Positions 1 to 60,145 of a stretch of DNA of 60,145 nucleotides are shown one piece after another (the stretch's first letter is position 1; each line of letters begins with the position of its first letter). This stretch comes from Cytophagales bacterium (GTDB taxonomy: Bacteria > Bacteroidota > Bacteroidia > Cytophagales > Cyclobacteriaceae): the NCBI GenBank assembly GCA_022360055.1, contig JAKSDO010000242.1, forward strand, positions 1 through 60,145. Reading direction: 5' to 3'. The notes beneath the pieces are model-generated. The model searched no databases and had not been told where the DNA came from. It saw nothing but the letters and a program-made list of their open reading frames with translations. A program made the translations under genes and the position numbers.

Positions 1-1017
1 AATATTGTCAATTGTGCCTATGTCAGCTTTCTGATTACGATGACCTATATTGATAAAAAATGAGCCAGAAGAGTTTTTGACGGTGACATTAGATATTTCT
101 ACATCTTTCATATAACCGCCATCTACGACCATTAGTGCAATTGCAGAACGAAAGGTATCATATATGTAAAGGTTATCAACCTTTATATTTTTAAAACCTC
201 CACGAGAAGCTGTCCCTAACTTAAAAGCACTTGAGCCCGAACTGACTTTGCAATTCCTGATCTCAATATTTTCGCATATGCGTGAACTGTCGTGAGATTT
301 CAAACAAATCCCATCATCTTCGCTAATGATATCACAATCTTCAACGACTACATTGGTGCAGTCGACAAGATCCAAACCGTCATTGTTCCAATATTTAGTA
401 CATCTAACTTTGACTCCTTTCAGCAAGAGAGAATCACAATTGATATACGTTTGCGTCCACCCTGAAGCATTTCGTAGGGTGACATTTTGAATGGTAACAT
501 TGGTAACATTGGTGAATTCAATCAACTGTGGACGAACATCTTCGTCGGGACGGTTGCGGTTATAGTAGGAAGCTTCAATTTCACCACGTGTGAGCTTTGT
601 CATGACATCATCGACTAAATCCAATGCTTGTCCATCAATAACGCCTTCTCCGGAAATGCGCACGTTCTTAGCATCCAGGGAAAGAATCAGCGCATACCAA
701 TGGCTCCCTTGTTTGTAGTGATTGAAGTCAGTACTACCTAAGAGCACAGCGTCTTCTTCCAATCTCAATTCCACATTATCTTTAAGTACTATACTCCCAG
801 TCACGAAATTGCCTTCAGGAATTACCACGCTCCCTCCGCCATAAGCCGCTACTTGATCAATAGCTGCTTGAATAGATTCCGTATTGAGTGTTTTTGCGTC
901 TCCAATCGCACCAAATTCCCTTATGTCAACGGTATTCTTGCTCACGCAAGAAATAATAAGTGCGGTGTTAATGAGAAAAAACGTGAGTAATAATGTCTTC
1001 ATCATTTGATTAAGCAT
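1..1017 (-). CDS. GH28-like polygalacturonase-type lipoprotein (3' end outside window)
   Basis: A right-handed beta-helix glycoside hydrolase of the GH28 (polygalacturonase/rhamnogalacturonase) type, read on the minus strand and cut off by the window edge after about 339 codons. Three in-frame ATGs lie at 1017, 1005 and 1002, directly after a TAA. The N-terminus is a short hydrophobic segment ending in IISC, a plausible lipobox. The opening VDIREFGAIGD and the text NNDGLDLVDC and SEDDGICLKS match the NxD and DD catalytic blocks of GH28. The usual GHG block is replaced by a GSSAFKLG-like stretch, so the substrate may differ from plain homogalacturonan. It lies 180 bases downstream of susD and is probably the last member visible of the sigma-fecR-susC-susD unit. 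Family is fairly sure, specificity is not. Confidence 0.85.
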   Translation of the reverse strand, partial: MLNQMMKTLLLTFFLINTALIISCVSKNTVDIREFGAIGDAKTLNTESIQAAIDQVAAYGGGSVVIPEGNFVTGSIVLKDNVELRLEEDAVLLGSTDFNHYKQGSHWYALILSLDAKNVRISGEGVIDGQALDLVDDVMTKLTRGEIEASYYNRNRPDEDVRPQLIEFTNVTNVTIQNVTLRNASGWTQTYINCDSLLLKGVKVRCTKYWNNDGLDLVDCTNVVVEDCDIISEDDGICLKSHDSSRICENIEIRNCKVSSGSSAFKLGTASRGGFKNIKVDNLYIYDTFRSAIALMVVDGGYMKDVEISNVTVKNSSGSFFINIGHRNQKADIGTIDNI

Positions 1018-1116
1018 TTAAATATTTATTGATTTAACCTTTCCTTGTTAATAGAAGGCGGGTTTCACTGAAATCTTTGAACAGCCCTGGAGGACTGGAT
1101 TTTTGATAGAGATTAA

Positions 1117-1154
1117 TACCCACTACAATGCTTAAAAATTTATTGCAGTGGGTA
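1117..1154 (-). terminator. Stem-loop after the left susD
   Basis: A perfect 8-base inverted repeat (TACCCACT and AGTGGGTA) with four further inner pairs (CAAT/ATTG) lies 44 bases past the susD stop on the transcribed strand. No strong U-tract follows, so it could be a weak terminator or a 3'-end stabilising or processing hairpin that lowers expression of the downstream GH28-like gene relative to susCD. Confidence 0.45.
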
Positions 1155-1197
1155 TACATGAAAATGTAATTTTATTCTAAATCCATTAACAACTAGT

Positions 1198-2886
1198 TCA
1201 CCAACCAGGGTTTTGTGACAAATCAGGATTCAAATCCCTCTCAGTCTCTGGTATCGGCCATAGGAAATATCCCGGAAAAGATCTCCTGTTATCAATGAGA
1301 TTAGCATTTGTGAAATCTCGTATTTCTTCATCTAATGAACTCAAATTAAAGGAAGGATCACCATCATACCATCTTCTAAAATCTGAATAATAAATGCCTT
1401 CTGCAGCTAATTCTATCATCCTTTCTTCTCTTATCAATTGCCTGATCTCTTCCTGAGTTCCAACTGAAATACCGGCAATACCAGCACGTGTTCTTACAGC
1501 ATTGAAAGCCTCATACAGGGGATCTGCTGCATTTGCTGCATACGCTGCATTTGCCTCATTTCTAGCCTCCGCATACATCAATAGTACATCTGCATACCTA
1601 ATAACTGGATAATCAATTGCTGAATGCCTACGTACCGGACTTTCTTCTCCCATATTTACGAATTTACGCCATGCATAATGATCATTCGTATTATTTACAG
1701 TTCTCATACATTCGTATGGTTCTGTTTCCGTATCTCTTGGATATCGGTACTCATAAGTCTTATTTCCCCTCCCTACAAACAAAGCAAAAGGACGGATAAT
1801 ACTTGCTTCTAATCTGGGATCCCTGTCTGCAAACATTAAATTGACATCATCTCTATTTGACCAATCAAACGGCCTGCCATTATCGGCCTCAAAATCCGCC
1901 AAGAATTGATCTATATCAAACCTCGAACCGTCTATCATTCTATATGAATTAACAAAGAAGTTAGTGGGTATAGAACTATTTTTTGCATTACTTCTGCTTG
2001 AGGCATTTCCATATCTTAAATCACGCCAGCCACCAAAATTCTGAATTCCTTCATTCTGCAAAGCAAAAATCACTTCCCTGTTTTTTTCTCCCGAGGTTTG
2101 GAACATACTACCATAATCATCATGTAATTGGTAATCGCCGGAAGCAATCACTTGCTCAAACATATCCGCCGCTTCTGACCATTGCTTATTATATAAATAA
2201 ACTTTTCCTAGTAACGCCATGGCTGCACCTTTTGACGCTCTACCATCTGAAATTGCTCCACCTGTACTTCGAAGCTTTGCAATGGCATCATTTAGGTCTT
2301 CTATGATTACTGCCCTGACCTCAGAAGGCTTACTTCGAGGTTCATACGTTTGTGTAAACGAAGTAGGTTCTATATACAGTGGTACACCATCATATTTTGA
2401 ATCGTCCTGACCTCCATAATAATTCAACAAATCAAAATAAAACAACGCTCTTAAGAATCGCGCTTCCCCGATCAACTGATTTTTAAGATCCTCGTCATTC
2501 ATTTGAATATCAGGAATATTGACGAGTGCCTCGTTGGCCCTACCTATACCACGATAGAGTGTTTCCCAGCGGTCATTGTATAAACGTGTTCTACTGTCAG
2601 AATTGCCTGAAACAATACTATATAGTTGCCAGGTATCCCAATTCGCACTTCCTCCATAGCGGTATGCCATTGGAGTAAGTACATCGTCCATTCCCAATTC
2701 ATTGATATAGGGCTGTCTTCTCATCACATTATAAATTGCATTGACACCTAAAACAGCATGATCCTCCGTTTGCCAAAAAACATTACCGGCGATTGAATCC
2801 TGAGGTGAAGTTTCTAAAAAATCCTCACAACCGACTGATAAGAAAACAACTATTAATGATAAAATCTTATACGTTTTCATTTGCAA
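1198..2886 (-). CDS. SusD/RagB-family starch-binding-type outer-membrane lipoprotein
   Basis: Surface glycan-binding partner of the adjacent SusC transporter, 562 residues, typical of the family. The signal peptide ends in LSVGC, so Cys20 should be lipidated, and the mature protein starts with EDFLETSPQ, the standard SusD opening. Tetratricopeptide-like helices follow (for example LIGEARFLRALFYFDLL), and the C-terminal RagB/SusD part carries YADVLLMYAEARNE and the usual ending WPIPETERDLNPDLSQNPGW. It starts 5 bases after the susC stop, so the two are clearly co-transcribed. A second ATG two codons in is an equally good start. The bound sugar cannot be read from the sequence. Confidence 0.97.
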   Translation of the reverse strand: MQMKTYKILSLIVVFLSVGCEDFLETSPQDSIAGNVFWQTEDHAVLGVNAIYNVMRRQPYINELGMDDVLTPMAYRYGGSANWDTWQLYSIVSGNSDSRTRLYNDRWETLYRGIGRANEALVNIPDIQMNDEDLKNQLIGEARFLRALFYFDLLNYYGGQDDSKYDGVPLYIEPTSFTQTYEPRSKPSEVRAVIIEDLNDAIAKLRSTGGAISDGRASKGAAMALLGKVYLYNKQWSEAADMFEQVIASGDYQLHDDYGSMFQTSGEKNREVIFALQNEGIQNFGGWRDLRYGNASSRSNAKNSSIPTNFFVNSYRMIDGSRFDIDQFLADFEADNGRPFDWSNRDDVNLMFADRDPRLEASIIRPFALFVGRGNKTYEYRYPRDTETEPYECMRTVNNTNDHYAWRKFVNMGEESPVRRHSAIDYPVIRYADVLLMYAEARNEANAAYAANAADPLYEAFNAVRTRAGIAGISVGTQEEIRQLIREERMIELAAEGIYYSDFRRWYDGDPSFNLSSLDEEIRDFTNANLIDNRRSFPGYFLWPIPETERDLNPDLSQNPGW

Positions 2887-2891
2887 TAATT

Positions 2892-5800
2892 TTAAAAGTT
2901 TACATTCAATCCCATTGTCAATCTTCTCATTATTGGATAATTCACTCCTAACATTTCAGGATCAAACCCTTTAAACTCCGAAGATTTTATTGTAAAAAAG
3001 TTTTCAGCGCTTACATAAACTCTGAATCTAGTCAGTCGGACTTTCTCAACGATCGACACAGGTAATGAATATCCTAAGGTTATGTTTTTGATTCTCAAAA
3101 ATGATGCGTTCATCAACCAAAAATCATTGGCGACAGTATTATTAGGAGTACCATCCGAAGTGAGACGTGGGAAATCTGCATTTGGATTTTCAGGAGTCCA
3201 TGCATTTAATGCTGCTGTAGAAACTAATCTTCCATTTCTCAGATCAGAAGTATACCATACATTATTAAAATAGGTTTCAACCCCTGCTAATCCCTGACCC
3301 AAAATGTTCAGATCGAAGTTCTTATATCCTAAATCAATGGAAAACCCAAAAGTATATTCGGGAATCTGAGATCCACTTGCAACACGATCGTCATCATTAA
3401 TTTCCATGTGTCCCTCTTCACCTGGCTGCTGCTGGTCTTTGTAAATGAAATCACCCGGAGATGGCATAGGTGAAAATGTATATCCGGCAGCAACCATTTC
3501 GTCAATTCTTTCTTGGGTTGCTATACTTTCCACTTCACGAACAAACCACGTACCAAATGGAAGCCCCTCCTGCAATATTTGATTATTACTTCGTGTTCCT
3601 GCACCTCCAAGGTACTTGACAACCTCATTTTGAATGTAAGAAAAATTCCCGTTAAATGAATACCTCAAATTGCCAATTTGATCTCTCCAACTTAATGTCA
3701 ACTCTATACCTTTGTTATCTACAATTCCTGCATTTTGAGGTGGAGCAGTGATTCCTCCATTGACTCCAGGAATCGGTAGATCAACCAAGATATCCTCTGT
3801 TCTTCTGTTAAACCAATCAAAGTCAATTCCTAACCTTGAATCAAGGAACAAGCTTTCGAATCCAATATTCGTTTGTGTAGTAGTTTCCCAACGAAGTACA
3901 TCATTAGGAATAGCTCCAAAAGCAGCTCCAGAGACGATAGTCCCTCCAAAGACATAAGGACTTAGTGTGTATAAAGGTTGTGTTCCGTAATCGGAAACTT
4001 GATTATTCCCTAATTGTCCCCATGAGGCTCTTAGTTTTAAATCACTAAACAGATTCACATTACTCATGAAGTCTTCATTGGTAATTCGCCACCCTGCTGA
4101 AAACGCAGGAAAAACTCCCCATCGTTCGCCTTCCGAGAACCTAGAAGAACCGTCATATCTTAAATTAGCTTCAAAAAGGTATTTTTCTTTAAAGTTATAG
4201 TTGATTCGTCCAAAGATTGAACGCATTGCTCTATCTTCAAAATTACCTCTGACTACTACATCTTCTCCTGAGACGGCATCAAAAACGGTAGTTTCATCGG
4301 CAAGTAGGTCCTGTTTAAAAGCACCAAGATTTCTTGCCGTTTCATATTCCTGGTTAAAACCAATAATGGTTTTGAAGTTGTGATTATCAGCAATTGTTTT
4401 TGTATATGTCAAATACGAATCGAAAATAGTTCTATAGTATTTTCTGTATTCTTCTTCTAATGCTGTTTTATTATTACTTTGTCTGATAATAGTATTATCT
4501 CTCAGATTCCATACATCCGCAAAAAATTGCTGTGTAATGGCGTAATCATATTGAATAGCTGGCGAATAACTGGTAGTCAAAGTAAGTCCTTCCGTAAATT
4601 TCATAGTAGTATAAAATTTCGCCAATATTTTAGTGATATTTTGGGAAGACTCTCCATTATCAAAGTTTGTTTCAATATTATTCACCGAAGCATCTTCTCC
4701 ATCAACCCAGGGGCCACCAACTCGACCTAGTGGATCGCGTGGCAATAATCCAGGAACAGAATTCCCTATGTACCCCAGATATCTTGAAACTGTGTTACCT
4801 GGTGTTCCCTCATCTGACCAAAAGCCAAAAATGTTTGCTCCAACTGATAACCAGTTATTCATATCAGCATTGATATTTGATCTAACAGAATATCTCCTAA
4901 AGTCTGTTTCTTTCATATTTCCCTGATTATCCAGAAAATTAGCTGAGAACATGTAGCGAACCTTTTCAGAACCACCTGTTGCGGATACATTGTGTCTTTG
5001 AATTAATGCGGGTCCAAAGGCTTCTTCAAACCAATTGGTGTTGGGATAAAGAATAGGATCAGTACCGGTGCGATAATCATCAATGGTCGCCGGGCTGAAT
5101 ATTTCAGGCCTTCCGGTATTTGTCCTGGCCTGATTGATTAGCTCCATGTGTGTTGGATAATCCCAAACCATATCGACAGGTAAGGCTGGGTCTTGTACAC
5201 CAAGATACCCATTATAAGAGAAGTTTACTTTTCCAGTTGAACCTGTTTTGGTTGTAATAAGAATAACGCCATTTGCTGCACGAGATCCATAAATAGCAGC
5301 CGAAGCAGCATCTTTCAAAATAGTTATACTTTTTATATTCTCAGGAATTACATCGGATAAAGTACCAACCAAACCATCAATAACCACCAAAGGACTTGAA
5401 TTATTTAATGTTCCGACTCCTCTAACTAGAATTGAACCACTTTCATCTCCTGGTTTACCTGATGATTGAGATATAGTTACACCTGCAGCCTGACCTGCTA
5501 ATCCTTGGGAAATATTGGTGATCGGTCTGGTTTGACCTAGTTCTTCAAAATCGACAGATGCGACAGAACCTGTTTGGTTTACTTTCTTTTGTGTTCCGTA
5601 GCCAATCACTACTACTTCTGCCAGGGACTGGATATCAGGTACCATTGTCAGATCGATAACTGTTCTGTTACCCACTGTCATTTCCTCTTGTACAAAACCC
5701 ATGAAGCTATAGATCAGAATGGATTCCTCAGAAGGAACTTCGAGTACATAATTTCCTTCTGCATCGGTAATAGTACCTGTAGTAGTACCTTTTATTATCA

Positions 5801-6269
5801 CACTTACTCCTGGTAAAGGCTCACTACCTTCTTCGGAAATTACTCTTCCTGTAATTGTAATATTTTGAAGGGTTTCTCTTATTATTGATTCTACAAGAGG
5901 ATACCCTACAGCAGAACTTTTAACATGTATGGTTTCATTTACTCTTTTGAATGAAACACCCGATTGCTCTGCAATAGACATGAGCACCTGTTCGAGTGTT
6001 CTTTTTTGGCGGTCAAGAGAAATCTTGTAATCAGGTAATTCATCTAATAAATAAGCAAAATTAAAATCTGTAACCTTTTCAAGCTTTCTAAATGTCTCCT
6101 CTAAAGAGACCTTGTTGAAACTGATGTTAAGATCAATTTCATTAAGCATTCTTACTTGCGCATCCGAATTATAAGATAAAGCGAACGTGCAAAATATGCC
6201 TTGCAAGATAAATGAATAAACTGCATACTTCGACATATTAATCAATGTTTTTAGTAAATTTGATTTCAT
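2892..6269 (-). CDS. SusC/RagA TonB-linked outer-membrane transporter with STN signalling domain
   Basis: TonB-dependent importer of glycan fragments, 1125 residues. In order: signal peptide (about 1-38), STN secretin/TonB N-terminal domain (about 45-118, LDRQKRTLEQVL and SGVSFKRVNETIHV), carboxypeptidase-like regulatory domain (about 135-215), plug starting at VVIGYGTQKKVNQTGSV with GVGTLNNSSPLVVIDG, then a beta-barrel ending in the aromatic-terminated LTMGLNVNF. The STN domain is the hallmark of transporters that signal to a FecR anti-sigma factor, and such a factor is encoded just upstream. The second SusC in this window lacks the STN domain. Substrate is unknown, though the sulfatase-rich neighbourhood suggests sulfated oligosaccharides. 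Confidence 0.97.
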   Translation of the reverse strand: MKSNLLKTLINMSKYAVYSFILQGIFCTFALSYNSDAQVRMLNEIDLNISFNKVSLEETFRKLEKVTDFNFAYLLDELPDYKISLDRQKRTLEQVLMSIAEQSGVSFKRVNETIHVKSSAVGYPLVESIIRETLQNITITGRVISEEGSEPLPGVSVIIKGTTTGTITDAEGNYVLEVPSEESILIYSFMGFVQEEMTVGNRTVIDLTMVPDIQSLAEVVVIGYGTQKKVNQTGSVASVDFEELGQTRPITNISQGLAGQAAGVTISQSSGKPGDESGSILVRGVGTLNNSSPLVVIDGLVGTLSDVIPENIKSITILKDAASAAIYGSRAANGVILITTKTGSTGKVNFSYNGYLGVQDPALPVDMVWDYPTHMELINQARTNTGRPEIFSPATIDDYRTGTDPILYPNTNWFEEAFGPALIQRHNVSATGGSEKVRYMFSANFLDNQGNMKETDFRRYSVRSNINADMNNWLSVGANIFGFWSDEGTPGNTVSRYLGYIGNSVPGLLPRDPLGRVGGPWVDGEDASVNNIETNFDNGESSQNITKILAKFYTTMKFTEGLTLTTSYSPAIQYDYAITQQFFADVWNLRDNTIIRQSNNKTALEEEYRKYYRTIFDSYLTYTKTIADNHNFKTIIGFNQEYETARNLGAFKQDLLADETTVFDAVSGEDVVVRGNFEDRAMRSIFGRINYNFKEKYLFEANLRYDGSSRFSEGERWGVFPAFSAGWRITNEDFMSNVNLFSDLKLRASWGQLGNNQVSDYGTQPLYTLSPYVFGGTIVSGAAFGAIPNDVLRWETTTQTNIGFESLFLDSRLGIDFDWFNRRTEDILVDLPIPGVNGGITAPPQNAGIVDNKGIELTLSWRDQIGNLRYSFNGNFSYIQNEVVKYLGGAGTRSNNQILQEGLPFGTWFVREVESIATQERIDEMVAAGYTFSPMPSPGDFIYKDQQQPGEEGHMEINDDDRVASGSQIPEYTFGFSIDLGYKNFDLNILGQGLAGVETYFNNVWYTSDLRNGRLVSTAALNAWTPENPNADFPRLTSDGTPNNTVANDFWLMNASFLRIKNITLGYSLPVSIVEKVRLTRFRVYVSAENFFTIKSSEFKGFDPEMLGVNYPIMRRLTMGLNVNF

Positions 6270-6308
6270 AATTAAGTTAAATAAGGTAAGTAATTATCTT
6301 AGATGATT

Positions 6309-6365
6309 AGCCCAGTTAGACTAAATGGACATTTGGCGATGCGTTTAGGATCTCTGGGCTTTTTT
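6309..6365. other. Structured inverted repeat between fecR and susC
   Basis: Nested pairing: AGCCCAG (6309-6315) with CTGGGCT (6354-6360), then AGA/TCT, then CTAAATG with CGTTTAG (one G-T wobble), leaving a loop of about 14 bases. In plus orientation it is followed by six T, like an intrinsic terminator. In the transcribed minus direction it has no U-tract, so it would be a stable hairpin in the fecR-susC leader. Either a + strand terminator or an RNA element separating regulator from transporter expression. Confidence 0.45.
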
Positions 6366-6394
6366 AATTGCCTTTAGCTTGTTTCCATAATCTT

Positions 6395-7414
6395 TTATTT
6401 TTTGTTTGAACTTAGAGTAACAGTTTTATTATTTATTTGATATTTAAAATCATATAAATAGGAGAGGCCATCCAATACATTGCTGAGTGATGAATCCAGG
6501 TACCTTCCTGAAAACTTTTTGTTGAAATTGTTTGTGCTGTCTTTAATAATAAATTCTACACCATACCACTTACTTAATTTGTCAGATATTTGAGCAAAAT
6601 TCTCTCCCCTTATAACCAGAATATTGTCCTTCCATCCGTATTCTTCTTCCCAATTGAAACTTTCCTTTATCATTGAGCTGTCATCAGATCTATATGAAAT
6701 TTTTTCTCCAGGTGCGAGATCCTGAAGATTAATTCCGTCACTTACCGCTACTTTTCCAGTAGCCACGGCAACGACTGATTGTTCATTTGGATAAGATTTC
6801 ACATTAAAGGAAGTCCCTAAAACCTGAACCTGAATATCCTTCGTTCTTACGAGAAAAGGTTTAGATGCATCTTTTGCTACATCAAAAAACGCCTCACCAT
6901 ACAATGCTACTTCCCTTTTTTCATTAGTAAAGCTTTCCGGGACAATAATTTTGCTGTCCGAATTTAGCTTTACTGTAGTGCCATCTGGAAGTGTTGTTGT
7001 GAATTTCTGTCCGGGTAAGCATACTTTCTCTATCATCCTGACTTCCTTGATTTCTGTTTGCTCGATACCATTTCTGAAATTTACCTGATATATCAATACA
7101 CCAATTACAGTGCAAATTAAAAATATAACAGCTGCCCTTAACCAATACCGATTATGTTTAGTAGCCTGTATAATGCTGGTCTCGCCAGTATTTATACGAT
7201 TAAGTAAATCATCCCAAACATCATGACGAATTTTCGATCTTTCTTCAGATTCAGGATTGACGAATGACAGCTTTAGTTGAGAAAAAGTTTTTCTGTTTTT
7301 TGGATTTGCATTTAACCAAGCCTCAAGTTTGGCGCTCTCGGAAGAAGAAATTTCTTCGTTGGTGCATTGCTTGAATAATATATCCTCAATATCTGGCTCT
7401 AGTTCCAAATTCAT
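6395..7414 (-). CDS. FecR-family anti-sigma factor
   Basis: Inner-membrane anti-sigma regulator, 339 residues. Residues 1-85 form a cytoplasmic sigma-binding part. A transmembrane segment covers about 89-107 (AVIFLICTVIGVLIYQV). The periplasmic FecR domain (about 118-235) carries the family text LPDGTTVKLNSDSKI and GEAFFDVAKDASKPF. A C-terminal STN-like subdomain (about 265-335, ISDKLSKWYGVEF) follows. By family knowledge, substrate loading of the STN-bearing SusC is relayed to this protein, which then frees or activates the sigma factor encoded 182 bases upstream. It precedes susC by 125 bases. Confidence 0.95.
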   Translation of the reverse strand: MNLELEPDIEDILFKQCTNEEISSSESAKLEAWLNANPKNRKTFSQLKLSFVNPESEERSKIRHDVWDDLLNRINTGETSIIQATKHNRYWLRAAVIFLICTVIGVLIYQVNFRNGIEQTEIKEVRMIEKVCLPGQKFTTTLPDGTTVKLNSDSKIIVPESFTNEKREVALYGEAFFDVAKDASKPFLVRTKDIQVQVLGTSFNVKSYPNEQSVVAVATGKVAVSDGINLQDLAPGEKISYRSDDSSMIKESFNWEEEYGWKDNILVIRGENFAQISDKLSKWYGVEFIIKDSTNNFNKKFSGRYLDSSLSNVLDGLSYLYDFKYQINNKTVTLSSNKK

Positions 7415-7596
7415 AATTTTTCGATAATCAATAGTAAGAGTATTTTACATTAAAAAAGGGTAGGTGAGATCGGAATATTTGCATATATTTCAATAAATAT
7501 AGCTAATTTCGATGATATTTTTAGTTAACTATAAGAATTAATGAAAATATCGTAAATATTTGTCGGATTTCTGCTAGAGTAATTGGAGTGAGAATT

Positions 7597-8214
7597 CTAG
7601 GGCAATCGAAACAGTATATCAATAATCCCAATAATAACGACCCCGGATAATCCAGAAGAATACATATTTACAGTATTTGAAACTGCCTGGTAACTTTCCA
7701 GTTCTGTTATGATCTTTTTAATGGCAGTTTTCATGTGATACTTCACAGTATCCTTTGATATTCCTAGCTCGTGCGCAACCTGATCATATTTTTTGCCATC
7801 CTGCTTTATCATTTGAAAGACCAATTTGCATTGTGGAGGGAGTTGATCTATTGTCTTTTTTAGAAATCTATCCAGTTCCTTTCCAATAAGTAATTCTTCA
7901 GGATCCACGTAGTCGATGGAGGATATAACATTGTTATAGCTTTCGGTATTGAATCGAATCGGATCACAGGAGAGCGATCTGATAGCCTGATTTTTAACAC
8001 ATGTAAAAAGATAGGACTTAAGCTCTTTAATAGAATGGAAATCTGTTTTGGTATTCCAAAGGTTATAAAAGACATCTGATATAACTTCCTTTGCTGTGCT
8101 TTTACATTTAGTGATTACTAACGCATAGGCATACAATCGATCAAAATATTCTCTATAGATTTCCTCAAAATATTCTTCACGTGTTTTTTTTGAGAGTGTT
8201 CTGATCTTTACCAT
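7597..8214 (-). CDS. ECF RNA polymerase sigma-70 factor, FecI-like
   Basis: Extracytoplasmic-function sigma factor, 205 residues. Region 2 is at about 13-75 (YFDRLYAYALVITKC, VFYNLWN), with a region 4 helix-turn-helix at about 120-172 (LPPQCKLVFQMIKQDG, ELGISKDTVKYHMKTA). It should direct transcription of the adjacent fecR-susC-susD-GH28 unit when FecR signals substrate. The last 20 or so residues form a hydrophobic tail (GVVIIGIIDILF) beyond region 4, which could insert in or touch the membrane. Such tails occur in some Bacteroidota FecI-like factors. It is the first gene of the left PUL unit. Confidence 0.95.
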   Translation of the reverse strand: MVKIRTLSKKTREEYFEEIYREYFDRLYAYALVITKCKSTAKEVISDVFYNLWNTKTDFHSIKELKSYLFTCVKNQAIRSLSCDPIRFNTESYNNVISSIDYVDPEELLIGKELDRFLKKTIDQLPPQCKLVFQMIKQDGKKYDQVAHELGISKDTVKYHMKTAIKKIITELESYQAVSNTVNMYSSGLSGVVIIGIIDILFRLP

Positions 8215-8707
8215 TTACCTTTGTACCAATCCACAATATGACAATATTAAAACGTCATTTTTTTATTATATAAATTTAATCAATTTTTTTTCGCCCAAGC
8301 AAAAAGTGGATTGATTTAGGGTAAAGGCTAAAAGATAGTACTTTAAGCCCCAAGTTGGAAATTAAATTGATATCCATGGAATCAGGTTCAATGCGCATAT
8401 AAGGAAGGTGTAAATGGCGGTGCTCGCACCTATGAAAAATACTACCCCGAGGTGTCGGGGCTGGAGATTATTCAAATGAACCTGAGGTTATAAGCAAAGA
8501 ACCTTCCTTTGGATTGAAATTTGGTTTTCTGAAAAACGAAAAAGTGGAAGTTCGTTCAGTGGAGAAAATTCCTGATGTAAAAATCATACCTGAAATTCTG
8601 ATATCATCCCAACTTTCGCACGAATTTCCAACTGCTTATGATCAATATGGCGTTTAGGAACTTCAGATAATACTAGCAAATCCTGAAATGGAGCAGTGTT
8701 TTTAAGT
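8215..8707. other. Decayed intergenic DNA left of the recombinase remnant
   Basis: No intact gene. The first 110 bases form the AT-rich upstream region of the sigma gene. At 8445-8460 there is a perfect six-base hairpin, CCCCGA-GGTG-TCGGGG. From about 8463 to 8657 on the plus strand one frame stays open for 64 codons to a TAG, with normal-looking composition (SFGLKFGFLKNEKVEVRS), but a TGA lies shortly upstream and no start codon is present. It looks like the tail of a decayed gene that I do not recognise. Confidence 0.5.
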
Positions 8708-8953
8708 ACTTCAAAGATCGAATAAGAATTTACCTATACTTTTCAAATGATGGCAAAATCACTGAAATCGGATACGACAAACCTCTCACCACCTATGCAG
8801 CCAGGCATTCTTACGCTACTATTCCAAAAAGCTCCACCTGGTTTTATTTCTGAAGCATTAGGCCACAAATCTCTCCAAACCACAGAAGCTTACCTGGACT
8901 CTTTTGAGGATGAAACAAGGCAAAAGTATGCGCAGATGCTGGTGCCGAAGTAG
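8708..8953 (+). pseudogene. Tyrosine recombinase (phage-type integrase), frameshifted C-terminal remnant
   Basis: Remnant of a site-specific recombinase of the Bacteroidota XerD-like type. One frame encodes the Arg-II region (PLTTYAARHSYAT). A frameshift near 8822-8832 then moves to the frame encoding GFISEALGHKSLQTTEAYLD, with the conserved His of LGH and the nucleophilic Tyr, ending in LVPK and a stop at 8953. The N-terminal SAM-like domain is absent. It is the only plus-strand coding trace in this part of a minus-strand region. A diverged copy of the same C-terminus lies at 39403-39534. Confidence 0.85.
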
Positions 8954-9002
8954 GAGTAAAAAAACGGAAGTTTTACTTTGTACTTTAAACTGACCAGACA
9001 CT

Positions 9003-10067
9003 TCATTCTAGAACTATTAGCTTATTTCTATTACAAATTAATTCCTCATTAATCAATTCAAGTTCTGCCATTTGTAATACACTCTCCCTGTTTTTTAATG
9101 GCTGATCAAATATACGTTTACGGCCAACTCCTTTAAGCTTTTCCAAATCGTAACGCCGCCAAGGTTCAACATGATAAAAAATAAATGCGCGACCATCCTT
9201 CACAGCCACACTGCCATGTCGCGCCATCGAATTATCGAGGTTTCTTGTGCCTCCTTCTTTTAAAATAGTCCCCTGGAATTTCCAACTTTCAGCATCATCT
9301 GAGTTGTACACGAAAAAACCGTCATGCGGATCAGTTATTAGCCAATATTTATTTTGCCAACGGAAGATGAAAGGGGCCTCCTCAAAATTCGAGCCGGTAG
9401 CTTTGGCATTGAAAACATCACTTTCCGAGAAGCCCAGCTTTTTCCACTCCTGTAAATCATGACTTGCTAAATGGTACAACTCGTTTTTTTTAGCTCCGAT
9501 TTCTTTTCCTTTAAACCAAACATGATATAGCCCATCCTTTCGATAAACTGTCGCGTCTATGGTATTCAGATTATCTTCATGTAAACAACCTACCTTTTGC
9601 CAACCATTAACAGGATCGGACAGCGGTGTTTTATAATGGATGATCCAACCTTGACCTCCCCAAGCTCCTTTTGTCGGGACGGTATCGGGCTTCCAGGTGA
9701 CGAACATATGCAAGGTATCATTGGCAGAAATGATTGCGGGTGCCCAATAGGTTGAAGATGCATCTTTTGTGCCTCCAATACCGTCGAATTTACAATAGCC
9801 CTTAAACTCCCAATTCAATAAGTCTTTCGTTACTGCCACACCAATGGGAGTACGCAACCAGGTGTTGTCCAATTTCGGACGACGGGCAGTATAATAGATA
9901 TACCACATCTGGTCGTACTCATTCCATACGATTTCAGGATCGCAAGGGCCACCATAATTTGGATCGATAAAAATCGGAGCAGGAACCGTATGCATTTGTG
10001 CTTTTACAGTGCTGGAGGCAACAAATAAAGACACAAAAACAATATATATATTTAGTTTAAATTTCAT
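9003..10067 (-). CDS. GH43-like five-bladed beta-propeller glycoside hydrolase
   Basis: Secreted enzyme of 354 residues with an Ala-Gln-ending signal peptide (about 1-24, SSTVKAQ). Blade motifs typical of the GH43/GH117 clan are present: an early Asp in CDPEIVWNEYDQMWYIYYTA, a central Asp in IDATVYRKDGLYHVWFKG and a Glu in FEEAPFIFRWQNKYWLITD, fitting the base, modulator and acid positions. Such enzymes remove terminal pentoses, galactose or anhydro-galactose from glycans. The start ATG overlaps the stop of the upstream sulfatase by four bases (ATGA), so the two are translationally coupled. It is the last gene of the PUL core, and its stop lies 50 bases from the recombinase remnant. Confidence 0.85.
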   Translation of the reverse strand: MKFKLNIYIVFVSLFVASSTVKAQMHTVPAPIFIDPNYGGPCDPEIVWNEYDQMWYIYYTARRPKLDNTWLRTPIGVAVTKDLLNWEFKGYCKFDGIGGTKDASSTYWAPAIISANDTLHMFVTWKPDTVPTKGAWGGQGWIIHYKTPLSDPVNGWQKVGCLHEDNLNTIDATVYRKDGLYHVWFKGKEIGAKKNELYHLASHDLQEWKKLGFSESDVFNAKATGSNFEEAPFIFRWQNKYWLITDPHDGFFVYNSDDAESWKFQGTILKEGGTRNLDNSMARHGSVAVKDGRAFIFYHVEPWRRYDLEKLKGVGRKRIFDQPLKNRESVLQMAELELINEELICNRNKLIVLE

Positions 10068-11527
10068 TTCAGCAATTCGGTTTGGTACTTATCCACATCA
10101 ATGTCATGAGGATAATTTTTAACCCAGTCTTCCAAATCACTTTTCAATTCATTCGCCTTGTCAGGCATCACATCTTTTAGATTGTTGCTTTCGCCCACAT
10201 CTGCTATCAGATTGTAAAGCTGTATGTTCGAGCCATCAAAATCCATCAGCAATTTGTAGTCCCCCTTTCTGATGGCCAGATCAGGGTCATTATCGGGGGC
10301 ATATCCAGGCCGGTCGGGTGGTCGAATCCAAAATAAGGGTTTGCTCCGCTGCTGCTCTTCTTTCCCTTCAATAGACAGCAGCATAGATTCACCATCATAG
10401 CTGGCATTTTCGTCACGAGCTGCTCCGGCTATTTCCATAAAGGTGAGTGGAAGATCTATTCCAGCCATTACCGTTTTGGTATTCCTGGTCCCAACTTTGT
10501 CTGCAGGTATTCTTCCGGGCCACCAGGCTACGAAAGGTTCGCGAAATCCCCCTTCGTACAAATTGGTTTTATATCCTCGCAGGATGCCTGCATCATTTAC
10601 CGCCTTATCCGGGCCATTGTCGCTTGTAAAAATGATCAAGGTATTGTTATACAGCCTTTCATCATTTCGTATGTAATCAAACAAGCGTCCCATTTGATTA
10701 TCCATTTCATGCATTACACCAAGAAAGCGGGCCTGCATGGATAAATCGCCTCGCAGGTGCCTTGGCGGCTCGAGTGGCGTATGTATATCATCGGGCCACA
10801 AGTTGATAAAAAAAGGTTTGCCTGCTTTTTGTGCCTCTTTGATTGCCTCAATTGTTCTGTTCACAAATACTTCCGTCATCCTATCACGCTTTTCCCAATG
10901 AATAACACCCCGACCCAATTTTTCAGATTGAATATCCAGTGCACGCTTACCTCCCTTCCACCTATCAAATGTTTCATAGGTGGCCAGGTATCTTTCTCCT
11001 AATCCTTCAAATTGAGTTACAGATTTGTCAAACCCATACTCGCTTATTAATGGTGCATCACCGACATCGCGGCCACCACCCATGTGCCATTTTCCTATAT
11101 GGGCAGTGTAATAGCCGGCATCCTGTAAATTTCTTGCAACCGAAGGTGCATCTAACGACAGGTAATCCTTTATGCCTCTTTGATCATTCTGCGCGCTCGA
11201 ACTGATATATGATGTGATCCCCCAACGAGAGGGATAATTACCTGTAGTAACTGCTGCTCGTGATGGTGAGCAGATCGGTGAGTTCACATAGAATTGGGTA
11301 AATAAAATCCCTTCTGCAGCCAAGCGATCGATGTTGGGTGTGTGTACATCTTTCCGTCCGTAGCACCCCAAATCGGCGTAGCCCATATCATCAATAAAAA
11401 TAAAAATGATATTGGTTTTTTCAGTAATTCGTCCTGATTCCGGACTGCATCCACAGGAGAAAACAATTGCCAAAGTTGCAATCCATAGTATGATTTTTTT
11501 TGCGGAAATTTTATTGATGCACTTCAT
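10064..11527 (-). CDS. S1-family formylglycine-dependent sulfatase, lipoprotein
   Basis: Hydrolyses sulfate esters on the glycan, 487 residues. The signal sequence ends FSCGC, giving a lipidated Cys. The calcium-binding FIDDMGYADLGCYG lies at about 44-57. The formylglycine site is the canonical C-S-P-S-R (Cys86) followed by AAVTTGNYPSRWG. Further S1 motifs are GKWHMGG and FTSDNGPDK. The Cys must be converted to formylglycine, and no maturase is encoded in the window. The gap from the upstream sulfatase is 27 bases, and its stop overlaps the GH43-like start downstream. Confidence 0.96.
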   Translation of the reverse strand: MKCINKISAKKIILWIATLAIVFSCGCSPESGRITEKTNIIFIFIDDMGYADLGCYGRKDVHTPNIDRLAAEGILFTQFYVNSPICSPSRAAVTTGNYPSRWGITSYISSSAQNDQRGIKDYLSLDAPSVARNLQDAGYYTAHIGKWHMGGGRDVGDAPLISEYGFDKSVTQFEGLGERYLATYETFDRWKGGKRALDIQSEKLGRGVIHWEKRDRMTEVFVNRTIEAIKEAQKAGKPFFINLWPDDIHTPLEPPRHLRGDLSMQARFLGVMHEMDNQMGRLFDYIRNDERLYNNTLIIFTSDNGPDKAVNDAGILRGYKTNLYEGGFREPFVAWWPGRIPADKVGTRNTKTVMAGIDLPLTFMEIAGAARDENASYDGESMLLSIEGKEEQQRSKPLFWIRPPDRPGYAPDNDPDLAIRKGDYKLLMDFDGSNIQLYNLIADVGESNNLKDVMPDKANELKSDLEDWVKNYPHDIDVDKYQTELLK

Positions 11528-11554
11528 TGTATCATATCCTGCTTTTAGTACTTT

Positions 11555-13075
11555 TTATCTTCCAGGCTTCATTCTGGCTTTTGGATGCCCATTAAGCTGC
11601 CTTTCCAATTCTAAAACTATTTCCTGTTTTTCCGAAGCCCAGTTTTTGGTTTCATGCGGATCGTTTTGGTAGTCATATAGTTCATAAAGGACTTCCTTAG
11701 ATGCATCGCGTGTATGAGTCCAGCGAACCATGCGATATTGCAGTGTTCGAATGGCTTCCCCTAAATATCCTCCCCTGATAAAGGAGTGGTACGCATGATC
11801 TTTTAGTCGTTCGTTTCCATTTTTCAGGACCGGTACCAAGCTCATGCCATCAATCGGCTGTGGGCCATTCGGTTTACCGAGCCCTGCCAGATCTGCCAGA
11901 GTTGTGTAAATATCAACCGTTTCGGTTAGTTGCTCAGTTACAGAGCCAGGAGTCGTGACTCCCGGTGCGACGTAAATGATCGGGATGCGTGTCGCTTGCT
12001 CAAAATTGGTGTGTTTTGTCCAAACGCCATGGTCACCTAAATGCCAGCCGTGGTCGCCCCAAAGCACAATAATCGTATTTTCATCAAGGCCTAGTCGTTC
12101 CAGTTCATCCATCACACGACCCAATTGAGCATCCATATAACTCATGCTTGCATAATAACCGTGAATTAATTTACGCTTGAGATCTTTGTCGTAAATGCCG
12201 AGTTCCTGCTCTGGCACAGGGAAAAACTGGGTAATTTCGCCTCGTCGTTTCAACGCACATTGCGGAGCACCTATCGGTTGCTCCTCATTTACCGGCATCG
12301 GCAATTCTTTCGGATCATACAAATCCCAGTATTTTTTAGGAACACAAAAAGGCAGATGCGGTCGAGCAAACCCAACTGCCATGAAGAAAGGCTGATCAGG
12401 GTTTTTACGTAACTTCCGTAAACGATCTATGGCATGCGTGGCGATCCTTCCATCAGCATAGGCTTCATCTAGGACATTTGGGCTTTCCCATGCCGCACCG
12501 CGAGGTAATTCCTTATTCTTTGGAAGATCTTCGATGAACATCCTGGAGTTTTGAAAAAACGCCTCTTCGCGCGTTAGCTGTCCCTTCGTACTTTCGGGAA
12601 GTAAATACTCAATGACCTTTTCCTTATGATGAGGAATGCTCCACGAAGCATCATCGTTGGTGTTGCCATGCCCGATATGAAATACTTTTCCCATGGACTC
12701 TACATGATAACCTGCCTGCATGAAGTACTGCGGCAAGGTGACTGCGTCGGGATATAGATCCCGAAACTCTGTTCCGAAACTGTAGATTCCCGTACTCGTC
12801 GAACGCGACCCAAGCATCAGATTATATCTCGAAGCCATGCAAACGGCCTGGTTGCAGTAGGCATTTTTAAAGGTCATCCCCATGTCGGCTAGCCGGTCTA
12901 TGTTCGGACTGAGCGCGACTTTATCACCATAGGCTCCCAAAGTCGGTTTTAGGTCATCAACTAATAGGAGTAGAATATTTGGTTTGTCTTCCTTAGTATT
13001 TTCAGATGTTTTTGGACTGATGCCTAAAAACAAAAGTGCTATTAATAATAGTTTATAATTCTTCATATTCTCCAA
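11555..13075 (-). CDS. Iduronate-2-sulfatase-like S1 sulfatase
   Basis: A 506-residue secreted sulfatase of the iduronate-2-sulfatase type. This is supported by NILLLLVDDLKPTLGAYGD at the metal site (Asp40, Asp41), the formylglycine motif C-M-A-S-R with Cys79 followed by YNLMLGSRSTSTGIY, the text GKVFHIGHG, and WGDHGWHLGDHGVWTKHTNFE near the C-terminal half. Alanine in place of the motif proline is allowed in the CxPSR/CxASR class. By family analogy it would desulfate position 2 of a uronic acid or a similar ring; the real substrate here is unknown. It directly abuts the broken enolase-type gene upstream, with no spacer. Confidence 0.95.
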   Translation of the reverse strand: MENMKNYKLLLIALLFLGISPKTSENTKEDKPNILLLLVDDLKPTLGAYGDKVALSPNIDRLADMGMTFKNAYCNQAVCMASRYNLMLGSRSTSTGIYSFGTEFRDLYPDAVTLPQYFMQAGYHVESMGKVFHIGHGNTNDDASWSIPHHKEKVIEYLLPESTKGQLTREEAFFQNSRMFIEDLPKNKELPRGAAWESPNVLDEAYADGRIATHAIDRLRKLRKNPDQPFFMAVGFARPHLPFCVPKKYWDLYDPKELPMPVNEEQPIGAPQCALKRRGEITQFFPVPEQELGIYDKDLKRKLIHGYYASMSYMDAQLGRVMDELERLGLDENTIIVLWGDHGWHLGDHGVWTKHTNFEQATRIPIIYVAPGVTTPGSVTEQLTETVDIYTTLADLAGLGKPNGPQPIDGMSLVPVLKNGNERLKDHAYHSFIRGGYLGEAIRTLQYRMVRWTHTRDASKEVLYELYDYQNDPHETKNWASEKQEIVLELERQLNGHPKARMKPGR

Positions 13076-13411
13076 TTATGTCTTTAATAATTTCATTCCA
13101 AAACCCGGTTCATCTGATACTCTGATTTTCCCATTTACTATTGGATAGTCTCCGTAATCAATATCGTCTGACTCACATGTTACGCCTTCGATGGTACATA
13201 CATTCCCTAATCCGGCAGAAAGGTGGGCAGTATAATGCGTTTTCAAGCGATTCCCCCAGCAATGAGGGCTACTCAACATACTCATATTTTGAAGTTCCTT
13301 TAGTTGCTTTTCTTTTTCATCTGATATTGCCCAGGCATGTGGCATTAAACAGCCACTTATTAGGGCGGACCCCGATATACGTAAAAATTTACTTCGTCTC
13401 ATATTTGCCAT
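13076..13411 (-). pseudogene. Enolase-superfamily dehydratase/cycloisomerase with large internal deletion
   Basis: Only 111 codons remain of what should be a protein of about 400. The first 28 residues are a Tat-like signal peptide (RRSKFLRISGSALISG), followed by a short charged stretch. The reading then jumps to the end of the barrel domain (PHCWGNRLKTHYTAHLSAGL) and the C-terminal capping tail with CTIEGVTCESDDIDYG and PGFGMKLL, characteristic of mandelate racemase/muconate lactonizing relatives. The junction is in frame. About 300 residues including all metal ligands are missing, so it cannot be catalytic. It overlaps the upstream sulfatase by 23 bases. A second ATG at 13402 fits the signal peptide equally well. 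Confidence 0.8.
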
Positions 13412-14801
13412 AGTTTGTTGGTTGCCAATTTGTTAAAATAGGTCCTGACATAATCCTCTTATCAAAGTATCTTGGATTTTGTATTTCAGCTTTAAATTCA
13501 TAAAAATTCTCAATCTCACTTTGAAGTGCTTGTATCACTTTCTGGTTTGCTTCAACCAAATTGATAGACTCAATAGAATCACGCTTTATATCAAATAATT
13601 CTACTTCACTTATTATCGAATCATTGTCAGGGGCATTACGGCGCCATATAACCTTCCAATCATTTGAGTTTAGAGCGAAGTGCTCTACTTTGTCAGCATT
13701 CTGATCAAGATAGGTGAACCAGGGTCGGTCGGGAAGTCGCCCTCCTCTCATAGCAGCTAGTACGCTTATACCATCCAACTCGTTATCTGGTACATCTTTA
13801 TAGCCAGCAATTTCCATAAGGGTTGGAAATATATCGATATAGCCCATTCTTTCATTAACAATCTTACCACCAGAGAGATGTCCGTTGGGCCATTGTACTG
13901 CAGCAACTACATGTATTCCTCCCTGGTAAACGGTGAGTTTTGAACCTCGATGAGGAGCATTATCAGCTATATTATTCACTCCACCGTTGTCGCTAAAAAA
14001 TAAAATGAAGGTATTGTCAAGCTGACCACGGTCTTCGATAATTTGAACAATTCTCCCAATATTTTCATCCATACACTTCACCATTGCAGCATACGTTTGT
14101 TTCTTCCCCTTTCTATGTGGGTATTTTGCCAGGTCTTCCTCTTTTGCCTGAAACGGAGAATGAGGGGCAGTGAATGGAATATATAAAAAAAATGGTTCTT
14201 CCAGGGGAACGGTATTAATGAATTCTATTGAAGCGTTGCCTATCAAATCAGTCGTATATCCTTCTTTATCAGATTGATGATATAATTCCTGCCAATCACG
14301 CTCTCCATCTCTGACTTGCGTGAAATAATCTACCGCACCATTGTGACAGCCTTCAAAATAAGTAAATCCCTGATTTGCGGGCAACCACTTCTGCTGCCTG
14401 TGCCCCAGATGCCATTTACCTACTATTCCCCTGTGATTATAACCGGCTTCTGCCAACATCTCGGCAATCGTAAACTCCTCGGCAGGCATACCAAATTCTC
14501 GATGAGGGGGAATCACAGCCCGCATCAATCCAAAACGTATTGGATATCGGCCTGTCATCAGCCCAGCACGCGTCGGTGAACACATAGGCGCAGAATAGAA
14601 CTGTTCCAGTTGCACACCATTCTTTGCAAGTCTGTCAATATTAGGCGTGTTAATATCGCTGCCATGAAATCCTACATCAGCATAGCCCAGGTCATCTGCC
14701 AGAATAATCAGTATGTTCGGTTGCTGCCCAGCATCCGTTTTGATACAAGCCTGCAAGCTGATCGTTAATAGCAAAACCAAATAAAGGACTCTTTTATTCA
14801 T
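13389..14801 (-). CDS. S1-family sulfatase, lipoprotein
   Basis: A 470-residue exported sulfatase. The N-terminus ends in SLQAC (Cys19), a lipobox. Key parts are ILADDLGYADVGFHG at the metal site, the formylglycine motif C-S-P-T-R (Cys74) with AGLMTGRYPIRFG, then VGKWHLGH, FIPFTAPHSPF-type text (LYIPFTAPHSPF) and FFSDNGGVNN. This resembles arylsulfatase A/B-type and galactosamine-sulfatase-like members. It overlaps the upstream fusion hydrolase by 8 bases and the downstream broken enolase-type gene by 23, so it sits in a compact operon. Confidence 0.95.
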   Translation of the reverse strand: MNKRVLYLVLLLTISLQACIKTDAGQQPNILIILADDLGYADVGFHGSDINTPNIDRLAKNGVQLEQFYSAPMCSPTRAGLMTGRYPIRFGLMRAVIPPHREFGMPAEEFTIAEMLAEAGYNHRGIVGKWHLGHRQQKWLPANQGFTYFEGCHNGAVDYFTQVRDGERDWQELYHQSDKEGYTTDLIGNASIEFINTVPLEEPFFLYIPFTAPHSPFQAKEEDLAKYPHRKGKKQTYAAMVKCMDENIGRIVQIIEDRGQLDNTFILFFSDNGGVNNIADNAPHRGSKLTVYQGGIHVVAAVQWPNGHLSGGKIVNERMGYIDIFPTLMEIAGYKDVPDNELDGISVLAAMRGGRLPDRPWFTYLDQNADKVEHFALNSNDWKVIWRRNAPDNDSIISEVELFDIKRDSIESINLVEANQKVIQALQSEIENFYEFKAEIQNPRYFDKRIMSGPILTNWQPTNYGKYETK

Positions 14802-17091
14802 ATTTAAAACCGCTAAAACTCAACTTCTGAGCCTCATCAGAACCGGGAGTTGCATATGCTGAATCCTTTGCGCGAATGATCAGTTCTCCTTTCCCATCCG
14901 TGTAAACATCAAGTGGAACAATCGTTGTACCTCGCTGGTTGATCGAACTTGCAGTAAACATTAAGTGCTCTTCCTCTATCCCGTCTGGATCTAATGGAGG
15001 TACATTGGCATTAAAAAAGGCAGTGCACCACCAATTTCCATCTTTGGTTTTAAAAGGCGTTCCATGGCCAAGAAATCGACCAACGAACTTTCGCTCGCTA
15101 TAAGGACCTGTGATCTCATCAGCAACGGCATAGTATAAATTGTATGTGCCTCTACGTCCAATCCCCGTTGACCAACCGGTACCAAAGAGTACGTACCTGC
15201 CTTCAATTTTCATGATCAGGCATCCTTCATGTCCCATTTTCTTCATGCCACCACTTGGCCCGATGGTAATTGGTTCTCCTACGAAATCAGAGAAATCAGC
15301 ATTCAATTTCGCAATTTGAGTTGCACCCCAAACCAACCACCAGCTTCCCTGCCCGTCCGGCAGGCGGGCGTCATTGTCTTTGAACAATGAGGGATCATGA
15401 CGATGTCCAATCTTATCTCCCATTGGATTTTCCCATGGCCCTACAAGTTCCGATCCGTTGGAGAGTGAAAGATTGGAGGCCCTTACAGGATATGGGCTTG
15501 TGTGTGTCAGTGCCCAGCGGTCACCCAACCAATGGATTTCAGGCGCCCACAAAAGCCAATCTGCGGGATCGGTTTCTTCAAACCTTCTTGGATTCACACT
15601 TGGCCAAATGCCGTCAATAAGACTGTAGGCATCTTCAGCAGCTTCCCACTCAATAAGGTCTTTACTTTTCCATATCCTGGCTTTCCAACCAACACAGGAG
15701 TGACTTTGCAAACCAATATTATATGGATCTGTAGCGATGAGTTCTTCTTCGTTCAAAGGTGTTGTGCCGGTCAGGTAATAGTCACCATCAGGGCCAATAT
15801 TGATAAAGGGATCGCGAATCCATCCTTCCTTTATAAACAATGCTTTGTCGCGATTCTTCAACCCTGCCTCAATAGTTCCTCTGTTATCAGCTTTTGCCAA
15901 TTCAGGCACCTTATAGGGAGTGGTGATCGGTACTGAAGTCATTCTTTTGATAAGCCTGGTTTCTTTGATATTATATGGAGTTCCATCCGCTCTGAATACA
16001 TCATGGAACCACGGATCGGGTTCGTCGGTAAACCTCTCCCGCCATGACTTCCAGGGATACATGGTCTGTGATTTACCACTGAATAGCCCCCAATTATAAG
16101 CTGCTACTCGGTTTTTATGAAAAATGGGTAATATCCCCTCAAAGGTAGAGCCGGCCGATCGTGCCATATACTCCGTACACATGATGGGTCGATCGTACTT
16201 TTTCAGTCTACATACCATCTTCTCCGTATCTTCAGGGCCCATGTAGCTGTGAAATGAAATAACATCAGATTGCTGCAGGCTAAATTTTTCGATCGAATCG
16301 GGAGCATCTAACCACGTTGGTGCACCCCAAACACCAACCGTCAATGGTTGTGAAGGGCCAATTTCGCGAGCCCATCGAAAAGATTTTTCAAGCAATTCCA
16401 ATGCTCTTTTCAATTTCTCCTCTTTTGGCATTTCCGGTTCTTTGCTTCTTCCTCCAAAATTTCCTGCATTTGAATTGTCAGGTTCGTTAAACATATCCCA
16501 TATTAACACGCGCTTATCATCCTTGTACCTCGAGATTACCGATTGGACATAGGACTTCAATTCGTCCTGCTTATTAGAATCCTCCAGAATCTTTCTACCT
16601 GGAGACTGGACCCAACCGGAATTATGGACATGAGGCACTGGATCTGGTTGTTTTCCAGCTTTTGGATAAGGATTCCAGACTCCATCAAAAATCACAAACA
16701 TGATCTTGATGCCGTGTTTTTCAGCGATCTCAAGAAACTTATCTACGCGACTAAAGAATCCATCAGGATCCTGTTTCCAGACCAGGTCATGAAGAAATAC
16801 CCGCATGGTATTCATGCCAATTTCGGAAGCCTTTCGAAATTCGAAATCTATCCTATCAGGATCAAAGGTATCTTGCTGCCACATTTCCAGTTGATTAATT
16901 GCTGATGATGGCACATAATTTCCACCTACCAATAAGGGCAATTGATCATACCAATGATTAGCTTGGTCAACTGACCAGCGCCGAGCTTGTTTTTCATGGA
17001 CAGACGAATGTTCCCGATTGCTGTTACAGGCAGCAATCGCAAAAAGCAAGATTAGAGATGTGAGTATATATCTTAAGGTTATTGTTTTCAT
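14794..17091 (-). CDS. Two-domain hydrolase: GH5-like TIM barrel fused to GH43-like beta-propeller
   Basis: A 765-residue lipoprotein (IAACNSN). Residues about 45-385 form a clan-A TIM barrel similar to GH5-type mannanase/cellulase barrels, with MNTMRVFLHD, the acid/base Glu203 in MFNEPDNS and the likely nucleophile Glu307 in CTEYMARS. Residues about 415-755 form a five-bladed GH43-like propeller (DPFINIGPDGDYYLTGT, LLWAPEIHWLGDRWALTHT, HDPSLFKDND, GHEGCLIMKIEGRYVLFGTG). Both halves keep plausible catalytic acids. Fusion suggests consecutive cuts on one substrate. It sits between two sulfatases, overlapping one by 8 bases. The exact specificity of each half is not inferable. Confidence 0.88.
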   Translation of the reverse strand: MKTITLRYILTSLILLFAIAACNSNREHSSVHEKQARRWSVDQANHWYDQLPLLVGGNYVPSSAINQLEMWQQDTFDPDRIDFEFRKASEIGMNTMRVFLHDLVWKQDPDGFFSRVDKFLEIAEKHGIKIMFVIFDGVWNPYPKAGKQPDPVPHVHNSGWVQSPGRKILEDSNKQDELKSYVQSVISRYKDDKRVLIWDMFNEPDNSNAGNFGGRSKEPEMPKEEKLKRALELLEKSFRWAREIGPSQPLTVGVWGAPTWLDAPDSIEKFSLQQSDVISFHSYMGPEDTEKMVCRLKKYDRPIMCTEYMARSAGSTFEGILPIFHKNRVAAYNWGLFSGKSQTMYPWKSWRERFTDEPDPWFHDVFRADGTPYNIKETRLIKRMTSVPITTPYKVPELAKADNRGTIEAGLKNRDKALFIKEGWIRDPFINIGPDGDYYLTGTTPLNEEELIATDPYNIGLQSHSCVGWKARIWKSKDLIEWEAAEDAYSLIDGIWPSVNPRRFEETDPADWLLWAPEIHWLGDRWALTHTSPYPVRASNLSLSNGSELVGPWENPMGDKIGHRHDPSLFKDNDARLPDGQGSWWLVWGATQIAKLNADFSDFVGEPITIGPSGGMKKMGHEGCLIMKIEGRYVLFGTGWSTGIGRRGTYNLYYAVADEITGPYSERKFVGRFLGHGTPFKTKDGNWWCTAFFNANVPPLDPDGIEEEHLMFTASSINQRGTTIVPLDVYTDGKGELIIRAKDSAYATPGSDEAQKLSFSGFKYE

Positions 17092-17102
17092 TGTATTTGA
17101 AG

Positions 17103-18758
17103 CTAAGTTTTATTCTTTCTCTTTTGCCTGTATAGCTTTTGTACTTCGTTCCAGGGCAAAACATGATTTTCTGTCGCCCAATCAGAATACATTTCAGCCA
17201 TCTCTTTCACTTTTTCAGGCAATTCTGCTGACAGGTCATGCATCTCTGTGCGATCCGTTTCCATGTCATACAATTCCCATTTCGTTTCGGCTACTTTACT
17301 CCATTTCGAAACCAGTTTATATTTGCCTAGACGCACAGCCTTGTTGCCCTCATGTTCCCAAAATATTGGTTCCGTGTGAATTCGAATGTCCTCTCCTTTG
17401 AATAAGGGCAGGAGACTTTTACCTGAAGCAGGCACAATTTGGTTCCCTTGATATTCATCTGGATAATGTGTGTCAGCAGCATCGATAAATGTGGCCATGA
17501 TATCTGGCAGAAAGCCATACTCAGAGATCAACTTGCCATTGTTTTCGGCAGGAATAGCATCTGGCCAGTGTACGATAAACGGAGTACCAATACCGCCCTC
17601 ATGTACCCAATGTTTATATTCCCGATAAGGCGTATTAGATGCATTTGCCCAGGCCCTGCCATACGAGAGTACATACCCGTCCTTCGTCTCTAGTTGCTCG
17701 GTGGGACCACTTCCCAACTCATTAAATTCAGCACAGGCACCATTATCATTTAGGAAGATAATCAGTGTATTATCAATAATATTTTGAGATTTCAGATGAT
17801 CAACCAATCTGCCGATATTTTGATCCATCCGGTCGATCATAGCAGAATAGATGGCCCTGCGGGTATCCAGCTCAGCTTTCTGCTCATCAGTTAACGAATC
17901 CCACTGACGTGAATCCTGTTTGGTTAGTTCCCAACGATCATCAATAATTCCCAATTCTTTCATGCGAGCAAAGCGTGTTTCTCGCATTTTGGTCCAACCA
18001 TCAACATACTTTCCTTTATATTTTTCCACAACCTCTTGAGGAGCGTGTAAAGGCCAATGAGGTGCGGTATATGCCAGGTAAAGAAAAAATGGTTTTTCGC
18101 TATTTTCATCTCGTGCCTCATCAATAAATTTTATAGCATACTCTGTAAAGGCATCTGTTGTGTAATAATCTTCTCCTACCTCAGATATCGTGTCATTCAT
18201 ATAGGTAATACCTCGAGGATATTCCGGTTTAAAGAAGTTACTAGCTCCCGGAATGATGCCATAGAATTTTTCAAACCCTCGTTGTAATGGCCATTTCGAT
18301 TTGTCTGATATCCCCAAATGCCATTTGCCTGTCATCAGAGAGGTGTATCCAGCATCTTTAAGAACCTCAGCTATTGTCACACATTTTTTGTTGAGGAATC
18401 CACGGTATTCCGGTATGCCCAGATCATGATGTTTGAAATATTTTGGAGTATTAGTCATATGTCCGATGCCAGATTGGTGAGGATAGCAGCCTGTCATAAG
18501 ACTAGCACGCGTTGGACAACAACGAGCTCCATTGTAAAACTGAGTAAAGCGCAAGCCATTCCCCGCCAATTTATCCAGGTTAGGTGTCTCTACTTCACCG
18601 CCATAACACCCCAGGTCTGAATAACCCATGTCGTCAGATAGGATTAAAATGATATTTGGGCGATACTGATTCGACCTATCGGAATCATTTTTTTGGTTTT
18701 TAGTGCAACCAGCAACTATGAAAACACACAATAAAAAAAGTAGAAATTGTTTCTTCAT
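17103..18758 (-). CDS. S1-family arylsulfatase, lipoprotein
   Basis: A 551-residue sulfatase with a lipobox VAGC (Cys18). The metal site is LSDDMGYSDLGCYGGE, and the formylglycine motif C-C-P-T-R starts at Cys80 with ASLMTGCYPHQSGIGHM. TGKWHLG and LAYTAPHWPLHAP follow, along with FLNDNGAC and WEHEGNKAVR, all typical of the large arylsulfatase subgroup. It is a clear paralog of the sulfatase at 47863-49497, sharing the GARCCPTRA site, the HAP text and the EHxGNKAVR tail. It lies 2 bases after the upstream sulfatase and 11 bases before the downstream fusion hydrolase. Confidence 0.96.
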   Translation of the reverse strand: MKKQFLLFLLCVFIVAGCTKNQKNDSDRSNQYRPNIILILSDDMGYSDLGCYGGEVETPNLDKLAGNGLRFTQFYNGARCCPTRASLMTGCYPHQSGIGHMTNTPKYFKHHDLGIPEYRGFLNKKCVTIAEVLKDAGYTSLMTGKWHLGISDKSKWPLQRGFEKFYGIIPGASNFFKPEYPRGITYMNDTISEVGEDYYTTDAFTEYAIKFIDEARDENSEKPFFLYLAYTAPHWPLHAPQEVVEKYKGKYVDGWTKMRETRFARMKELGIIDDRWELTKQDSRQWDSLTDEQKAELDTRRAIYSAMIDRMDQNIGRLVDHLKSQNIIDNTLIIFLNDNGACAEFNELGSGPTEQLETKDGYVLSYGRAWANASNTPYREYKHWVHEGGIGTPFIVHWPDAIPAENNGKLISEYGFLPDIMATFIDAADTHYPDEYQGNQIVPASGKSLLPLFKGEDIRIHTEPIFWEHEGNKAVRLGKYKLVSKWSKVAETKWELYDMETDRTEMHDLSAELPEKVKEMAEMYSDWATENHVLPWNEVQKLYRQKRKNKT

Positions 18759-18760
18759 GA

Positions 18761-20185
18761 TCAGTGTTTTTTTCTTCCCGGCATATGATCATAGGCCTCC
18801 AACTCAGTTTGCTGACCTTTATCGCCGCATTCTTCCATCCATTTCACCAGTTGCTCTCGAAGTTCTTCCTTAATGTCTTTAAAGTCAGGATCACCTGCCA
18901 GATTATTTTGGCACCATTTGTCATTGAGTACATCATATAGTTCTTCTTCCGGTCTAAATCTATATTTATCCAGTTGTTTTCGAGCATAAGCGCTTTCTTC
19001 TGCTTCGCTTGCCCAAGACTGGTACCATGCAGTACCTCCCTTTTTATTGTTATTGACCACATTCTTAAACTCTACCTCCGGAGTGAGATTCCATATGTAG
19101 CGATAATTGTCGTTTACAATAGATCGGATGGCATAATAATCAGAGCCAGAAATGATTCCCCGGGTTGTTTGAAGACTGTAAGAAAATTCCTTCAATTTAT
19201 TGTGCTCTCCCCTGAAGAGCGGAACGAGGCTTTCGCCATCTAACTTTGCTGATAGCTCTCCACCAGCCAAATCCAAAAAAGTTGGCAATAGATCAGCATA
19301 CTCCACAAGATATTCAGATGTGATTCCAGGTTCTATCGTCCCTGGTAGTCGGGCAATTAAGGCCGACTTTACACCTGCTTCATACAGTGTCCATTTTGCG
19401 AATGGAAAGCTATTGCCCTGTTCGCTGGCAAAAACGACTAGTGTATTGTCGGAGAGATTGTATTTATCCAACAGCTCCAACGCCTGTCCAACCTGACCAT
19501 CCAGGAAGTTTATTTCTGCCAGATAGTAGCAATAAGCCTCTCTTGTTTCTTTTGTATCTATATAATGGGGTGGAAGGGTGATATCATCCGGATTAAAAAG
19601 AGAAGCATCACCCTTATCCCAGGGAGTATGAGGTTCGTTGGAGGTGAGCATCAATGCAAAAGGTGTCCCTTCACTTGCAACTTCCTTTAGAAAACCTTCT
19701 ACTAATCCGAAGTCAGGATTTTTGTCCTTACCAAGGTATTCAAAAGGGAAAACGGATTTTGGTCCAATATGCCTTTTCCCGGATAAAGCGACTCGATATC
19801 CTAGAGGTTTCAGATAATGGACGATACTTTCTGTCCCGGGATTGGCATTGGTATGATTGGGATATGCCCCAGTCTTGACAGGATAAATACCCGTAAAGAT
19901 GTTATGTCTTGTTGGCGAGCACATCGGCGCTGACTGATAACAACGATTAAACTGCATACCATCAGCAGCCAATTGATCAATGTTAGGAGTTTTCGAATCC
20001 TTACTTCCATAAGCGCCAATATCCCAATTGGTGCAGTCATCGGCCAATATAAAAACGATATTGATGGGAGAATCCTGCAGAGCTTTCATTGTGAGGTTTG
20101 CCTCATCTGAATTAGCATTGCCAAGAATGCCGCATATCAATCCGCTATAAAAAAGGATAAGAGTCTTTAACTGTATCAGGCTCAT
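18761..20185 (-). CDS. S1-family sulfatase, sulfamidase-like
   Basis: A 474-residue exported sulfatase. The signal is hydrophobic (LILFYSGLICGILG). The metal site reads ILADDCTNWDIGAYG, and the formylglycine motif is C-S-P-T-R at Cys89 with HNIFTGIYPVKTGAYPNH. The overall pattern (short length, SGKRHIGP, FASEQGNSFPFAKWTLYE) resembles heparan N-sulfatase-type members. It shares this layout with the sulfatase at 22181-23593 (TSEQGAQFPFCKW), so the two look like diverged paralogs on either side of the GH2 gene. Substrate remains unknown. Confidence 0.95.
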   Translation of the reverse strand: MSLIQLKTLILFYSGLICGILGNANSDEANLTMKALQDSPINIVFILADDCTNWDIGAYGSKDSKTPNIDQLAADGMQFNRCYQSAPMCSPTRHNIFTGIYPVKTGAYPNHTNANPGTESIVHYLKPLGYRVALSGKRHIGPKSVFPFEYLGKDKNPDFGLVEGFLKEVASEGTPFALMLTSNEPHTPWDKGDASLFNPDDITLPPHYIDTKETREAYCYYLAEINFLDGQVGQALELLDKYNLSDNTLVVFASEQGNSFPFAKWTLYEAGVKSALIARLPGTIEPGITSEYLVEYADLLPTFLDLAGGELSAKLDGESLVPLFRGEHNKLKEFSYSLQTTRGIISGSDYYAIRSIVNDNYRYIWNLTPEVEFKNVVNNNKKGGTAWYQSWASEAEESAYARKQLDKYRFRPEEELYDVLNDKWCQNNLAGDPDFKDIKEELREQLVKWMEECGDKGQQTELEAYDHMPGRKKH

Positions 20186-20244
20186 TTAATTGTGATTTTT
20201 AAAATGTCTAGTTCCCTGCCTTATCATTGTCCAAGAATAGGTTA

Positions 20245-20267
20245 ATCTCTCACTTGCAGTGAGAGAT
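20245..20267. other. Perfect 10-base hairpin between GH2 and sulfatase genes
   Basis: ATCTCTCACT and AGTGAGAGAT pair perfectly around a TGC loop, in the 120-base gap between the GH2 stop and the next sulfatase start. No T-tract follows on the transcribed strand, so it is more likely an RNA processing or stability element, or a protein-binding palindrome, than a classical terminator. Confidence 0.4.
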
Positions 20268-20305
20268 ATAACGGATTAAAATATATCGTGATTTAGATGA
20301 GTCTA

Positions 20306-22147
20306 CTAATCACCAAACAAGGTGGAATGTAGCTCTTTGATTTTATCTACCGGGAGCTTGACTACTTTTCGATCATAGGTCATCAATCCGTTGACCTCAC
20401 CCTCCACGTCTGTAGTTTGGGTGTAAACAGCTGCCGAAAGTCCCTTGCTCTTTTTCATTTCCACGATCTGCTTGAATTTGTACACATATGCATCCCACAG
20501 TTCTTTTTCGGTCTGGTAAGTTTGATAGCCCCAGTTCCTCATTTTTGGATTCCACAGATGACCTTTCACAGGATAGCCAATCCCTCCATATTCTCCAATA
20601 ACAGGTGCCATACTTAGCGAAGTAGGTGGAATATGCACTTCTTTCTGATAGGTATGAATGTCATAGATGTCTCCGCATGGTCTCAATGCCCAACCACTGA
20701 CAGCATTCACTAGTCGCGTTGGGTCGAGGTCTTGTACCATTCCTGAAATACGACATGTCTCATATTGACCCCAACCTTCATTAAACGGTACCCAGATCAC
20801 AATACTTGGCGCATTATAATGAATGTCGATCATTCTTCGTAATTCCCATTCAAATTGCGCCGCATCCTCTGAGCGTACATTTAAGTCTTTACCTTGTCTC
20901 GGTACATGCTGCACATGGTGGGGACGTTCATTTCCTTCTTTCGGGATTACCACCATTCCTGAGGGCATGTCCTGCCATACAAGCATACCCAATTTGTCAC
21001 AATGGTAATACCACCTGTCCGGCTCCACCTTGATATGCTTACGGATCATATTGAAACCCATTTTTTTGGTCATTTCGATATCGTATTTCATAGCATCATC
21101 TGACGGCGGTGTGTGCAATCCGTCGGGCCACCACCCCTGGTCAAGCGTGCCGTAGTGAAAGAGCGGCTCGTTGTTGAGAAATAAATACTTGACCCCATTC
21201 AGGTCTCCAAGGCTGATCTTGCGCATCCCGAAATAGCTTTTCACCATATCGATTGCTGTGCCATCTTTATTTGCCAACACCAGGTTGAGGTCGTACAAAT
21301 TGGGTGCATCGGGCGACCAGAGCTCAGGCTTAGGAATCTCTATAACTCCTTTTTTATCAGCCGGAATCTCCTTTTCAGCTACCTGGCTGCCATTAATAGA
21401 TACCACCGCCTTGACGCTGTATTCCGGCAACAGTGATTTGCTCAAAATAGGCGTAACTGCAACAGTCTTATCATCAATGTTGGGTACCAGTTTTACTTCC
21501 TTAATGTAAACTTCCGGCGATACCGCTTCCATCCATACCGTTTGCCAGATGCCGCTTACCGGTGTATACCAAATTCCCTGCTGCGGCATCTGCTGCTTGC
21601 CGCGAGGCTGAGAGCCAAAGCTCGAAGGATCATCAACTGCAACCACCAACTCGTTCGAACCTTTTTCTTTGATAAATGATGAGATGTTAAAGGAAAAACG
21701 ATCATAAGCACCTTTATGTGATCCAACAACAGCTCCATTTACAAAAACAGTCGTGGAATAGTCAACGGCTTCAAAGTTCAGGATAATGTCTTTGCCGCTC
21801 CAATTTGCCGGGATATCAAAGGTCCTTCTATACCAGATACGGTCTTCAGGTTTCACTTCACCCATCACGCCGGATAGCGATGATTCGACACAAAATGGCA
21901 CCAGGATATCTCCCTGGAATTTTTTAGGCTGCAGCTGTGTTTTTTCTAGTATCGCATATTCCCACAGCCCATTAAGGTTTATCCATTCGCTGCGTTCAAG
22001 TTGCGGGCGAGGGTATTCTTCCCAGACGTTATCAGGTGAGATCTCTGATGCCCACCGAGTTTTCATTTTTTCTCCTGCCGGTTGCCATTTTTGAGCATAT
22101 GATGTTACATTGATTAAAAGTGTAAAAAGTAGTAATGTGTATTTCAT
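20306..22147 (-). CDS. GH2-family glycoside hydrolase (beta-galactosidase/beta-glucuronidase type)
   Basis: A secreted 613-residue exo-hydrolase with a signal peptide ending SYA. In order: jelly-roll sugar-binding domain (about 25-200, SEWINLNGLWEYAI and YDRFSFNISSF), immunoglobulin-like domain (about 205-300) and TIM barrel (about 310-610). The acid/base is Glu457 in VPFNEGWGQYET and the nucleophile is Glu519 in VIGEYGG. HTPPSDDAMKYDIEMTKKMG is the usual barrel entry. It is shorter than LacZ, having no small C-terminal domains. It likely removes a beta-linked galactose, glucuronate or similar unit after desulfation by its sulfatase neighbours, one 33 bases upstream. Confidence 0.94.
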   Translation of the reverse strand: MKYTLLLFTLLINVTSYAQKWQPAGEKMKTRWASEISPDNVWEEYPRPQLERSEWINLNGLWEYAILEKTQLQPKKFQGDILVPFCVESSLSGVMGEVKPEDRIWYRRTFDIPANWSGKDIILNFEAVDYSTTVFVNGAVVGSHKGAYDRFSFNISSFIKEKGSNELVVAVDDPSSFGSQPRGKQQMPQQGIWYTPVSGIWQTVWMEAVSPEVYIKEVKLVPNIDDKTVAVTPILSKSLLPEYSVKAVVSINGSQVAEKEIPADKKGVIEIPKPELWSPDAPNLYDLNLVLANKDGTAIDMVKSYFGMRKISLGDLNGVKYLFLNNEPLFHYGTLDQGWWPDGLHTPPSDDAMKYDIEMTKKMGFNMIRKHIKVEPDRWYYHCDKLGMLVWQDMPSGMVVIPKEGNERPHHVQHVPRQGKDLNVRSEDAAQFEWELRRMIDIHYNAPSIVIWVPFNEGWGQYETCRISGMVQDLDPTRLVNAVSGWALRPCGDIYDIHTYQKEVHIPPTSLSMAPVIGEYGGIGYPVKGHLWNPKMRNWGYQTYQTEKELWDAYVYKFKQIVEMKKSKGLSAAVYTQTTDVEGEVNGLMTYDRKVVKLPVDKIKELHSTLFGD

Positions 22148-22180
22148 TGAATTTATGTTTAGGTGTTGTTTTTCTTTGAT

Positions 22181-23593
22181 TTAGTGTATAGTAAAATGAT
22201 CTCCTTTCCTGGCCTTGTTCAATGCTTCGAATGAATCTATTTCAGCTCCAGGATCACCTTGCGACGCCATCCACCTATCCAGCGCTGCAGAAAGCTTTCT
22301 TTTGACGCCTTTCAGTTTTTCATCGTCAATTAGGTTTTCAAGTTCATTGGGATCGTTTCGGGTGTCATACAGTTCCTGAGGTGGCCGGTTCATGTAGCGC
22401 GTCACCAGATCCAGCGTCTGCTCATTATTTGTGGATTCAAATATCCACGAATCCCAATATGGATTGATCGGCATCCTACCCATTAAATGCTTTTCAATGT
22501 ATAATTTGTCAGAGCTCAGATTTCGAATATAATGGTATTTGCCGTCTGTAACAGACCGGATAGGATATGATGGCCCCTCCGGCACATTGTTGTGCACGAA
22601 GTAGGCAAAATCACGGTGCGTTTCCTTCGTTCCATGAAGGACCTGCAAGAAACTCGATCCGTCCATGCCATCGTAAGCTTCACCACCTACAGCTTCCAGC
22701 AGTGTGGGTAATACATCTGCGTACTGGATCAACGCATCTGTTCTGGTATTGGCCTTTATTTTGCCTGGCCAGCGGACAATAAATCCGGTATGAACACCAT
22801 TATCCCAATTCGTCCATTTGCAAAAGGGAAATTGAGCGCCTTGCTCCGATGTAAAGATCACAATGGTATTATCCTCAATCCCTTCCTCTTCCAGCAACCT
22901 CAATGTGGCACCCACCTGTTGATCCAGCACTTCGATCTCAGCCAGGTATCGCGTAAATTCTTCCCTTGTTTCTTTTGTATCTGCCAGATATGGAGGCAAC
23001 GCTAGGTTATCAGGATCGAAATGAGATGGATCACCAACTGTCCAGGGAATATGTGGAACTACCAATGCTGTTATCAGGCAAAACGGTTGTTCCCGATCTT
23101 TCACCATAAATGCCCGTAATCCTTCCTTGTCGTATTTTGCTGTTTCAGAAACACAATCGCGCTCAACACCATCTACCAATTCAAAAGGAAATACATCCTT
23201 TGGCTTGGCATGTATTTTCCCGGCAATCCCGGTTCGATAACCAAAGTCGCCAAGATGTTGTACAATGCTCTTTAATCCTGTTCTTGCTATAGAATGATTC
23301 CAGCACACGCCATTTCTTGCAGGCTGCATGCCAGTATATAATTCCGCACGACATGGCACGCACATCGACATGGTGACATAAGCCTTGTTAAATGTAATAC
23401 CCTCGGTCGCCAACTTGTCTATTTGCGGGGTCTTTACGTTCACACCGCCATACAATGGCAAATCGCTGTAAGTGCAGTCATCAGCCATGATGATGAGCAT
23501 GTTGGGGCTTGTTTTTGATGGATTTTCTGCTTTTGAATTATAAGCTAGAGCATAAGAAAAGAGTAGCAGTATTAAGATTTTGGACATAGACAA
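22181..23593 (-). CDS. S1-family sulfatase with CVPCR site
   Basis: A 470-residue exported sulfatase. The metal site is IMADDCTYSDLPLYGG. The formylglycine motif is C-V-P-C-R (Cys78 to Arg82) followed by AELYTGMQPARNGVCWNH. A cysteine takes the usual Ser/Thr place, but the CxPxR core that the maturation enzyme reads is kept. AGKIHAKPKDVFPFE and FTSEQGAQFPFCKW are shared in pattern with the sulfatase at 18761-20185. It sits 185 bases past the SusD stop, after a terminator-like hairpin, and 33 bases before the GH2, so it may head its own transcript. Confidence 0.94.
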   Translation of the reverse strand: MSMSKILILLLFSYALAYNSKAENPSKTSPNMLIIMADDCTYSDLPLYGGVNVKTPQIDKLATEGITFNKAYVTMSMCVPCRAELYTGMQPARNGVCWNHSIARTGLKSIVQHLGDFGYRTGIAGKIHAKPKDVFPFELVDGVERDCVSETAKYDKEGLRAFMVKDREQPFCLITALVVPHIPWTVGDPSHFDPDNLALPPYLADTKETREEFTRYLAEIEVLDQQVGATLRLLEEEGIEDNTIVIFTSEQGAQFPFCKWTNWDNGVHTGFIVRWPGKIKANTRTDALIQYADVLPTLLEAVGGEAYDGMDGSSFLQVLHGTKETHRDFAYFVHNNVPEGPSYPIRSVTDGKYHYIRNLSSDKLYIEKHLMGRMPINPYWDSWIFESTNNEQTLDLVTRYMNRPPQELYDTRNDPNELENLIDDEKLKGVKRKLSAALDRWMASQGDPGAEIDSFEALNKARKGDHFTIH

Positions 23594-23712
23594 TATATTA
23601 AAAATATTAAAAACCAGGTCTTTAATCTAATGACTAATTTATGGATTAAGTGAAATCATCGTCGACTGATTCAGCATTTAATTTCAAAGTTTGCATTACA
23701 GAATGCGAAGTC

Positions 23713-23750
23713 TGAAAATAAGGCTACTTATAATGATAGCCTCATTTTCA
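23713..23750 (-). terminator. Terminator-like hairpin after the central susD
   Basis: A 14-pair stem with one mismatch (TGAAAATAAGGCTA against TAGCCTCATTTTCA) around a 10-base loop, 29 bases past the susD stop. On the transcribed strand its 3' arm runs into TTATTTTC, giving the U-rich end expected for intrinsic or attenuating termination. It would partly separate susCD from the downstream sulfatase cluster. Confidence 0.6.
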
Positions 23751-23778
23751 AACTTCTTTCTATATATCAACAATCAGA

Positions 23779-25269
23779 TTAATACCCCGGATTCTGATCA
23801 CCTTCCAGCAACAGATTGGCATTCATCTCAGCCTGGGGTATGGGATACAGCACGTGATGGTTGGCAGCACTGGCAATACCACGGTCCTGTGCGCGAGAAA
23901 TATATTTACCATGTCTAACCAGATCTTCCCTTCTCTTACCTTCAGAAACAAATTCCCAACCTCTTTCATCTAAAATCATATCTCTTAGGACTTCTTTGCT
24001 TGAGGCATCTGATAGTGTAATTGGATCCAACTTTGCTCGAGCGCGAACCAAATTAATCAGGTCCAGTCCCTCTTGTGTGGGACCGTTTATTTCGTTAAGC
24101 GCTTCAGCATGTGACAGCAGAATGTCAGCATACCTGACTATTGGATAATCGACACCACCAAAATTAGCTAAAGCATTATTGTCATAATACTTAAGATTTC
24201 TCATATTATCGGGTGTTGTCGTGAGATCAATCAAATCTCCGTTTGCATTGTAATAATTGTAAATGATCAGCTTGAAACGGTCATCATTATCCGTATCAAA
24301 GGTATTTACAAAATCATCTCGAAGTCGGTATTGTGTAGCCCAGTTTGCCATGGCAGAAGTCCACAAGAAACCCGGCACCTGGTCTGAACGAATAAACCCT
24401 GGAGGAGTAGCTCCATTCATGAAATTATTGCCATATGGGACTTCATTTATTTGAGGCCACGCAACCATCATTTCCTTATTTGATGGATTTTTATCAGGTT
24501 CATTCTCTACTCTGAACAAACCTTCAAAATCCGGAAATAATCTATAGTAGTTAAGCGCATCGATATCATCGACGGTCTCAATCACTTTACCCCAGTTTTT
24601 GGTATTTAGATAGTGCTTGGTCAGGATACCTAGTGCATGTCCTTTGGTTGCTCTACCATATTGTAGCTCAGAACCGGGATTAGGAAGATCAGCTACTATT
24701 TCAGTGAGCTCCGTCTCAATAAATGATTTCATTTCATCATCTGTAGCCCTTGCCTTAGGTCCATCCAGTGAGCTTGTCATCAAAGGCACCCGGCCGAACA
24801 TATTATAGAGGCTGGCATATGCCGCAGCCCTTAAATATCTGGCCTCAGCAATAAGCATAGCACGAGTATCCTCTTCTATATCTGCAACATTATTAATATT
24901 ATCCAGTACAATATTTGCGTCACGGATTGAATTATAACGCTGCACCCACATTTGATTCAACCAACCGACAGACGGATCCCAGGTGAAATTGATAAAAAGG
25001 GATAGTGTTCTGTTTTCACCACCACCCGTATTAAATGCCATGTCTGAACTTACTTCATGCATATTTATTTCATTTTTATATCCCTGTTGCATGTTGTAAA
25101 AGGTATAAGCGGAGTAAAGCAGTGCCGTAATTCCCTCCTCATTATTTAATACATTTCCAGGTGCAAATTCACCAGGAGGGGTAGTTTCCAATACATCTTC
25201 GCACGCTGTTGATGAAAAAATCATCACAGCAAGTATTATAAAATTTAAAATATATTTATACTTCTTCAT
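23779..25269 (-). CDS. SusD/RagB-family outer-membrane lipoprotein (second pair)
   Basis: A glycan-binding lipoprotein of 496 residues paired with the SusC 12 bases upstream. The lipobox is SSTAC (Cys23), followed by EDVLETTPPGEF. SusD helical repeats include LIAEARYLRAAAYASLYNMF, and the C-terminus has YPIVRYADILLSHAEALNE and ends in EGDQNPGY. It is only broadly similar to the SusD at 1198-2886, so the two pairs probably bind different oligosaccharides of the same or related glycans. A terminator-like hairpin follows directly. Confidence 0.97.
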   Translation of the reverse strand: MKKYKYILNFIILAVMIFSSTACEDVLETTPPGEFAPGNVLNNEEGITALLYSAYTFYNMQQGYKNEINMHEVSSDMAFNTGGGENRTLSLFINFTWDPSVGWLNQMWVQRYNSIRDANIVLDNINNVADIEEDTRAMLIAEARYLRAAAYASLYNMFGRVPLMTSSLDGPKARATDDEMKSFIETELTEIVADLPNPGSELQYGRATKGHALGILTKHYLNTKNWGKVIETVDDIDALNYYRLFPDFEGLFRVENEPDKNPSNKEMMVAWPQINEVPYGNNFMNGATPPGFIRSDQVPGFLWTSAMANWATQYRLRDDFVNTFDTDNDDRFKLIIYNYYNANGDLIDLTTTPDNMRNLKYYDNNALANFGGVDYPIVRYADILLSHAEALNEINGPTQEGLDLINLVRARAKLDPITLSDASSKEVLRDMILDERGWEFVSEGKRREDLVRHGKYISRAQDRGIASAANHHVLYPIPQAEMNANLLLEGDQNPGY

Positions 25270-25281
25270 TTTCTTTGATGT

Positions 25282-28200
25282 TTAGAAGGTAATATTTAGT
25301 CCTAGTAGATATGTTCGGGCAAATGGATAAGTATTGTAATCAATTCTTAAAACATCATTTCCATTAGCGCTTGCAGCTGGATCTACACCAGAATAATTCG
25401 TGAAGGTCGCCACATTATTGGCAGAAAAATAAATATTCAGATTATCGATCGCACCTACATTTTGCATTGGCACGGTATATCCTAATCTAATGGATTGAAT
25501 TCTGATATATGAAGCATCTTCAACTGTTTTGGAATTGACTGCCCGCTGGCCTTGAGAAGTCGGATTAACAAATGAAGGGTACTCATTTGTAGGATTCTCT
25601 TCACTCCACCTGTTTAAGTAAGGTTCGGCAAATTTATTTCTCCTGAAATTGATTGGGAAGTATGTATCTACAAGATTGTTATTTAATAATTCGACACCAT
25701 GAACACCTTCAATGAATATGCTGAGATCGATGCCTTTAAACGAAAATGTATTGGTCAAGCCCCAAGTAAAATCTGGAAATTGCTTGCCAATAATTGTTCG
25801 ATCAAGATCATTGATTGTCGAATCACCATTCTGATCTACATATTTCAAATCTCCTGGAGAAACATTGTCTTTGGAAACATTATAATCGTCATCAGTTTGC
25901 CATACTCCCTCTACTTCATAGCCATAATAAGAATATATTGGTGATCCTGGTTCAATAATCGCAGCTCCTGAAACAAATCCTAAACCACCTGTTATAATAT
26001 TGGGAGCTCCGGTACCGATTTCCAGCATTTCGTTTCTAAGAACCGTTGCATTGGCAATTATGTCCCAACTGATCGGACCTTCAATAACTTTTGCATTGAT
26101 CAGAAACTCAAGCCCTTTATTTTCAAGACTTCCAACATTCTCGGTCCTTGACCCAAATCCCGTACTCGATGGCTTTGGCACATCTAACAGCAAGTCAGTA
26201 GTTTTTCTGTAGAAGTAGTCAATTGATCCACTGATTCGATCTTCCAGGAAACCAAAATCCACCCCGAGGTTTATTTGGTTGGTGGTTTCCCATTTCAAAT
26301 CCGGATTTGGATTTCGTGATGGTCTGATTGTGGTGTATCTCGAATTACCCAAGACGACGTCTGACCCTGTGTCAAAGGTAGGGATAAACCGATAATTCCC
26401 TATAGACTGGTTACCTATCTGTCCAAATCCAAATCTCAGTTTTAGTTGAGAGATTGCATTTGCTCCAGCCATAAAATTCTCCTCATTCATTTTCCAGGCG
26501 ACTGCCGCAGATGGAAAAACACCAAAGCGGTTATTCGGGCCAAACCTAGACGAACCATCTGCTCTCACGGATGCTGTAATCAAATATCTGTCTTTAAACG
26601 CGTAGTTAACCCGACCCAAGTAAGATAATAATTTATATCCGTTGGCACCACTTCCTATCTGATTGAGCGTAGGATCGCCAGAACCTATTGCATTTGTCGT
26701 TAAATCCGGCAATGTGTAGCCACGGCCATTTCCATTAAAACTCTCATTATAATAGGACTCATAAGTTGCTCCGGCAACGGCATTGATCCTGTGATCCTGG
26801 AATTCCTTATTATAATTTATAGTACCTTCCAATATGTACTGAGTCCTTAAACCGGTGATAATGGTAGCAATGCCATTGTTTTGTCCGCCAGTTACAGTGA
26901 TCGGGTCAATCCAAACATCTCTGCGACTATTATTAACGTCTCCACCAAATTTTGCCTTGACAGATAATTCAGGTAGTATGAAATACTCGCCGAATAGGGA
27001 GCCAAATGTCCTGAAAGTATTGCTTATGGCGTTTTCTCCCTGAGCAAGTGCTAATGGGTTGTCGATCGTGATGAAGGGTGACAGATTAAAATTCCCGTCA
27101 TCGTCGTAGATGGAAATTGTCGGATCATAATTAATTGCTGAGTAGATAGACCCTGCATTCTCATTGATTCCAGCACCATTGGACACGTAGTCATCTATCA
27201 CGTAGGAAGCATTTAAATTGAGCCCAAAATTATACTTGTCCTGTTGAGAACTTGCAAGATTTATTCTTGCGGTATAACGTTCTAACCCAGAGTAATCTAC
27301 GACGCCATCCTGATTAAAATAGCCAACCGAGATAAAGTAGTTGGTATTGGACGCACCCCCGGAAAATGAAAGGTTATGATTTTGTACAGGGGCAGATCTG
27401 TATAATTGTGCTTGCCAATCAGTGCCTCCGTCTTGAATATCACCTACTTCCTCTCCAGCATTACCTCCTCCTTCAGCGATTATTTCGTTCAATACTCGTT
27501 TATAATCCTCAGCGGATAAAACTTCGATTTGATTCGCAACATCCTGAACGCCATAATACCCATCGTAGCTTACTTTCAATTTTCCTTTTGAACCGCTTTT
27601 GGTAGTGATGAGCACGACACCATTTGCTCCTCTGGCACCATAAATGGCGGAAGCAGACGCATCTTTTAGTATTTCAATCGATTCGATATCAGCCGGATTT
27701 ATCGAGTTTAATGGGTTTCTTGGTGTATTGTTGCCCACAAACCCTGATCCTGTGCCGGAAGTGGCATTTGCATTATTCACCGGCAGCCCATCTATTACAT
27801 ACAAGGGTTCATTACTTGCAGATATACTACTTGCTCCACGAATCAGAATTGCCATTGCAGCACCAGGTTCTCCTGTCTTTTGCAACACTTGTACACCTGG
27901 TGCTCTCCCTTGTAGCATTTGATCCACCGACACATTGGCTCCAGGCGTTAGGGTTTTGGTTTTTAATGAAACTACGGCACCAGTGAGATCACTTTTCTTT
28001 ACCGTTCCATAACCAATCACAACCAGCTCATCCAGTTGGGTAACATCTGGATTTAATTCCACATCGATAATTGAATTATTCGATACAGCTATTTCTTCTG
28101 TGAGAAATCCTACAGAGCTGATGACCAATATAGCTCCTTTATTCACGGTCAGTTTGAAATTGCCATCTACATCAGTTACTGTACCATTTGTAGTCCCTTT

Positions 28201-28383
28201 TTCCAATACATTTACTCCCGGTAGACCCTCGCCATCTTCAGCAGAAGTGATCCTGCCTGAGATTTCCTGTCCTTGTAAATAAGTATTTGCCTGAACAGGA
28301 ATAATATTTATCATGCAGATCAGCACAAAGATGGGCAACGATCGCATAAGAAATATCCATTCCTTAGTTTTGCTTTCTTTCAT
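25282..28383 (-). CDS. SusC/RagA TonB-linked outer-membrane transporter (second pair)
   Basis: A 1033-residue importer. After the signal peptide (about 1-33) comes a carboxypeptidase-like regulatory domain (about 40-115, GLPGVNVLEKGTTNGTVTD), then a plug (VVIGYGTVKKSDLTGAV, GASSISASNEPLYVIDGLPV, LKDASASAIYGARGANGVV) and a barrel ending in LLGLNITF. Unlike the other SusC here it has no STN domain, so it is not expected to talk to FecR. The hybrid two-component system encoded two genes upstream is the likelier regulator. A 352-base untranslated region precedes it. Confidence 0.97.
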   Translation of the reverse strand: MKESKTKEWIFLMRSLPIFVLICMINIIPVQANTYLQGQEISGRITSAEDGEGLPGVNVLEKGTTNGTVTDVDGNFKLTVNKGAILVISSVGFLTEEIAVSNNSIIDVELNPDVTQLDELVVIGYGTVKKSDLTGAVVSLKTKTLTPGANVSVDQMLQGRAPGVQVLQKTGEPGAAMAILIRGASSISASNEPLYVIDGLPVNNANATSGTGSGFVGNNTPRNPLNSINPADIESIEILKDASASAIYGARGANGVVLITTKSGSKGKLKVSYDGYYGVQDVANQIEVLSAEDYKRVLNEIIAEGGGNAGEEVGDIQDGGTDWQAQLYRSAPVQNHNLSFSGGASNTNYFISVGYFNQDGVVDYSGLERYTARINLASSQQDKYNFGLNLNASYVIDDYVSNGAGINENAGSIYSAINYDPTISIYDDDGNFNLSPFITIDNPLALAQGENAISNTFRTFGSLFGEYFILPELSVKAKFGGDVNNSRRDVWIDPITVTGGQNNGIATIITGLRTQYILEGTINYNKEFQDHRINAVAGATYESYYNESFNGNGRGYTLPDLTTNAIGSGDPTLNQIGSGANGYKLLSYLGRVNYAFKDRYLITASVRADGSSRFGPNNRFGVFPSAAVAWKMNEENFMAGANAISQLKLRFGFGQIGNQSIGNYRFIPTFDTGSDVVLGNSRYTTIRPSRNPNPDLKWETTNQINLGVDFGFLEDRISGSIDYFYRKTTDLLLDVPKPSSTGFGSRTENVGSLENKGLEFLINAKVIEGPISWDIIANATVLRNEMLEIGTGAPNIITGGLGFVSGAAIIEPGSPIYSYYGYEVEGVWQTDDDYNVSKDNVSPGDLKYVDQNGDSTINDLDRTIIGKQFPDFTWGLTNTFSFKGIDLSIFIEGVHGVELLNNNLVDTYFPINFRRNKFAEPYLNRWSEENPTNEYPSFVNPTSQGQRAVNSKTVEDASYIRIQSIRLGYTVPMQNVGAIDNLNIYFSANNVATFTNYSGVDPAASANGNDVLRIDYNTYPFARTYLLGLNITF

Positions 28384-28735
28384 AATAGTAGTGTTTAAAT
28401 CATTGAATTTTGTCTCATTTGTATTGTATAATTACTTATAGGGATTAATTCCCTTTTGTCCTTGTGTATTTATTTCTATTTCATACAGTCATTGTTTTAA
28501 TGGAACATTGTTTGTTTGTAATACTGACCTCATTAGGAGTCCTTTTATCGTTTTCATTCTAGCAATTTATGTTGATTCTTTTCCCCATTGTGATTCATTT
28601 TCGGGCATATTAATTAAAAAGGTTTGCGTCGTTTCATTCGTAATTTTTGTTTATCAATATTAATTCTACTGTGACCAAAGGGCCTTGATTCTGATTCATA
28701 AAAAGAGGAATTTGAGTCAACTAGAGATATGCCCA
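28384..28735. other. Untranslated region upstream of the central susC
   Basis: A 352-base gap with no convincing ORF. It is AT-rich and should hold the promoter and leader of the central susCD unit, possibly the target of the hybrid two-component regulator. I could not find a good match to the Bacteroidota promoter pattern TAnnTTTG on the transcribed strand, nor a direct repeat I would call an operator. Confidence 0.4.
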
Positions 28736-31075
28736 TCATTTTTGAATCATTGACATCTGGCCGTCAAATTCATAACAGCCCATATCCACCTTTGCATCGG
28801 TTGTATCAAAATCAAGAAATCTTTTTTGACCATTCATATCCACCGGAAATGCGTTCTTCAACGTGCCTTCGTCAATTGCCAAAGAACCCTTGCTCAATCG
28901 ATAATCATCATTTTCATGGTTATAAAAAACAGGGTCACCACTCACATTGTCAGATGCCCAAGTCGTGGCATTTAGCTGTTTTACAGTGGCATAATCATCT
29001 GCTTTGTACGAATACCTGCAGAGACTCAAGGTCTTATTATCATAAAAGAGATTGTTTTGAATCTCCGTCCAGTTTTGGGCGCGGGCAGAAGTCGGATCTT
29101 CCCCTTCAAAAGCATCAGCAACAAACAAAGCGCCTCCGTAATTATTGGAAAAGATGGAATTGATGATGCGGTTTTGTGCTGGAACACGACCTAAGTGAGC
29201 TATTGCTGCGCCCTTCGACATGCCCCTATTATTCACCACTGTACAATGACTGATGAGTAAGGTTGCCCCACCATTCATTACGATATTGCCACCTTCGAGT
29301 AAGGTGAAATTATCGTTGAGCAAACAATTTATAAATCGCAGTGTGCCAGTTTGCTTTTGATCTGTGACAAACCACGCTATTCCTCCGTTTTCCTGAGCCC
29401 TATTTCCGCTGATCTTGCAATTGTAAAATCTTGTGTGATAACCATTATCTGCATTGCAATCCACATATACTGCGCCTCCATTGAGATTTGCCTCATTGCT
29501 GGTGATTTCACAACCAATAAAAATTGGGCTGGCTCCATTTGTGATGTAAACTCCTGCGCCGTCTTCCGATGCGTAATTTTCAGAAATCACGCAGTTGGCA
29601 AATCGGATGGACTCTCCTCCGCCTTTAAGCCAAACACCGGCGCCACTTCCATTTGCTTTCTGACCGGCATTGTTTCCTCCGGTTATTTTTATTCCATCAA
29701 TTCGAATGTATTCTGAATTTTTTATGGTTAGGACCTGAGGAGTGTCACCTTGTCCATTGATTTCGCTTTGGGCAATCTTTGTTCTACTTTGAATATTTTC
29801 GCCCCCAACTTCAAATCCGCCATAGATGTATAAGGCCTTTTTATCTTCAACAGTAATTTCTTTGTCGTAGCTTCCCGCAGCTACCCAAATCTGTGTTGCA
29901 GGTTGTGCTAAATCAATTGCTTTCTGCAGGGAGTGAAATGCAGTTACCCAGGATTTTCCATCTTTATTATTCCCCTTTTTCGAAACATATATCACTGGCA
30001 TTTTTTCGCTTGCGGTATATGGAAATGGTATTACAGGTAACAAACGTTTTTGATCATCCAGCCTCATTTGAACAATCGCCGGATTTTCCCGGAATTGGGC
30101 TGCTGCCTCGTCATTTCCAAACATGGTTGCCCAAGTATTCCCATCAAAGTCGTCGAAGATCAGATTATGCCCGCCATGCGGAATGGCAATGTAAGCTTTC
30201 GAGTATGGACCAGTTAAACTTTCTGACATGGCAATCATGCAATCGTAGCGGCCATCTGCAGAACGGCGATTAATGTCTGTATTGCCAAAAACATGGCCAT
30301 TTTTCGGGCTTTCACAATTCCACTCTGCTGCCATCAAATAGTATATTCCATCCTTGAAATACATATTTACACCTTCATAGCCAACTTCTTTGCCACTTGC
30401 ATCCTTAGGATAAAGAGGAGGAGAGTTATCAGCAAATCCCATCATATCTGATCTTAACCTTTTCATATTACCAGGCCCCCAGATAAACCAGACGGCACCA
30501 TCTGTATCCTTAAATAGTGTTCCGTCTATTCCTTTTACCAATGGTCCATCTTTCTTCACATCTTCGTAAGGACCTTCTGCTTTCCCAGAAACACTCTTCA
30601 ACAGGCCACTACCGTATCCGCCACTTACCGTATATGTAATCCAGAATTCATCGTTGATATAATGGATCTCGGGTGCCCATATTCCGCGAACCAGCCTGCC
30701 TTTTTGTTTTTTGATGGAGCGCTGGGCTTCATTTGATGCATCATTGACAAAAGTCCAGACAAAACCATTTTCACCTATCAATTCCCAGTCTTTCATATCG
30801 GTTGATTCCCAAACACGGATTCCTTCAGCTACACCCCAGTTATCATCGGTTGTCCCCGTAAGGTAATATTTGTTATTAGGTCCTTTGCATATCGCCACAT
30901 CACGAAGATGGTACTTGAATAACGGATCAACGTTTGGCATTGAAGGCTCAATGCTTTCTATGAATTCTTCAAACAGTACGGAAACCTTAGGATTTAATGT
31001 CTGACATCTCAATTCATATAGTGCTAACCCACAGATAGTGAAAGTTATAATTGCTGATAAAATGACCTGTCGCAT
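28736..31075 (-). CDS. GH43-like propeller fused to right-handed beta-helix (pectate-lyase-like) domain
   Basis: A 779-residue exported two-domain protein. Residues about 45-355 form a GH43-like five-bladed propeller, with an early Asp in LRDVAICKGPNNKYYLTGT, GIWAPEIHYINDEFWITYT, IDGTLFKDTDGAVWFIWG and GYEGVNMYFKDGIYYLMA. Residues about 365-770 form a parallel beta-helix: repeated coils such as GAGVWLKGGG, GAGVYITNGASPIFIGCEI and GGAVYVDCNA, closing with IDEGTLKNAFPVDMNGQKR and VDMGCYEFDG. Such helices may be lyases, hydrolases or passive binding scaffolds, and I see no definitive catalytic triad. It lies between the hybrid regulator gene and susC. Confidence 0.87.
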   Translation of the reverse strand: MRQVILSAIITFTICGLALYELRCQTLNPKVSVLFEEFIESIEPSMPNVDPLFKYHLRDVAICKGPNNKYYLTGTTDDNWGVAEGIRVWESTDMKDWELIGENGFVWTFVNDASNEAQRSIKKQKGRLVRGIWAPEIHYINDEFWITYTVSGGYGSGLLKSVSGKAEGPYEDVKKDGPLVKGIDGTLFKDTDGAVWFIWGPGNMKRLRSDMMGFADNSPPLYPKDASGKEVGYEGVNMYFKDGIYYLMAAEWNCESPKNGHVFGNTDINRRSADGRYDCMIAMSESLTGPYSKAYIAIPHGGHNLIFDDFDGNTWATMFGNDEAAAQFRENPAIVQMRLDDQKRLLPVIPFPYTASEKMPVIYVSKKGNNKDGKSWVTAFHSLQKAIDLAQPATQIWVAAGSYDKEITVEDKKALYIYGGFEVGGENIQSRTKIAQSEINGQGDTPQVLTIKNSEYIRIDGIKITGGNNAGQKANGSGAGVWLKGGGESIRFANCVISENYASEDGAGVYITNGASPIFIGCEITSNEANLNGGAVYVDCNADNGYHTRFYNCKISGNRAQENGGIAWFVTDQKQTGTLRFINCLLNDNFTLLEGGNIVMNGGATLLISHCTVVNNRGMSKGAAIAHLGRVPAQNRIINSIFSNNYGGALFVADAFEGEDPTSARAQNWTEIQNNLFYDNKTLSLCRYSYKADDYATVKQLNATTWASDNVSGDPVFYNHENDDYRLSKGSLAIDEGTLKNAFPVDMNGQKRFLDFDTTDAKVDMGCYEFDGQMSMIQK

Positions 31076-31172
31076 AATTTCAAGTGTTTATGCAATAGTC
31101 GTGAATTAGCTTTGGTAGAATCTGGAAAATGGATTAAAAAACAAGGAAAATAAGTAATTGAATAGATATCAA

Positions 31173-34100
31173 CTAACTCATCTTCAGTCTTTTAACATTT
31201 TCAAGTAATTCTTTACGGAAAGCTGAGGGTGTTTTTTTGTAAACCTTTTTAAATACTTTGCTGAAATAGTTGGGATCGGAAAAACCAATTTCGAAAGAAA
31301 TATCTGAGATGTTCCTGTTAGGATCGGCCATAAGTTCGATCGCTTTTTTGAATCGCAGTGACTGAATATAATCGGATCCGGACATGTTCAAAAGTTTTTT
31401 CAGTTTTAGGTATACGAGTGTTTTACTCATACCCAGCTCTTTTGCCAGCTCCTCGGTGTTCAGGTTTTCTCTTTCCAGATTATCATTGATTATAGACGAT
31501 ACTTTTTCAATAAATTCCTTGTCCTTATCCTGGAAATTGAGCTTTTCAAAATCGATATGCGCCCCTGTAACAACCTTTTCTTTCAGCTTTTTCCGTATCT
31601 CAATAAAATTCCGGACGTGCAAGTCAAGTTCATTTAGATCAAAGGGTTTACGCACAAATGCCTCCGCACCAGCTTGTAAACCGGTAATTTTATCTTCGTG
31701 TGTGCTCTTTGCAGTCAGCAATATCATGGCAATATGGCTCGTTGCTTCGTCATGCTTTATTCTTCTGCACAATTCAAACCCATCCATTTCGGGCATCATT
31801 ACGTCACTGATGATAATATCGGGTTCCTCTTCCTTGACGATATTTAATGCTTCCAAGCCATTTTTTGCACGTTTAACCTGAAATCCTTTTGCGTAGTGTT
31901 CTGCCAGTATCTCCGCCAAGTCGACGGTATCTTCGACAATAAGTAATTTAAATTCCTTTTCGCCATCGATTTCCTCATTTGATACAATGGGCTTAGAAGG
32001 AAGATCGATAACACTTTCCAAATCCAGGTTTCGCTCAAGCGAATAATCGCTATTTTCAAATTTAATATTTGAAATCCCTTGATAGTTAAGTGGCAACTGA
32101 ACTATAAATCTGGTGCCCTCATCTATTTTGCTTTTAACCTCAATTGTACCATGTAGATAATTCACCAAGCTTTTTACAAGGGTTAAACCTATCCCGGATC
32201 CACTGCTCTGTTCATTATGATCATAGCTTACATAAAATGGAGTAAATAGCTTTCGCTGGTCTTCCTCAGAGATTCCTTTTCCTGTATCTGAGATGCAAAT
32301 ACTTAGCCTTTCTTGTTCTCCTTTCAAGCCTTCCATTACTTCAATTTCACACAGGATTTGCCCATGGAGGGGGGTGTGCTTCAGCGAATTTGAGATTAGG
32401 TTTGCAATAATTTTTTCGATTTTATCAGGATCAAACCAGTACTCATATTCATCCAGATTCGCCTTAAATTCAAAGTTTACACGATGTTGATCGTAAAGTG
32501 GAGAAAAAACCAGGCAAGTCTCCCGAATGAAACCGATGATATCTCCTTTTTGGAGCACCAGCTTGGCATGCTTTGTTTCGATTTTCCTAAAATCCATCAG
32601 CTGATTAAATAGAAAGGAGAGCCGCTTCGAATTACGGTTTAAGCGCTGCAACCGCTGCTTCAATTCATCAGTAATTCCTTGATCACCAAACAATTGGTCA
32701 ATACTGGATATTATTATGGAAAGAGGAGTTTTGAATTCGTGCGATATATATGTGTAAAAATTGAGGCGCTGTCGATTTAGCTCATTCATTTTTGCCTTTT
32801 CCATTCGCTCATACGTCAACGCAGCTTTTTCCTTTTGTTTGTCGATGGTTATTTTTCGATAAACCATCAAAAGTCCTGCTCCTATGATTGTGTACAAAAT
32901 AAAAGCCCACACAGATAAATAAAATGGCGGATGAATATGAATAGTCAGGTTTTTTACATTGGCGCTGATAATACCATCATTGTTTTCAGCTTTAAGCTTG
33001 AAGGTGTATCTTCCTGGTGACAGGTTTGTATAAGTAGCGCTGTTTTTATTGCCCATTTCAATCCAATTGTCTTCAAAACCTTCCAGATAATAATAGTATG
33101 TGTTGTTCCTGGCTGAGATATGGTTTACGGCTACAAAGTCGATGGTGAATGATTTTTGCTGATAGTTTAATTCAATTTGTTTCGTGTCATTGATGGGATA
33201 TTTCAATATTCCTTCCTCGGTTGCCGGAATGCTTTGATTTGACAGCTTAAAATCTGTGAATAGTAACTGTGGTTTATTTACATTATCGGATACATCGGCA
33301 GGATTGAAGTATGTCAATCCGTTGATATGGCCAAAGTACATGGTCCCGTCTTCATCTTTAAAATAGGAGCCGTAATTGAATTGCATTTGTGACAATCCGT
33401 CACTGAGATTATAATTTCTAATACTTCTGTTCGGGTAATCATATGCTGATAGTCCCTGATTTGTACTAAACCATACTTTTCCGTCTTTTGATTCCAAGAG
33501 ACCATAGACGGTGTTGTTTGGCAATCCATTGCTGACGGTCAATAATTCAAAAGAATCGGATTTGGGACGGTAGATGTTTATACCTCCATCGACTGTTCCA
33601 AACCAAATTCGCCCATCTGTATCCTCCATTGAAACAATTATTTTATTTGTCGACAATGAGTTTTTGACATTGTATTTTTTTAAGGTGTTCGTTTCAACGT
33701 TATAGCAAGCAATACCGCCAAGGCGAATGCAAAACCAAAATTGCCCTTTACTATCTTCCATAATATGGTATATAAAGGATTGTCCCATTTTATCGTGCAT
33801 GAAAGGTATAAGCTGCTCCCTTTCATAATCGTACTTGTAAACACCTTGTCGTGACCCGACCCATATATCTCGATTTGAATCTTTGCAGATGCTATAGACC
33901 GAATTTTCTTCGATGCTATACTTCACACGAGGTTTTATGGAGATATTTCTGAATTGGCCAGTGACCGGATTATAAATGTCAATACCCGTCATAAAGTGTC
34001 CAAACCAAATATGTCCGTTCTTGTCCTCGCATATCGCGTGGATATTATTAGAGCTGAGGCCATTTATATCATTTGACTGAAAATAGTTCAATATTTCTTT

Positions 34101-35240
34101 AGACTCGGTATCAAAAGTACAGGCACCTCCGTCTTCTGTTGCAATCCACAATTTGCCTTCGGAATCTTTATACAGTTTGTTTACCGCTTTTCCCCGCAAC
34201 TCATTGGCATTATCACCGGGATAGATATTGTAAAAGCCTTTTTGATTTCTTAGATCGGTGTAGTTTACTCCGCCAAAATAGCTTCCAATCCACATAATAT
34301 CTTCTTTGCTTCTGAATAAGCAATAAACCGCATTGTCGCTCAGGTAGTACTCCGATTTTTCCAGGGAATGCTGGATATTGATAGCATCATTTGTTTCATT
34401 ATCGATTATAAAAATCCCAAGTTCGCTCGTCACCCAAATATTGCCCTCATGATCTTCCTCGATATCGCGGATCACCTTTGTTTCCGCCAGGTCAAACTCA
34501 GCCAATTCAAACCTTGAAAATTCGTTTTGACTTTTGTCAAATTGAAAAAGCCCTTCATTTCCGGTGCCGATCCAATATTTCCCCGACGTATCAAGGTAGA
34601 TCTTCGTAAGCCAATTTGTCGGTAAACTTGGTGTATTTGTTTTGTTGTAATATTCCAATAAAATACCATCAGAATTGACCACATAAACACCTGAAGTGGA
34701 AGTTACCATAAACAGACCAACTTCATACTCTACCATCGATGTAATGGACTGATTTTGCAATGAGATGAGTTTCACCATCATTTCCTGATCGGGGTAATAG
34801 GCAAATATCCCATTTACCGTACCTATGAGTATTGTACCATTTTCTGATTCAAAGATTGTGTTTACTGCCGGAAGGTTTTTTCCATCATATAACAGTGGAT
34901 CAAAAATGTCAAAACGTCGGTTATATTCAGCCAGGCCCTGGTTGGCACCAATAAACAATCGATCATCGCTTGTGACGAGCAGAGAGGTTGTAAAATTGGA
35001 CGGCAGACCAACACTGTCTTCCCGATAATAATTTTTTATATGATAACTGTCGTATTTGTTTAGACCTTGTTTTGAAGCAAACCATATTATGCCTGATTCC
35101 TCCTGAGCGATATCCATTATGGTATTATAGGAAAGCCCATCCTCATTATTAAGCCTCTTAAAAACATATCTGTCTTTTCCTGAACTTTCGCCCGCAGAAA
35201 GCAAAATGTATAAAATCGCAAGTACTATAACGCTCCTCAT
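31173..35240 (-). CDS. Hybrid two-component system (HTCS) PUL regulator
   Basis: A one-protein sensor and regulator, 1355 residues. Signal peptide (1-21), then two-component propeller repeats (about 25-660; many copies of GxIWFxxxxGL-like text such as GNIWVTSELGIF and GRIWFGTVDGGINIY), a Y_Y_Y domain (about 690-760, YYYYLEGFEDNWIEMG), a transmembrane segment (about 769-791), HisKA with His834 in YISHEFKTPLS, an ATPase domain (NSLKHTP, DTGKGISEED), a receiver domain with phospho-acceptor Asp1146 in ISDVMMPEMDGFE, and a C-terminal AraC-type helix-turn-helix (ISDISFEIGFSDPNYFSKVF). The periplasmic propeller binds an oligosaccharide inducer, and the output domain then activates susCD and nearby enzyme genes. 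All key phosphorelay residues are intact. Confidence 0.97.
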   Translation of the reverse strand: MRSVIVLAILYILLSAGESSGKDRYVFKRLNNEDGLSYNTIMDIAQEESGIIWFASKQGLNKYDSYHIKNYYREDSVGLPSNFTTSLLVTSDDRLFIGANQGLAEYNRRFDIFDPLLYDGKNLPAVNTIFESENGTILIGTVNGIFAYYPDQEMMVKLISLQNQSITSMVEYEVGLFMVTSTSGVYVVNSDGILLEYYNKTNTPSLPTNWLTKIYLDTSGKYWIGTGNEGLFQFDKSQNEFSRFELAEFDLAETKVIRDIEEDHEGNIWVTSELGIFIIDNETNDAINIQHSLEKSEYYLSDNAVYCLFRSKEDIMWIGSYFGGVNYTDLRNQKGFYNIYPGDNANELRGKAVNKLYKDSEGKLWIATEDGGACTFDTESKEILNYFQSNDINGLSSNNIHAICEDKNGHIWFGHFMTGIDIYNPVTGQFRNISIKPRVKYSIEENSVYSICKDSNRDIWVGSRQGVYKYDYEREQLIPFMHDKMGQSFIYHIMEDSKGQFWFCIRLGGIACYNVETNTLKKYNVKNSLSTNKIIVSMEDTDGRIWFGTVDGGINIYRPKSDSFELLTVSNGLPNNTVYGLLESKDGKVWFSTNQGLSAYDYPNRSIRNYNLSDGLSQMQFNYGSYFKDEDGTMYFGHINGLTYFNPADVSDNVNKPQLLFTDFKLSNQSIPATEEGILKYPINDTKQIELNYQQKSFTIDFVAVNHISARNNTYYYYLEGFEDNWIEMGNKNSATYTNLSPGRYTFKLKAENNDGIISANVKNLTIHIHPPFYLSVWAFILYTIIGAGLLMVYRKITIDKQKEKAALTYERMEKAKMNELNRQRLNFYTYISHEFKTPLSIIISSIDQLFGDQGITDELKQRLQRLNRNSKRLSFLFNQLMDFRKIETKHAKLVLQKGDIIGFIRETCLVFSPLYDQHRVNFEFKANLDEYEYWFDPDKIEKIIANLISNSLKHTPLHGQILCEIEVMEGLKGEQERLSICISDTGKGISEEDQRKLFTPFYVSYDHNEQSSGSGIGLTLVKSLVNYLHGTIEVKSKIDEGTRFIVQLPLNYQGISNIKFENSDYSLERNLDLESVIDLPSKPIVSNEEIDGEKEFKLLIVEDTVDLAEILAEHYAKGFQVKRAKNGLEALNIVKEEEPDIIISDVMMPEMDGFELCRRIKHDEATSHIAMILLTAKSTHEDKITGLQAGAEAFVRKPFDLNELDLHVRNFIEIRKKLKEKVVTGAHIDFEKLNFQDKDKEFIEKVSSIINDNLERENLNTEELAKELGMSKTLVYLKLKKLLNMSGSDYIQSLRFKKAIELMADPNRNISDISFEIGFSDPNYFSKVFKKVYKKTPSAFRKELLENVKRLKMS

Positions 35241-35287
35241 TCCGCCACTAATTTACAATTTGTAGGAAATATAATTTTGAAGTTTAC

Positions 35288-36484
35288 TCATTCAATCAAT
35301 TTCCCATCCCGTACCAATTCGACAAAATCATTAAAACAAAGGGGATTGGCCGAGTACCTTCCATTGGGATTCTTCTCAAGCGATTTTTGGCAAAATATCG
35401 GATTTATAAACCAGGCAGATGATTTCTCTGTCACAGTATCGGGGCAGTATTGCTGCAATAATGGATATGTTGCCAGTCTAACACCATATTTCTTGAACAT
35501 GTTGAAATATGTTCTCATGTAGTGTTTTGGGAACCAACTACGGGATTCAAATAATGCTTGCCACTCCTCAGAAGAAACTCCTACTGAGTTACTTAAGGAG
35601 TACCAATCATATAATCTCCAATCCGGGTTTCTATTGAATTGCTTAGCAAATTCCATCCCCTTATCTGTAGAACCGATTTGGTCAGAAAGTTGACTTTTAT
35701 ATAATCGATGCAATGAAAACTCCGGAACGATTATGGGCTTTTCGGGCATGATCGTTCGGACATACTTAAATGCTTCCTCAATTTCACTTAATTCGCTAAT
35801 GTGCAGGTGCATTGATAGCCCGGTAATTGTCTCGCTTTCCTGTGCAAACCGGATCAATCCATTTGTCGCCTCATCTGATTGAACCACATCGCTGAATAGG
35901 GCATGAATCGAACCGACGTATATGTCTGGCAAATGGAATTCAGGATGATTAAGATAATATGGTTCGACAACTTCGCTCAGTAAGCGTTTGGTAAACTCTA
36001 TAAGTGGAATTTTTCCACCAACACCAATTTTTTTGTCCTTGGCTTTAGTTTCAAGGATTGGTTCATTTCCCAACTTTAATACATCGACATGTGGGCCTAC
36101 TTTTTCCAGAATTTCTAGGGCAACTGAAAAGTATTGAGATTCTTCTTTTGATCCGGCGGCAGGTACATCAATATTGTGTTTCTTAAAATCCCAGCGGAAG
36201 CCAAAGGCAATTTTATATCCCTTTATCCCTGCATCTATTAATTTTTGGAGGCCTTGTTCACTTGAGACATCCCTCAGCCCAAATATGTATTCGAAGATAT
36301 ATGGAGTAGTTCTTATCCAATCAACTTCCGCTTTTTCAAGATAATGGAAATCGATGATTTCTGGATTGTGGTTAAAGTTAGATCCTAATTCGACTTTAGA
36401 GTTAGCTGACAGTGAATCTTGTGATTCCTGACAAGACGAGAAAACAAGGATAGTATAGATTAAAAAGGTAGAAATGAATTTCAT
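35288..36484 (-). CDS. Putative TIM-barrel glycoside hydrolase, lipoprotein, family unclear
   Basis: The start at 36484 is chosen because it gives a proper lipoprotein signal (MKFISTFLIYTILVFSSC); an upstream ATG at 36535 adds 17 less likely residues. The remaining 398 residues look like a clan-A (beta/alpha)8 barrel, with the acid/base Glu141 in LKLGNEPILET and likely nucleophile Glu255 in IIVPEFSLHR. KIAFGFRWDFK and LSMHLHISEL would form strands between. I cannot assign a CAZy family; it is reminiscent of GH39/GH30-like barrels. It lies 47 bases upstream of the hybrid regulator gene and may share its transcript. Confidence 0.65.
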   Translation of the reverse strand: MKFISTFLIYTILVFSSCQESQDSLSANSKVELGSNFNHNPEIIDFHYLEKAEVDWIRTTPYIFEYIFGLRDVSSEQGLQKLIDAGIKGYKIAFGFRWDFKKHNIDVPAAGSKEESQYFSVALEILEKVGPHVDVLKLGNEPILETKAKDKKIGVGGKIPLIEFTKRLLSEVVEPYYLNHPEFHLPDIYVGSIHALFSDVVQSDEATNGLIRFAQESETITGLSMHLHISELSEIEEAFKYVRTIMPEKPIIVPEFSLHRLYKSQLSDQIGSTDKGMEFAKQFNRNPDWRLYDWYSLSNSVGVSSEEWQALFESRSWFPKHYMRTYFNMFKKYGVRLATYPLLQQYCPDTVTEKSSAWFINPIFCQKSLEKNPNGRYSANPLCFNDFVELVRDGKLIE

Positions 36485-36937
36485 TTTTCTAGATGCTAGT
36501 AATAAGTGTAAGAAAGCAAAAAAGTGAACCGGCAATCTGGAATTTGCATCATAAATTCTGTAGAATAAATCAATTTAGATCATATTTGAATAGGCAGGAC
36601 TGTACAATTGATTGAAAGTAAGGTAGGATAAGTGAGAACCTTTATTTGTAAACTATTGTAAAAATCCAATTAAAGAGAAACCACAGATTAATATGAAGTT
36701 TATTTTATAGGAAAATTATTCTATCATTGTGAATGGCTAAACAAAGGTCGAACCATCAGAGCATCTGCATATAACAATTTATATGCCGTTCATAACGAGC
36801 AATAGCCCGCTACGCCCTATATACGAATCGTAGGCACATGCGCAGTACAGCATTTGATCATCAATCCTTAACGCCACCTTCTATCGTGACTTCATGTTAA
36901 CTTCTACTCATCTTTCACTTCAACAGATACTTATAAC
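36485..36937. other. Gene-free stretch
   Basis: About 450 bases without a supportable ORF on either strand. The part near 36485 should contain the promoter of the TIM-barrel hydrolase gene. The middle (about 36780-36860) is locally more GC-rich than its surroundings but shows no clear inverted repeat or coding potential. This gap marks the border between the PUL core and the accessory patch. Confidence 0.4.
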
Positions 36938-37285
36938 TTAACAAGCTTCTGGATTTTCAGGATCAGGTACAACATCCCAATGACCCAAATTCACCGGTAA
37001 CTCATTGGGAATAATGGCATTTATTAGATCCCTACCCTGCCTATGTGTTTGCTCACAGGTCATATCAATCTCCATCTCCCCGTAAAAAGTAATCGTTTCT
37101 TGTTGCTCTCCCTGGGTCATACAAATATCCGTTGCGTCTACATCTATTTTGCACATTCCCTCCAGAGCTTCGACTATGTTGCTTTCCAATTCATCCAATA
37201 ATTCCTTCGCAATAATAGGGTTGTAATCAAAAAAAATATCGACCGTATAAGCCCTATCATCTTTTCTCTCTTTCCAATCTGTCAT
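36938..37285 (-). CDS. Hypothetical acidic small protein
   Basis: A 115-residue protein that I do not recognise. It has no signal peptide or membrane segment, is rich in Asp and Glu, and contains four cysteines (MCKID, ICMTQG, MTCEQ and the very last residue). Predicted alpha/beta alternation (YTVDIFFDYNP, ITFYGEMEIDM) suggests a small cytoplasmic fold. A TAGATTTG promoter-like box lies about 40 bases upstream of the ATG. It is divergent from the three-gene cassette that follows and separate from the PUL genes. Confidence 0.6.
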   Translation of the reverse strand: MTDWKERKDDRAYTVDIFFDYNPIIAKELLDELESNIVEALEGMCKIDVDATDICMTQGEQQETITFYGEMEIDMTCEQTHRQGRDLINAIIPNELPVNLGHWDVVPDPENPEAC

Positions 37286-37325
37286 ATCATTAATAGCTGT
37301 TATTAGTTTGCACTAAACATATAAT

Positions 37326-37333
37326 CAAATCTA
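37326..37333 (-). promoter_or_regulatory. Candidate -7 box (TAGATTTG)
   Basis: On the minus strand the bases read TAGATTTG, a full match to the Bacteroidota -7 pattern TAnnTTTG, about 40 bases ahead of the ATG at 37285. No good -33 TTTG is seen at the expected spacing, so this is tentative. Confidence 0.35.
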
Positions 37334-37578
37334 ATTATATTTCTTGAACAGAATTGTATGCTGGTATGGTTGTGCATAATTTCAAGTAGATTATGTTATA
37401 TTCTATATCAACTGCAAAATGATTGTTAAAAAATATGTCTTATAACGCTGATAATAAGATATTTAAATATTGTTGCATTGTTATAATCTACTGCCTGGAT
37501 GTCAGTAGGAAAGATGAGTCTGGATTATTATAACAAAGAGTCACAAACCATTCAAAAAATTAAACTCTCCTAAAGTTA

Positions 37579-37611
37579 TTTGGGAAATTGAACTAAGTAA
37601 TTATTAATTTG
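37579..37611 (+). promoter_or_regulatory. Candidate promoter of the three-gene cassette
   Basis: TTTG at 37579-37582 is followed after 21 bases by TTAATTTG at 37604-37611, close to the Bacteroidota TTTG-N19/21-TAnnTTTG promoter. The first ATG is 36 bases downstream, a normal leader length. Confidence 0.35.
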
Positions 37612-37646
37612 ATTGGAGCAATAGTTTAATTAATATTGCATTATAT

Positions 37647-38369
37647 ATGGAAATTCCTAAAAAAATCGAGATTTGTCCAATTGTAGATTGTGTAATTGAG
37701 ATAAGGTTTAGTACTACTATATTTCCGAATGCCGTTTTTGGTATAATATTCACTGCATTACAACAAGATTTTCCAAAAGTCGAAAAACTTCCAATATTAC
37801 AATTACCAGAGCAGTTAAGAGATTCTGATCCTAATTTAAAGTTTAAAGCTTTATATAAACTGATGTCAGAAGATAATTATTCTGTTCAGGTTGGCCCGGA
37901 TGTTTTGGTAATAGGAGCTCCAATTCCATATCCAGGGTGGGGACAATTATTTGATAAGATCCAAATAGTAATTGAAAAAGTATTTCAAACAAATGTGATT
38001 TCTCAAGTTTCTCGGTTAGGAGTTCGGTTTATTAATTTCTTTGATGAAGACATATTCCCTAATATTAAACTAGATATATCAATTAATGAAACTCCTCTTG
38101 CTTCAGCAAACACTCAACTTAGAGCAGAGATAGCAAAACATGGTTTTTCAAATAATTTAAATATATCTAATAGCGCAACTCAACAATTACCGGGAAATAA
38201 GAAACGAGTCGGATCAATTATTGATATTGATACGTTTAAAGTATATAAGCAAATAGATTTTCGTAAAATTTATACAAAAGAAATTGAAACTGCTCATCTT
38301 GCTGAAAAGGAGATTTTCTTCGGATTGTTGAATAATGAGTTTTTGCAAGATTTAAAACCAGTATATTAA
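37647..38369 (+). CDS. TIGR04255-like protein, first gene of a three-gene cassette
   Basis: A 240-residue cytoplasmic protein resembling the sporadically distributed TIGR04255 family: the N-terminal ICPIVDCVIEIRF (family pattern nPivEvviEiRF), VLVIGAPIPYPGWGQLFDKI in the middle, and VSRLGVRFINFFDE. The function of this family is not known to me. The gene is followed after a single base by the next cassette member, so the three are co-transcribed. Its plus orientation, AT-richness and neighbours (recombinase and regulator remnants) indicate accessory rather than PUL function; defence or stress roles are possible but only a guess. Confidence 0.75.
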   Translation: MEIPKKIEICPIVDCVIEIRFSTTIFPNAVFGIIFTALQQDFPKVEKLPILQLPEQLRDSDPNLKFKALYKLMSEDNYSVQVGPDVLVIGAPIPYPGWGQLFDKIQIVIEKVFQTNVISQVSRLGVRFINFFDEDIFPNIKLDISINETPLASANTQLRAEIAKHGFSNNLNISNSATQQLPGNKKRVGSIIDIDTFKVYKQIDFRKIYTKEIETAHLAEKEIFFGLLNNEFLQDLKPVY

Positions 38370-38370
38370 A

Positions 38371-38664
38371 ATGATCACAAACGGGACAAATATTGGTGTT
38401 AACATTGTTATAGCAGCTTTTGGCACTGCAATGATAGCTCCGATCCAGCTTGATAATAGCACAAATCTTCTACCTTCATCAACAATAGATTATAAAGTAT
38501 TAAATACAAATTCATGGGAAGATGTAATTTCTCTTACAGAAAATCCAGAGAAAATTAGTTTTGATACTCTATCCGACTTTTCACAAAACCTGATCCAAAA
38601 TACCAAAGACATTGAACCTGAGATTTTAGAGTTGGTAAATGATAAATTTTGGGATCTTCTATGA
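38371..38664 (+). CDS. Hypothetical small protein, second gene of cassette
   Basis: A 97-residue protein of unknown function. An N-terminal hydrophobic stretch (IGVNIVIAAFGTAMIAPI, about 8-25) may be a membrane segment or buried helix. The rest is acidic and helical (LSDFSQNLIQNTKDIEPEIL). It starts 1 base after the preceding stop, and its TGA overlaps the next ATG as ATGA, so it is translationally coupled on both sides. The tight spacing suggests the three products work together. Confidence 0.65.
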   Translation: MITNGTNIGVNIVIAAFGTAMIAPIQLDNSTNLLPSSTIDYKVLNTNSWEDVISLTENPEKISFDTLSDFSQNLIQNTKDIEPEILELVNDKFWDLL

Positions 38665-39278
38665 CTCTTGATGATTTCAAGATATACCTTCCTAAATACC
38701 TATCATCTGAATCAGAAAAGCATTTATTTGATAGTTTAAAAGACTTCCCTGAAAATATAGATCAAAGGCTTTACACTGACTATTTAAAAGATGATCCTGT
38801 CATCTACCAGGGTGATGGTCTTAATAATTTACTAGCTGTAAATTTGCCTTCCTTAGAAACAAAAGAAGTTCCTGGTATGATTATTTCTAATACATGCGAC
38901 ATCGACCCGACAAATAAACGAAACTTCCCAAGCCAAATAGTATATGCACCAATCTTAAGTTTTAAGAAGTACGCAGATACTCTGAATTCTGCAATAACTA
39001 TATCCGATGAACAAATCAAGAGTCATCTAGATGCAATCAGAAAACAATATATAACCCAGATATTTTACCTCCCACCTTTAAAAAACAAGTTAGAAGAATC
39101 GATAGTTTTCTTGGATCGAATATTCAATATAGGGAACAACTATTGCAACAGGAACGAACTAAATGAAACCAGAATATTTACCTTAAGCGATTTTGGCAAC
39201 TATCTATTCCTATTTAAACTGTCACTTCATTTTACACGCATCCAAGATAAAGTTGAAAGAAAATCACCAGAGATTTAA
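38661..39278 (+). CDS. Hypothetical protein, third gene of cassette
   Basis: The start is set at the ATG at 38661 because it forms an ATGA overlap with the previous gene; a TTG at 38649 is the only earlier option. The protein of 205 residues has no signal peptide. It contains VPGMIISNTCDIDPTN, followed by VYAPILSFKKY, a run TQIFYLPPL and SIVFLDRIF. The (S/N)xTCDI-type motif with later hydrophobic strands hints at a conserved pocket, but I do not recognise a named family. It is followed by a strong terminator-like hairpin that closes the operon. Confidence 0.65.
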   Translation: MTLDDFKIYLPKYLSSESEKHLFDSLKDFPENIDQRLYTDYLKDDPVIYQGDGLNNLLAVNLPSLETKEVPGMIISNTCDIDPTNKRNFPSQIVYAPILSFKKYADTLNSAITISDEQIKSHLDAIRKQYITQIFYLPPLKNKLEESIVFLDRIFNIGNNYCNRNELNETRIFTLSDFGNYLFLFKLSLHFTRIQDKVERKSPEI

Positions 39279-39337
39279 TATTATATTTCAGCTGGTGGCT
39301 GAATTCAGAAAATTATGTTACTTTCTATGTTAACAAA

Positions 39338-39378
39338 CAAAAAAAGCACTCACAAATTAATGTAAGTGCTTGATTTTT
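39338..39378 (+). terminator. Terminator of the three-gene cassette
   Basis: AAGCACT-C-ACA pairs with TGT-A-AGTGCTT (one mismatch) around a six-base loop AATTAA and is followed by GATTTTT. An A-tract on the other side makes it potentially bidirectional. It lies 60 bases past the third gene and just before the recombinase remnant. Confidence 0.7.
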
Positions 39379-39402
39379 AAGTGATTACACATAGAATCGA
39401 AG

Positions 39403-39534
39403 AGATCCGGAGCACCTCTAGGTTTTATATCCGAATCTTTAGGACATAGATCTCTTCAAACTACAGAGGCTTATCTTGATTCTTTCGAAGATGAAACAAG
39501 AAGGAAGTATGCTGAATTGTTAGTACCGAAGTAG
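39403..39534 (+). pseudogene. Tyrosine recombinase C-terminal remnant (second copy)
   Basis: The last 43 codons of a phage-type integrase: GFISESLGHRSLQTTEAYLD, then SFEDETRRKYAELLVPK and a stop. The His of LGH and the nucleophilic Tyr remain, but everything upstream is lost after an in-frame stop a few codons before. Over 40 residues it matches the remnant at 8708-8953 at 34 positions, while the DNA differs at many third positions, so the two are old diverged relatives and not a recent duplication. Confidence 0.85.
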
Positions 39535-39913
39535 TCAGCATCTATTTTGGATTTCTCTTAAAAATAAGCGGTCCCCTGCAGCAGCTCTTCATTCCGGCCA
39601 TTGTGCCTGTCGCGCAAAGCATAAATATACTCGATTCTAAGAAGACCCTGAAATTGGTGATAAGAATTGGATTTTTTAATATTCAGTCCATTAGTTCACC
39701 TGCTTGAGTAAGGTGGCCGAATATGCCGACTGATATACTCCTTTTTAGTAAGCTTTACCACCAGTAACATCGACCCATTGATGTTTCAAACCATTTATTG
39801 GGACAATCCATGTACCCACCCAAAACTCATCGATGAATTGCTCTTTGGGCACAAAGACAAGTACAGGCCACAGACTTACGACTAAATAGTAACAACTAAT
39901 TTTTATAACAATT
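39535..39913. other. Decayed DNA with short coding traces
   Basis: About 380 bases without an intact gene. On the plus strand 39781-39885 reads as 34 codons from ATG to TAA (YWDNPCTHPKLIDELLFGHK). On the minus strand near 39555-39640 a short open stretch (EYIYALRDRHNGRNEELLQG) also looks protein-like. Both are too short to name and probably are gene tails left by rearrangement. Confidence 0.4.
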
Positions 39914-40141
39914 TTATTTACAGGAACTGCGTAGAATTATTTCAGTTTCCAATTCGATAGATATATGCTCTGTGTTTTTCTCAATTCTTGACAACAAATC
40001 TTTTAGCAATTTGACTGCCTTTACACTGATTTTCTCAAGTGGCTGTTTTACAACCGTAATAGGAATTGATGCCAACATGTAGGCATCGGTTTCATCAAAA
40101 CTAATCACTGAGACATCCTCGGGAATTCGTTTACCTATATT
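39914..40141 (-). pseudogene. LacI-family transcriptional regulator, C-terminal remnant
   Basis: A fragment of about 75 codons that reads IPEDVSVISFDETDAYMLAS followed by IPITVVKQPLEKISVKAVKL, then the usual LacI-type ending with LETEIILRSSC. This is the last part of the periplasmic-binding-like effector domain. An in-frame TAG lies immediately upstream, and the DNA-binding domain is gone. It indicates a sugar-responsive regulator once stood here. Confidence 0.8.
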
Positions 40142-40344
40142 CTAAATTAACAACAGATAATTTCATTAATTATGTACAAAAACTACAACAATTCTGAAAT
40201 AAAGAATTATTGATAAATCATGCAGCATGTAACACAAAAATTTCATTATGTTTACATGAAATTCATAAGATTTTTCAATTTGTAATTCATAATCATTAAA
40301 ATTCCTTATTATAATTGCAATCGATACTAACCTAAGTGTAATTC

Positions 40345-41208
40345 ATGGATTTTGAAATACTTGATGAGCTGAAAAGCTTCATTACTCCTCTCTCCGGAGA
40401 AGAAATCTTTACTCTGAAAGAAAGCCTATTGGTTGAAGGGTGCAGAGACCCATTAATTGTATGGAAAAAGAACAACCAAGAAAGATATCTTATTGACGGG
40501 CACAACAGATATCGTATTTGTACTGAATTCAAGTTAGACTATCAAACAATAGAAATGAGCTTTAAATCACTTAATGAGGTAAAAGACTGGATGGTTGACA
40601 ATCAACTTGGAAGGCGGAACTTATCGCCAAATCAATTGAGTTATTATCGAGGTTTGAAATATGACAGATTAAAACAAAAAAAAGGTGGTTACGATAAGAT
40701 CTTGTCAAAAGGCCAAAATGTCCCTTTGACCTCAGAAGTTCTTGCCAAAGAATTTAATGTGAGTGAGAAAACGATCAAGAGGGATTCTCAATACAGCCGA
40801 GGCATAGAATTTATAGCTGTAGAAAATCCAACGCTTAAAACTAAAATTCTAACAGGTAAAGCAAAAATAAAGAAAAAAGATATTCAATTTCTGGGTAATC
40901 TGGAATCTCCCAAGAACAGAGCGTACAGAAATTTAGCAGATCTGCTTAATGAAATTCAAATCCTGAAAAACAGAGCAAACAAATCTAATGAAGCAGAGCA
41001 AATCAGAAAACAAGATGAACAAAATCAGGCTGCTGCTGATTACTTAAAAGAAACTGATATCCTCTTCAAAACAAAGGAAGAGCAAATAAAAAGGGTAAAG
41101 GCAAGAATCGTTTCACAGATAAACAATTGCATTAAGGTGAAATCACCAGATTCTTTTGAGCAGCTAAACAAGTTAACTAGTCAATTGAAAGATCTTGTTA
41201 TGCTTTAA
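40345..41208 (+). CDS. ParB/Srx-like N-terminal domain protein
   Basis: A 287-residue DNA-associated protein. Residues about 15-75 form a ParB/sulfiredoxin-like fold with EGCRDPLIVWKKNN and the signature YLIDGHNRYRIC. LGRRNLSPNQLSYYRGLKYD and a likely helix-turn-helix (SEVLAKEFNVSEKTIKRDSQ, about 131-150) follow. The C-terminal third is a charged, probably coiled-coil region (about 205-260). No ParA partner is adjacent, so chromosome partitioning is unlikely. It resembles ParB-like proteins on mobile elements, which may regulate transcription or cut DNA. It converges on the large hydrolase gene 60 bases away. Confidence 0.75.
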   Translation: MDFEILDELKSFITPLSGEEIFTLKESLLVEGCRDPLIVWKKNNQERYLIDGHNRYRICTEFKLDYQTIEMSFKSLNEVKDWMVDNQLGRRNLSPNQLSYYRGLKYDRLKQKKGGYDKILSKGQNVPLTSEVLAKEFNVSEKTIKRDSQYSRGIEFIAVENPTLKTKILTGKAKIKKKDIQFLGNLESPKNRAYRNLADLLNEIQILKNRANKSNEAEQIRKQDEQNQAAADYLKETDILFKTKEEQIKRVKARIVSQINNCIKVKSPDSFEQLNKLTSQLKDLVML

Positions 41209-41268
41209 TAACAAATAAGAAAAGGTTGATAGATCACTTGTGTTACTGCTTCATTGATCGTACTTTCT

Positions 41269-44200
41269 TTATTCTAATATTAAATATGGAAGCTCACCAT
41301 TCCGTATTGCCTTTGCATAACCGGTCTCCATTTTTAAATAAATATTATTTGAATTTAAATGTAGATCAGTATCATATAATCTAATATTTGCTCTTGCAAT
41401 ATTATCAGATATTTTAAATAGTTCCTTTTTCAACTGAAATTCAAGAAAATAACCCCTATTTGTTTTCTCCCACTTAGCAGTGATATCAATACTTTGATTA
41501 TCATCTGGAACGAAAATCACATGGCCAGTCTCAAGCAAGAAGAGCTCTGTTTCAATAATTTTATTATTATTCCCGACAAAAGCCATAGAAATATGATCAC
41601 CATATGGATTGTCTTTATCCTTCTCCTGGCATATTACAAGATCATCATCTTCAACATCTATCCCGAATACAATAAAGTCTTCGTTAGACGCAATCATCAC
41701 ATCCGCACTTAGGTTTTCTTTGCCAAATGTAGTACCGGAATAATTATTCCTATCTATAGTGCCATTCCATTCATTTACACCCATTGATACTTGTGAAGAA
41801 TTTTTTATGCCTAATGGATTTGTCTCTTGCCATTCATGATTGTTACCATCAGCTATAAAAGTTTCAATCTTATTTACTTTAATAGCAGTTGCCTGATATG
41901 AGTCACTACCTTTTTCATCAGTAAAGATTTCATTATAAACTGAAGATTGAATATTTTGTATTAACCTTACAGTTTTTTTACCAGATTTGTTCACTTTATA
42001 AATTTCATCTGAGGATAAAAGATAAAAAGGTGTTTCATTTATTTGTGCTTTAAACAGTTTATCCTTAATTATTGATTCATTACCAAATCTGTCAATTACT
42101 CTCATATTCCCTTCGGACCCAAAATATTGCTCCAAGATTTCTCCTGCTGTGTACAAGCACAATCCATTTCCTTCAGCGCTTTTAAAGCTAAATCCTTCCC
42201 ACATCTCATTTTCTATCTCTTGAATATCCATTGCCCCATCCATGATATATGCACCTGTAGATGCTGTGGCCCATATACTAGTTGGAGAACCATCGGCAAA
42301 TCTTGTATAAAGTTCATCCCAACCAGATCCCTGACCAGTTCCTTTATGTCCGTATGCAATAGGTCTGTTAATAAAAACTATGTATTGCAGATAACCTTGT
42401 TTCTTATATAAAAACATTTCTTTAACTGCAGTATTAATCGATTCGTCACTCATACCCCGAAAAGATCTCTCGGTTTGTGTAAATGGCTTATTGATATTGC
42501 GCTTTTTAAGTTCATTTGCAACTCCATTAATGGCTTCCCATCCGGCATATCCATGTAGTCCGAAAACGTCAAAATAATTAGCGCCACCACTATTAAGCAT
42601 GTCAGGCACAAAAGTGTCTCGACCGGGAAGCTGGGTAAAACAGGTAACACCTGAACTTATAACCAACGCATCTGGATTCCCCTTTTTAACTCCATCATAA
42701 AAATATTTCAACATATCCGTGTAATCGGCACCTGTGCCAAACCAGCAAATGTTCAAATTATCCTTCCAAACAACTCTGTCCATTTCATTTAGAAATTCGA
42801 AATGCCTAATTCTTCCTTTATATTTTTTTGCAATGATCTCCATAGCATCAGACATATCATCAGGATGAAGTATTGGAGCAGATATATGAGGATTGCTAAA
42901 ATCTATTTCTTTTATACCATGCTTCGCAGCAAGTTTTTTCATATATGTAGTATCCCTGTCGCCTATATCAATTCCCATCATCGTCCATAAAATCTTAAAA
43001 TCCAAATCCAGGCGAGTTTTAGTATAGGCTTCTACATATGGCCAGCTCCTGGTATAATCTGGGGATTGGGAAACTTCATCAACTTGTCCTCCCGTTCTCA
43101 ACCACCTATACCCGGCCCTATGCAGGTCTGTCAGCTCATGTCTATCATATATATAGGCACCACCTTCATGATCTCCAATCCATGGTTCAATATCTCTATC
43201 CGGAACAATCAAAAAATGGGCTCCTCTATTAAATACATTATTTTCGCTAGATTTGGCCTCAACGTATAATGAATAATACCCTCTTGGTAATTCAGGACAT
43301 TCAATAGTTATTGTTGATTCTCCTGCAAGAATCTCCTTCTTTACATTAACTTTTTTATATATTTTGTTGTCGCTGCGGTTGATGTGTAAGTTGAAATCCA
43401 CATTGTTTTTTTCTTTGGAGAATACAATCAAAGACATCTCAGGTTTTTGATTATTGAAGAAAACATGACCTTGTCGAAGTACGTGTCGGATTTCAAAATC
43501 ATTATCAATATCCGGATTAAGATAGCGGATATCATCAATATAGATTTTGCTTTGTATTTGCTCTTCTACATCAATTTTTATTCTGAACCAGCGAAGTAAT
43601 CCATCATAATTCTCCACAATTTCTTTAGGTCCAAAATCCTTATCGTATGTAAGTGTGATCTTTTGCCATTCAGTTGATACTAAACTTATCGGCTTGCTAA
43701 ACATTTCCTGGTAACCGGGACTACCCCCCATAGCCTTTTTGTCTTCCTGATAATTGACATTAATTGTTAAAGAATTTTTTGACCCATCGCCTTTTAACCA
43801 AAACGATATCCCCTTATTGGGAACCTGATAGGTATACTCCTGGTAAATTCTATTTTTGTCATAGGAAATTGAAAGTACTTCTCCTCTTTCGGGATCGTTT
43901 ACCGGTACTCCTCCAAATTTTGGATCGTCACATTCATGATAAATATACTCAGCAGCTAAATCTATAAACCTAAATGCAGTTGTAAACCGATTTCTTTGAA
44001 TTGGTTCAAGAAATAGCCTCGGATTTTCTTTTTCGAGTTTAGCCAATGCGACCTCACCCGGACCTCCGATTACTGAAAACCATCCATTATCACCTCCTGT
44101 CGTCTTAATTGCTATCAGATTTTTACCTTTTATTAGTTTTGTTTCGAAGGTATGGCCAACAACCGAATATTCCGCTGAATTATTCCCCGTTTTCATAGTA

Positions 44201-44652
44201 GAGAATACTTCTTTGCCATTAATGTACCATTCCATCCACCAGTCTGATGATGTTCCAAAAGTAATTGTACAGTCTTCTTTTACATTCATATGTGCAAATG
44301 CAACACCACATGCTTTTGAATTATGCCTTCCTGCGATTTTGGCAAAATCAATTCTACTGTTTGCCAATTTTGCTGTTACAGGTGCAATCTCTTTGTTTAA
44401 ACCCGGAAGCGTTGTTGGAATACTATTAAAGGTTGAAAGATCAACTTTGTCAGCATCCAAATGGGTAAAAACAATCCAATATTGAGGAATAGGAAACTGT
44501 CTTTTTATTTTGTTGATCTCCTTTATTTTTGGGTGATCAATTTTAATACCCTTTGAACATGATATAATTAAAAAGATTATTAAAAAAGATGCTGAAAAAC
44601 CAATAAAAATTCTATTTGATTTTTTTAACAATGATAGATTGAAATTTTTCAT
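41269..44652 (-). CDS. Very large multidomain glycoside hydrolase, lipoprotein, family unclear
   Basis: The start at 44652 gives a clean lipoprotein signal (FLIIFLIISCSKG); the ATG at 44694 adds 14 residues. About 1127 residues. In order: an N-terminal GH2-type sugar-binding jelly roll (about 60-215, WWMEWYINGKEVFST), a CBM-like beta-sandwich (about 225-380, GISFWLKGDGSKNSLTINVN), a further sandwich (about 390-480), a TIM barrel (about 490-870) with acid/base Glu623 in FEFLNEMDRVVW and nucleophile Glu728 in FTQTERSFRG, and a C-terminal CBM9-like domain (about 945-1120, ADVMIASNEDFIVFGIDVED, YGDHISMAFVG). It resembles GH39/GH5 clan-A enzymes but I cannot name a family. It is the last gene of the right-hand transcript, following the SSS transporter gene. 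Confidence 0.75.
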   Translation of the reverse strand: MKNFNLSLLKKSNRIFIGFSASFLIIFLIISCSKGIKIDHPKIKEINKIKRQFPIPQYWIVFTHLDADKVDLSTFNSIPTTLPGLNKEIAPVTAKLANSRIDFAKIAGRHNSKACGVAFAHMNVKEDCTITFGTSSDWWMEWYINGKEVFSTMKTGNNSAEYSVVGHTFETKLIKGKNLIAIKTTGGDNGWFSVIGGPGEVALAKLEKENPRLFLEPIQRNRFTTAFRFIDLAAEYIYHECDDPKFGGVPVNDPERGEVLSISYDKNRIYQEYTYQVPNKGISFWLKGDGSKNSLTINVNYQEDKKAMGGSPGYQEMFSKPISLVSTEWQKITLTYDKDFGPKEIVENYDGLLRWFRIKIDVEEQIQSKIYIDDIRYLNPDIDNDFEIRHVLRQGHVFFNNQKPEMSLIVFSKEKNNVDFNLHINRSDNKIYKKVNVKKEILAGESTITIECPELPRGYYSLYVEAKSSENNVFNRGAHFLIVPDRDIEPWIGDHEGGAYIYDRHELTDLHRAGYRWLRTGGQVDEVSQSPDYTRSWPYVEAYTKTRLDLDFKILWTMMGIDIGDRDTTYMKKLAAKHGIKEIDFSNPHISAPILHPDDMSDAMEIIAKKYKGRIRHFEFLNEMDRVVWKDNLNICWFGTGADYTDMLKYFYDGVKKGNPDALVISSGVTCFTQLPGRDTFVPDMLNSGGANYFDVFGLHGYAGWEAINGVANELKKRNINKPFTQTERSFRGMSDESINTAVKEMFLYKKQGYLQYIVFINRPIAYGHKGTGQGSGWDELYTRFADGSPTSIWATASTGAYIMDGAMDIQEIENEMWEGFSFKSAEGNGLCLYTAGEILEQYFGSEGNMRVIDRFGNESIIKDKLFKAQINETPFYLLSSDEIYKVNKSGKKTVRLIQNIQSSVYNEIFTDEKGSDSYQATAIKVNKIETFIADGNNHEWQETNPLGIKNSSQVSMGVNEWNGTIDRNNYSGTTFGKENLSADVMIASNEDFIVFGIDVEDDDLVICQEKDKDNPYGDHISMAFVGNNNKIIETELFLLETGHVIFVPDDNQSIDITAKWEKTNRGYFLEFQLKKELFKISDNIARANIRLYDTDLHLNSNNIYLKMETGYAKAIRNGELPYLILE

Positions 44653-44841
44653 TATGATTTTGCTTTTAGTATATCCTATTTTTGGTGTAATCATGTATTA
44701 TTGTTTTGCTAAAGCCACAAATGGTTCAAACAACTATTGCCATATTTTCTTAATAGGGATGTCAACCCGAATAGCGCAGTTTGCATTTCATTATTTTTAA
44801 AAATTCTATCGTTTTCATACAATCGTTCTATCCGTTATGGA

Positions 44842-46410
44842 TTAATCCTGTTTCTTAGCAATATTCGCCAAAGTGATATTACCTGAGTCCTTCTTTGATT
44901 TTTCGGCCACTGGATTAACATATTTTTGTGCGGATGAGGCATCCGGCATAATTATACTTGCCAGAAATCCAACCACAAACATGGTCATGTGACTTAACAG
45001 ACCAATTAAATAATTATGAAGCGTATAATTAAAATCGCCCAGATCAATTACTCCGTTTTTAGTAAGAGAGGCCCAGGCAACCACCAGTATTGTAAAAACT
45101 ATGCCAACAATTACTCCATTGAAATTGGCTTTTTTACTGGTAAATGCCAGTAGTACCAATCCAAGCAATCCACCGGCAAAAATGGAAAGTGCAGAATAGT
45201 ATATAACTAGCACTGAACCGGTTCGGGTAATCAACCAACCAGCAAGCGACAACGATAATATACCGGCGATTACAACTGTCAGTCGCCCAACCATCAGTTG
45301 CGCTTTGTCACTGCTACTTGGTACTATTTTTCTATACAAGTCATTGGTAAAAACCGTGGAAGTACTATTTAATCCGCCAGAAAGTGTCGACATGGCACTG
45401 GAAAGCAACGCTGCCAACACCAAACCCGTTACTCCCATAGGCAAACGGTTCATAATAAAATATGGAAAAATCCGGTCAGTTTGCTCAAGCATTTCCGGAG
45501 GAAATGTATCAGTTGAAAATTTATAATATCCCCATAATGCCGTCCCGATGAAGAAAAACAATCCCCATACGGGGACACAAGCTAATCCACTAATCAATGC
45601 TCCACGCGTAGCCTGCTTTGTTGTTTTGGCTGTAAGGTATCGTTGTATCATCGTTTGATCAGTTCCAAAGTTGTGCGTGTTTTGGTACAATCCGTACAGC
45701 ACCATTACGAGAATCGTATCCCTTTCCAGATTAAAACTCATTTCACCCAAGTTGAATTTACCAGCTCGCCACGCCTCGGAGATAATTTCTCCAGGTCCGT
45801 TAGGTGTGCCAAACAAAGCGATTCCAAGGCATACGAGCCCCCCTGAAATAAGCAGAATACCTTGAACAACTTCTGTCCAGGTAACCGCCTCAATACCACC
45901 GGAAAGGGTATATATAATGGTAATTATTCCTAACAGAAGAATGATCATCGCAATATTCCAACCCGTCATTGTATTGATTGCCAAAGCCAGCACAAAAAAG
46001 ATCACCCCAAGACGAGATATATAATAAAGAATAAACGCAATTGCGCCATAGGCACGAATACCATATCCAAATCTTTTTTCAAAGAATTCATACAAACTCA
46101 TTCCGATAATATTCCTGTACAAAGGGATTATAATGAATGCTATGGGAAACATCACAATCAGCACCATAAAAGAATTCGTGTATTGAACCCAGTCACCTGA
46201 AAAAGCCACACCGGGATTTGCCAAAAAAGTAATGTTACTAACCAGTGTAGCAATTAAGGCCAGCCCCATTGCCCATCCTGGAATCCGTTTGTTGGCGATG
46301 AAATAGTCTTTGGTCGATTTCTGGCGTTTCATAAAATAGAAGCCAATACCAAGAATCAAACCCATATACCCAATAAGTACAATATAATCTAGTAGTTGTA
46401 AACTTTTCAT
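44842..46410 (-). CDS. Sodium:solute symporter (SSS family)
   Basis: A 522-residue inner-membrane transporter, probably for a monosaccharide or uronate freed by the PUL enzymes. About 13 hydrophobic segments are visible. The N-terminus DYFIANKRIPGWAMGLALIA and the stretch SNITFLANPGVAF are characteristic of the sodium/glucose (SGLT-like) group, as is the central TQ-rich TDQTMIQRYLTAKTTKQATRG. It sits in the chain epimerase-transporter-hydrolase, which suits uptake of an anomerised free sugar. The C-terminal 30 residues are polar. Confidence 0.93.
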   Translation of the reverse strand: MKSLQLLDYIVLIGYMGLILGIGFYFMKRQKSTKDYFIANKRIPGWAMGLALIATLVSNITFLANPGVAFSGDWVQYTNSFMVLIVMFPIAFIIIPLYRNIIGMSLYEFFEKRFGYGIRAYGAIAFILYYISRLGVIFFVLALAINTMTGWNIAMIILLLGIITIIYTLSGGIEAVTWTEVVQGILLISGGLVCLGIALFGTPNGPGEIISEAWRAGKFNLGEMSFNLERDTILVMVLYGLYQNTHNFGTDQTMIQRYLTAKTTKQATRGALISGLACVPVWGLFFFIGTALWGYYKFSTDTFPPEMLEQTDRIFPYFIMNRLPMGVTGLVLAALLSSAMSTLSGGLNSTSTVFTNDLYRKIVPSSSDKAQLMVGRLTVVIAGILSLSLAGWLITRTGSVLVIYYSALSIFAGGLLGLVLLAFTSKKANFNGVIVGIVFTILVVAWASLTKNGVIDLGDFNYTLHNYLIGLLSHMTMFVVGFLASIIMPDASSAQKYVNPVAEKSKKDSGNITLANIAKKQD

Positions 46411-46593
46411 GCGCGTTTATTTAACAAATAAAACCTTCATTTTAAGGCGCTCAATACAAACTGATCTATGAATAACTAAAGTGTTTATTCTGTTTTAAAT
46501 ACACTGAACAATTCTTCCAATTGAACTATTTCTTTTAGTATGGATTTTACCGTAATTCTTCATCTTCCATTATCTAATCTTTGTATTCAGGAA

Positions 46594-47763
46594 CTAAGGC
46601 ACCAGGCGGTCTACTACACTGAATTCATAGATCGTTCTGGTTTGATATGTATCCTCCGGCCCTAAAATAATTGAAGGGAAACCAGGTTGATTCAAAGCTC
46701 CGGGATAGCCTTGAGCTTCAAGACAAAAAGACTCCCTGTATTTCAACGAATTTCCATACTTCCCTACATCAGACCCATCCATGAAGTTTCCACCATAGAA
46801 CAATAGAACTGATTCCTCGGTAAACAGTTCCATTTTTCTTCCACTCTCAGGTTCATAAACATATCCGGCAAATCCCATTTCTTCAGGCATTTGCTTATTG
46901 ATAGGCCAATTATGGTCGTAACCGCCCCCATTTGTTAGTTGCACGTCTTCCGATTGTTTTGGCAAGTCGGTTCCAATTATCTTAGGTGTCCTGAAATCCA
47001 GAACAGTACCCTCTACTGACGGTATTCTGCCTGTTGGGATCAATGTTTCATTTACTTCAATGTACCTGTCTGCATTGATCATAAGGACATGGTCATTGAT
47101 AGTGCCCCCTTTTTCGCCACGTAAGTTAAAAAATGCATGGCTGGTTAACATGACCGGTGTTCGCTTATCGGTATTGGCTTTATAGCTAATGATCCACTCA
47201 TTTTGCAGGCTCAACTGATACATGACTTCAACGTTAAGGTTTCCCGGATAGCCCATCTCTCCATCAATGGAAGTGTATTTGAATACTATAGAGGTGTCAT
47301 TCACAGATCTCACGTCCCACACTACATTATGAAAGCCTCCTGCCCCTCCATGCAATTGATTGGTTTTATTGTTGACAGGCAGGGTATATTCGATACTATC
47401 CAAGGTGAATTTTCCCTTGTCGATCCTGTTTGCAACACGCCCAATAATGGCACCATGATAAACTTCATTTGCACTTAAGTAATCATCAATTGAGCTAAAT
47501 CCCAGTACAATATCTTCATATTCACCTTTTCGGTCAGGAACCAACAAACTTACAACTCGAGCCCCAAAATTGGTTACAAACATAGTGATATCACCGTTTT
47601 TGAGTTGGTAAAGGTTCGTGGCTTTTCCATTTATACTTACCTGAAAGTCTTTTGGGTTTAGCATCGAATATGGTGCGCTTTTTTGATGTGTTTTGGTGCA
47701 ATTGCCCAGTAGGGCTATACAGCCAATCAATAGTATGGTGATTTGTATAAGTTTCATTGGCAC
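46594..47763 (-). CDS. galM: Aldose 1-epimerase (GalM family), lipoprotein
   Basis: Interconverts alpha and beta anomers of aldoses. 389 residues with a lipobox LLGNC. GalM text is clear: VVSLLVPDRKGEYEDIVLGF, HGAIIGRVANRIDKGKFTLD, NQLHGGAGGFHNVVWDV, the catalytic-His region TSHAFFNLRG, YDHNWPINK, and the catalytic-Glu region CLEAQGYPGALNQPGFPSI with PGxxY-like TYQTRTIYEF. Export as a lipoprotein points to action in the periplasm, next to the SSS transporter gene 183 bases downstream. It could act on galactose, glucose or another aldose of the substrate. Confidence 0.93.
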   Translation of the reverse strand: MPMKLIQITILLIGCIALLGNCTKTHQKSAPYSMLNPKDFQVSINGKATNLYQLKNGDITMFVTNFGARVVSLLVPDRKGEYEDIVLGFSSIDDYLSANEVYHGAIIGRVANRIDKGKFTLDSIEYTLPVNNKTNQLHGGAGGFHNVVWDVRSVNDTSIVFKYTSIDGEMGYPGNLNVEVMYQLSLQNEWIISYKANTDKRTPVMLTSHAFFNLRGEKGGTINDHVLMINADRYIEVNETLIPTGRIPSVEGTVLDFRTPKIIGTDLPKQSEDVQLTNGGGYDHNWPINKQMPEEMGFAGYVYEPESGRKMELFTEESVLLFYGGNFMDGSDVGKYGNSLKYRESFCLEAQGYPGALNQPGFPSIILGPEDTYQTRTIYEFSVVDRLVP

Positions 47764-47862
47764 TATATATTAAATTTGAATTATAGATTGTTGCAATTTG
47801 TCTTATATCGTTATTTCTGTTTTTTAACCCCAAATAAGATTTAATTATCTCCAAAAGTTTTT

Positions 47863-49497
47863 TTATTGATCGTCCACACCTTTCTCAACCGCACCGACCA
47901 AAGCGGCCCATGCTTCATAGTTAGAAATCAGCTCCGTTCTAACCCTTTGATTTTCTATCGAAACGTCGGTTCGTTCTGTTCGATCATTGGTCAAATCGAA
48001 TAACTTCCATGATTTGTCTTTTCTAAGTTTTACGATTTTCCAGTCTCCCATTCTTACTGCTTTATTTCCATCATGCTCCCAAACCAATATATCCTCATCT
48101 GTTCGAACATCAGGTTTTACACCGGTTAAAACCGAAACCAGGCTTTTTCCTTCCATCGGGTGTATATCCTGATCTCCAACTTTGCCAGGGTATTCTGCAC
48201 CGCCAAGTTCAACGGCAGTTGCCATTACATCGGTGATATGTCCCAGAGCATTGGTCAACCCACCCTTATTTTTGATTTTATCACCCCACCTTGCTATAAA
48301 TGGCGTAGCAATACCTCCTTCGTATGTATATATTTTGAATTTCTGATATGGAGTATTGGAAGCATTGGCCCAGGAAGAACCATACGAGTAATAAGAATCC
48401 TCACTTCCCATTTTATCAGTAAGGTCAGGTCTGAAATTCCTACCAAATGGACCATATTCATAGGATGCACCATTGTCTGAAAGGAACATTACTAAGGTGT
48501 TATTCAATTGCCCCGCTTTTTCCAATCTTGAGATAACTCTACCGATGTTCTGATCCATAACATCCACCATGGCAGCATAAATTGCCATTTTGAGATCCAT
48601 GGTGTCTTTTTGTTCTTTAGTCAGGTCATCCCAATTGGCAGTTGCTTCATCCAAAGGAGACAGCTTGAGTTTTTCATTTACCAATCCCATATTGACCATA
48701 TTGCTGTATCGCCTTTCCCGAAGTTCTTCCCAACCATCTTTGTACTTGCCTACATATTTTTTAATGACCGAATCGGGAGCGTGTAATGGCCAATGCGGTG
48801 CCTGATGAGCAATGTACATGAAGAATGGATCTGAGCTATAATTCTCAAAATGATCATCCAGGTACTCTATCGCCTTGTTCGTATACGCCGTTGTAGCGTA
48901 GAACCCATTATTGATTTGATCGTTGATTTTAGTGGTATCGTCGGCAAATATTCGTTTCACATTTTTCCTTTTTCCCTTTGTGATGTTCCAATAATTCATC
49001 GCTCCACTGATTAATCCATAATACTTATCAAAACCTCTATCTACAGGATATACAGGTCTAAATTCACCGATATGCCATTTGCCCGTCATATAAGTTCTGT
49101 AACCTGCAGGTTTTAGTACCTCTGCTATGGTTACGCAGTTGTCATTGAGATAACCTTGATATGGACTTTCTTCTTCAGCAACCTGATGATTGACCATACC
49201 ACCGACACCAGCCAAATGAGGGCTGATCCCCGTCATTAATGTTGCTCTGGTTGGGCAGCACCTGGCCCCGTTATAAAATTGAGTAAACCTTATTCCTTCA
49301 TTAGCTAGTTTATCCAAATTGGGTGTATTAATCTCACCACCGTAACACCCCAAGTCAGAGTAACCCATATCATCAGCCATGATGAGCAGGATATTCGGTT
49401 TGTTTTTTTTCTTAACCTCTGTTTCTTGTTTTAATCCCTGGTTACAGGCAATAATTAAAAGTATGCTTGAAAAAATGAGGAGTTTTTTAATATTCAT
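47863..49497 (-). CDS. S1-family arylsulfatase, lipoprotein (paralog of the 17103 gene)
   Basis: The start at 49497 is chosen because it yields a lipoprotein signal (MNIKKLLIFSSILLIIAC); an ATG at 49575 adds 26 residues unlike a signal. The protein has about 544 residues with metal site IMADDMGYSDLGCYGGE and formylglycine motif C-C-P-T-R beginning at Cys80, then ATLMTGISPHLAGVGGM. TGKWHIGE, AHQAPHWPLHAPDS and FLSDNGASYEYG follow, with WEHDGNKAVRMGDWK near the end. Its strong likeness to the sulfatase 30 kb away suggests duplication, with each copy perhaps acting at a different sulfate position or stage. Confidence 0.95.
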   Translation of the reverse strand: MNIKKLLIFSSILLIIACNQGLKQETEVKKKNKPNILLIMADDMGYSDLGCYGGEINTPNLDKLANEGIRFTQFYNGARCCPTRATLMTGISPHLAGVGGMVNHQVAEEESPYQGYLNDNCVTIAEVLKPAGYRTYMTGKWHIGEFRPVYPVDRGFDKYYGLISGAMNYWNITKGKRKNVKRIFADDTTKINDQINNGFYATTAYTNKAIEYLDDHFENYSSDPFFMYIAHQAPHWPLHAPDSVIKKYVGKYKDGWEELRERRYSNMVNMGLVNEKLKLSPLDEATANWDDLTKEQKDTMDLKMAIYAAMVDVMDQNIGRVISRLEKAGQLNNTLVMFLSDNGASYEYGPFGRNFRPDLTDKMGSEDSYYSYGSSWANASNTPYQKFKIYTYEGGIATPFIARWGDKIKNKGGLTNALGHITDVMATAVELGGAEYPGKVGDQDIHPMEGKSLVSVLTGVKPDVRTDEDILVWEHDGNKAVRMGDWKIVKLRKDKSWKLFDLTNDRTERTDVSIENQRVRTELISNYEAWAALVGAVEKGVDDQ

Positions 49498-49612
49498 TAT
49501 TTTCTTAATTAATGCTAACATAAAAGTATTCGGTATAATGAAACGGTTTCCATGGACCCAAGGAATTGTCTGCATTTGAGAATCCGAAATTTACTGGATA
49601 TTTGTTTCATAA

Positions 49613-50860
49613 CTAGTTCGTTAGTATTTCAATTTCCATTTGGTTCCATCTATAGTATTTCCAGTGATCATAGCCGGCATCAGACCAAATAAGCTGCATA
49701 TTTTTACCATCTTCACTTATCCACTTTGGATTTAATTTAAATCCATACGTACGGTTATCTTCAGCATCAGCGAAAAAGTATTCTGTGTAATAGAACTGCT
49801 CCCATGGCCCCCAGGGATTTTCGGCGTACCAGAATCCCAGGCTGCCCGGATACGTGCATTTTTTGCACCATCCGTCCCAGAACTCCTTACCCTCATCAGT
49901 GACGCCATAACTGACCATGATATATTGATCCAGTCCTTCATTGTAGACAACATCAGGGAACCAGGAAGCCCACATCCATTTACCATCAGTCCTTCTTTCG
50001 GGATATTGCAAATTAACTCCACGTTCTTTCATGTTTCGCGTCCACTCAGGTTTGTCACCGTTCCAGCTCTTGAAATACTCATATGCTGACTTATCAAGAA
50101 TATTTGATTTTTCAACCCGGATCATGGCCAATTTGCTGGGTTCATATTGTTCAGGTGCATACATGTAGACATAATCATCCTTCGCACTGGAATTATCCTT
50201 TCCATTCTGGCAAAAAGCAATCCAATTGAAAGCGTAAGCATCCCGGTCAATTTTCCATTTAGGATCCTCCTTGTAAAAGAAAAAGGAGCTTGAATCTGTC
50301 TCACTAAATGTTTCTTCGGTTTCTTTCTCCCCATTCCAGCGGTAGAAAGTCTGGCCAAAGTCAGGTGAATACAGCAAGCGGTTAGCTATTGGGCGAGTAT
50401 AGGATTGATCCCATGCACTCTTCCAAAGCCAGACATAAATTATGCCATCTACTGATACCGTTCCATATGCGTAAAAAGGTGAGAAAATACCGTTCTCAGG
50501 CCACCCAGTCATTCTTTTTACATCTGTGGAGGTAAAATTCGCATCGCCTTGGATTTGTAGGCACATTGAGCCGGACTGATTTGGAAATGCTACTGCTCCA
50601 ATGGTATCCCCCCACCAACCATTGCCATCATCCATCATGGTATATATATTATTGTCGGCCGCCCAGGTCTGGCACCAGTTATCGCCAAAATTTCCTTTTC
50701 GGGCAAGTGTATTCTTATGGAATACCACGCCGGTGGGAATTTCCTTAACAGGTGGACTGCAGCCTGGGAACAAAAGGAATATCGACAGCATGGTGATCGC
50801 AGTTTTAAGGCGGTTACCCTGTTTTTTTAGATGAAAATGGATTCCATTAACGTTGTACAT
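49613..50860 (-). CDS. DUF4185-like beta-propeller lipoprotein, copy B
   Basis: The start at 50860 gives a lipoprotein signal ending LLFPGC; the ATG at 50893 adds 11 residues. The mature part of about 380 residues begins IPTGVVFHKNTLARKGNFGD and continues NWCQTWAADNNIYTMMDDGN, a pattern like the DUF4185 family, some members of which are arabinan-acting glycoside hydrolases (GH183). Repeated WFPDVVYNEGLDQYIMVSYG and LGFWYAENPWGPWEQFYYTE suggest a five-bladed propeller. It is very similar to copy A (52392-53597), on the other side of the amidohydrolase gene. Substrate unknown. Confidence 0.7.
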   Translation of the reverse strand: MYNVNGIHFHLKKQGNRLKTAITMLSIFLLFPGCSPPVKEIPTGVVFHKNTLARKGNFGDNWCQTWAADNNIYTMMDDGNGWWGDTIGAVAFPNQSGSMCLQIQGDANFTSTDVKRMTGWPENGIFSPFYAYGTVSVDGIIYVWLWKSAWDQSYTRPIANRLLYSPDFGQTFYRWNGEKETEETFSETDSSSFFFYKEDPKWKIDRDAYAFNWIAFCQNGKDNSSAKDDYVYMYAPEQYEPSKLAMIRVEKSNILDKSAYEYFKSWNGDKPEWTRNMKERGVNLQYPERRTDGKWMWASWFPDVVYNEGLDQYIMVSYGVTDEGKEFWDGWCKKCTYPGSLGFWYAENPWGPWEQFYYTEYFFADAEDNRTYGFKLNPKWISEDGKNMQLIWSDAGYDHWKYYRWNQMEIEILTN

Positions 50861-50970
50861 AATTTCTAAATTTATCGCTTTTGATATCGACATGTTTCGG
50901 TGTATGCTTGAAATCTCACCGGATAAAGAGTGGATTACTTAGCACGGTCCCTATTTAAAAACGCTGATAA

Positions 50971-52359
50971 TTAGAACGTTCTACCTAACTTCTCTTCAAG
51001 ATTAAATACCGAGATCGCATTTTCCCTGAAGATATGCAGCATCATTTCTTTAGCCACATCTTCGGTTAGAAGTCCCCTTTTTATTCTTGCTGCAAGCACT
51101 TCGGCAACAACTGATTTCCCAAATTCAAGAGAACCCGTTGCCTCCTCAATGAAATCGCAATCACCGCCCCAGAAAATCTTGTTATAAGGAACGGCATCGA
51201 ACATTTCATCCAGGGATTGAACAGCTTCCTGTCTGGAGATCTGTGGCAGCCAAGAAAGATCCAGGTACACATTGGAAAACATCTTTCCTAAAGAAATAGA
51301 CTCTCCCGTCCAGGGAAAACCCCCATGTAACATCACGAACCTGGCTTTCGGATATTCAATGGCCAAATTGTTCAGCTTCATGGGCTTCCCGTTTTCGAGC
51401 CAGTTCCCTGCTCCGGCCAGGAATCCGATATGGATCTGTATAGGAAGCTGGTATTTAATAGTTTTTTGGATGAGCCAGTGATATACGAAGTCCTGAATCT
51501 TCTTAGCTTCCTGTTTCGTCAATTCTGCTGATGGTTTGTCAAAAAGCGCTCGGGCTTCTTCATAAGGAACATCCTCATAATCCAATGACCTGAAATAGGC
51601 CATTCCATTCTTTACACAAACCACATTGTTCTCCAAATACATCTGAAACAGCTTATCACAATAATCCAGATAATCATCAAGTGTGTTCAATTCATAACCT
51701 GCATCTAACGCACGTTTAAAAATCTCCGGTATGTTATCCCCTTTTCCCGGCTTAAGGCTGGAATGCAACACCAGAATATCGATACGAAATACAAGGGCGA
51801 AGTACTTTTCATCCATTTTGGTATTAAATGGCTCTCTCCACCTGTCCATGAACATCAATTCGAATCCAGCTTTATGGAATGCTTCATCGAACCAGCTCCT
51901 GTAATTCGTGTAATTCTCTTCAACCTGGGCTGAAAGATCATGAATATTGGACTCTGTAAAATAGAGATCATCGAAATCATATAATTTCTGGAATCCAGCG
52001 ACGAAATGACTGTAGAAGCTGGTGCCGCGACAATAGTCCAGCGACTTACCATTGATCTCCCAGTATTCCTCCAGGTTAAGACTATCCGCCCGATCCATCA
52101 CTATCCATTGTCCTCCTGCACAAACAATATCTTGCATCAGGTAGCTTTCAGTAATCAGGTGAGGCAAGCGAAAATGAAGATCTCCGTAATCTTCGGTCCA
52201 ACCATGGTGTTCATGTGTATCGATCACCTTAATCTCATCTGCAAAGGAGATTAAACTCTGATAATAGTTATTCTTTACTTGATCACACTGATTTAGTAGT
52301 CCACAGCTCAAGATCAGAGCACTGAATAAACATATGGTTTGTTTGGATAAAAATCTCAT
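50971..52359 (-). CDS. Amidohydrolase-superfamily protein (lactonase-type), exported
   Basis: The start at 52359 gives an exported protein with a Cys-containing signal (MRFLSKQTICLFSALILSCG); the ATG at 52428 overlaps the upstream gene. About 462 residues of an amidohydrolase-2-type TIM barrel: metal-binding VIDTHEHHGW near the N-terminus, LPIQIHIGFLAGAGN, FVMLHGGFPWTGE and FWGGDCDFIEE for the later His/Asp ligands. Relatives include L-fucono- and L-rhamnono-lactonases and other hydrolases acting on carboxylates. It sits between two DUF4185-like paralogs, downstream of rhamnose-type uptake genes. Export is unusual if it were a cytoplasmic sugar-acid lactonase. Confidence 0.8.
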   Translation of the reverse strand: MRFLSKQTICLFSALILSCGLLNQCDQVKNNYYQSLISFADEIKVIDTHEHHGWTEDYGDLHFRLPHLITESYLMQDIVCAGGQWIVMDRADSLNLEEYWEINGKSLDYCRGTSFYSHFVAGFQKLYDFDDLYFTESNIHDLSAQVEENYTNYRSWFDEAFHKAGFELMFMDRWREPFNTKMDEKYFALVFRIDILVLHSSLKPGKGDNIPEIFKRALDAGYELNTLDDYLDYCDKLFQMYLENNVVCVKNGMAYFRSLDYEDVPYEEARALFDKPSAELTKQEAKKIQDFVYHWLIQKTIKYQLPIQIHIGFLAGAGNWLENGKPMKLNNLAIEYPKARFVMLHGGFPWTGESISLGKMFSNVYLDLSWLPQISRQEAVQSLDEMFDAVPYNKIFWGGDCDFIEEATGSLEFGKSVVAEVLAARIKRGLLTEDVAKEMMLHIFRENAISVFNLEEKLGRTF

Positions 52360-52391
52360 GACAATATTTTTAAGAATTGAAATATCCGATA

Positions 52392-53597
52392 TTATTTCGT
52401 TAGTATCTCGATTTCCATTTGATTCCATCTATAATATGTAGAATGATCATCCCCAAAATCTGACCAGATCAGCTGCATACGCTTACCATCTGTACTTATC
52501 CATTTCGGATTTAGTTTAAAACCATAAGCACGATTATCTTCACTGTCAGCATAGAAGTATTCAGTATAATGAAACTGTTCCCAGGGGCCCCATGGATTTT
52601 CTGCATACCAGAATCCCAGGCATGCCGGATACTCGCAACCTCTGTTACACCATAGATCCCAGAATTCTTTGGTACCCTCATTGCTTAAGGCATAACTCAC
52701 CATTATATACAAGTCCAATCCTTCGTTGTAAACAACGCTTGGAAACCAGGAAGACCAAATCCATTCACCATCCGTTCTTCTCTCAGGATACTGTAGGTTG
52801 ACTCCGCGTTTAGTCATATCCTTTGTCCATTCAGGTGCTTCTCCATCCCAACTCTTAAAATACTCGTATTTTGATTTGTCGAGGATTTGTTTTTTATCCA
52901 CCCGTATTATGCCCAGACTTCGCGGTTCGTGCTGTTCAGGTGCATACATATAGACATAATTGTCCTTAGCGCTGGAATTGTCTTTTCCATTCTGGCAAAA
53001 AGCTATCCAGTTGAATGCATAAGCAAACCGATCAATCTTCCATTTAGGGTCTTCTTTGTAAAAGAAAAAAGAGCTTGAATCAGTTTCACCGAATGTTTCT
53101 TCTGTTTCCTTTTCGCCATTCCACCTGTAAAAAGTCTGACCAAAATCAGGGGAATAGAGCAATCTGTTTGCCACCGCACGCATGTACCAGCTATCTGACT
53201 GACTTTTCCACAGCCATACATAAATTGTACTGTCAACCGATACCGTGCCGTAGGCATATAACGGTGAAGAGGCATCGTTCTCAGGCCATCCGGTAACTCT
53301 TGTAACGTCAACATCGGTGAAATCCGCATCACCCCGAATCTGAATGCACATGGATCCGGATTGATTATTTGCTTCCTCTTTTTTGTCACTTCCCCACCAC
53401 CCATTTCCATCATCCATCATGGTGTAGATATGATTATCGGCTGCCCATGTCTGACACCAATTATCCCCAAGACTCCCTTTTCTTGCGAAGGTATCCTTAT
53501 GAAATTTAACTCCAGTTGGGATCTTTTTATCCAGGGAAACGCACATGGAGAACACTAGGCCCGACAAGCAGATTAAGGCAATATTTTTCGTTTTCAT
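52392..53597 (-). CDS. DUF4185-like beta-propeller lipoprotein, copy A
   Basis: A 401-residue protein whose signal ends VFSMC. The mature start IPTGVKFHKDTFARKGSLGD is followed by NWCQTWAADNHIYTMMDDGN, and most of the chain is nearly identical to copy B, including RLLYSPDFGQTFYRWNGEKE and KWKIDRFAYAFNWIAFCQNG. Differences cluster in the signal and in loops such as KKEEANNQSG, which suggests duplication followed by loop divergence. It is probably a secreted or surface glycan-active propeller. It lies 21 bases after the Tat-exported hydrolase gene. Confidence 0.72.
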   Translation of the reverse strand: MKTKNIALICLSGLVFSMCVSLDKKIPTGVKFHKDTFARKGSLGDNWCQTWAADNHIYTMMDDGNGWWGSDKKEEANNQSGSMCIQIRGDADFTDVDVTRVTGWPENDASSPLYAYGTVSVDSTIYVWLWKSQSDSWYMRAVANRLLYSPDFGQTFYRWNGEKETEETFGETDSSSFFFYKEDPKWKIDRFAYAFNWIAFCQNGKDNSSAKDNYVYMYAPEQHEPRSLGIIRVDKKQILDKSKYEYFKSWDGEAPEWTKDMTKRGVNLQYPERRTDGEWIWSSWFPSVVYNEGLDLYIMVSYALSNEGTKEFWDLWCNRGCEYPACLGFWYAENPWGPWEQFHYTEYFYADSEDNRAYGFKLNPKWISTDGKRMQLIWSDFGDDHSTYYRWNQMEIEILTK

Positions 53598-53618
53598 GGT
53601 TTAGGCATTAATTCTCAT

Positions 53619-55817
53619 TCAAACAGCATTTAGTTCAAAACAGACAATCTCAGAAATAAGTATTCTTGGGACGGTTACCTCAATCCCATTATTCATAGAT
53701 CGGTTTTTTAATCTTTCTCCTGCTACGACCGTGGTAACGGCAACATCTTGCAGGGGAATATTTAACTTCACATAAACATCGGTTAATGCAACAGGATCAT
53801 CATGCATCTCGGAATGTTGTGGTGATTTCCTTACCGGAGAGTAATTAATGATATGTACCATATATCGTTCCGAACGATTTTCTTCTGCGCTTGCTTTTTG
53901 ATAGCTTACAGTAATCTCCGTTGAAACAGGGGCATTTGTTTCTACAAGCTTTTGAGGAAGAACCTTATTCACAAGATGTTTAAAGGCTTCCCTATAAATC
54001 CAATATCCATAGCCGGAATAACTTTTCCCCACCGGGAACCCAATTAAGCCAACGCCATTACTAATTGCCAGGGTCGAATATTCAGTAGTATGATCGTAAG
54101 GGGTTTGCCTGTGACTTGTAAAATGCTCAGCACTCCTATTAAACTTAGGTACACCTAACCTGGATATAGACTTTGCCGGAGATTCTACTTTCCATTGGGA
54201 TGCACCGTCGTATAGCACATACTCATAGCTTGGCATATTGTCAATAAAGTTATCCTCAGTTACATAATATGCTGGTTTAAATGGTGAATCCCCTTCATAT
54301 TTCATCCCATATTTTTCAAGCCATGATTGTTTTGTATCAACTTGAAGCCCTCCATTATGACATACAATTACAGATCCTCCTTTACTTATAAATTTATGAA
54401 TACGCTCAACAGTCTTACTGTCAGGCATTAAATCATCCGGAATTATCAACAGGCTGTACTTCTCCCAATCCTGTTCAGGTTCAACCAGGTCAAACTGAAG
54501 GTGCATTTCCATCATTAGTTTTACCAATCCAAAAATAAAGGGTTGGTTCACATGTCCCAGTGGGATTGCCGGGATCATGAGAGCGGCCTCGGTTACAGGA
54601 GCAGCTTGTTCCAACCAAGGTTCCATTTTTTTAATCCTGCCAAACGACTTATTAAGAACATGATATACCGCTTTATCCAAAATTCCGTCAGGAGGCATCT
54701 GGTCACCAACATCACAATGGGCTGCATTGGCAACAAGGCTGGCCAATTCAACATCAAACTGTTCGGGAGTTTTTAATCCTCCAAAGTCGGCCCATGAACC
54801 AATAAAACGCCCTGTCATACCAAAGACAGGAAGACCAAAATTTCGCTGATAACGAATCTGGGCCGGAGCATAAAAATATCCCCACTGAGGATATGTTGGC
54901 AACGCTTCCACATCAATATTATCGAGATAACCTACTCTTTCGCTTACTTTGCCATAAACCCAATCGTTGAAGTCGACCTGAGCGCCTGGCCTGGTGGCAT
55001 GTACCAGTTCCTTCATTCGCTTATGAAAATCGAGCATACTTTTATTTTGATGCTCGCGTTGTGCTTCCAAATTGTATGGATCCTTTCCCTTAGCCCTGAT
55101 CCGCCTGAGACACTCGTCGCAGTAACATTCCGGGGCTATGGGTATGGCCATGTCCAGCCATGCGCCATCCAATTCGTAATTAGTCATAAATTCTGTAACA
55201 TGATCTGCCATGAGATCAACAAAATCCTTATTGCCCAAACACATGGCCGTCCAATCAGGAGTTTCGCCTTCCTTAGGAAGATAATCTGATCCATCGCGCT
55301 TCCTCATGTTCCACTCCGGATGCTTGTAGGTCAGGTTATGATCCCAGGCACAACAATAGTATGCATACACCTTGATATCGCGCTCCTTGCAGGCCTTTAC
55401 CTGCTCTCCCAGCAAGTCGATGGATAAGCCTGGGTGTACCGGGCCATATTTGCTGGGGTAATAAAAATTACCATGCATATCCTTTGCAAATGTTACAATA
55501 CTATCTACATTTCCTGCCAGCAACTGATCGCCCCATTGATCCGCATCAAAGCTTTCCGCTATCTTGCCAATATGATGTGTATTATGAAAATCAAGATGGA
55601 TTTTTCGCCAGGGAATGCCTTTCATCTCTGTGAAACGCTCGTCTATTCTGAATTTTGGCGCTTTACTACTAAAAGATTGGCTGCCTGACTTGCCGCTTTG
55701 GTTTTGTCGGTTTTCAGAACCATAAGATGTACAGCTATGTAAAGAAATGACTTGGGCCGAACCAATTCCTGCTCCTAACGTAGTTAAAAAATGCCTGCGA
55801 TTAATTGCTTTTTTCAT
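53619..55817 (-). CDS. GHL6/GH42-like glycoside hydrolase with Tat signal
   Basis: A 732-residue enzyme with a twin-arginine signal (NRRHFLTTLGAG). The TIM-barrel part (about 60-410) begins IPWRKIHLDFHNTHHIGKIA, with KDMHGNFYYPSKYGPVHPGL and YAYYCCAWDHNLTYKHPEWN, like the hypothetical glycosyl hydrolase 6 and GH29/GH151 alpha-fucosidase-like group. GAWLDMAIPIAPECYCDEC supplies an Asp and a Cys cluster. A class-I amidotransferase-like trimerisation domain (about 455-560, YSLLIIPDDLMPDSKTVERI) as in GH42, and a C-terminal sandwich follow. Located 31 bases downstream of RhaT, it may be an alpha-L-fucosidase or rhamnosidase-type enzyme; this is inference. Confidence 0.75.
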   Translation of the reverse strand: MKKAINRRHFLTTLGAGIGSAQVISLHSCTSYGSENRQNQSGKSGSQSFSSKAPKFRIDERFTEMKGIPWRKIHLDFHNTHHIGKIAESFDADQWGDQLLAGNVDSIVTFAKDMHGNFYYPSKYGPVHPGLSIDLLGEQVKACKERDIKVYAYYCCAWDHNLTYKHPEWNMRKRDGSDYLPKEGETPDWTAMCLGNKDFVDLMADHVTEFMTNYELDGAWLDMAIPIAPECYCDECLRRIRAKGKDPYNLEAQREHQNKSMLDFHKRMKELVHATRPGAQVDFNDWVYGKVSERVGYLDNIDVEALPTYPQWGYFYAPAQIRYQRNFGLPVFGMTGRFIGSWADFGGLKTPEQFDVELASLVANAAHCDVGDQMPPDGILDKAVYHVLNKSFGRIKKMEPWLEQAAPVTEAALMIPAIPLGHVNQPFIFGLVKLMMEMHLQFDLVEPEQDWEKYSLLIIPDDLMPDSKTVERIHKFISKGGSVIVCHNGGLQVDTKQSWLEKYGMKYEGDSPFKPAYYVTEDNFIDNMPSYEYVLYDGASQWKVESPAKSISRLGVPKFNRSAEHFTSHRQTPYDHTTEYSTLAISNGVGLIGFPVGKSYSGYGYWIYREAFKHLVNKVLPQKLVETNAPVSTEITVSYQKASAEENRSERYMVHIINYSPVRKSPQHSEMHDDPVALTDVYVKLNIPLQDVAVTTVVAGERLKNRSMNNGIEVTVPRILISEIVCFELNAV

Positions 55818-55848
55818 AATACTGCTTTTTAATTAATTTCCGATTCAT

Positions 55849-56916
55849 TTAGAGTGTATTAATCAATTGTTCTCCGATATAACTTCCATAACTGATCATA
55901 CAGAAGGAGAAGATTAAGATTATTAAACCAATTATTAATACAACATAAGTCACCGTCTTCACCCTTTTCCATTCTTTCATAAGCAAGCCGACGATATAGC
56001 TAAAAAAAATAAGCATTGACATGTGTAGCACCCAACTGGCAAACTGAAAGTTACCCATCTTAACGTGCCCTAATCCGTAAAAGAAAAATTGAAGTATCCA
56101 GAGAGTTCCTGCCAGAGACGACCATAGCCAATTGCGAAAAACAGTCCGGAAAGGCAGTTCTTGTGTGGGATAAAGCTCTTTCAAAGTCCCGTTTCTGATA
56201 CCAGCTACTATAAACCAAATAAAGTTGACAACAAAACACCCTGATGTTGAAACAATCAGTTTAGCATTTCCTTCAAAATGTCCGGCACCATTTTGTGTAG
56301 CCATATCAGATATTGGTTGGCCATATTCCAGCGATAAGTTAAAAACCCCCGATAACACACCGGCAAAAACCGTCAACACCAATCCAACCGACATGTTAAA
56401 TCCTGATTCGCTTGATCTGCTATCGTTCAAATCCTTCTCTTTTTTGAAACCTGCCCAACCGCAAAAAAACACACCAACTAACGAAAGGATCATTCCGATC
56501 AGTACGATATCTCCCCCCGGCTTGGTGAAAAAGTCACCTAGCCCTCCTAAGAAGATCAACGGCAATACAGTGCCCATTACTGACGAAATGCCAATTGCTA
56601 TGGTATATGTCAATGAATACCCGATATGATTGATGGCCTTGCCAAATGACATGCCACCAAATCCATAAGCAGCACCCAACAGAAAAGCTGTCCAGAACGG
56701 TGCCCGCGGCGCTTTACTTAAAATGCTGAAAAAATCCGGTACGGTCAGCCAACCGATGATGATCGGCACGATAACCCAGGCAAACATCGCCTGAACGAGC
56801 CAAAAAGTCCCCCATGACCATTTTTTTGTCTGAGTATTTGGTAGGTAACAGACCGCAGTTGACATACCTCCAATGGCATGAAGGCCGGTACCAATAATCG
56901 GATTAGGTGAAATCAT
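55849..56916 (-). CDS. rhaT: L-rhamnose/H+ symporter homolog (RhaT family)
   Basis: The start at 56916 matches the family N-terminus, MISPNPIIGTGLHAIGGMST; the ATG at 56961 adds 15 residues. About 355 residues, ten predicted membrane segments. Family text: AVCYLPNTQTKKWSWGTFWL, AFLLGAAYGFGGMSFGKAIN, YTIAIGISSVMGTVLPLIF, and late LWSSLAGTLWILQFFFYGLG with KMGNFQFASWVLHMSMLIFF. It imports L-rhamnose, or a related 6-deoxyhexose, with protons. Its place between the fused oxygenase and the Tat-exported hydrolase supports a deoxysugar as an end product of this locus. Confidence 0.92.
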   Translation of the reverse strand: MISPNPIIGTGLHAIGGMSTAVCYLPNTQTKKWSWGTFWLVQAMFAWVIVPIIIGWLTVPDFFSILSKAPRAPFWTAFLLGAAYGFGGMSFGKAINHIGYSLTYTIAIGISSVMGTVLPLIFLGGLGDFFTKPGGDIVLIGMILSLVGVFFCGWAGFKKEKDLNDSRSSESGFNMSVGLVLTVFAGVLSGVFNLSLEYGQPISDMATQNGAGHFEGNAKLIVSTSGCFVVNFIWFIVAGIRNGTLKELYPTQELPFRTVFRNWLWSSLAGTLWILQFFFYGLGHVKMGNFQFASWVLHMSMLIFFSYIVGLLMKEWKRVKTVTYVVLIIGLIILIFSFCMISYGSYIGEQLINTL

Positions 56917-57007
56917 TATACCTTTTTTGCAATTGATTAATATAAATTTGAAGGGCTGCATCCGGGTTTATCCTGTTTTCCATTTTTTTGTTCAGTAGTT
57001 CCGTTAT

Positions 57008-59275
57008 TTAAAATTCATCGAAAGCAATCATATTCTCAGATACACCTATTTTTCCCAATATCTCCAAAACTGCCTTGATCATGGCCGGAGGGCCACACAA
57101 ATAATATTCTACCTCCTGGGGATTGGGATGATCTTTAAGACACTCATCAGAAAGTACCTGATGAACAAAACCGACATAACCCTCCCATTCCCTGGAATTG
57201 GAACTTTCCGACAATGCCAGATGATATGAGAAATTATCATGTTCTTGCTCCATCTTTTCAAAGTATTCACGGTAAAAAACATCGCGCAAAGATCGTGCAC
57301 CATACCAGTAGCTTACCTTTCGTTTCGTTTTGAGGGTTTCGAACAAATAAGATAAATGCGAGCGCAAGGGTGCCATTCCCGCACCACCACCAATGTAAAT
57401 CATTTCCCTGTCTGATTGCTTAATGTGGAAATCACCAAAAGGGCCGGTTAGCTCTACTTCATCACCGGGTTCCAGGTTAAAAACATAAGAGGAGCCCACC
57501 CCTGCGCTAATATTCGGATTGTTCTCAGGAGGCAAGGAAATCCGGATATTGAACATGAGCGGCTTTTGGGTTTCCGGGTTTGTAGCCATGGAATAATTGC
57601 GCTTCGAGTAAATCCCATTTTTAGCAAAACACCCGTGCAGCCTCAATTCCTGCCATACGTTATCAAAAGGCGGATCAATACGTACATTTTCCAGACTCAT
57701 CTCAAAGGGAGGAATTTTCATTTGAATATATTCCCCCGGTTCAAAGTGAAATGCCTTTTTATCCGCAGGCTCCAGCACAAGTTCTTTGATGAAGGTCGCA
57801 ACGTTCCTGTTGCTCACGACCCTAAACGTCCGCTCATTCTCCTTTTCTTCCATCAATCCATCGGTGATTGACTCAAGATGTAGTTTCACCATACCGTCTT
57901 CGGCAGATACCGGATAGGTTTTTATTCCGATACATACGGGAGCTCGTTTTGGAGACCCGTCTTTTAGATCGAAACGGCCGTTGTGTTTGGCGCATTCAAT
58001 CAAATCACCTATGATCACACCTTCGGCCAGGTGGGCATTACCATGCGTACATATCCCATCTGTGGCATAAAACCTATCCTCTCCGGTGTGATAAATCGCA
58101 TAAGTTTTTTGGTCATAGTCAAACCGGATGACTTCGCCCTTTGGTAGTTCTTCGACTTTGCAAACTGTAATTTTTCCATCAGCAAGCAACGCTGATTCAC
58201 CAATAAATTTATACTGTTGTTTGACCGAAGGAACACTGGATTTTTCCGGCAATTTACGTTCTACATAATACGATGGATTTTTCACCTGTTTCAAAATGGC
58301 AGGGATAATTTCTTTATAGGTTTCGATAATGCCATTATAGGGGGTCGGGCAATCACCTTTCATTAATTTGTGCAAACGCGGAAGGGCGTGATACGGAACC
58401 AGCGGAAACATGTGGTGTTCCACGTGATAGTTCATGTTCCAGTACAAAAACCGGTGCACTCTGTTCATGTAAACCGTCCGGCAATTCAGCCGGTGGTCCA
58501 GCACATTCTCCTGCAATCCTGCATGCTGTGTAAGTCCGTATATTGGCATGAGCCAGGTGCCGATAAGTGTGGGCAAACCGACAAAAAACAGGGGCATGGC
58601 GGTACCATAATATACGGCCAGGAAAATGACGGTTAAAAAAATCAACATGTATATCCTGGCTTTGAAAAATATCTTTCTGTATTCCGTTTCGGGAACATAA
58701 GTTGCCACTTCAGGGTCGATTCTTCCGGCGGCATGTTTCAGGAGTCTTCTAAATTCAGGAATGGCCTGGCTAATACCAAAAAATCCCAGTATGATCTTCT
58801 TAATGTCGGGAGGCCTTGGCACAGCGATTTCGGGATCTCGCCCCCTGATAATCGTATCGCTGTGGTGGCGTGCATGACTCCACCTCCAAACTGTAGACTG
58901 CCTGAATACCATAAAAGATGAAATCTCATAAAGAAGATTATTCATCCAGTCGGTTTTGAATGCCGTGCCGTGGCTGGATTCATGCCATCTGGAATCGGAG
59001 CTTGATGCAAACAATATACTGTAGGCCAGGATTGGAAAAATGACATACCACGATCCCCAAAACAGGTAGATCAAATATCCGGACCCGAAAATCAAGCCAA
59101 ACCAGACAATGGTATCCCTGATGGCCGGGCCGTTTTTGCGTACCAACAGCTCGCGCATTTGATCCCTGGGTATGGGTGTCTGATACCATTCGGCATCGGC
59201 CAGTCCCATTTCAATTGCTTTCTCCGATTCGACACCGATGAGACTGTAATCCCTCAATAGATCTTCTTTTTCCAT
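57008..59275 (-). CDS. Fusion of membrane desaturase, Rieske ferredoxin and FAD/NAD(P) reductase
   Basis: A 755-residue, seemingly self-sufficient di-iron oxygenase/desaturase. Residues about 50-335 form a membrane fatty-acid-desaturase fold with His boxes HESSH (98-102), HARHH (134-138) and HVEHH (284-288), plus hydrophobic segments at about 53-92 and 205-245. A Rieske domain follows (about 365-468) with CTH (409-411) and CAKH (428-431) binding a [2Fe-2S] cluster. The C-terminal reductase (about 480-755) has the FAD motif RNYSMA (559-564), nucleotide-binding GGGAGMAPLRSH (629-640) and CGPPAM (727-732), like NqrF-type reductases. Electrons could pass NAD(P)H-FAD-Rieske-di-iron within one chain. 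Its substrate is unknown; its neighbours, mutarotase and RhaT, suggest a sugar-derived or membrane lipid substrate. Confidence 0.9.
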   Translation of the reverse strand: MEKEDLLRDYSLIGVESEKAIEMGLADAEWYQTPIPRDQMRELLVRKNGPAIRDTIVWFGLIFGSGYLIYLFWGSWYVIFPILAYSILFASSSDSRWHESSHGTAFKTDWMNNLLYEISSFMVFRQSTVWRWSHARHHSDTIIRGRDPEIAVPRPPDIKKIILGFFGISQAIPEFRRLLKHAAGRIDPEVATYVPETEYRKIFFKARIYMLIFLTVIFLAVYYGTAMPLFFVGLPTLIGTWLMPIYGLTQHAGLQENVLDHRLNCRTVYMNRVHRFLYWNMNYHVEHHMFPLVPYHALPRLHKLMKGDCPTPYNGIIETYKEIIPAILKQVKNPSYYVERKLPEKSSVPSVKQQYKFIGESALLADGKITVCKVEELPKGEVIRFDYDQKTYAIYHTGEDRFYATDGICTHGNAHLAEGVIIGDLIECAKHNGRFDLKDGSPKRAPVCIGIKTYPVSAEDGMVKLHLESITDGLMEEKENERTFRVVSNRNVATFIKELVLEPADKKAFHFEPGEYIQMKIPPFEMSLENVRIDPPFDNVWQELRLHGCFAKNGIYSKRNYSMATNPETQKPLMFNIRISLPPENNPNISAGVGSSYVFNLEPGDEVELTGPFGDFHIKQSDREMIYIGGGAGMAPLRSHLSYLFETLKTKRKVSYWYGARSLRDVFYREYFEKMEQEHDNFSYHLALSESSNSREWEGYVGFVHQVLSDECLKDHPNPQEVEYYLCGPPAMIKAVLEILGKIGVSENMIAFDEF

Positions 59276-59394
59276 AACCTCCTGTTCAATTAATACATCA
59301 GGGTTTAAGCTCGTTCTTTAAATAATTGATCTTCATAAAATTTGTTTCTGTATTGTCGTCACTAACACAGCTATTATTGTTTAATCATTGCATT

Positions 59395-59402
59395 CAAACT
59401 TA
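59395..59402 (-). promoter_or_regulatory. Candidate -7 box upstream of the fused oxygenase
   Basis: On the minus strand the bases read TAAGTTTG, a full match to TAnnTTTG, in the 161-base gap before the desaturase fusion (leader about 110 bases). An imperfect ATTG sits about 22 bases further upstream where TTTG is expected. It may start a transcript for the fusion and RhaT apart from the mutarotase. Confidence 0.35.
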
Positions 59403-59436
59403 CTTATCCATATCTCTATTCTGCCAATTTTCCATT

Positions 59437-59760
59437 TCAATCCAAATGAAAAACCTCCTCCATACCTGCCCAGAATTCCCCTGCACTTCTGGATTCAAGC
59501 GGCTCCATTAACGGTTTCACCACGTCCCACCACTGTTGTGTTTCCGGATCTGCAGCCATCTTTGCCATATCTGCTTCATAATTATCACCGGTGTATTCAA
59601 AGTAGGCAAACAGAAAATTATCTCTGAAATAGATGGAATAATTCCTGATGTTACAGGCGGAGATCATTGAGATCACGTTTGGCCAAATCTTTTTGTGATG
59701 ATGAATATATTCGCTCGCTCCTTCCGGTTTTAGCCGGATCATTTGTCCATAACGATGCAT
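59437..59760 (-). CDS. rhaM: L-rhamnose mutarotase family protein
   Basis: A 107-residue cytoplasmic enzyme interconverting the anomers of L-rhamnose or L-fucose. The family pattern is complete: RYGQMIRLKPEGASEYIHHH, WPNVISMISACNIRNYSIYF, NLFAYFEYTGDNYEADM-like text, ADPETQQWWDVVKPLMEPL and a closing WAGMEEVFHLD. The length matches the family. It starts 1 base after the URO-D-family gene, so the two are co-transcribed. Members of this family act on rhamnose or fucose, and sequence alone does not decide which. Confidence 0.92.
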   Translation of the reverse strand: MHRYGQMIRLKPEGASEYIHHHKKIWPNVISMISACNIRNYSIYFRDNFLFAYFEYTGDNYEADMAKMAADPETQQWWDVVKPLMEPLESRSAGEFWAGMEEVFHLD

Positions 59761-59761
59761 T

Positions 59762-60145
59762 CTAATTTTCTTTTAATGCATCAAATAGTGCCTTGATATT
59801 TGCAGGAGGTATATCCGGTAAGATCGCCTCATGACTCGGAGAAATAATCAGTCCGGTCGGGAATATGTCCTTCAGTTCATCAACTTTTTTTGCCACTTCT
59901 TCCGCGCTCCCGTTCACCAGCAGTTCCTGAGCATCCACACCTCCGCAAAATGCCGTCTTTCCGGTGAAATGCTTTTTCAGATTGGGGGCATCCATATCAC
60001 TTGCTAAGGCCTGGATGGGGTGGATAATATCCGATCCCAAACCGGTTAAATCCTGAATGATGGGGAAAATGGAGCCGCACGAATGATGCATCACCGTTAG
60101 CCCATAGCTCTTAGCCTGCTCAATGAGCTTTCTGGTACCGGGGAA
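59762..60145 (-). CDS. Uroporphyrinogen decarboxylase (URO-D) family protein, 5' part outside window
   Basis: The C-terminal 127 codons of a URO-D-fold protein; the reading frame is open to the window edge. MHHSCGSIFPIIQDLTGLGS with DIIHPIQALASDMDAPNLKK, TAFCGGVDAQELLVNGSAEE and TGLIISPSHEAILPDIPPAN are the standard late motifs of the family. In catabolic operons these are usually not haem enzymes but methyltransferase-like or undefined proteins. Its pairing with a rhamnose-type mutarotase suggests a role in deoxysugar or methylated-sugar metabolism. Confidence 0.9.
   Translation of the reverse strand, partial: FPGTRKLIEQAKSYGLTVMHHSCGSIFPIIQDLTGLGSDIIHPIQALASDMDAPNLKKHFTGKTAFCGGVDAQELLVNGSAEEVAKKVDELKDIFPTGLIISPSHEAILPDIPPANIKALFDALKEN

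Follow-up and report, generated by a model that had tools for sequence, protein, structure and literature searches.

O-methyl groups block the ordinary catabolism of sugars, and the accessible parts of the literature covered describe just two systems that remove them from sugars or cyclitols: a P450 system acting on 6-O-methyl-galactose (PMC10033563) and MocD acting on rhizopine (PMC2593844). In the former, a P450, a ferredoxin and a ferredoxin reductase convert 6-O-methyl-D-galactose to galactose and formaldehyde (PMC10033563), and MocD is described as turning 3-O-methyl-scyllo-inosamine into scyllo-inosamine, an O-demethylation (PMC2593844). A desaturase-like oxygenase working with a Rieske ferredoxin has already been proposed for rhizopine in the part of that paper that is available (PMC2593844), so that an earlier note on the DNA studied here went too far in expecting that a comparable step by a membrane di-iron enzyme would be new. 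In the available parts of two further papers, mocDEF of Pseudomonas syringae is said to have an unclear role, aromatic hydrocarbons being considered too (PMC5132102), and mocD denotes a mannopine gene, which is a different use of the name (PMC6341043). The unfused genes are named mocD, mocEa and mocFa on a Rhizobium etli plasmid. Bahar 1998 is reportedly the reference cited for the rhizopine oxygenase proposal. The P450 system for 6-O-methyl-galactose is soluble and haem-based, whereas enzymes of the type described below are membrane di-iron proteins. Self-sufficient fusions of the AlkB or P450 type, in which an oxygenase is joined to its own redox chain, are also known; they differ from the present protein in oxygenase family and in proposed substrate.

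The DNA analysed here (the window) comprises an entire contig of 60,145 bases, the minus strand of which encodes, in a single intact frame of 755 residues starting with ATG, a fusion of oxygenase, ferredoxin and reductase (Table 1). In this protein, Pfam detects FA_desaturase at residues 75-315 (8e-33), Rieske at 369-455 (1e-15), FAD_binding_6 at 556-617 and NAD_binding_1 at 628-736 (2e-18), and the NCBIfam model nqrF matches residues 483-755 above its cut-off. The top-scoring Rieske model is MocE_fam_FeS (TIGR02377), which covers residues 369-466 with 111 bits, below its cut-off of 136.15; judged by an E-value threshold of 1e-20 instead of that cut-off, it is matched by 42 of 42 fusions. The desaturase-like histidines H98, H102, H134, H137, H138, H251, H261, H284, H287 and H288 and the Rieske ligands C409, H411, C428 and H431 are invariant in all 86 aligned rows, which stand for 83 distinct loci including the window, three loci being present twice. 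The repeats L001, L006, L093, L094, L126 and L171, the loci L173 and above and the short-coverage frames L065 and L084 were omitted from this alignment and from the MocD-domain tree described below. The claim of the earlier note that three redox modules are joined in one protein with all their ligands present is thereby confirmed.

Along the minus strand, the genes follow in the order URO-D, RhaM-like mutarotase, fusion, RhaT, fucosidase-like hydrolase, DUF4185-like protein, amidohydrolase, DUF4185-like protein and sulfatase, which also agrees with the placement of the fusion between a mutarotase and RhaT in that note. The first five junctions measure 1, 161, 46, 31 and 21 bases, and the run from URO-D onward is presumably a single transcript. 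Since the window is the whole contig, URO-D, the first gene of the run, is cut. The alpha-L-fucosidase 6tvk, matched by the hydrolase, is one that we assign to family GH151, and an RRHFL motif near the N-terminus of the hydrolase suggests Tat export. The RhaM-like protein is 52% identical to the RhaM adjoining a related fusion (L083), where the order is URO-D, RhaM, fusion and TIM barrel. Both the RhaM-like protein and RhaT score below the curated cut-offs of the NCBI L-rhamnose models, which leaves rhamnose as a candidate sugar. In total, the window encodes seven sulfatases, two SusD proteins, a TonB-dependent receptor and GH43, GH2 and GH28 proteins. Two predicted PUL proteins, at 41269-44694 (1141 aa) and 35288-36535 (415 aa), have no Pfam match at 0.001.

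Table 1 Features of the gene run around the fusion, in window coordinates.
Feature	Position	Strand	Remarks
URO-D/MtaA-like protein	59762..60145	-	truncated at the contig end (127 aa); 345 aa in the copy on C291
RhaM-like sugar mutarotase, 107 aa	59437..59760	-	starts 1 base past the URO-D stop codon
MocD-MocE-NqrF fusion	57008..59275	-	di-iron desaturase-like oxygenase, residues 75-315; Rieske ferredoxin, 369-466; FAD/NAD reductase, 483-755
RhaT-family sugar symporter	55849..56961	-	46 bases past the fusion
Glycoside hydrolase	53619..55817	-	near full-length match to the solved alpha-L-fucosidase 6tvk, residues 65-730
DUF4185-like protein	52392..53597	-	below the Pfam cut-off
Amidohydro_2-family protein	50971..52428	-	domain match
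Second DUF4185-like protein	49613..50893	-	below the Pfam cut-off
Sulfatase	47863..49575	-	domain match
Galactose-mutarotase family protein (Aldose_epim)	46594..47763	-	profile matches

The first two modules are homologous to MocD and MocE. Residues 8-346 are 53.8% identical over 340 aa to the MocD, and residues 364-463 are 46% identical to the MocE, of an unfused plasmid locus (L245) that contains a regulator, a binding-protein gene, Gfo/Idh, iolE and MocD-E-F. Its gene order is the same as that described for rhizopine loci in the accessible part of PMC10107442, and it is probably a genuine rhizopine locus. A MocD/MocE pair from Acidiphilium is, without gaps, 55% and 46% identical to the fusion. 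A tblastn search of plasmids (945 records) yielded adjacent genes annotated as 'fatty acid desaturase' and 'MocE family ferredoxin', mostly from rhizobia and colinear with residues 1 to ~467, and no fusion spanning 80% of the query. The fusion resembles rhizobial MocDEF in having MocD and MocE halves arranged alike, with identities of 46-55% and with the His boxes present in 12 of 12 compared rows, whereas MocDEF are three separate proteins and the fusion is one polypeptide with an NqrF-type reductase in a sugar PUL. When two MocF proteins were compared with the fusion, neither matched it at 1e-4, and the mocABCR neighbours were not seen beside it, their place being taken, up to the contig end upstream of URO-D, by URO-D, RhaM, RhaT and the fucosidase-like hydrolase. 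In a MocD-domain tree with the 86 fusions, one branch sets 11 MocD rows apart, but this tree was made by a quick method with a very long outgroup and gives no order of fused and split forms.

Twelve annotated unfused MocD loci were inspected; two more lacked annotation and were left out of the counts. A gene for a PanB-like hydroxymethyltransferase lies directly downstream in ten of the twelve (e.g. L087 and L245), and an eleventh (L088) was detected by a local PanB profile alone; the one PanB-like protein from these loci that was scanned falls below the panB cut-off. The one-carbon genes purU and folD occur in 3 of 12 loci (in L091 6 kb off and on the other strand) and 1 of 12 loci, respectively, and the PanB-like protein could perhaps capture the one-carbon unit that is released. 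In public records, the unfused relatives carry the label 'fatty acid desaturase family protein', so that the fused ones may be misread too.

The reductase half, judged by its sequence, appears to be derived from NqrF, unlike MocF. Residues 483-755 match positions 131-403 of the 405 positions of the NqrF profile, whereas positions 1-130, which comprise the membrane helix and the plant-type 2Fe-2S domain of NqrF, are unmatched and have the Rieske domain in their place. The identity to NqrF-like proteins, which were found in 34 of 39 searched genomes including that of the window, is 44-52%, and the window genome has a separate NqrF-like frame of 434 aa on another contig (C224). In a quick reductase tree, a branch with a support of 100 separates the 86 fusion reductases from 28 NqrF-like proteins, which points to a single origin of the fusion.

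A scan of genome contigs gave at least 566 relatives, of which the best 80 were examined, a sample in which short relatives are under-represented; all 80 match from residue 10 or earlier through residue 755. A single open frame is present in 78 of these loci and interrupted in L065 and L084, which excludes a chance joining of the modules. By record titles, the 80 loci include Bacteroidota, Verrucomicrobiota, Acidobacteriota, Planctomycetota and Chloroflexota. In the window's phylum, the fusion was found at E 1e-100 in 3 of 395 sampled genomes, the window's own included. In its genus, 3 of 7 genomes have it, again counting itself, so that the gene is an accessory one. There is one fusion in the window genome; a Verrucomicrobia genome (L030/L171/L172/L170) has two, ~30 kb apart.

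The 80 fusion loci (~3.6-22 kb each, 1,380 kb) were compared with 40 control stretches of 20 kb (800 kb) taken, in 15 genomes with the fusion, from the contigs that carry it. From 76 of the 80 loci, the ORF caller having missed the fusion in four, 210 operon neighbours were obtained, 64 loci having any neighbour. Sugar families lead their Pfam counts: at 1e-5, 17 neighbours match AP_endonuc_2, 15 URO-D, 13 Aldose_epim, 7 GFO_IDH_MocA, at least 5 Aldo_ket_red, 4 RhaM and at least 3 RhaT, in a tally of the 25 commonest families per half of the 210, any other family having at most two members per half. These Pfam counts are free of seeding bias and have no control, whereas the local profiles used for the comparison were mostly seeded from fusion loci, which flatters the p values that follow. 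With these profiles, TIM barrels were found in 46/80 fusion loci and 0/40 controls (p 1e-11), and 39 of 78 fusion loci have the barrel gene on the fusion's own strand at a distance of up to 300 bases. URO-D (18/80 against 0/40, p 3e-4), galactose-type mutarotases of the Aldose_epim family (16/80 against 0/40, p 9e-4) and deoxyhexose markers (RhaT, RhaM, GH78, GH29 and GH151 profiles; 21/80 against 1/40, p 7e-4) were likewise more frequent at fusions; the GH78, AraC and aldo-keto labels were assigned by eye and are backed by Pfam tallies alone. Rhamnosidase and fucosidase genes occur at fusion loci besides isomerase-like TIM barrels, mutarotases and RhaT/RhaM. The co-occurrence with RhaT (7/80 against 0/40, p 0.05) and RhaM (6/80 against 1/40) that the earlier note wished to see surveyed thus holds for some relatives and not for most, and its link to sulfated glycans stands locally, given the sulfatases of the window, but not in general, as the sulfatase profile was not enriched (1/80 fusion loci, 3/40 controls).

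A set of putatively methyl-handling families (URO-D, corrinoid, P450 and DUF1638-like) was found in 19/80 fusion loci and 0/40 controls (p 2e-4), 18 of the 19 having URO-D; the counts were 3/80 against 0/40 for P450 alone (p 0.29), 4/80 against 0/40 for corrinoid proteins alone (p 0.19) and 7/80 against 1/40 for P450 or PhyH (p 0.19). Folate one-carbon genes were not enriched (1/80 fusion loci, 1/40 controls). In L007, where the fusion is 68% identical, a P450, a ferredoxin, a ferredoxin reductase, a TIM barrel and the fusion stand in a row, and the P450 matches PDB 6g5o at 1e-190 with 637 bits, a structure that we take to be a carbohydrate-demethylating P450; a search of the window genome for a 6g5o-like P450 found none. 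In L022, the fusion lies beside a corrinoid protein nearest to the MtgC/MtbC models and two MtaA/CmuA-like URO-D proteins, all under the respective cut-offs, and a further protein that is presumably DUF1638. Around the first of the two fusions of the Verrucomicrobia genome (L030), there are profile matches to P450, corrinoid, URO-D and DUF1638-like proteins. All flagged sugar and methyl families are absent from 12 of the 80 loci, among them L017, L052 and L058 with ~10 kb on both sides, and in a locus of the window's genus (L125, 58% identity) a methyltransferase and Omp85 lie upstream, with a TIM barrel and Gfo/Idh 5-8 kb off on the other strand.

The same assembly contains a sister run (C291; L243, 1-4195) of URO-D, RhaM and RhaT, in which the fusion is reduced to a 3' scar: 79 bases between RhaM and RhaT are 76% identical to window positions 57007-57085, the 3' end of the fusion gene. 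The scar and the retained neighbours suggest that the fusion was lost from the sister run while the other genes stayed, which would suit an extra step needed when the sugar carries a decoration. The URO-D-RhaM stretch is 95.6% identical to window positions 59380-60145 and RhaT 78%, a difference between the two sides of the scar that suggests recombination or strain mixture, and C291 may be a second genomic copy or a strain mixed into the assembly. Two other loci of the window genome contain TIM barrels. In L205 (C146, 8105-12345), URO-D, a 120-aa protein, a TIM barrel, a PhyH oxygenase and a corrinoid-profile match stand in a row, perhaps as another methyl-sugar locus, and in L206 (C180, 647-8319) one run comprises an alpha-L-fucosidase, an MFS protein, a TIM barrel, a PhyH oxygenase, an activase-like radical-SAM protein and a PFL-like protein whose glycyl-radical match falls short of the cut-off. 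The predicted structure of the TIM barrel (pLDDT 94.8) resembles D-psicose 3-epimerase, IolE and YcjR, and its fold is sugar epimerase-like. We had considered the TIM barrel as a demethylation-specific partner of the fusion. This idea is weakened by 20 TIM loci from elsewhere in the phylum, drawn from 21 matches outside the window genome, which contain the fusion in 0/20 and PhyH in 5/20 cases (1/40 in controls) and include other contexts, namely DUF1501/PSD1 genes in L222 and a KDPG aldolase in L213.

Anatomy, kinship with MocD and MocE and neighbours together fit a sugar O-demethylase better than a lipid enzyme, and we consider it probable that the fusion, as a member of the MocDE family, acts as a self-sufficient O-demethylase on sugars. 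The demethylation itself is deduced from the relatives; that the substrate here is perhaps an O-methyl deoxyhexose is deduced from the gene run and is the least certain point, the identity of the sugar being a guess. In the proposed pathway, the exported alpha-L-fucosidase-like hydrolase would release the O-methylated deoxyhexose, the RhaT-family symporter would bring it in and the RhaM-like mutarotase would set its anomeric form. NADH would then supply the electrons, which FAD and the Rieske cluster would pass on to the membrane di-iron site; there the O-CH3 group would be hydroxylated, and the hemiacetal would collapse to free sugar and formaldehyde, presumably on the cytoplasmic side. This proposed net reaction is the same as that given for the P450 system in the available part of PMC10033563, which differs in protein families and in using three proteins instead of one. 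The oxidative step on a sugar or sugar acid that the earlier note considered is partly supported, in that relatives mostly lie beside sugar genes and MocD/MocE, the nearest kin with a published role, serve in the O-demethylation of a sugar-like cyclitol, though without its novelty and its general tie to sulfated glycans.

The oxygenase could also act on a carbon of the sugar or cyclitol, hydroxylating or dehydrogenating a deoxysugar, e.g. at the C6 methyl group, or a sugar acid and feeding a TIM-barrel isomerase. Membrane di-iron enzymes such as AlkB and XylM hydroxylate CH3 groups, and the frequent deoxyhexose markers and the TIM barrels close to the fusion would suit such a role. We regard it as unlikely, since the mutarotase types at fusions differ, being galactose-type in more loci than RhaM, which makes a common methyl group likelier than one fixed sugar carbon, since a few fusion loci carry the 6g5o-like P450 and corrinoid proteins and since the closest relatives to which a reaction has been assigned are ether demethylases, according to the available part of PMC2593844. 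The oxidation of a methylated cyclitol or amino-cyclitol, as proposed for MocDEF, with the deoxysugar neighbours being incidental, would agree with the identity to MocD of a rhizopine-type locus (54%) and with the finding that 3 of the 12 annotated unfused loci have an inositol 2-dehydrogenase or iolE gene nearby. It appears improbable here, as the fusion shares one gene run with the alpha-L-fucosidase-like hydrolase, RhaT and RhaM and no inositol gene was found among the scanned window proteins, a few short ORFs lying outside the scan.

A fatty-acid desaturase that lies in the PUL by accident, the alternative left by the earlier note, is very improbable and was rejected as the main reading. 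It could draw on the PF00487 match with three His boxes in the fusion, and on two of 14 fusion genomes (G430 and G444) in which the fusion is the sole FA_desaturase match. The family is, however, distant from ordinary desaturases: with the fusion-domain profile, MocD scores 420-453 bits and one paralog (L199) 161 bits, whereas the five other FA_desaturase proteins in all loci that reach E 1e-3 with the MocD/fusion profile have best domains of 17-27 bits. The window genome has a separate FA_desaturase protein of 364 aa (C218), and the fusion is rare in the phylum. Among the commonest neighbour families, those for sugars, transport and regulation prevail, the lone lipid-sounding one being PF13561 (enoyl-ACP reductase) with 2 of 105, equal to the general adh_short.

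A fused desaturase-Rieske-reductase acting as sugar demethylase was not found in the literature covered, which is a weak negative given its partial coverage and the thin inclusion of subscription journals. As a wider and more tentative proposal, to which we give slightly less than even weight, these fusions may constitute a class of membrane di-iron carbohydrate O-demethylases in one polypeptide, spread over five phyla, enabling glycan degraders to use O-methyl sugars and accompanied at some loci by P450 or corrinoid proteins, with oxygen-dependent or oxygen-free opening of methyl caps according to niche. If the sugar O-demethylase reading is true, the self-sufficient enzyme would be a handy biocatalyst, and its single gene would mark the use of methylated sugars in marine, soil and peat habitats.
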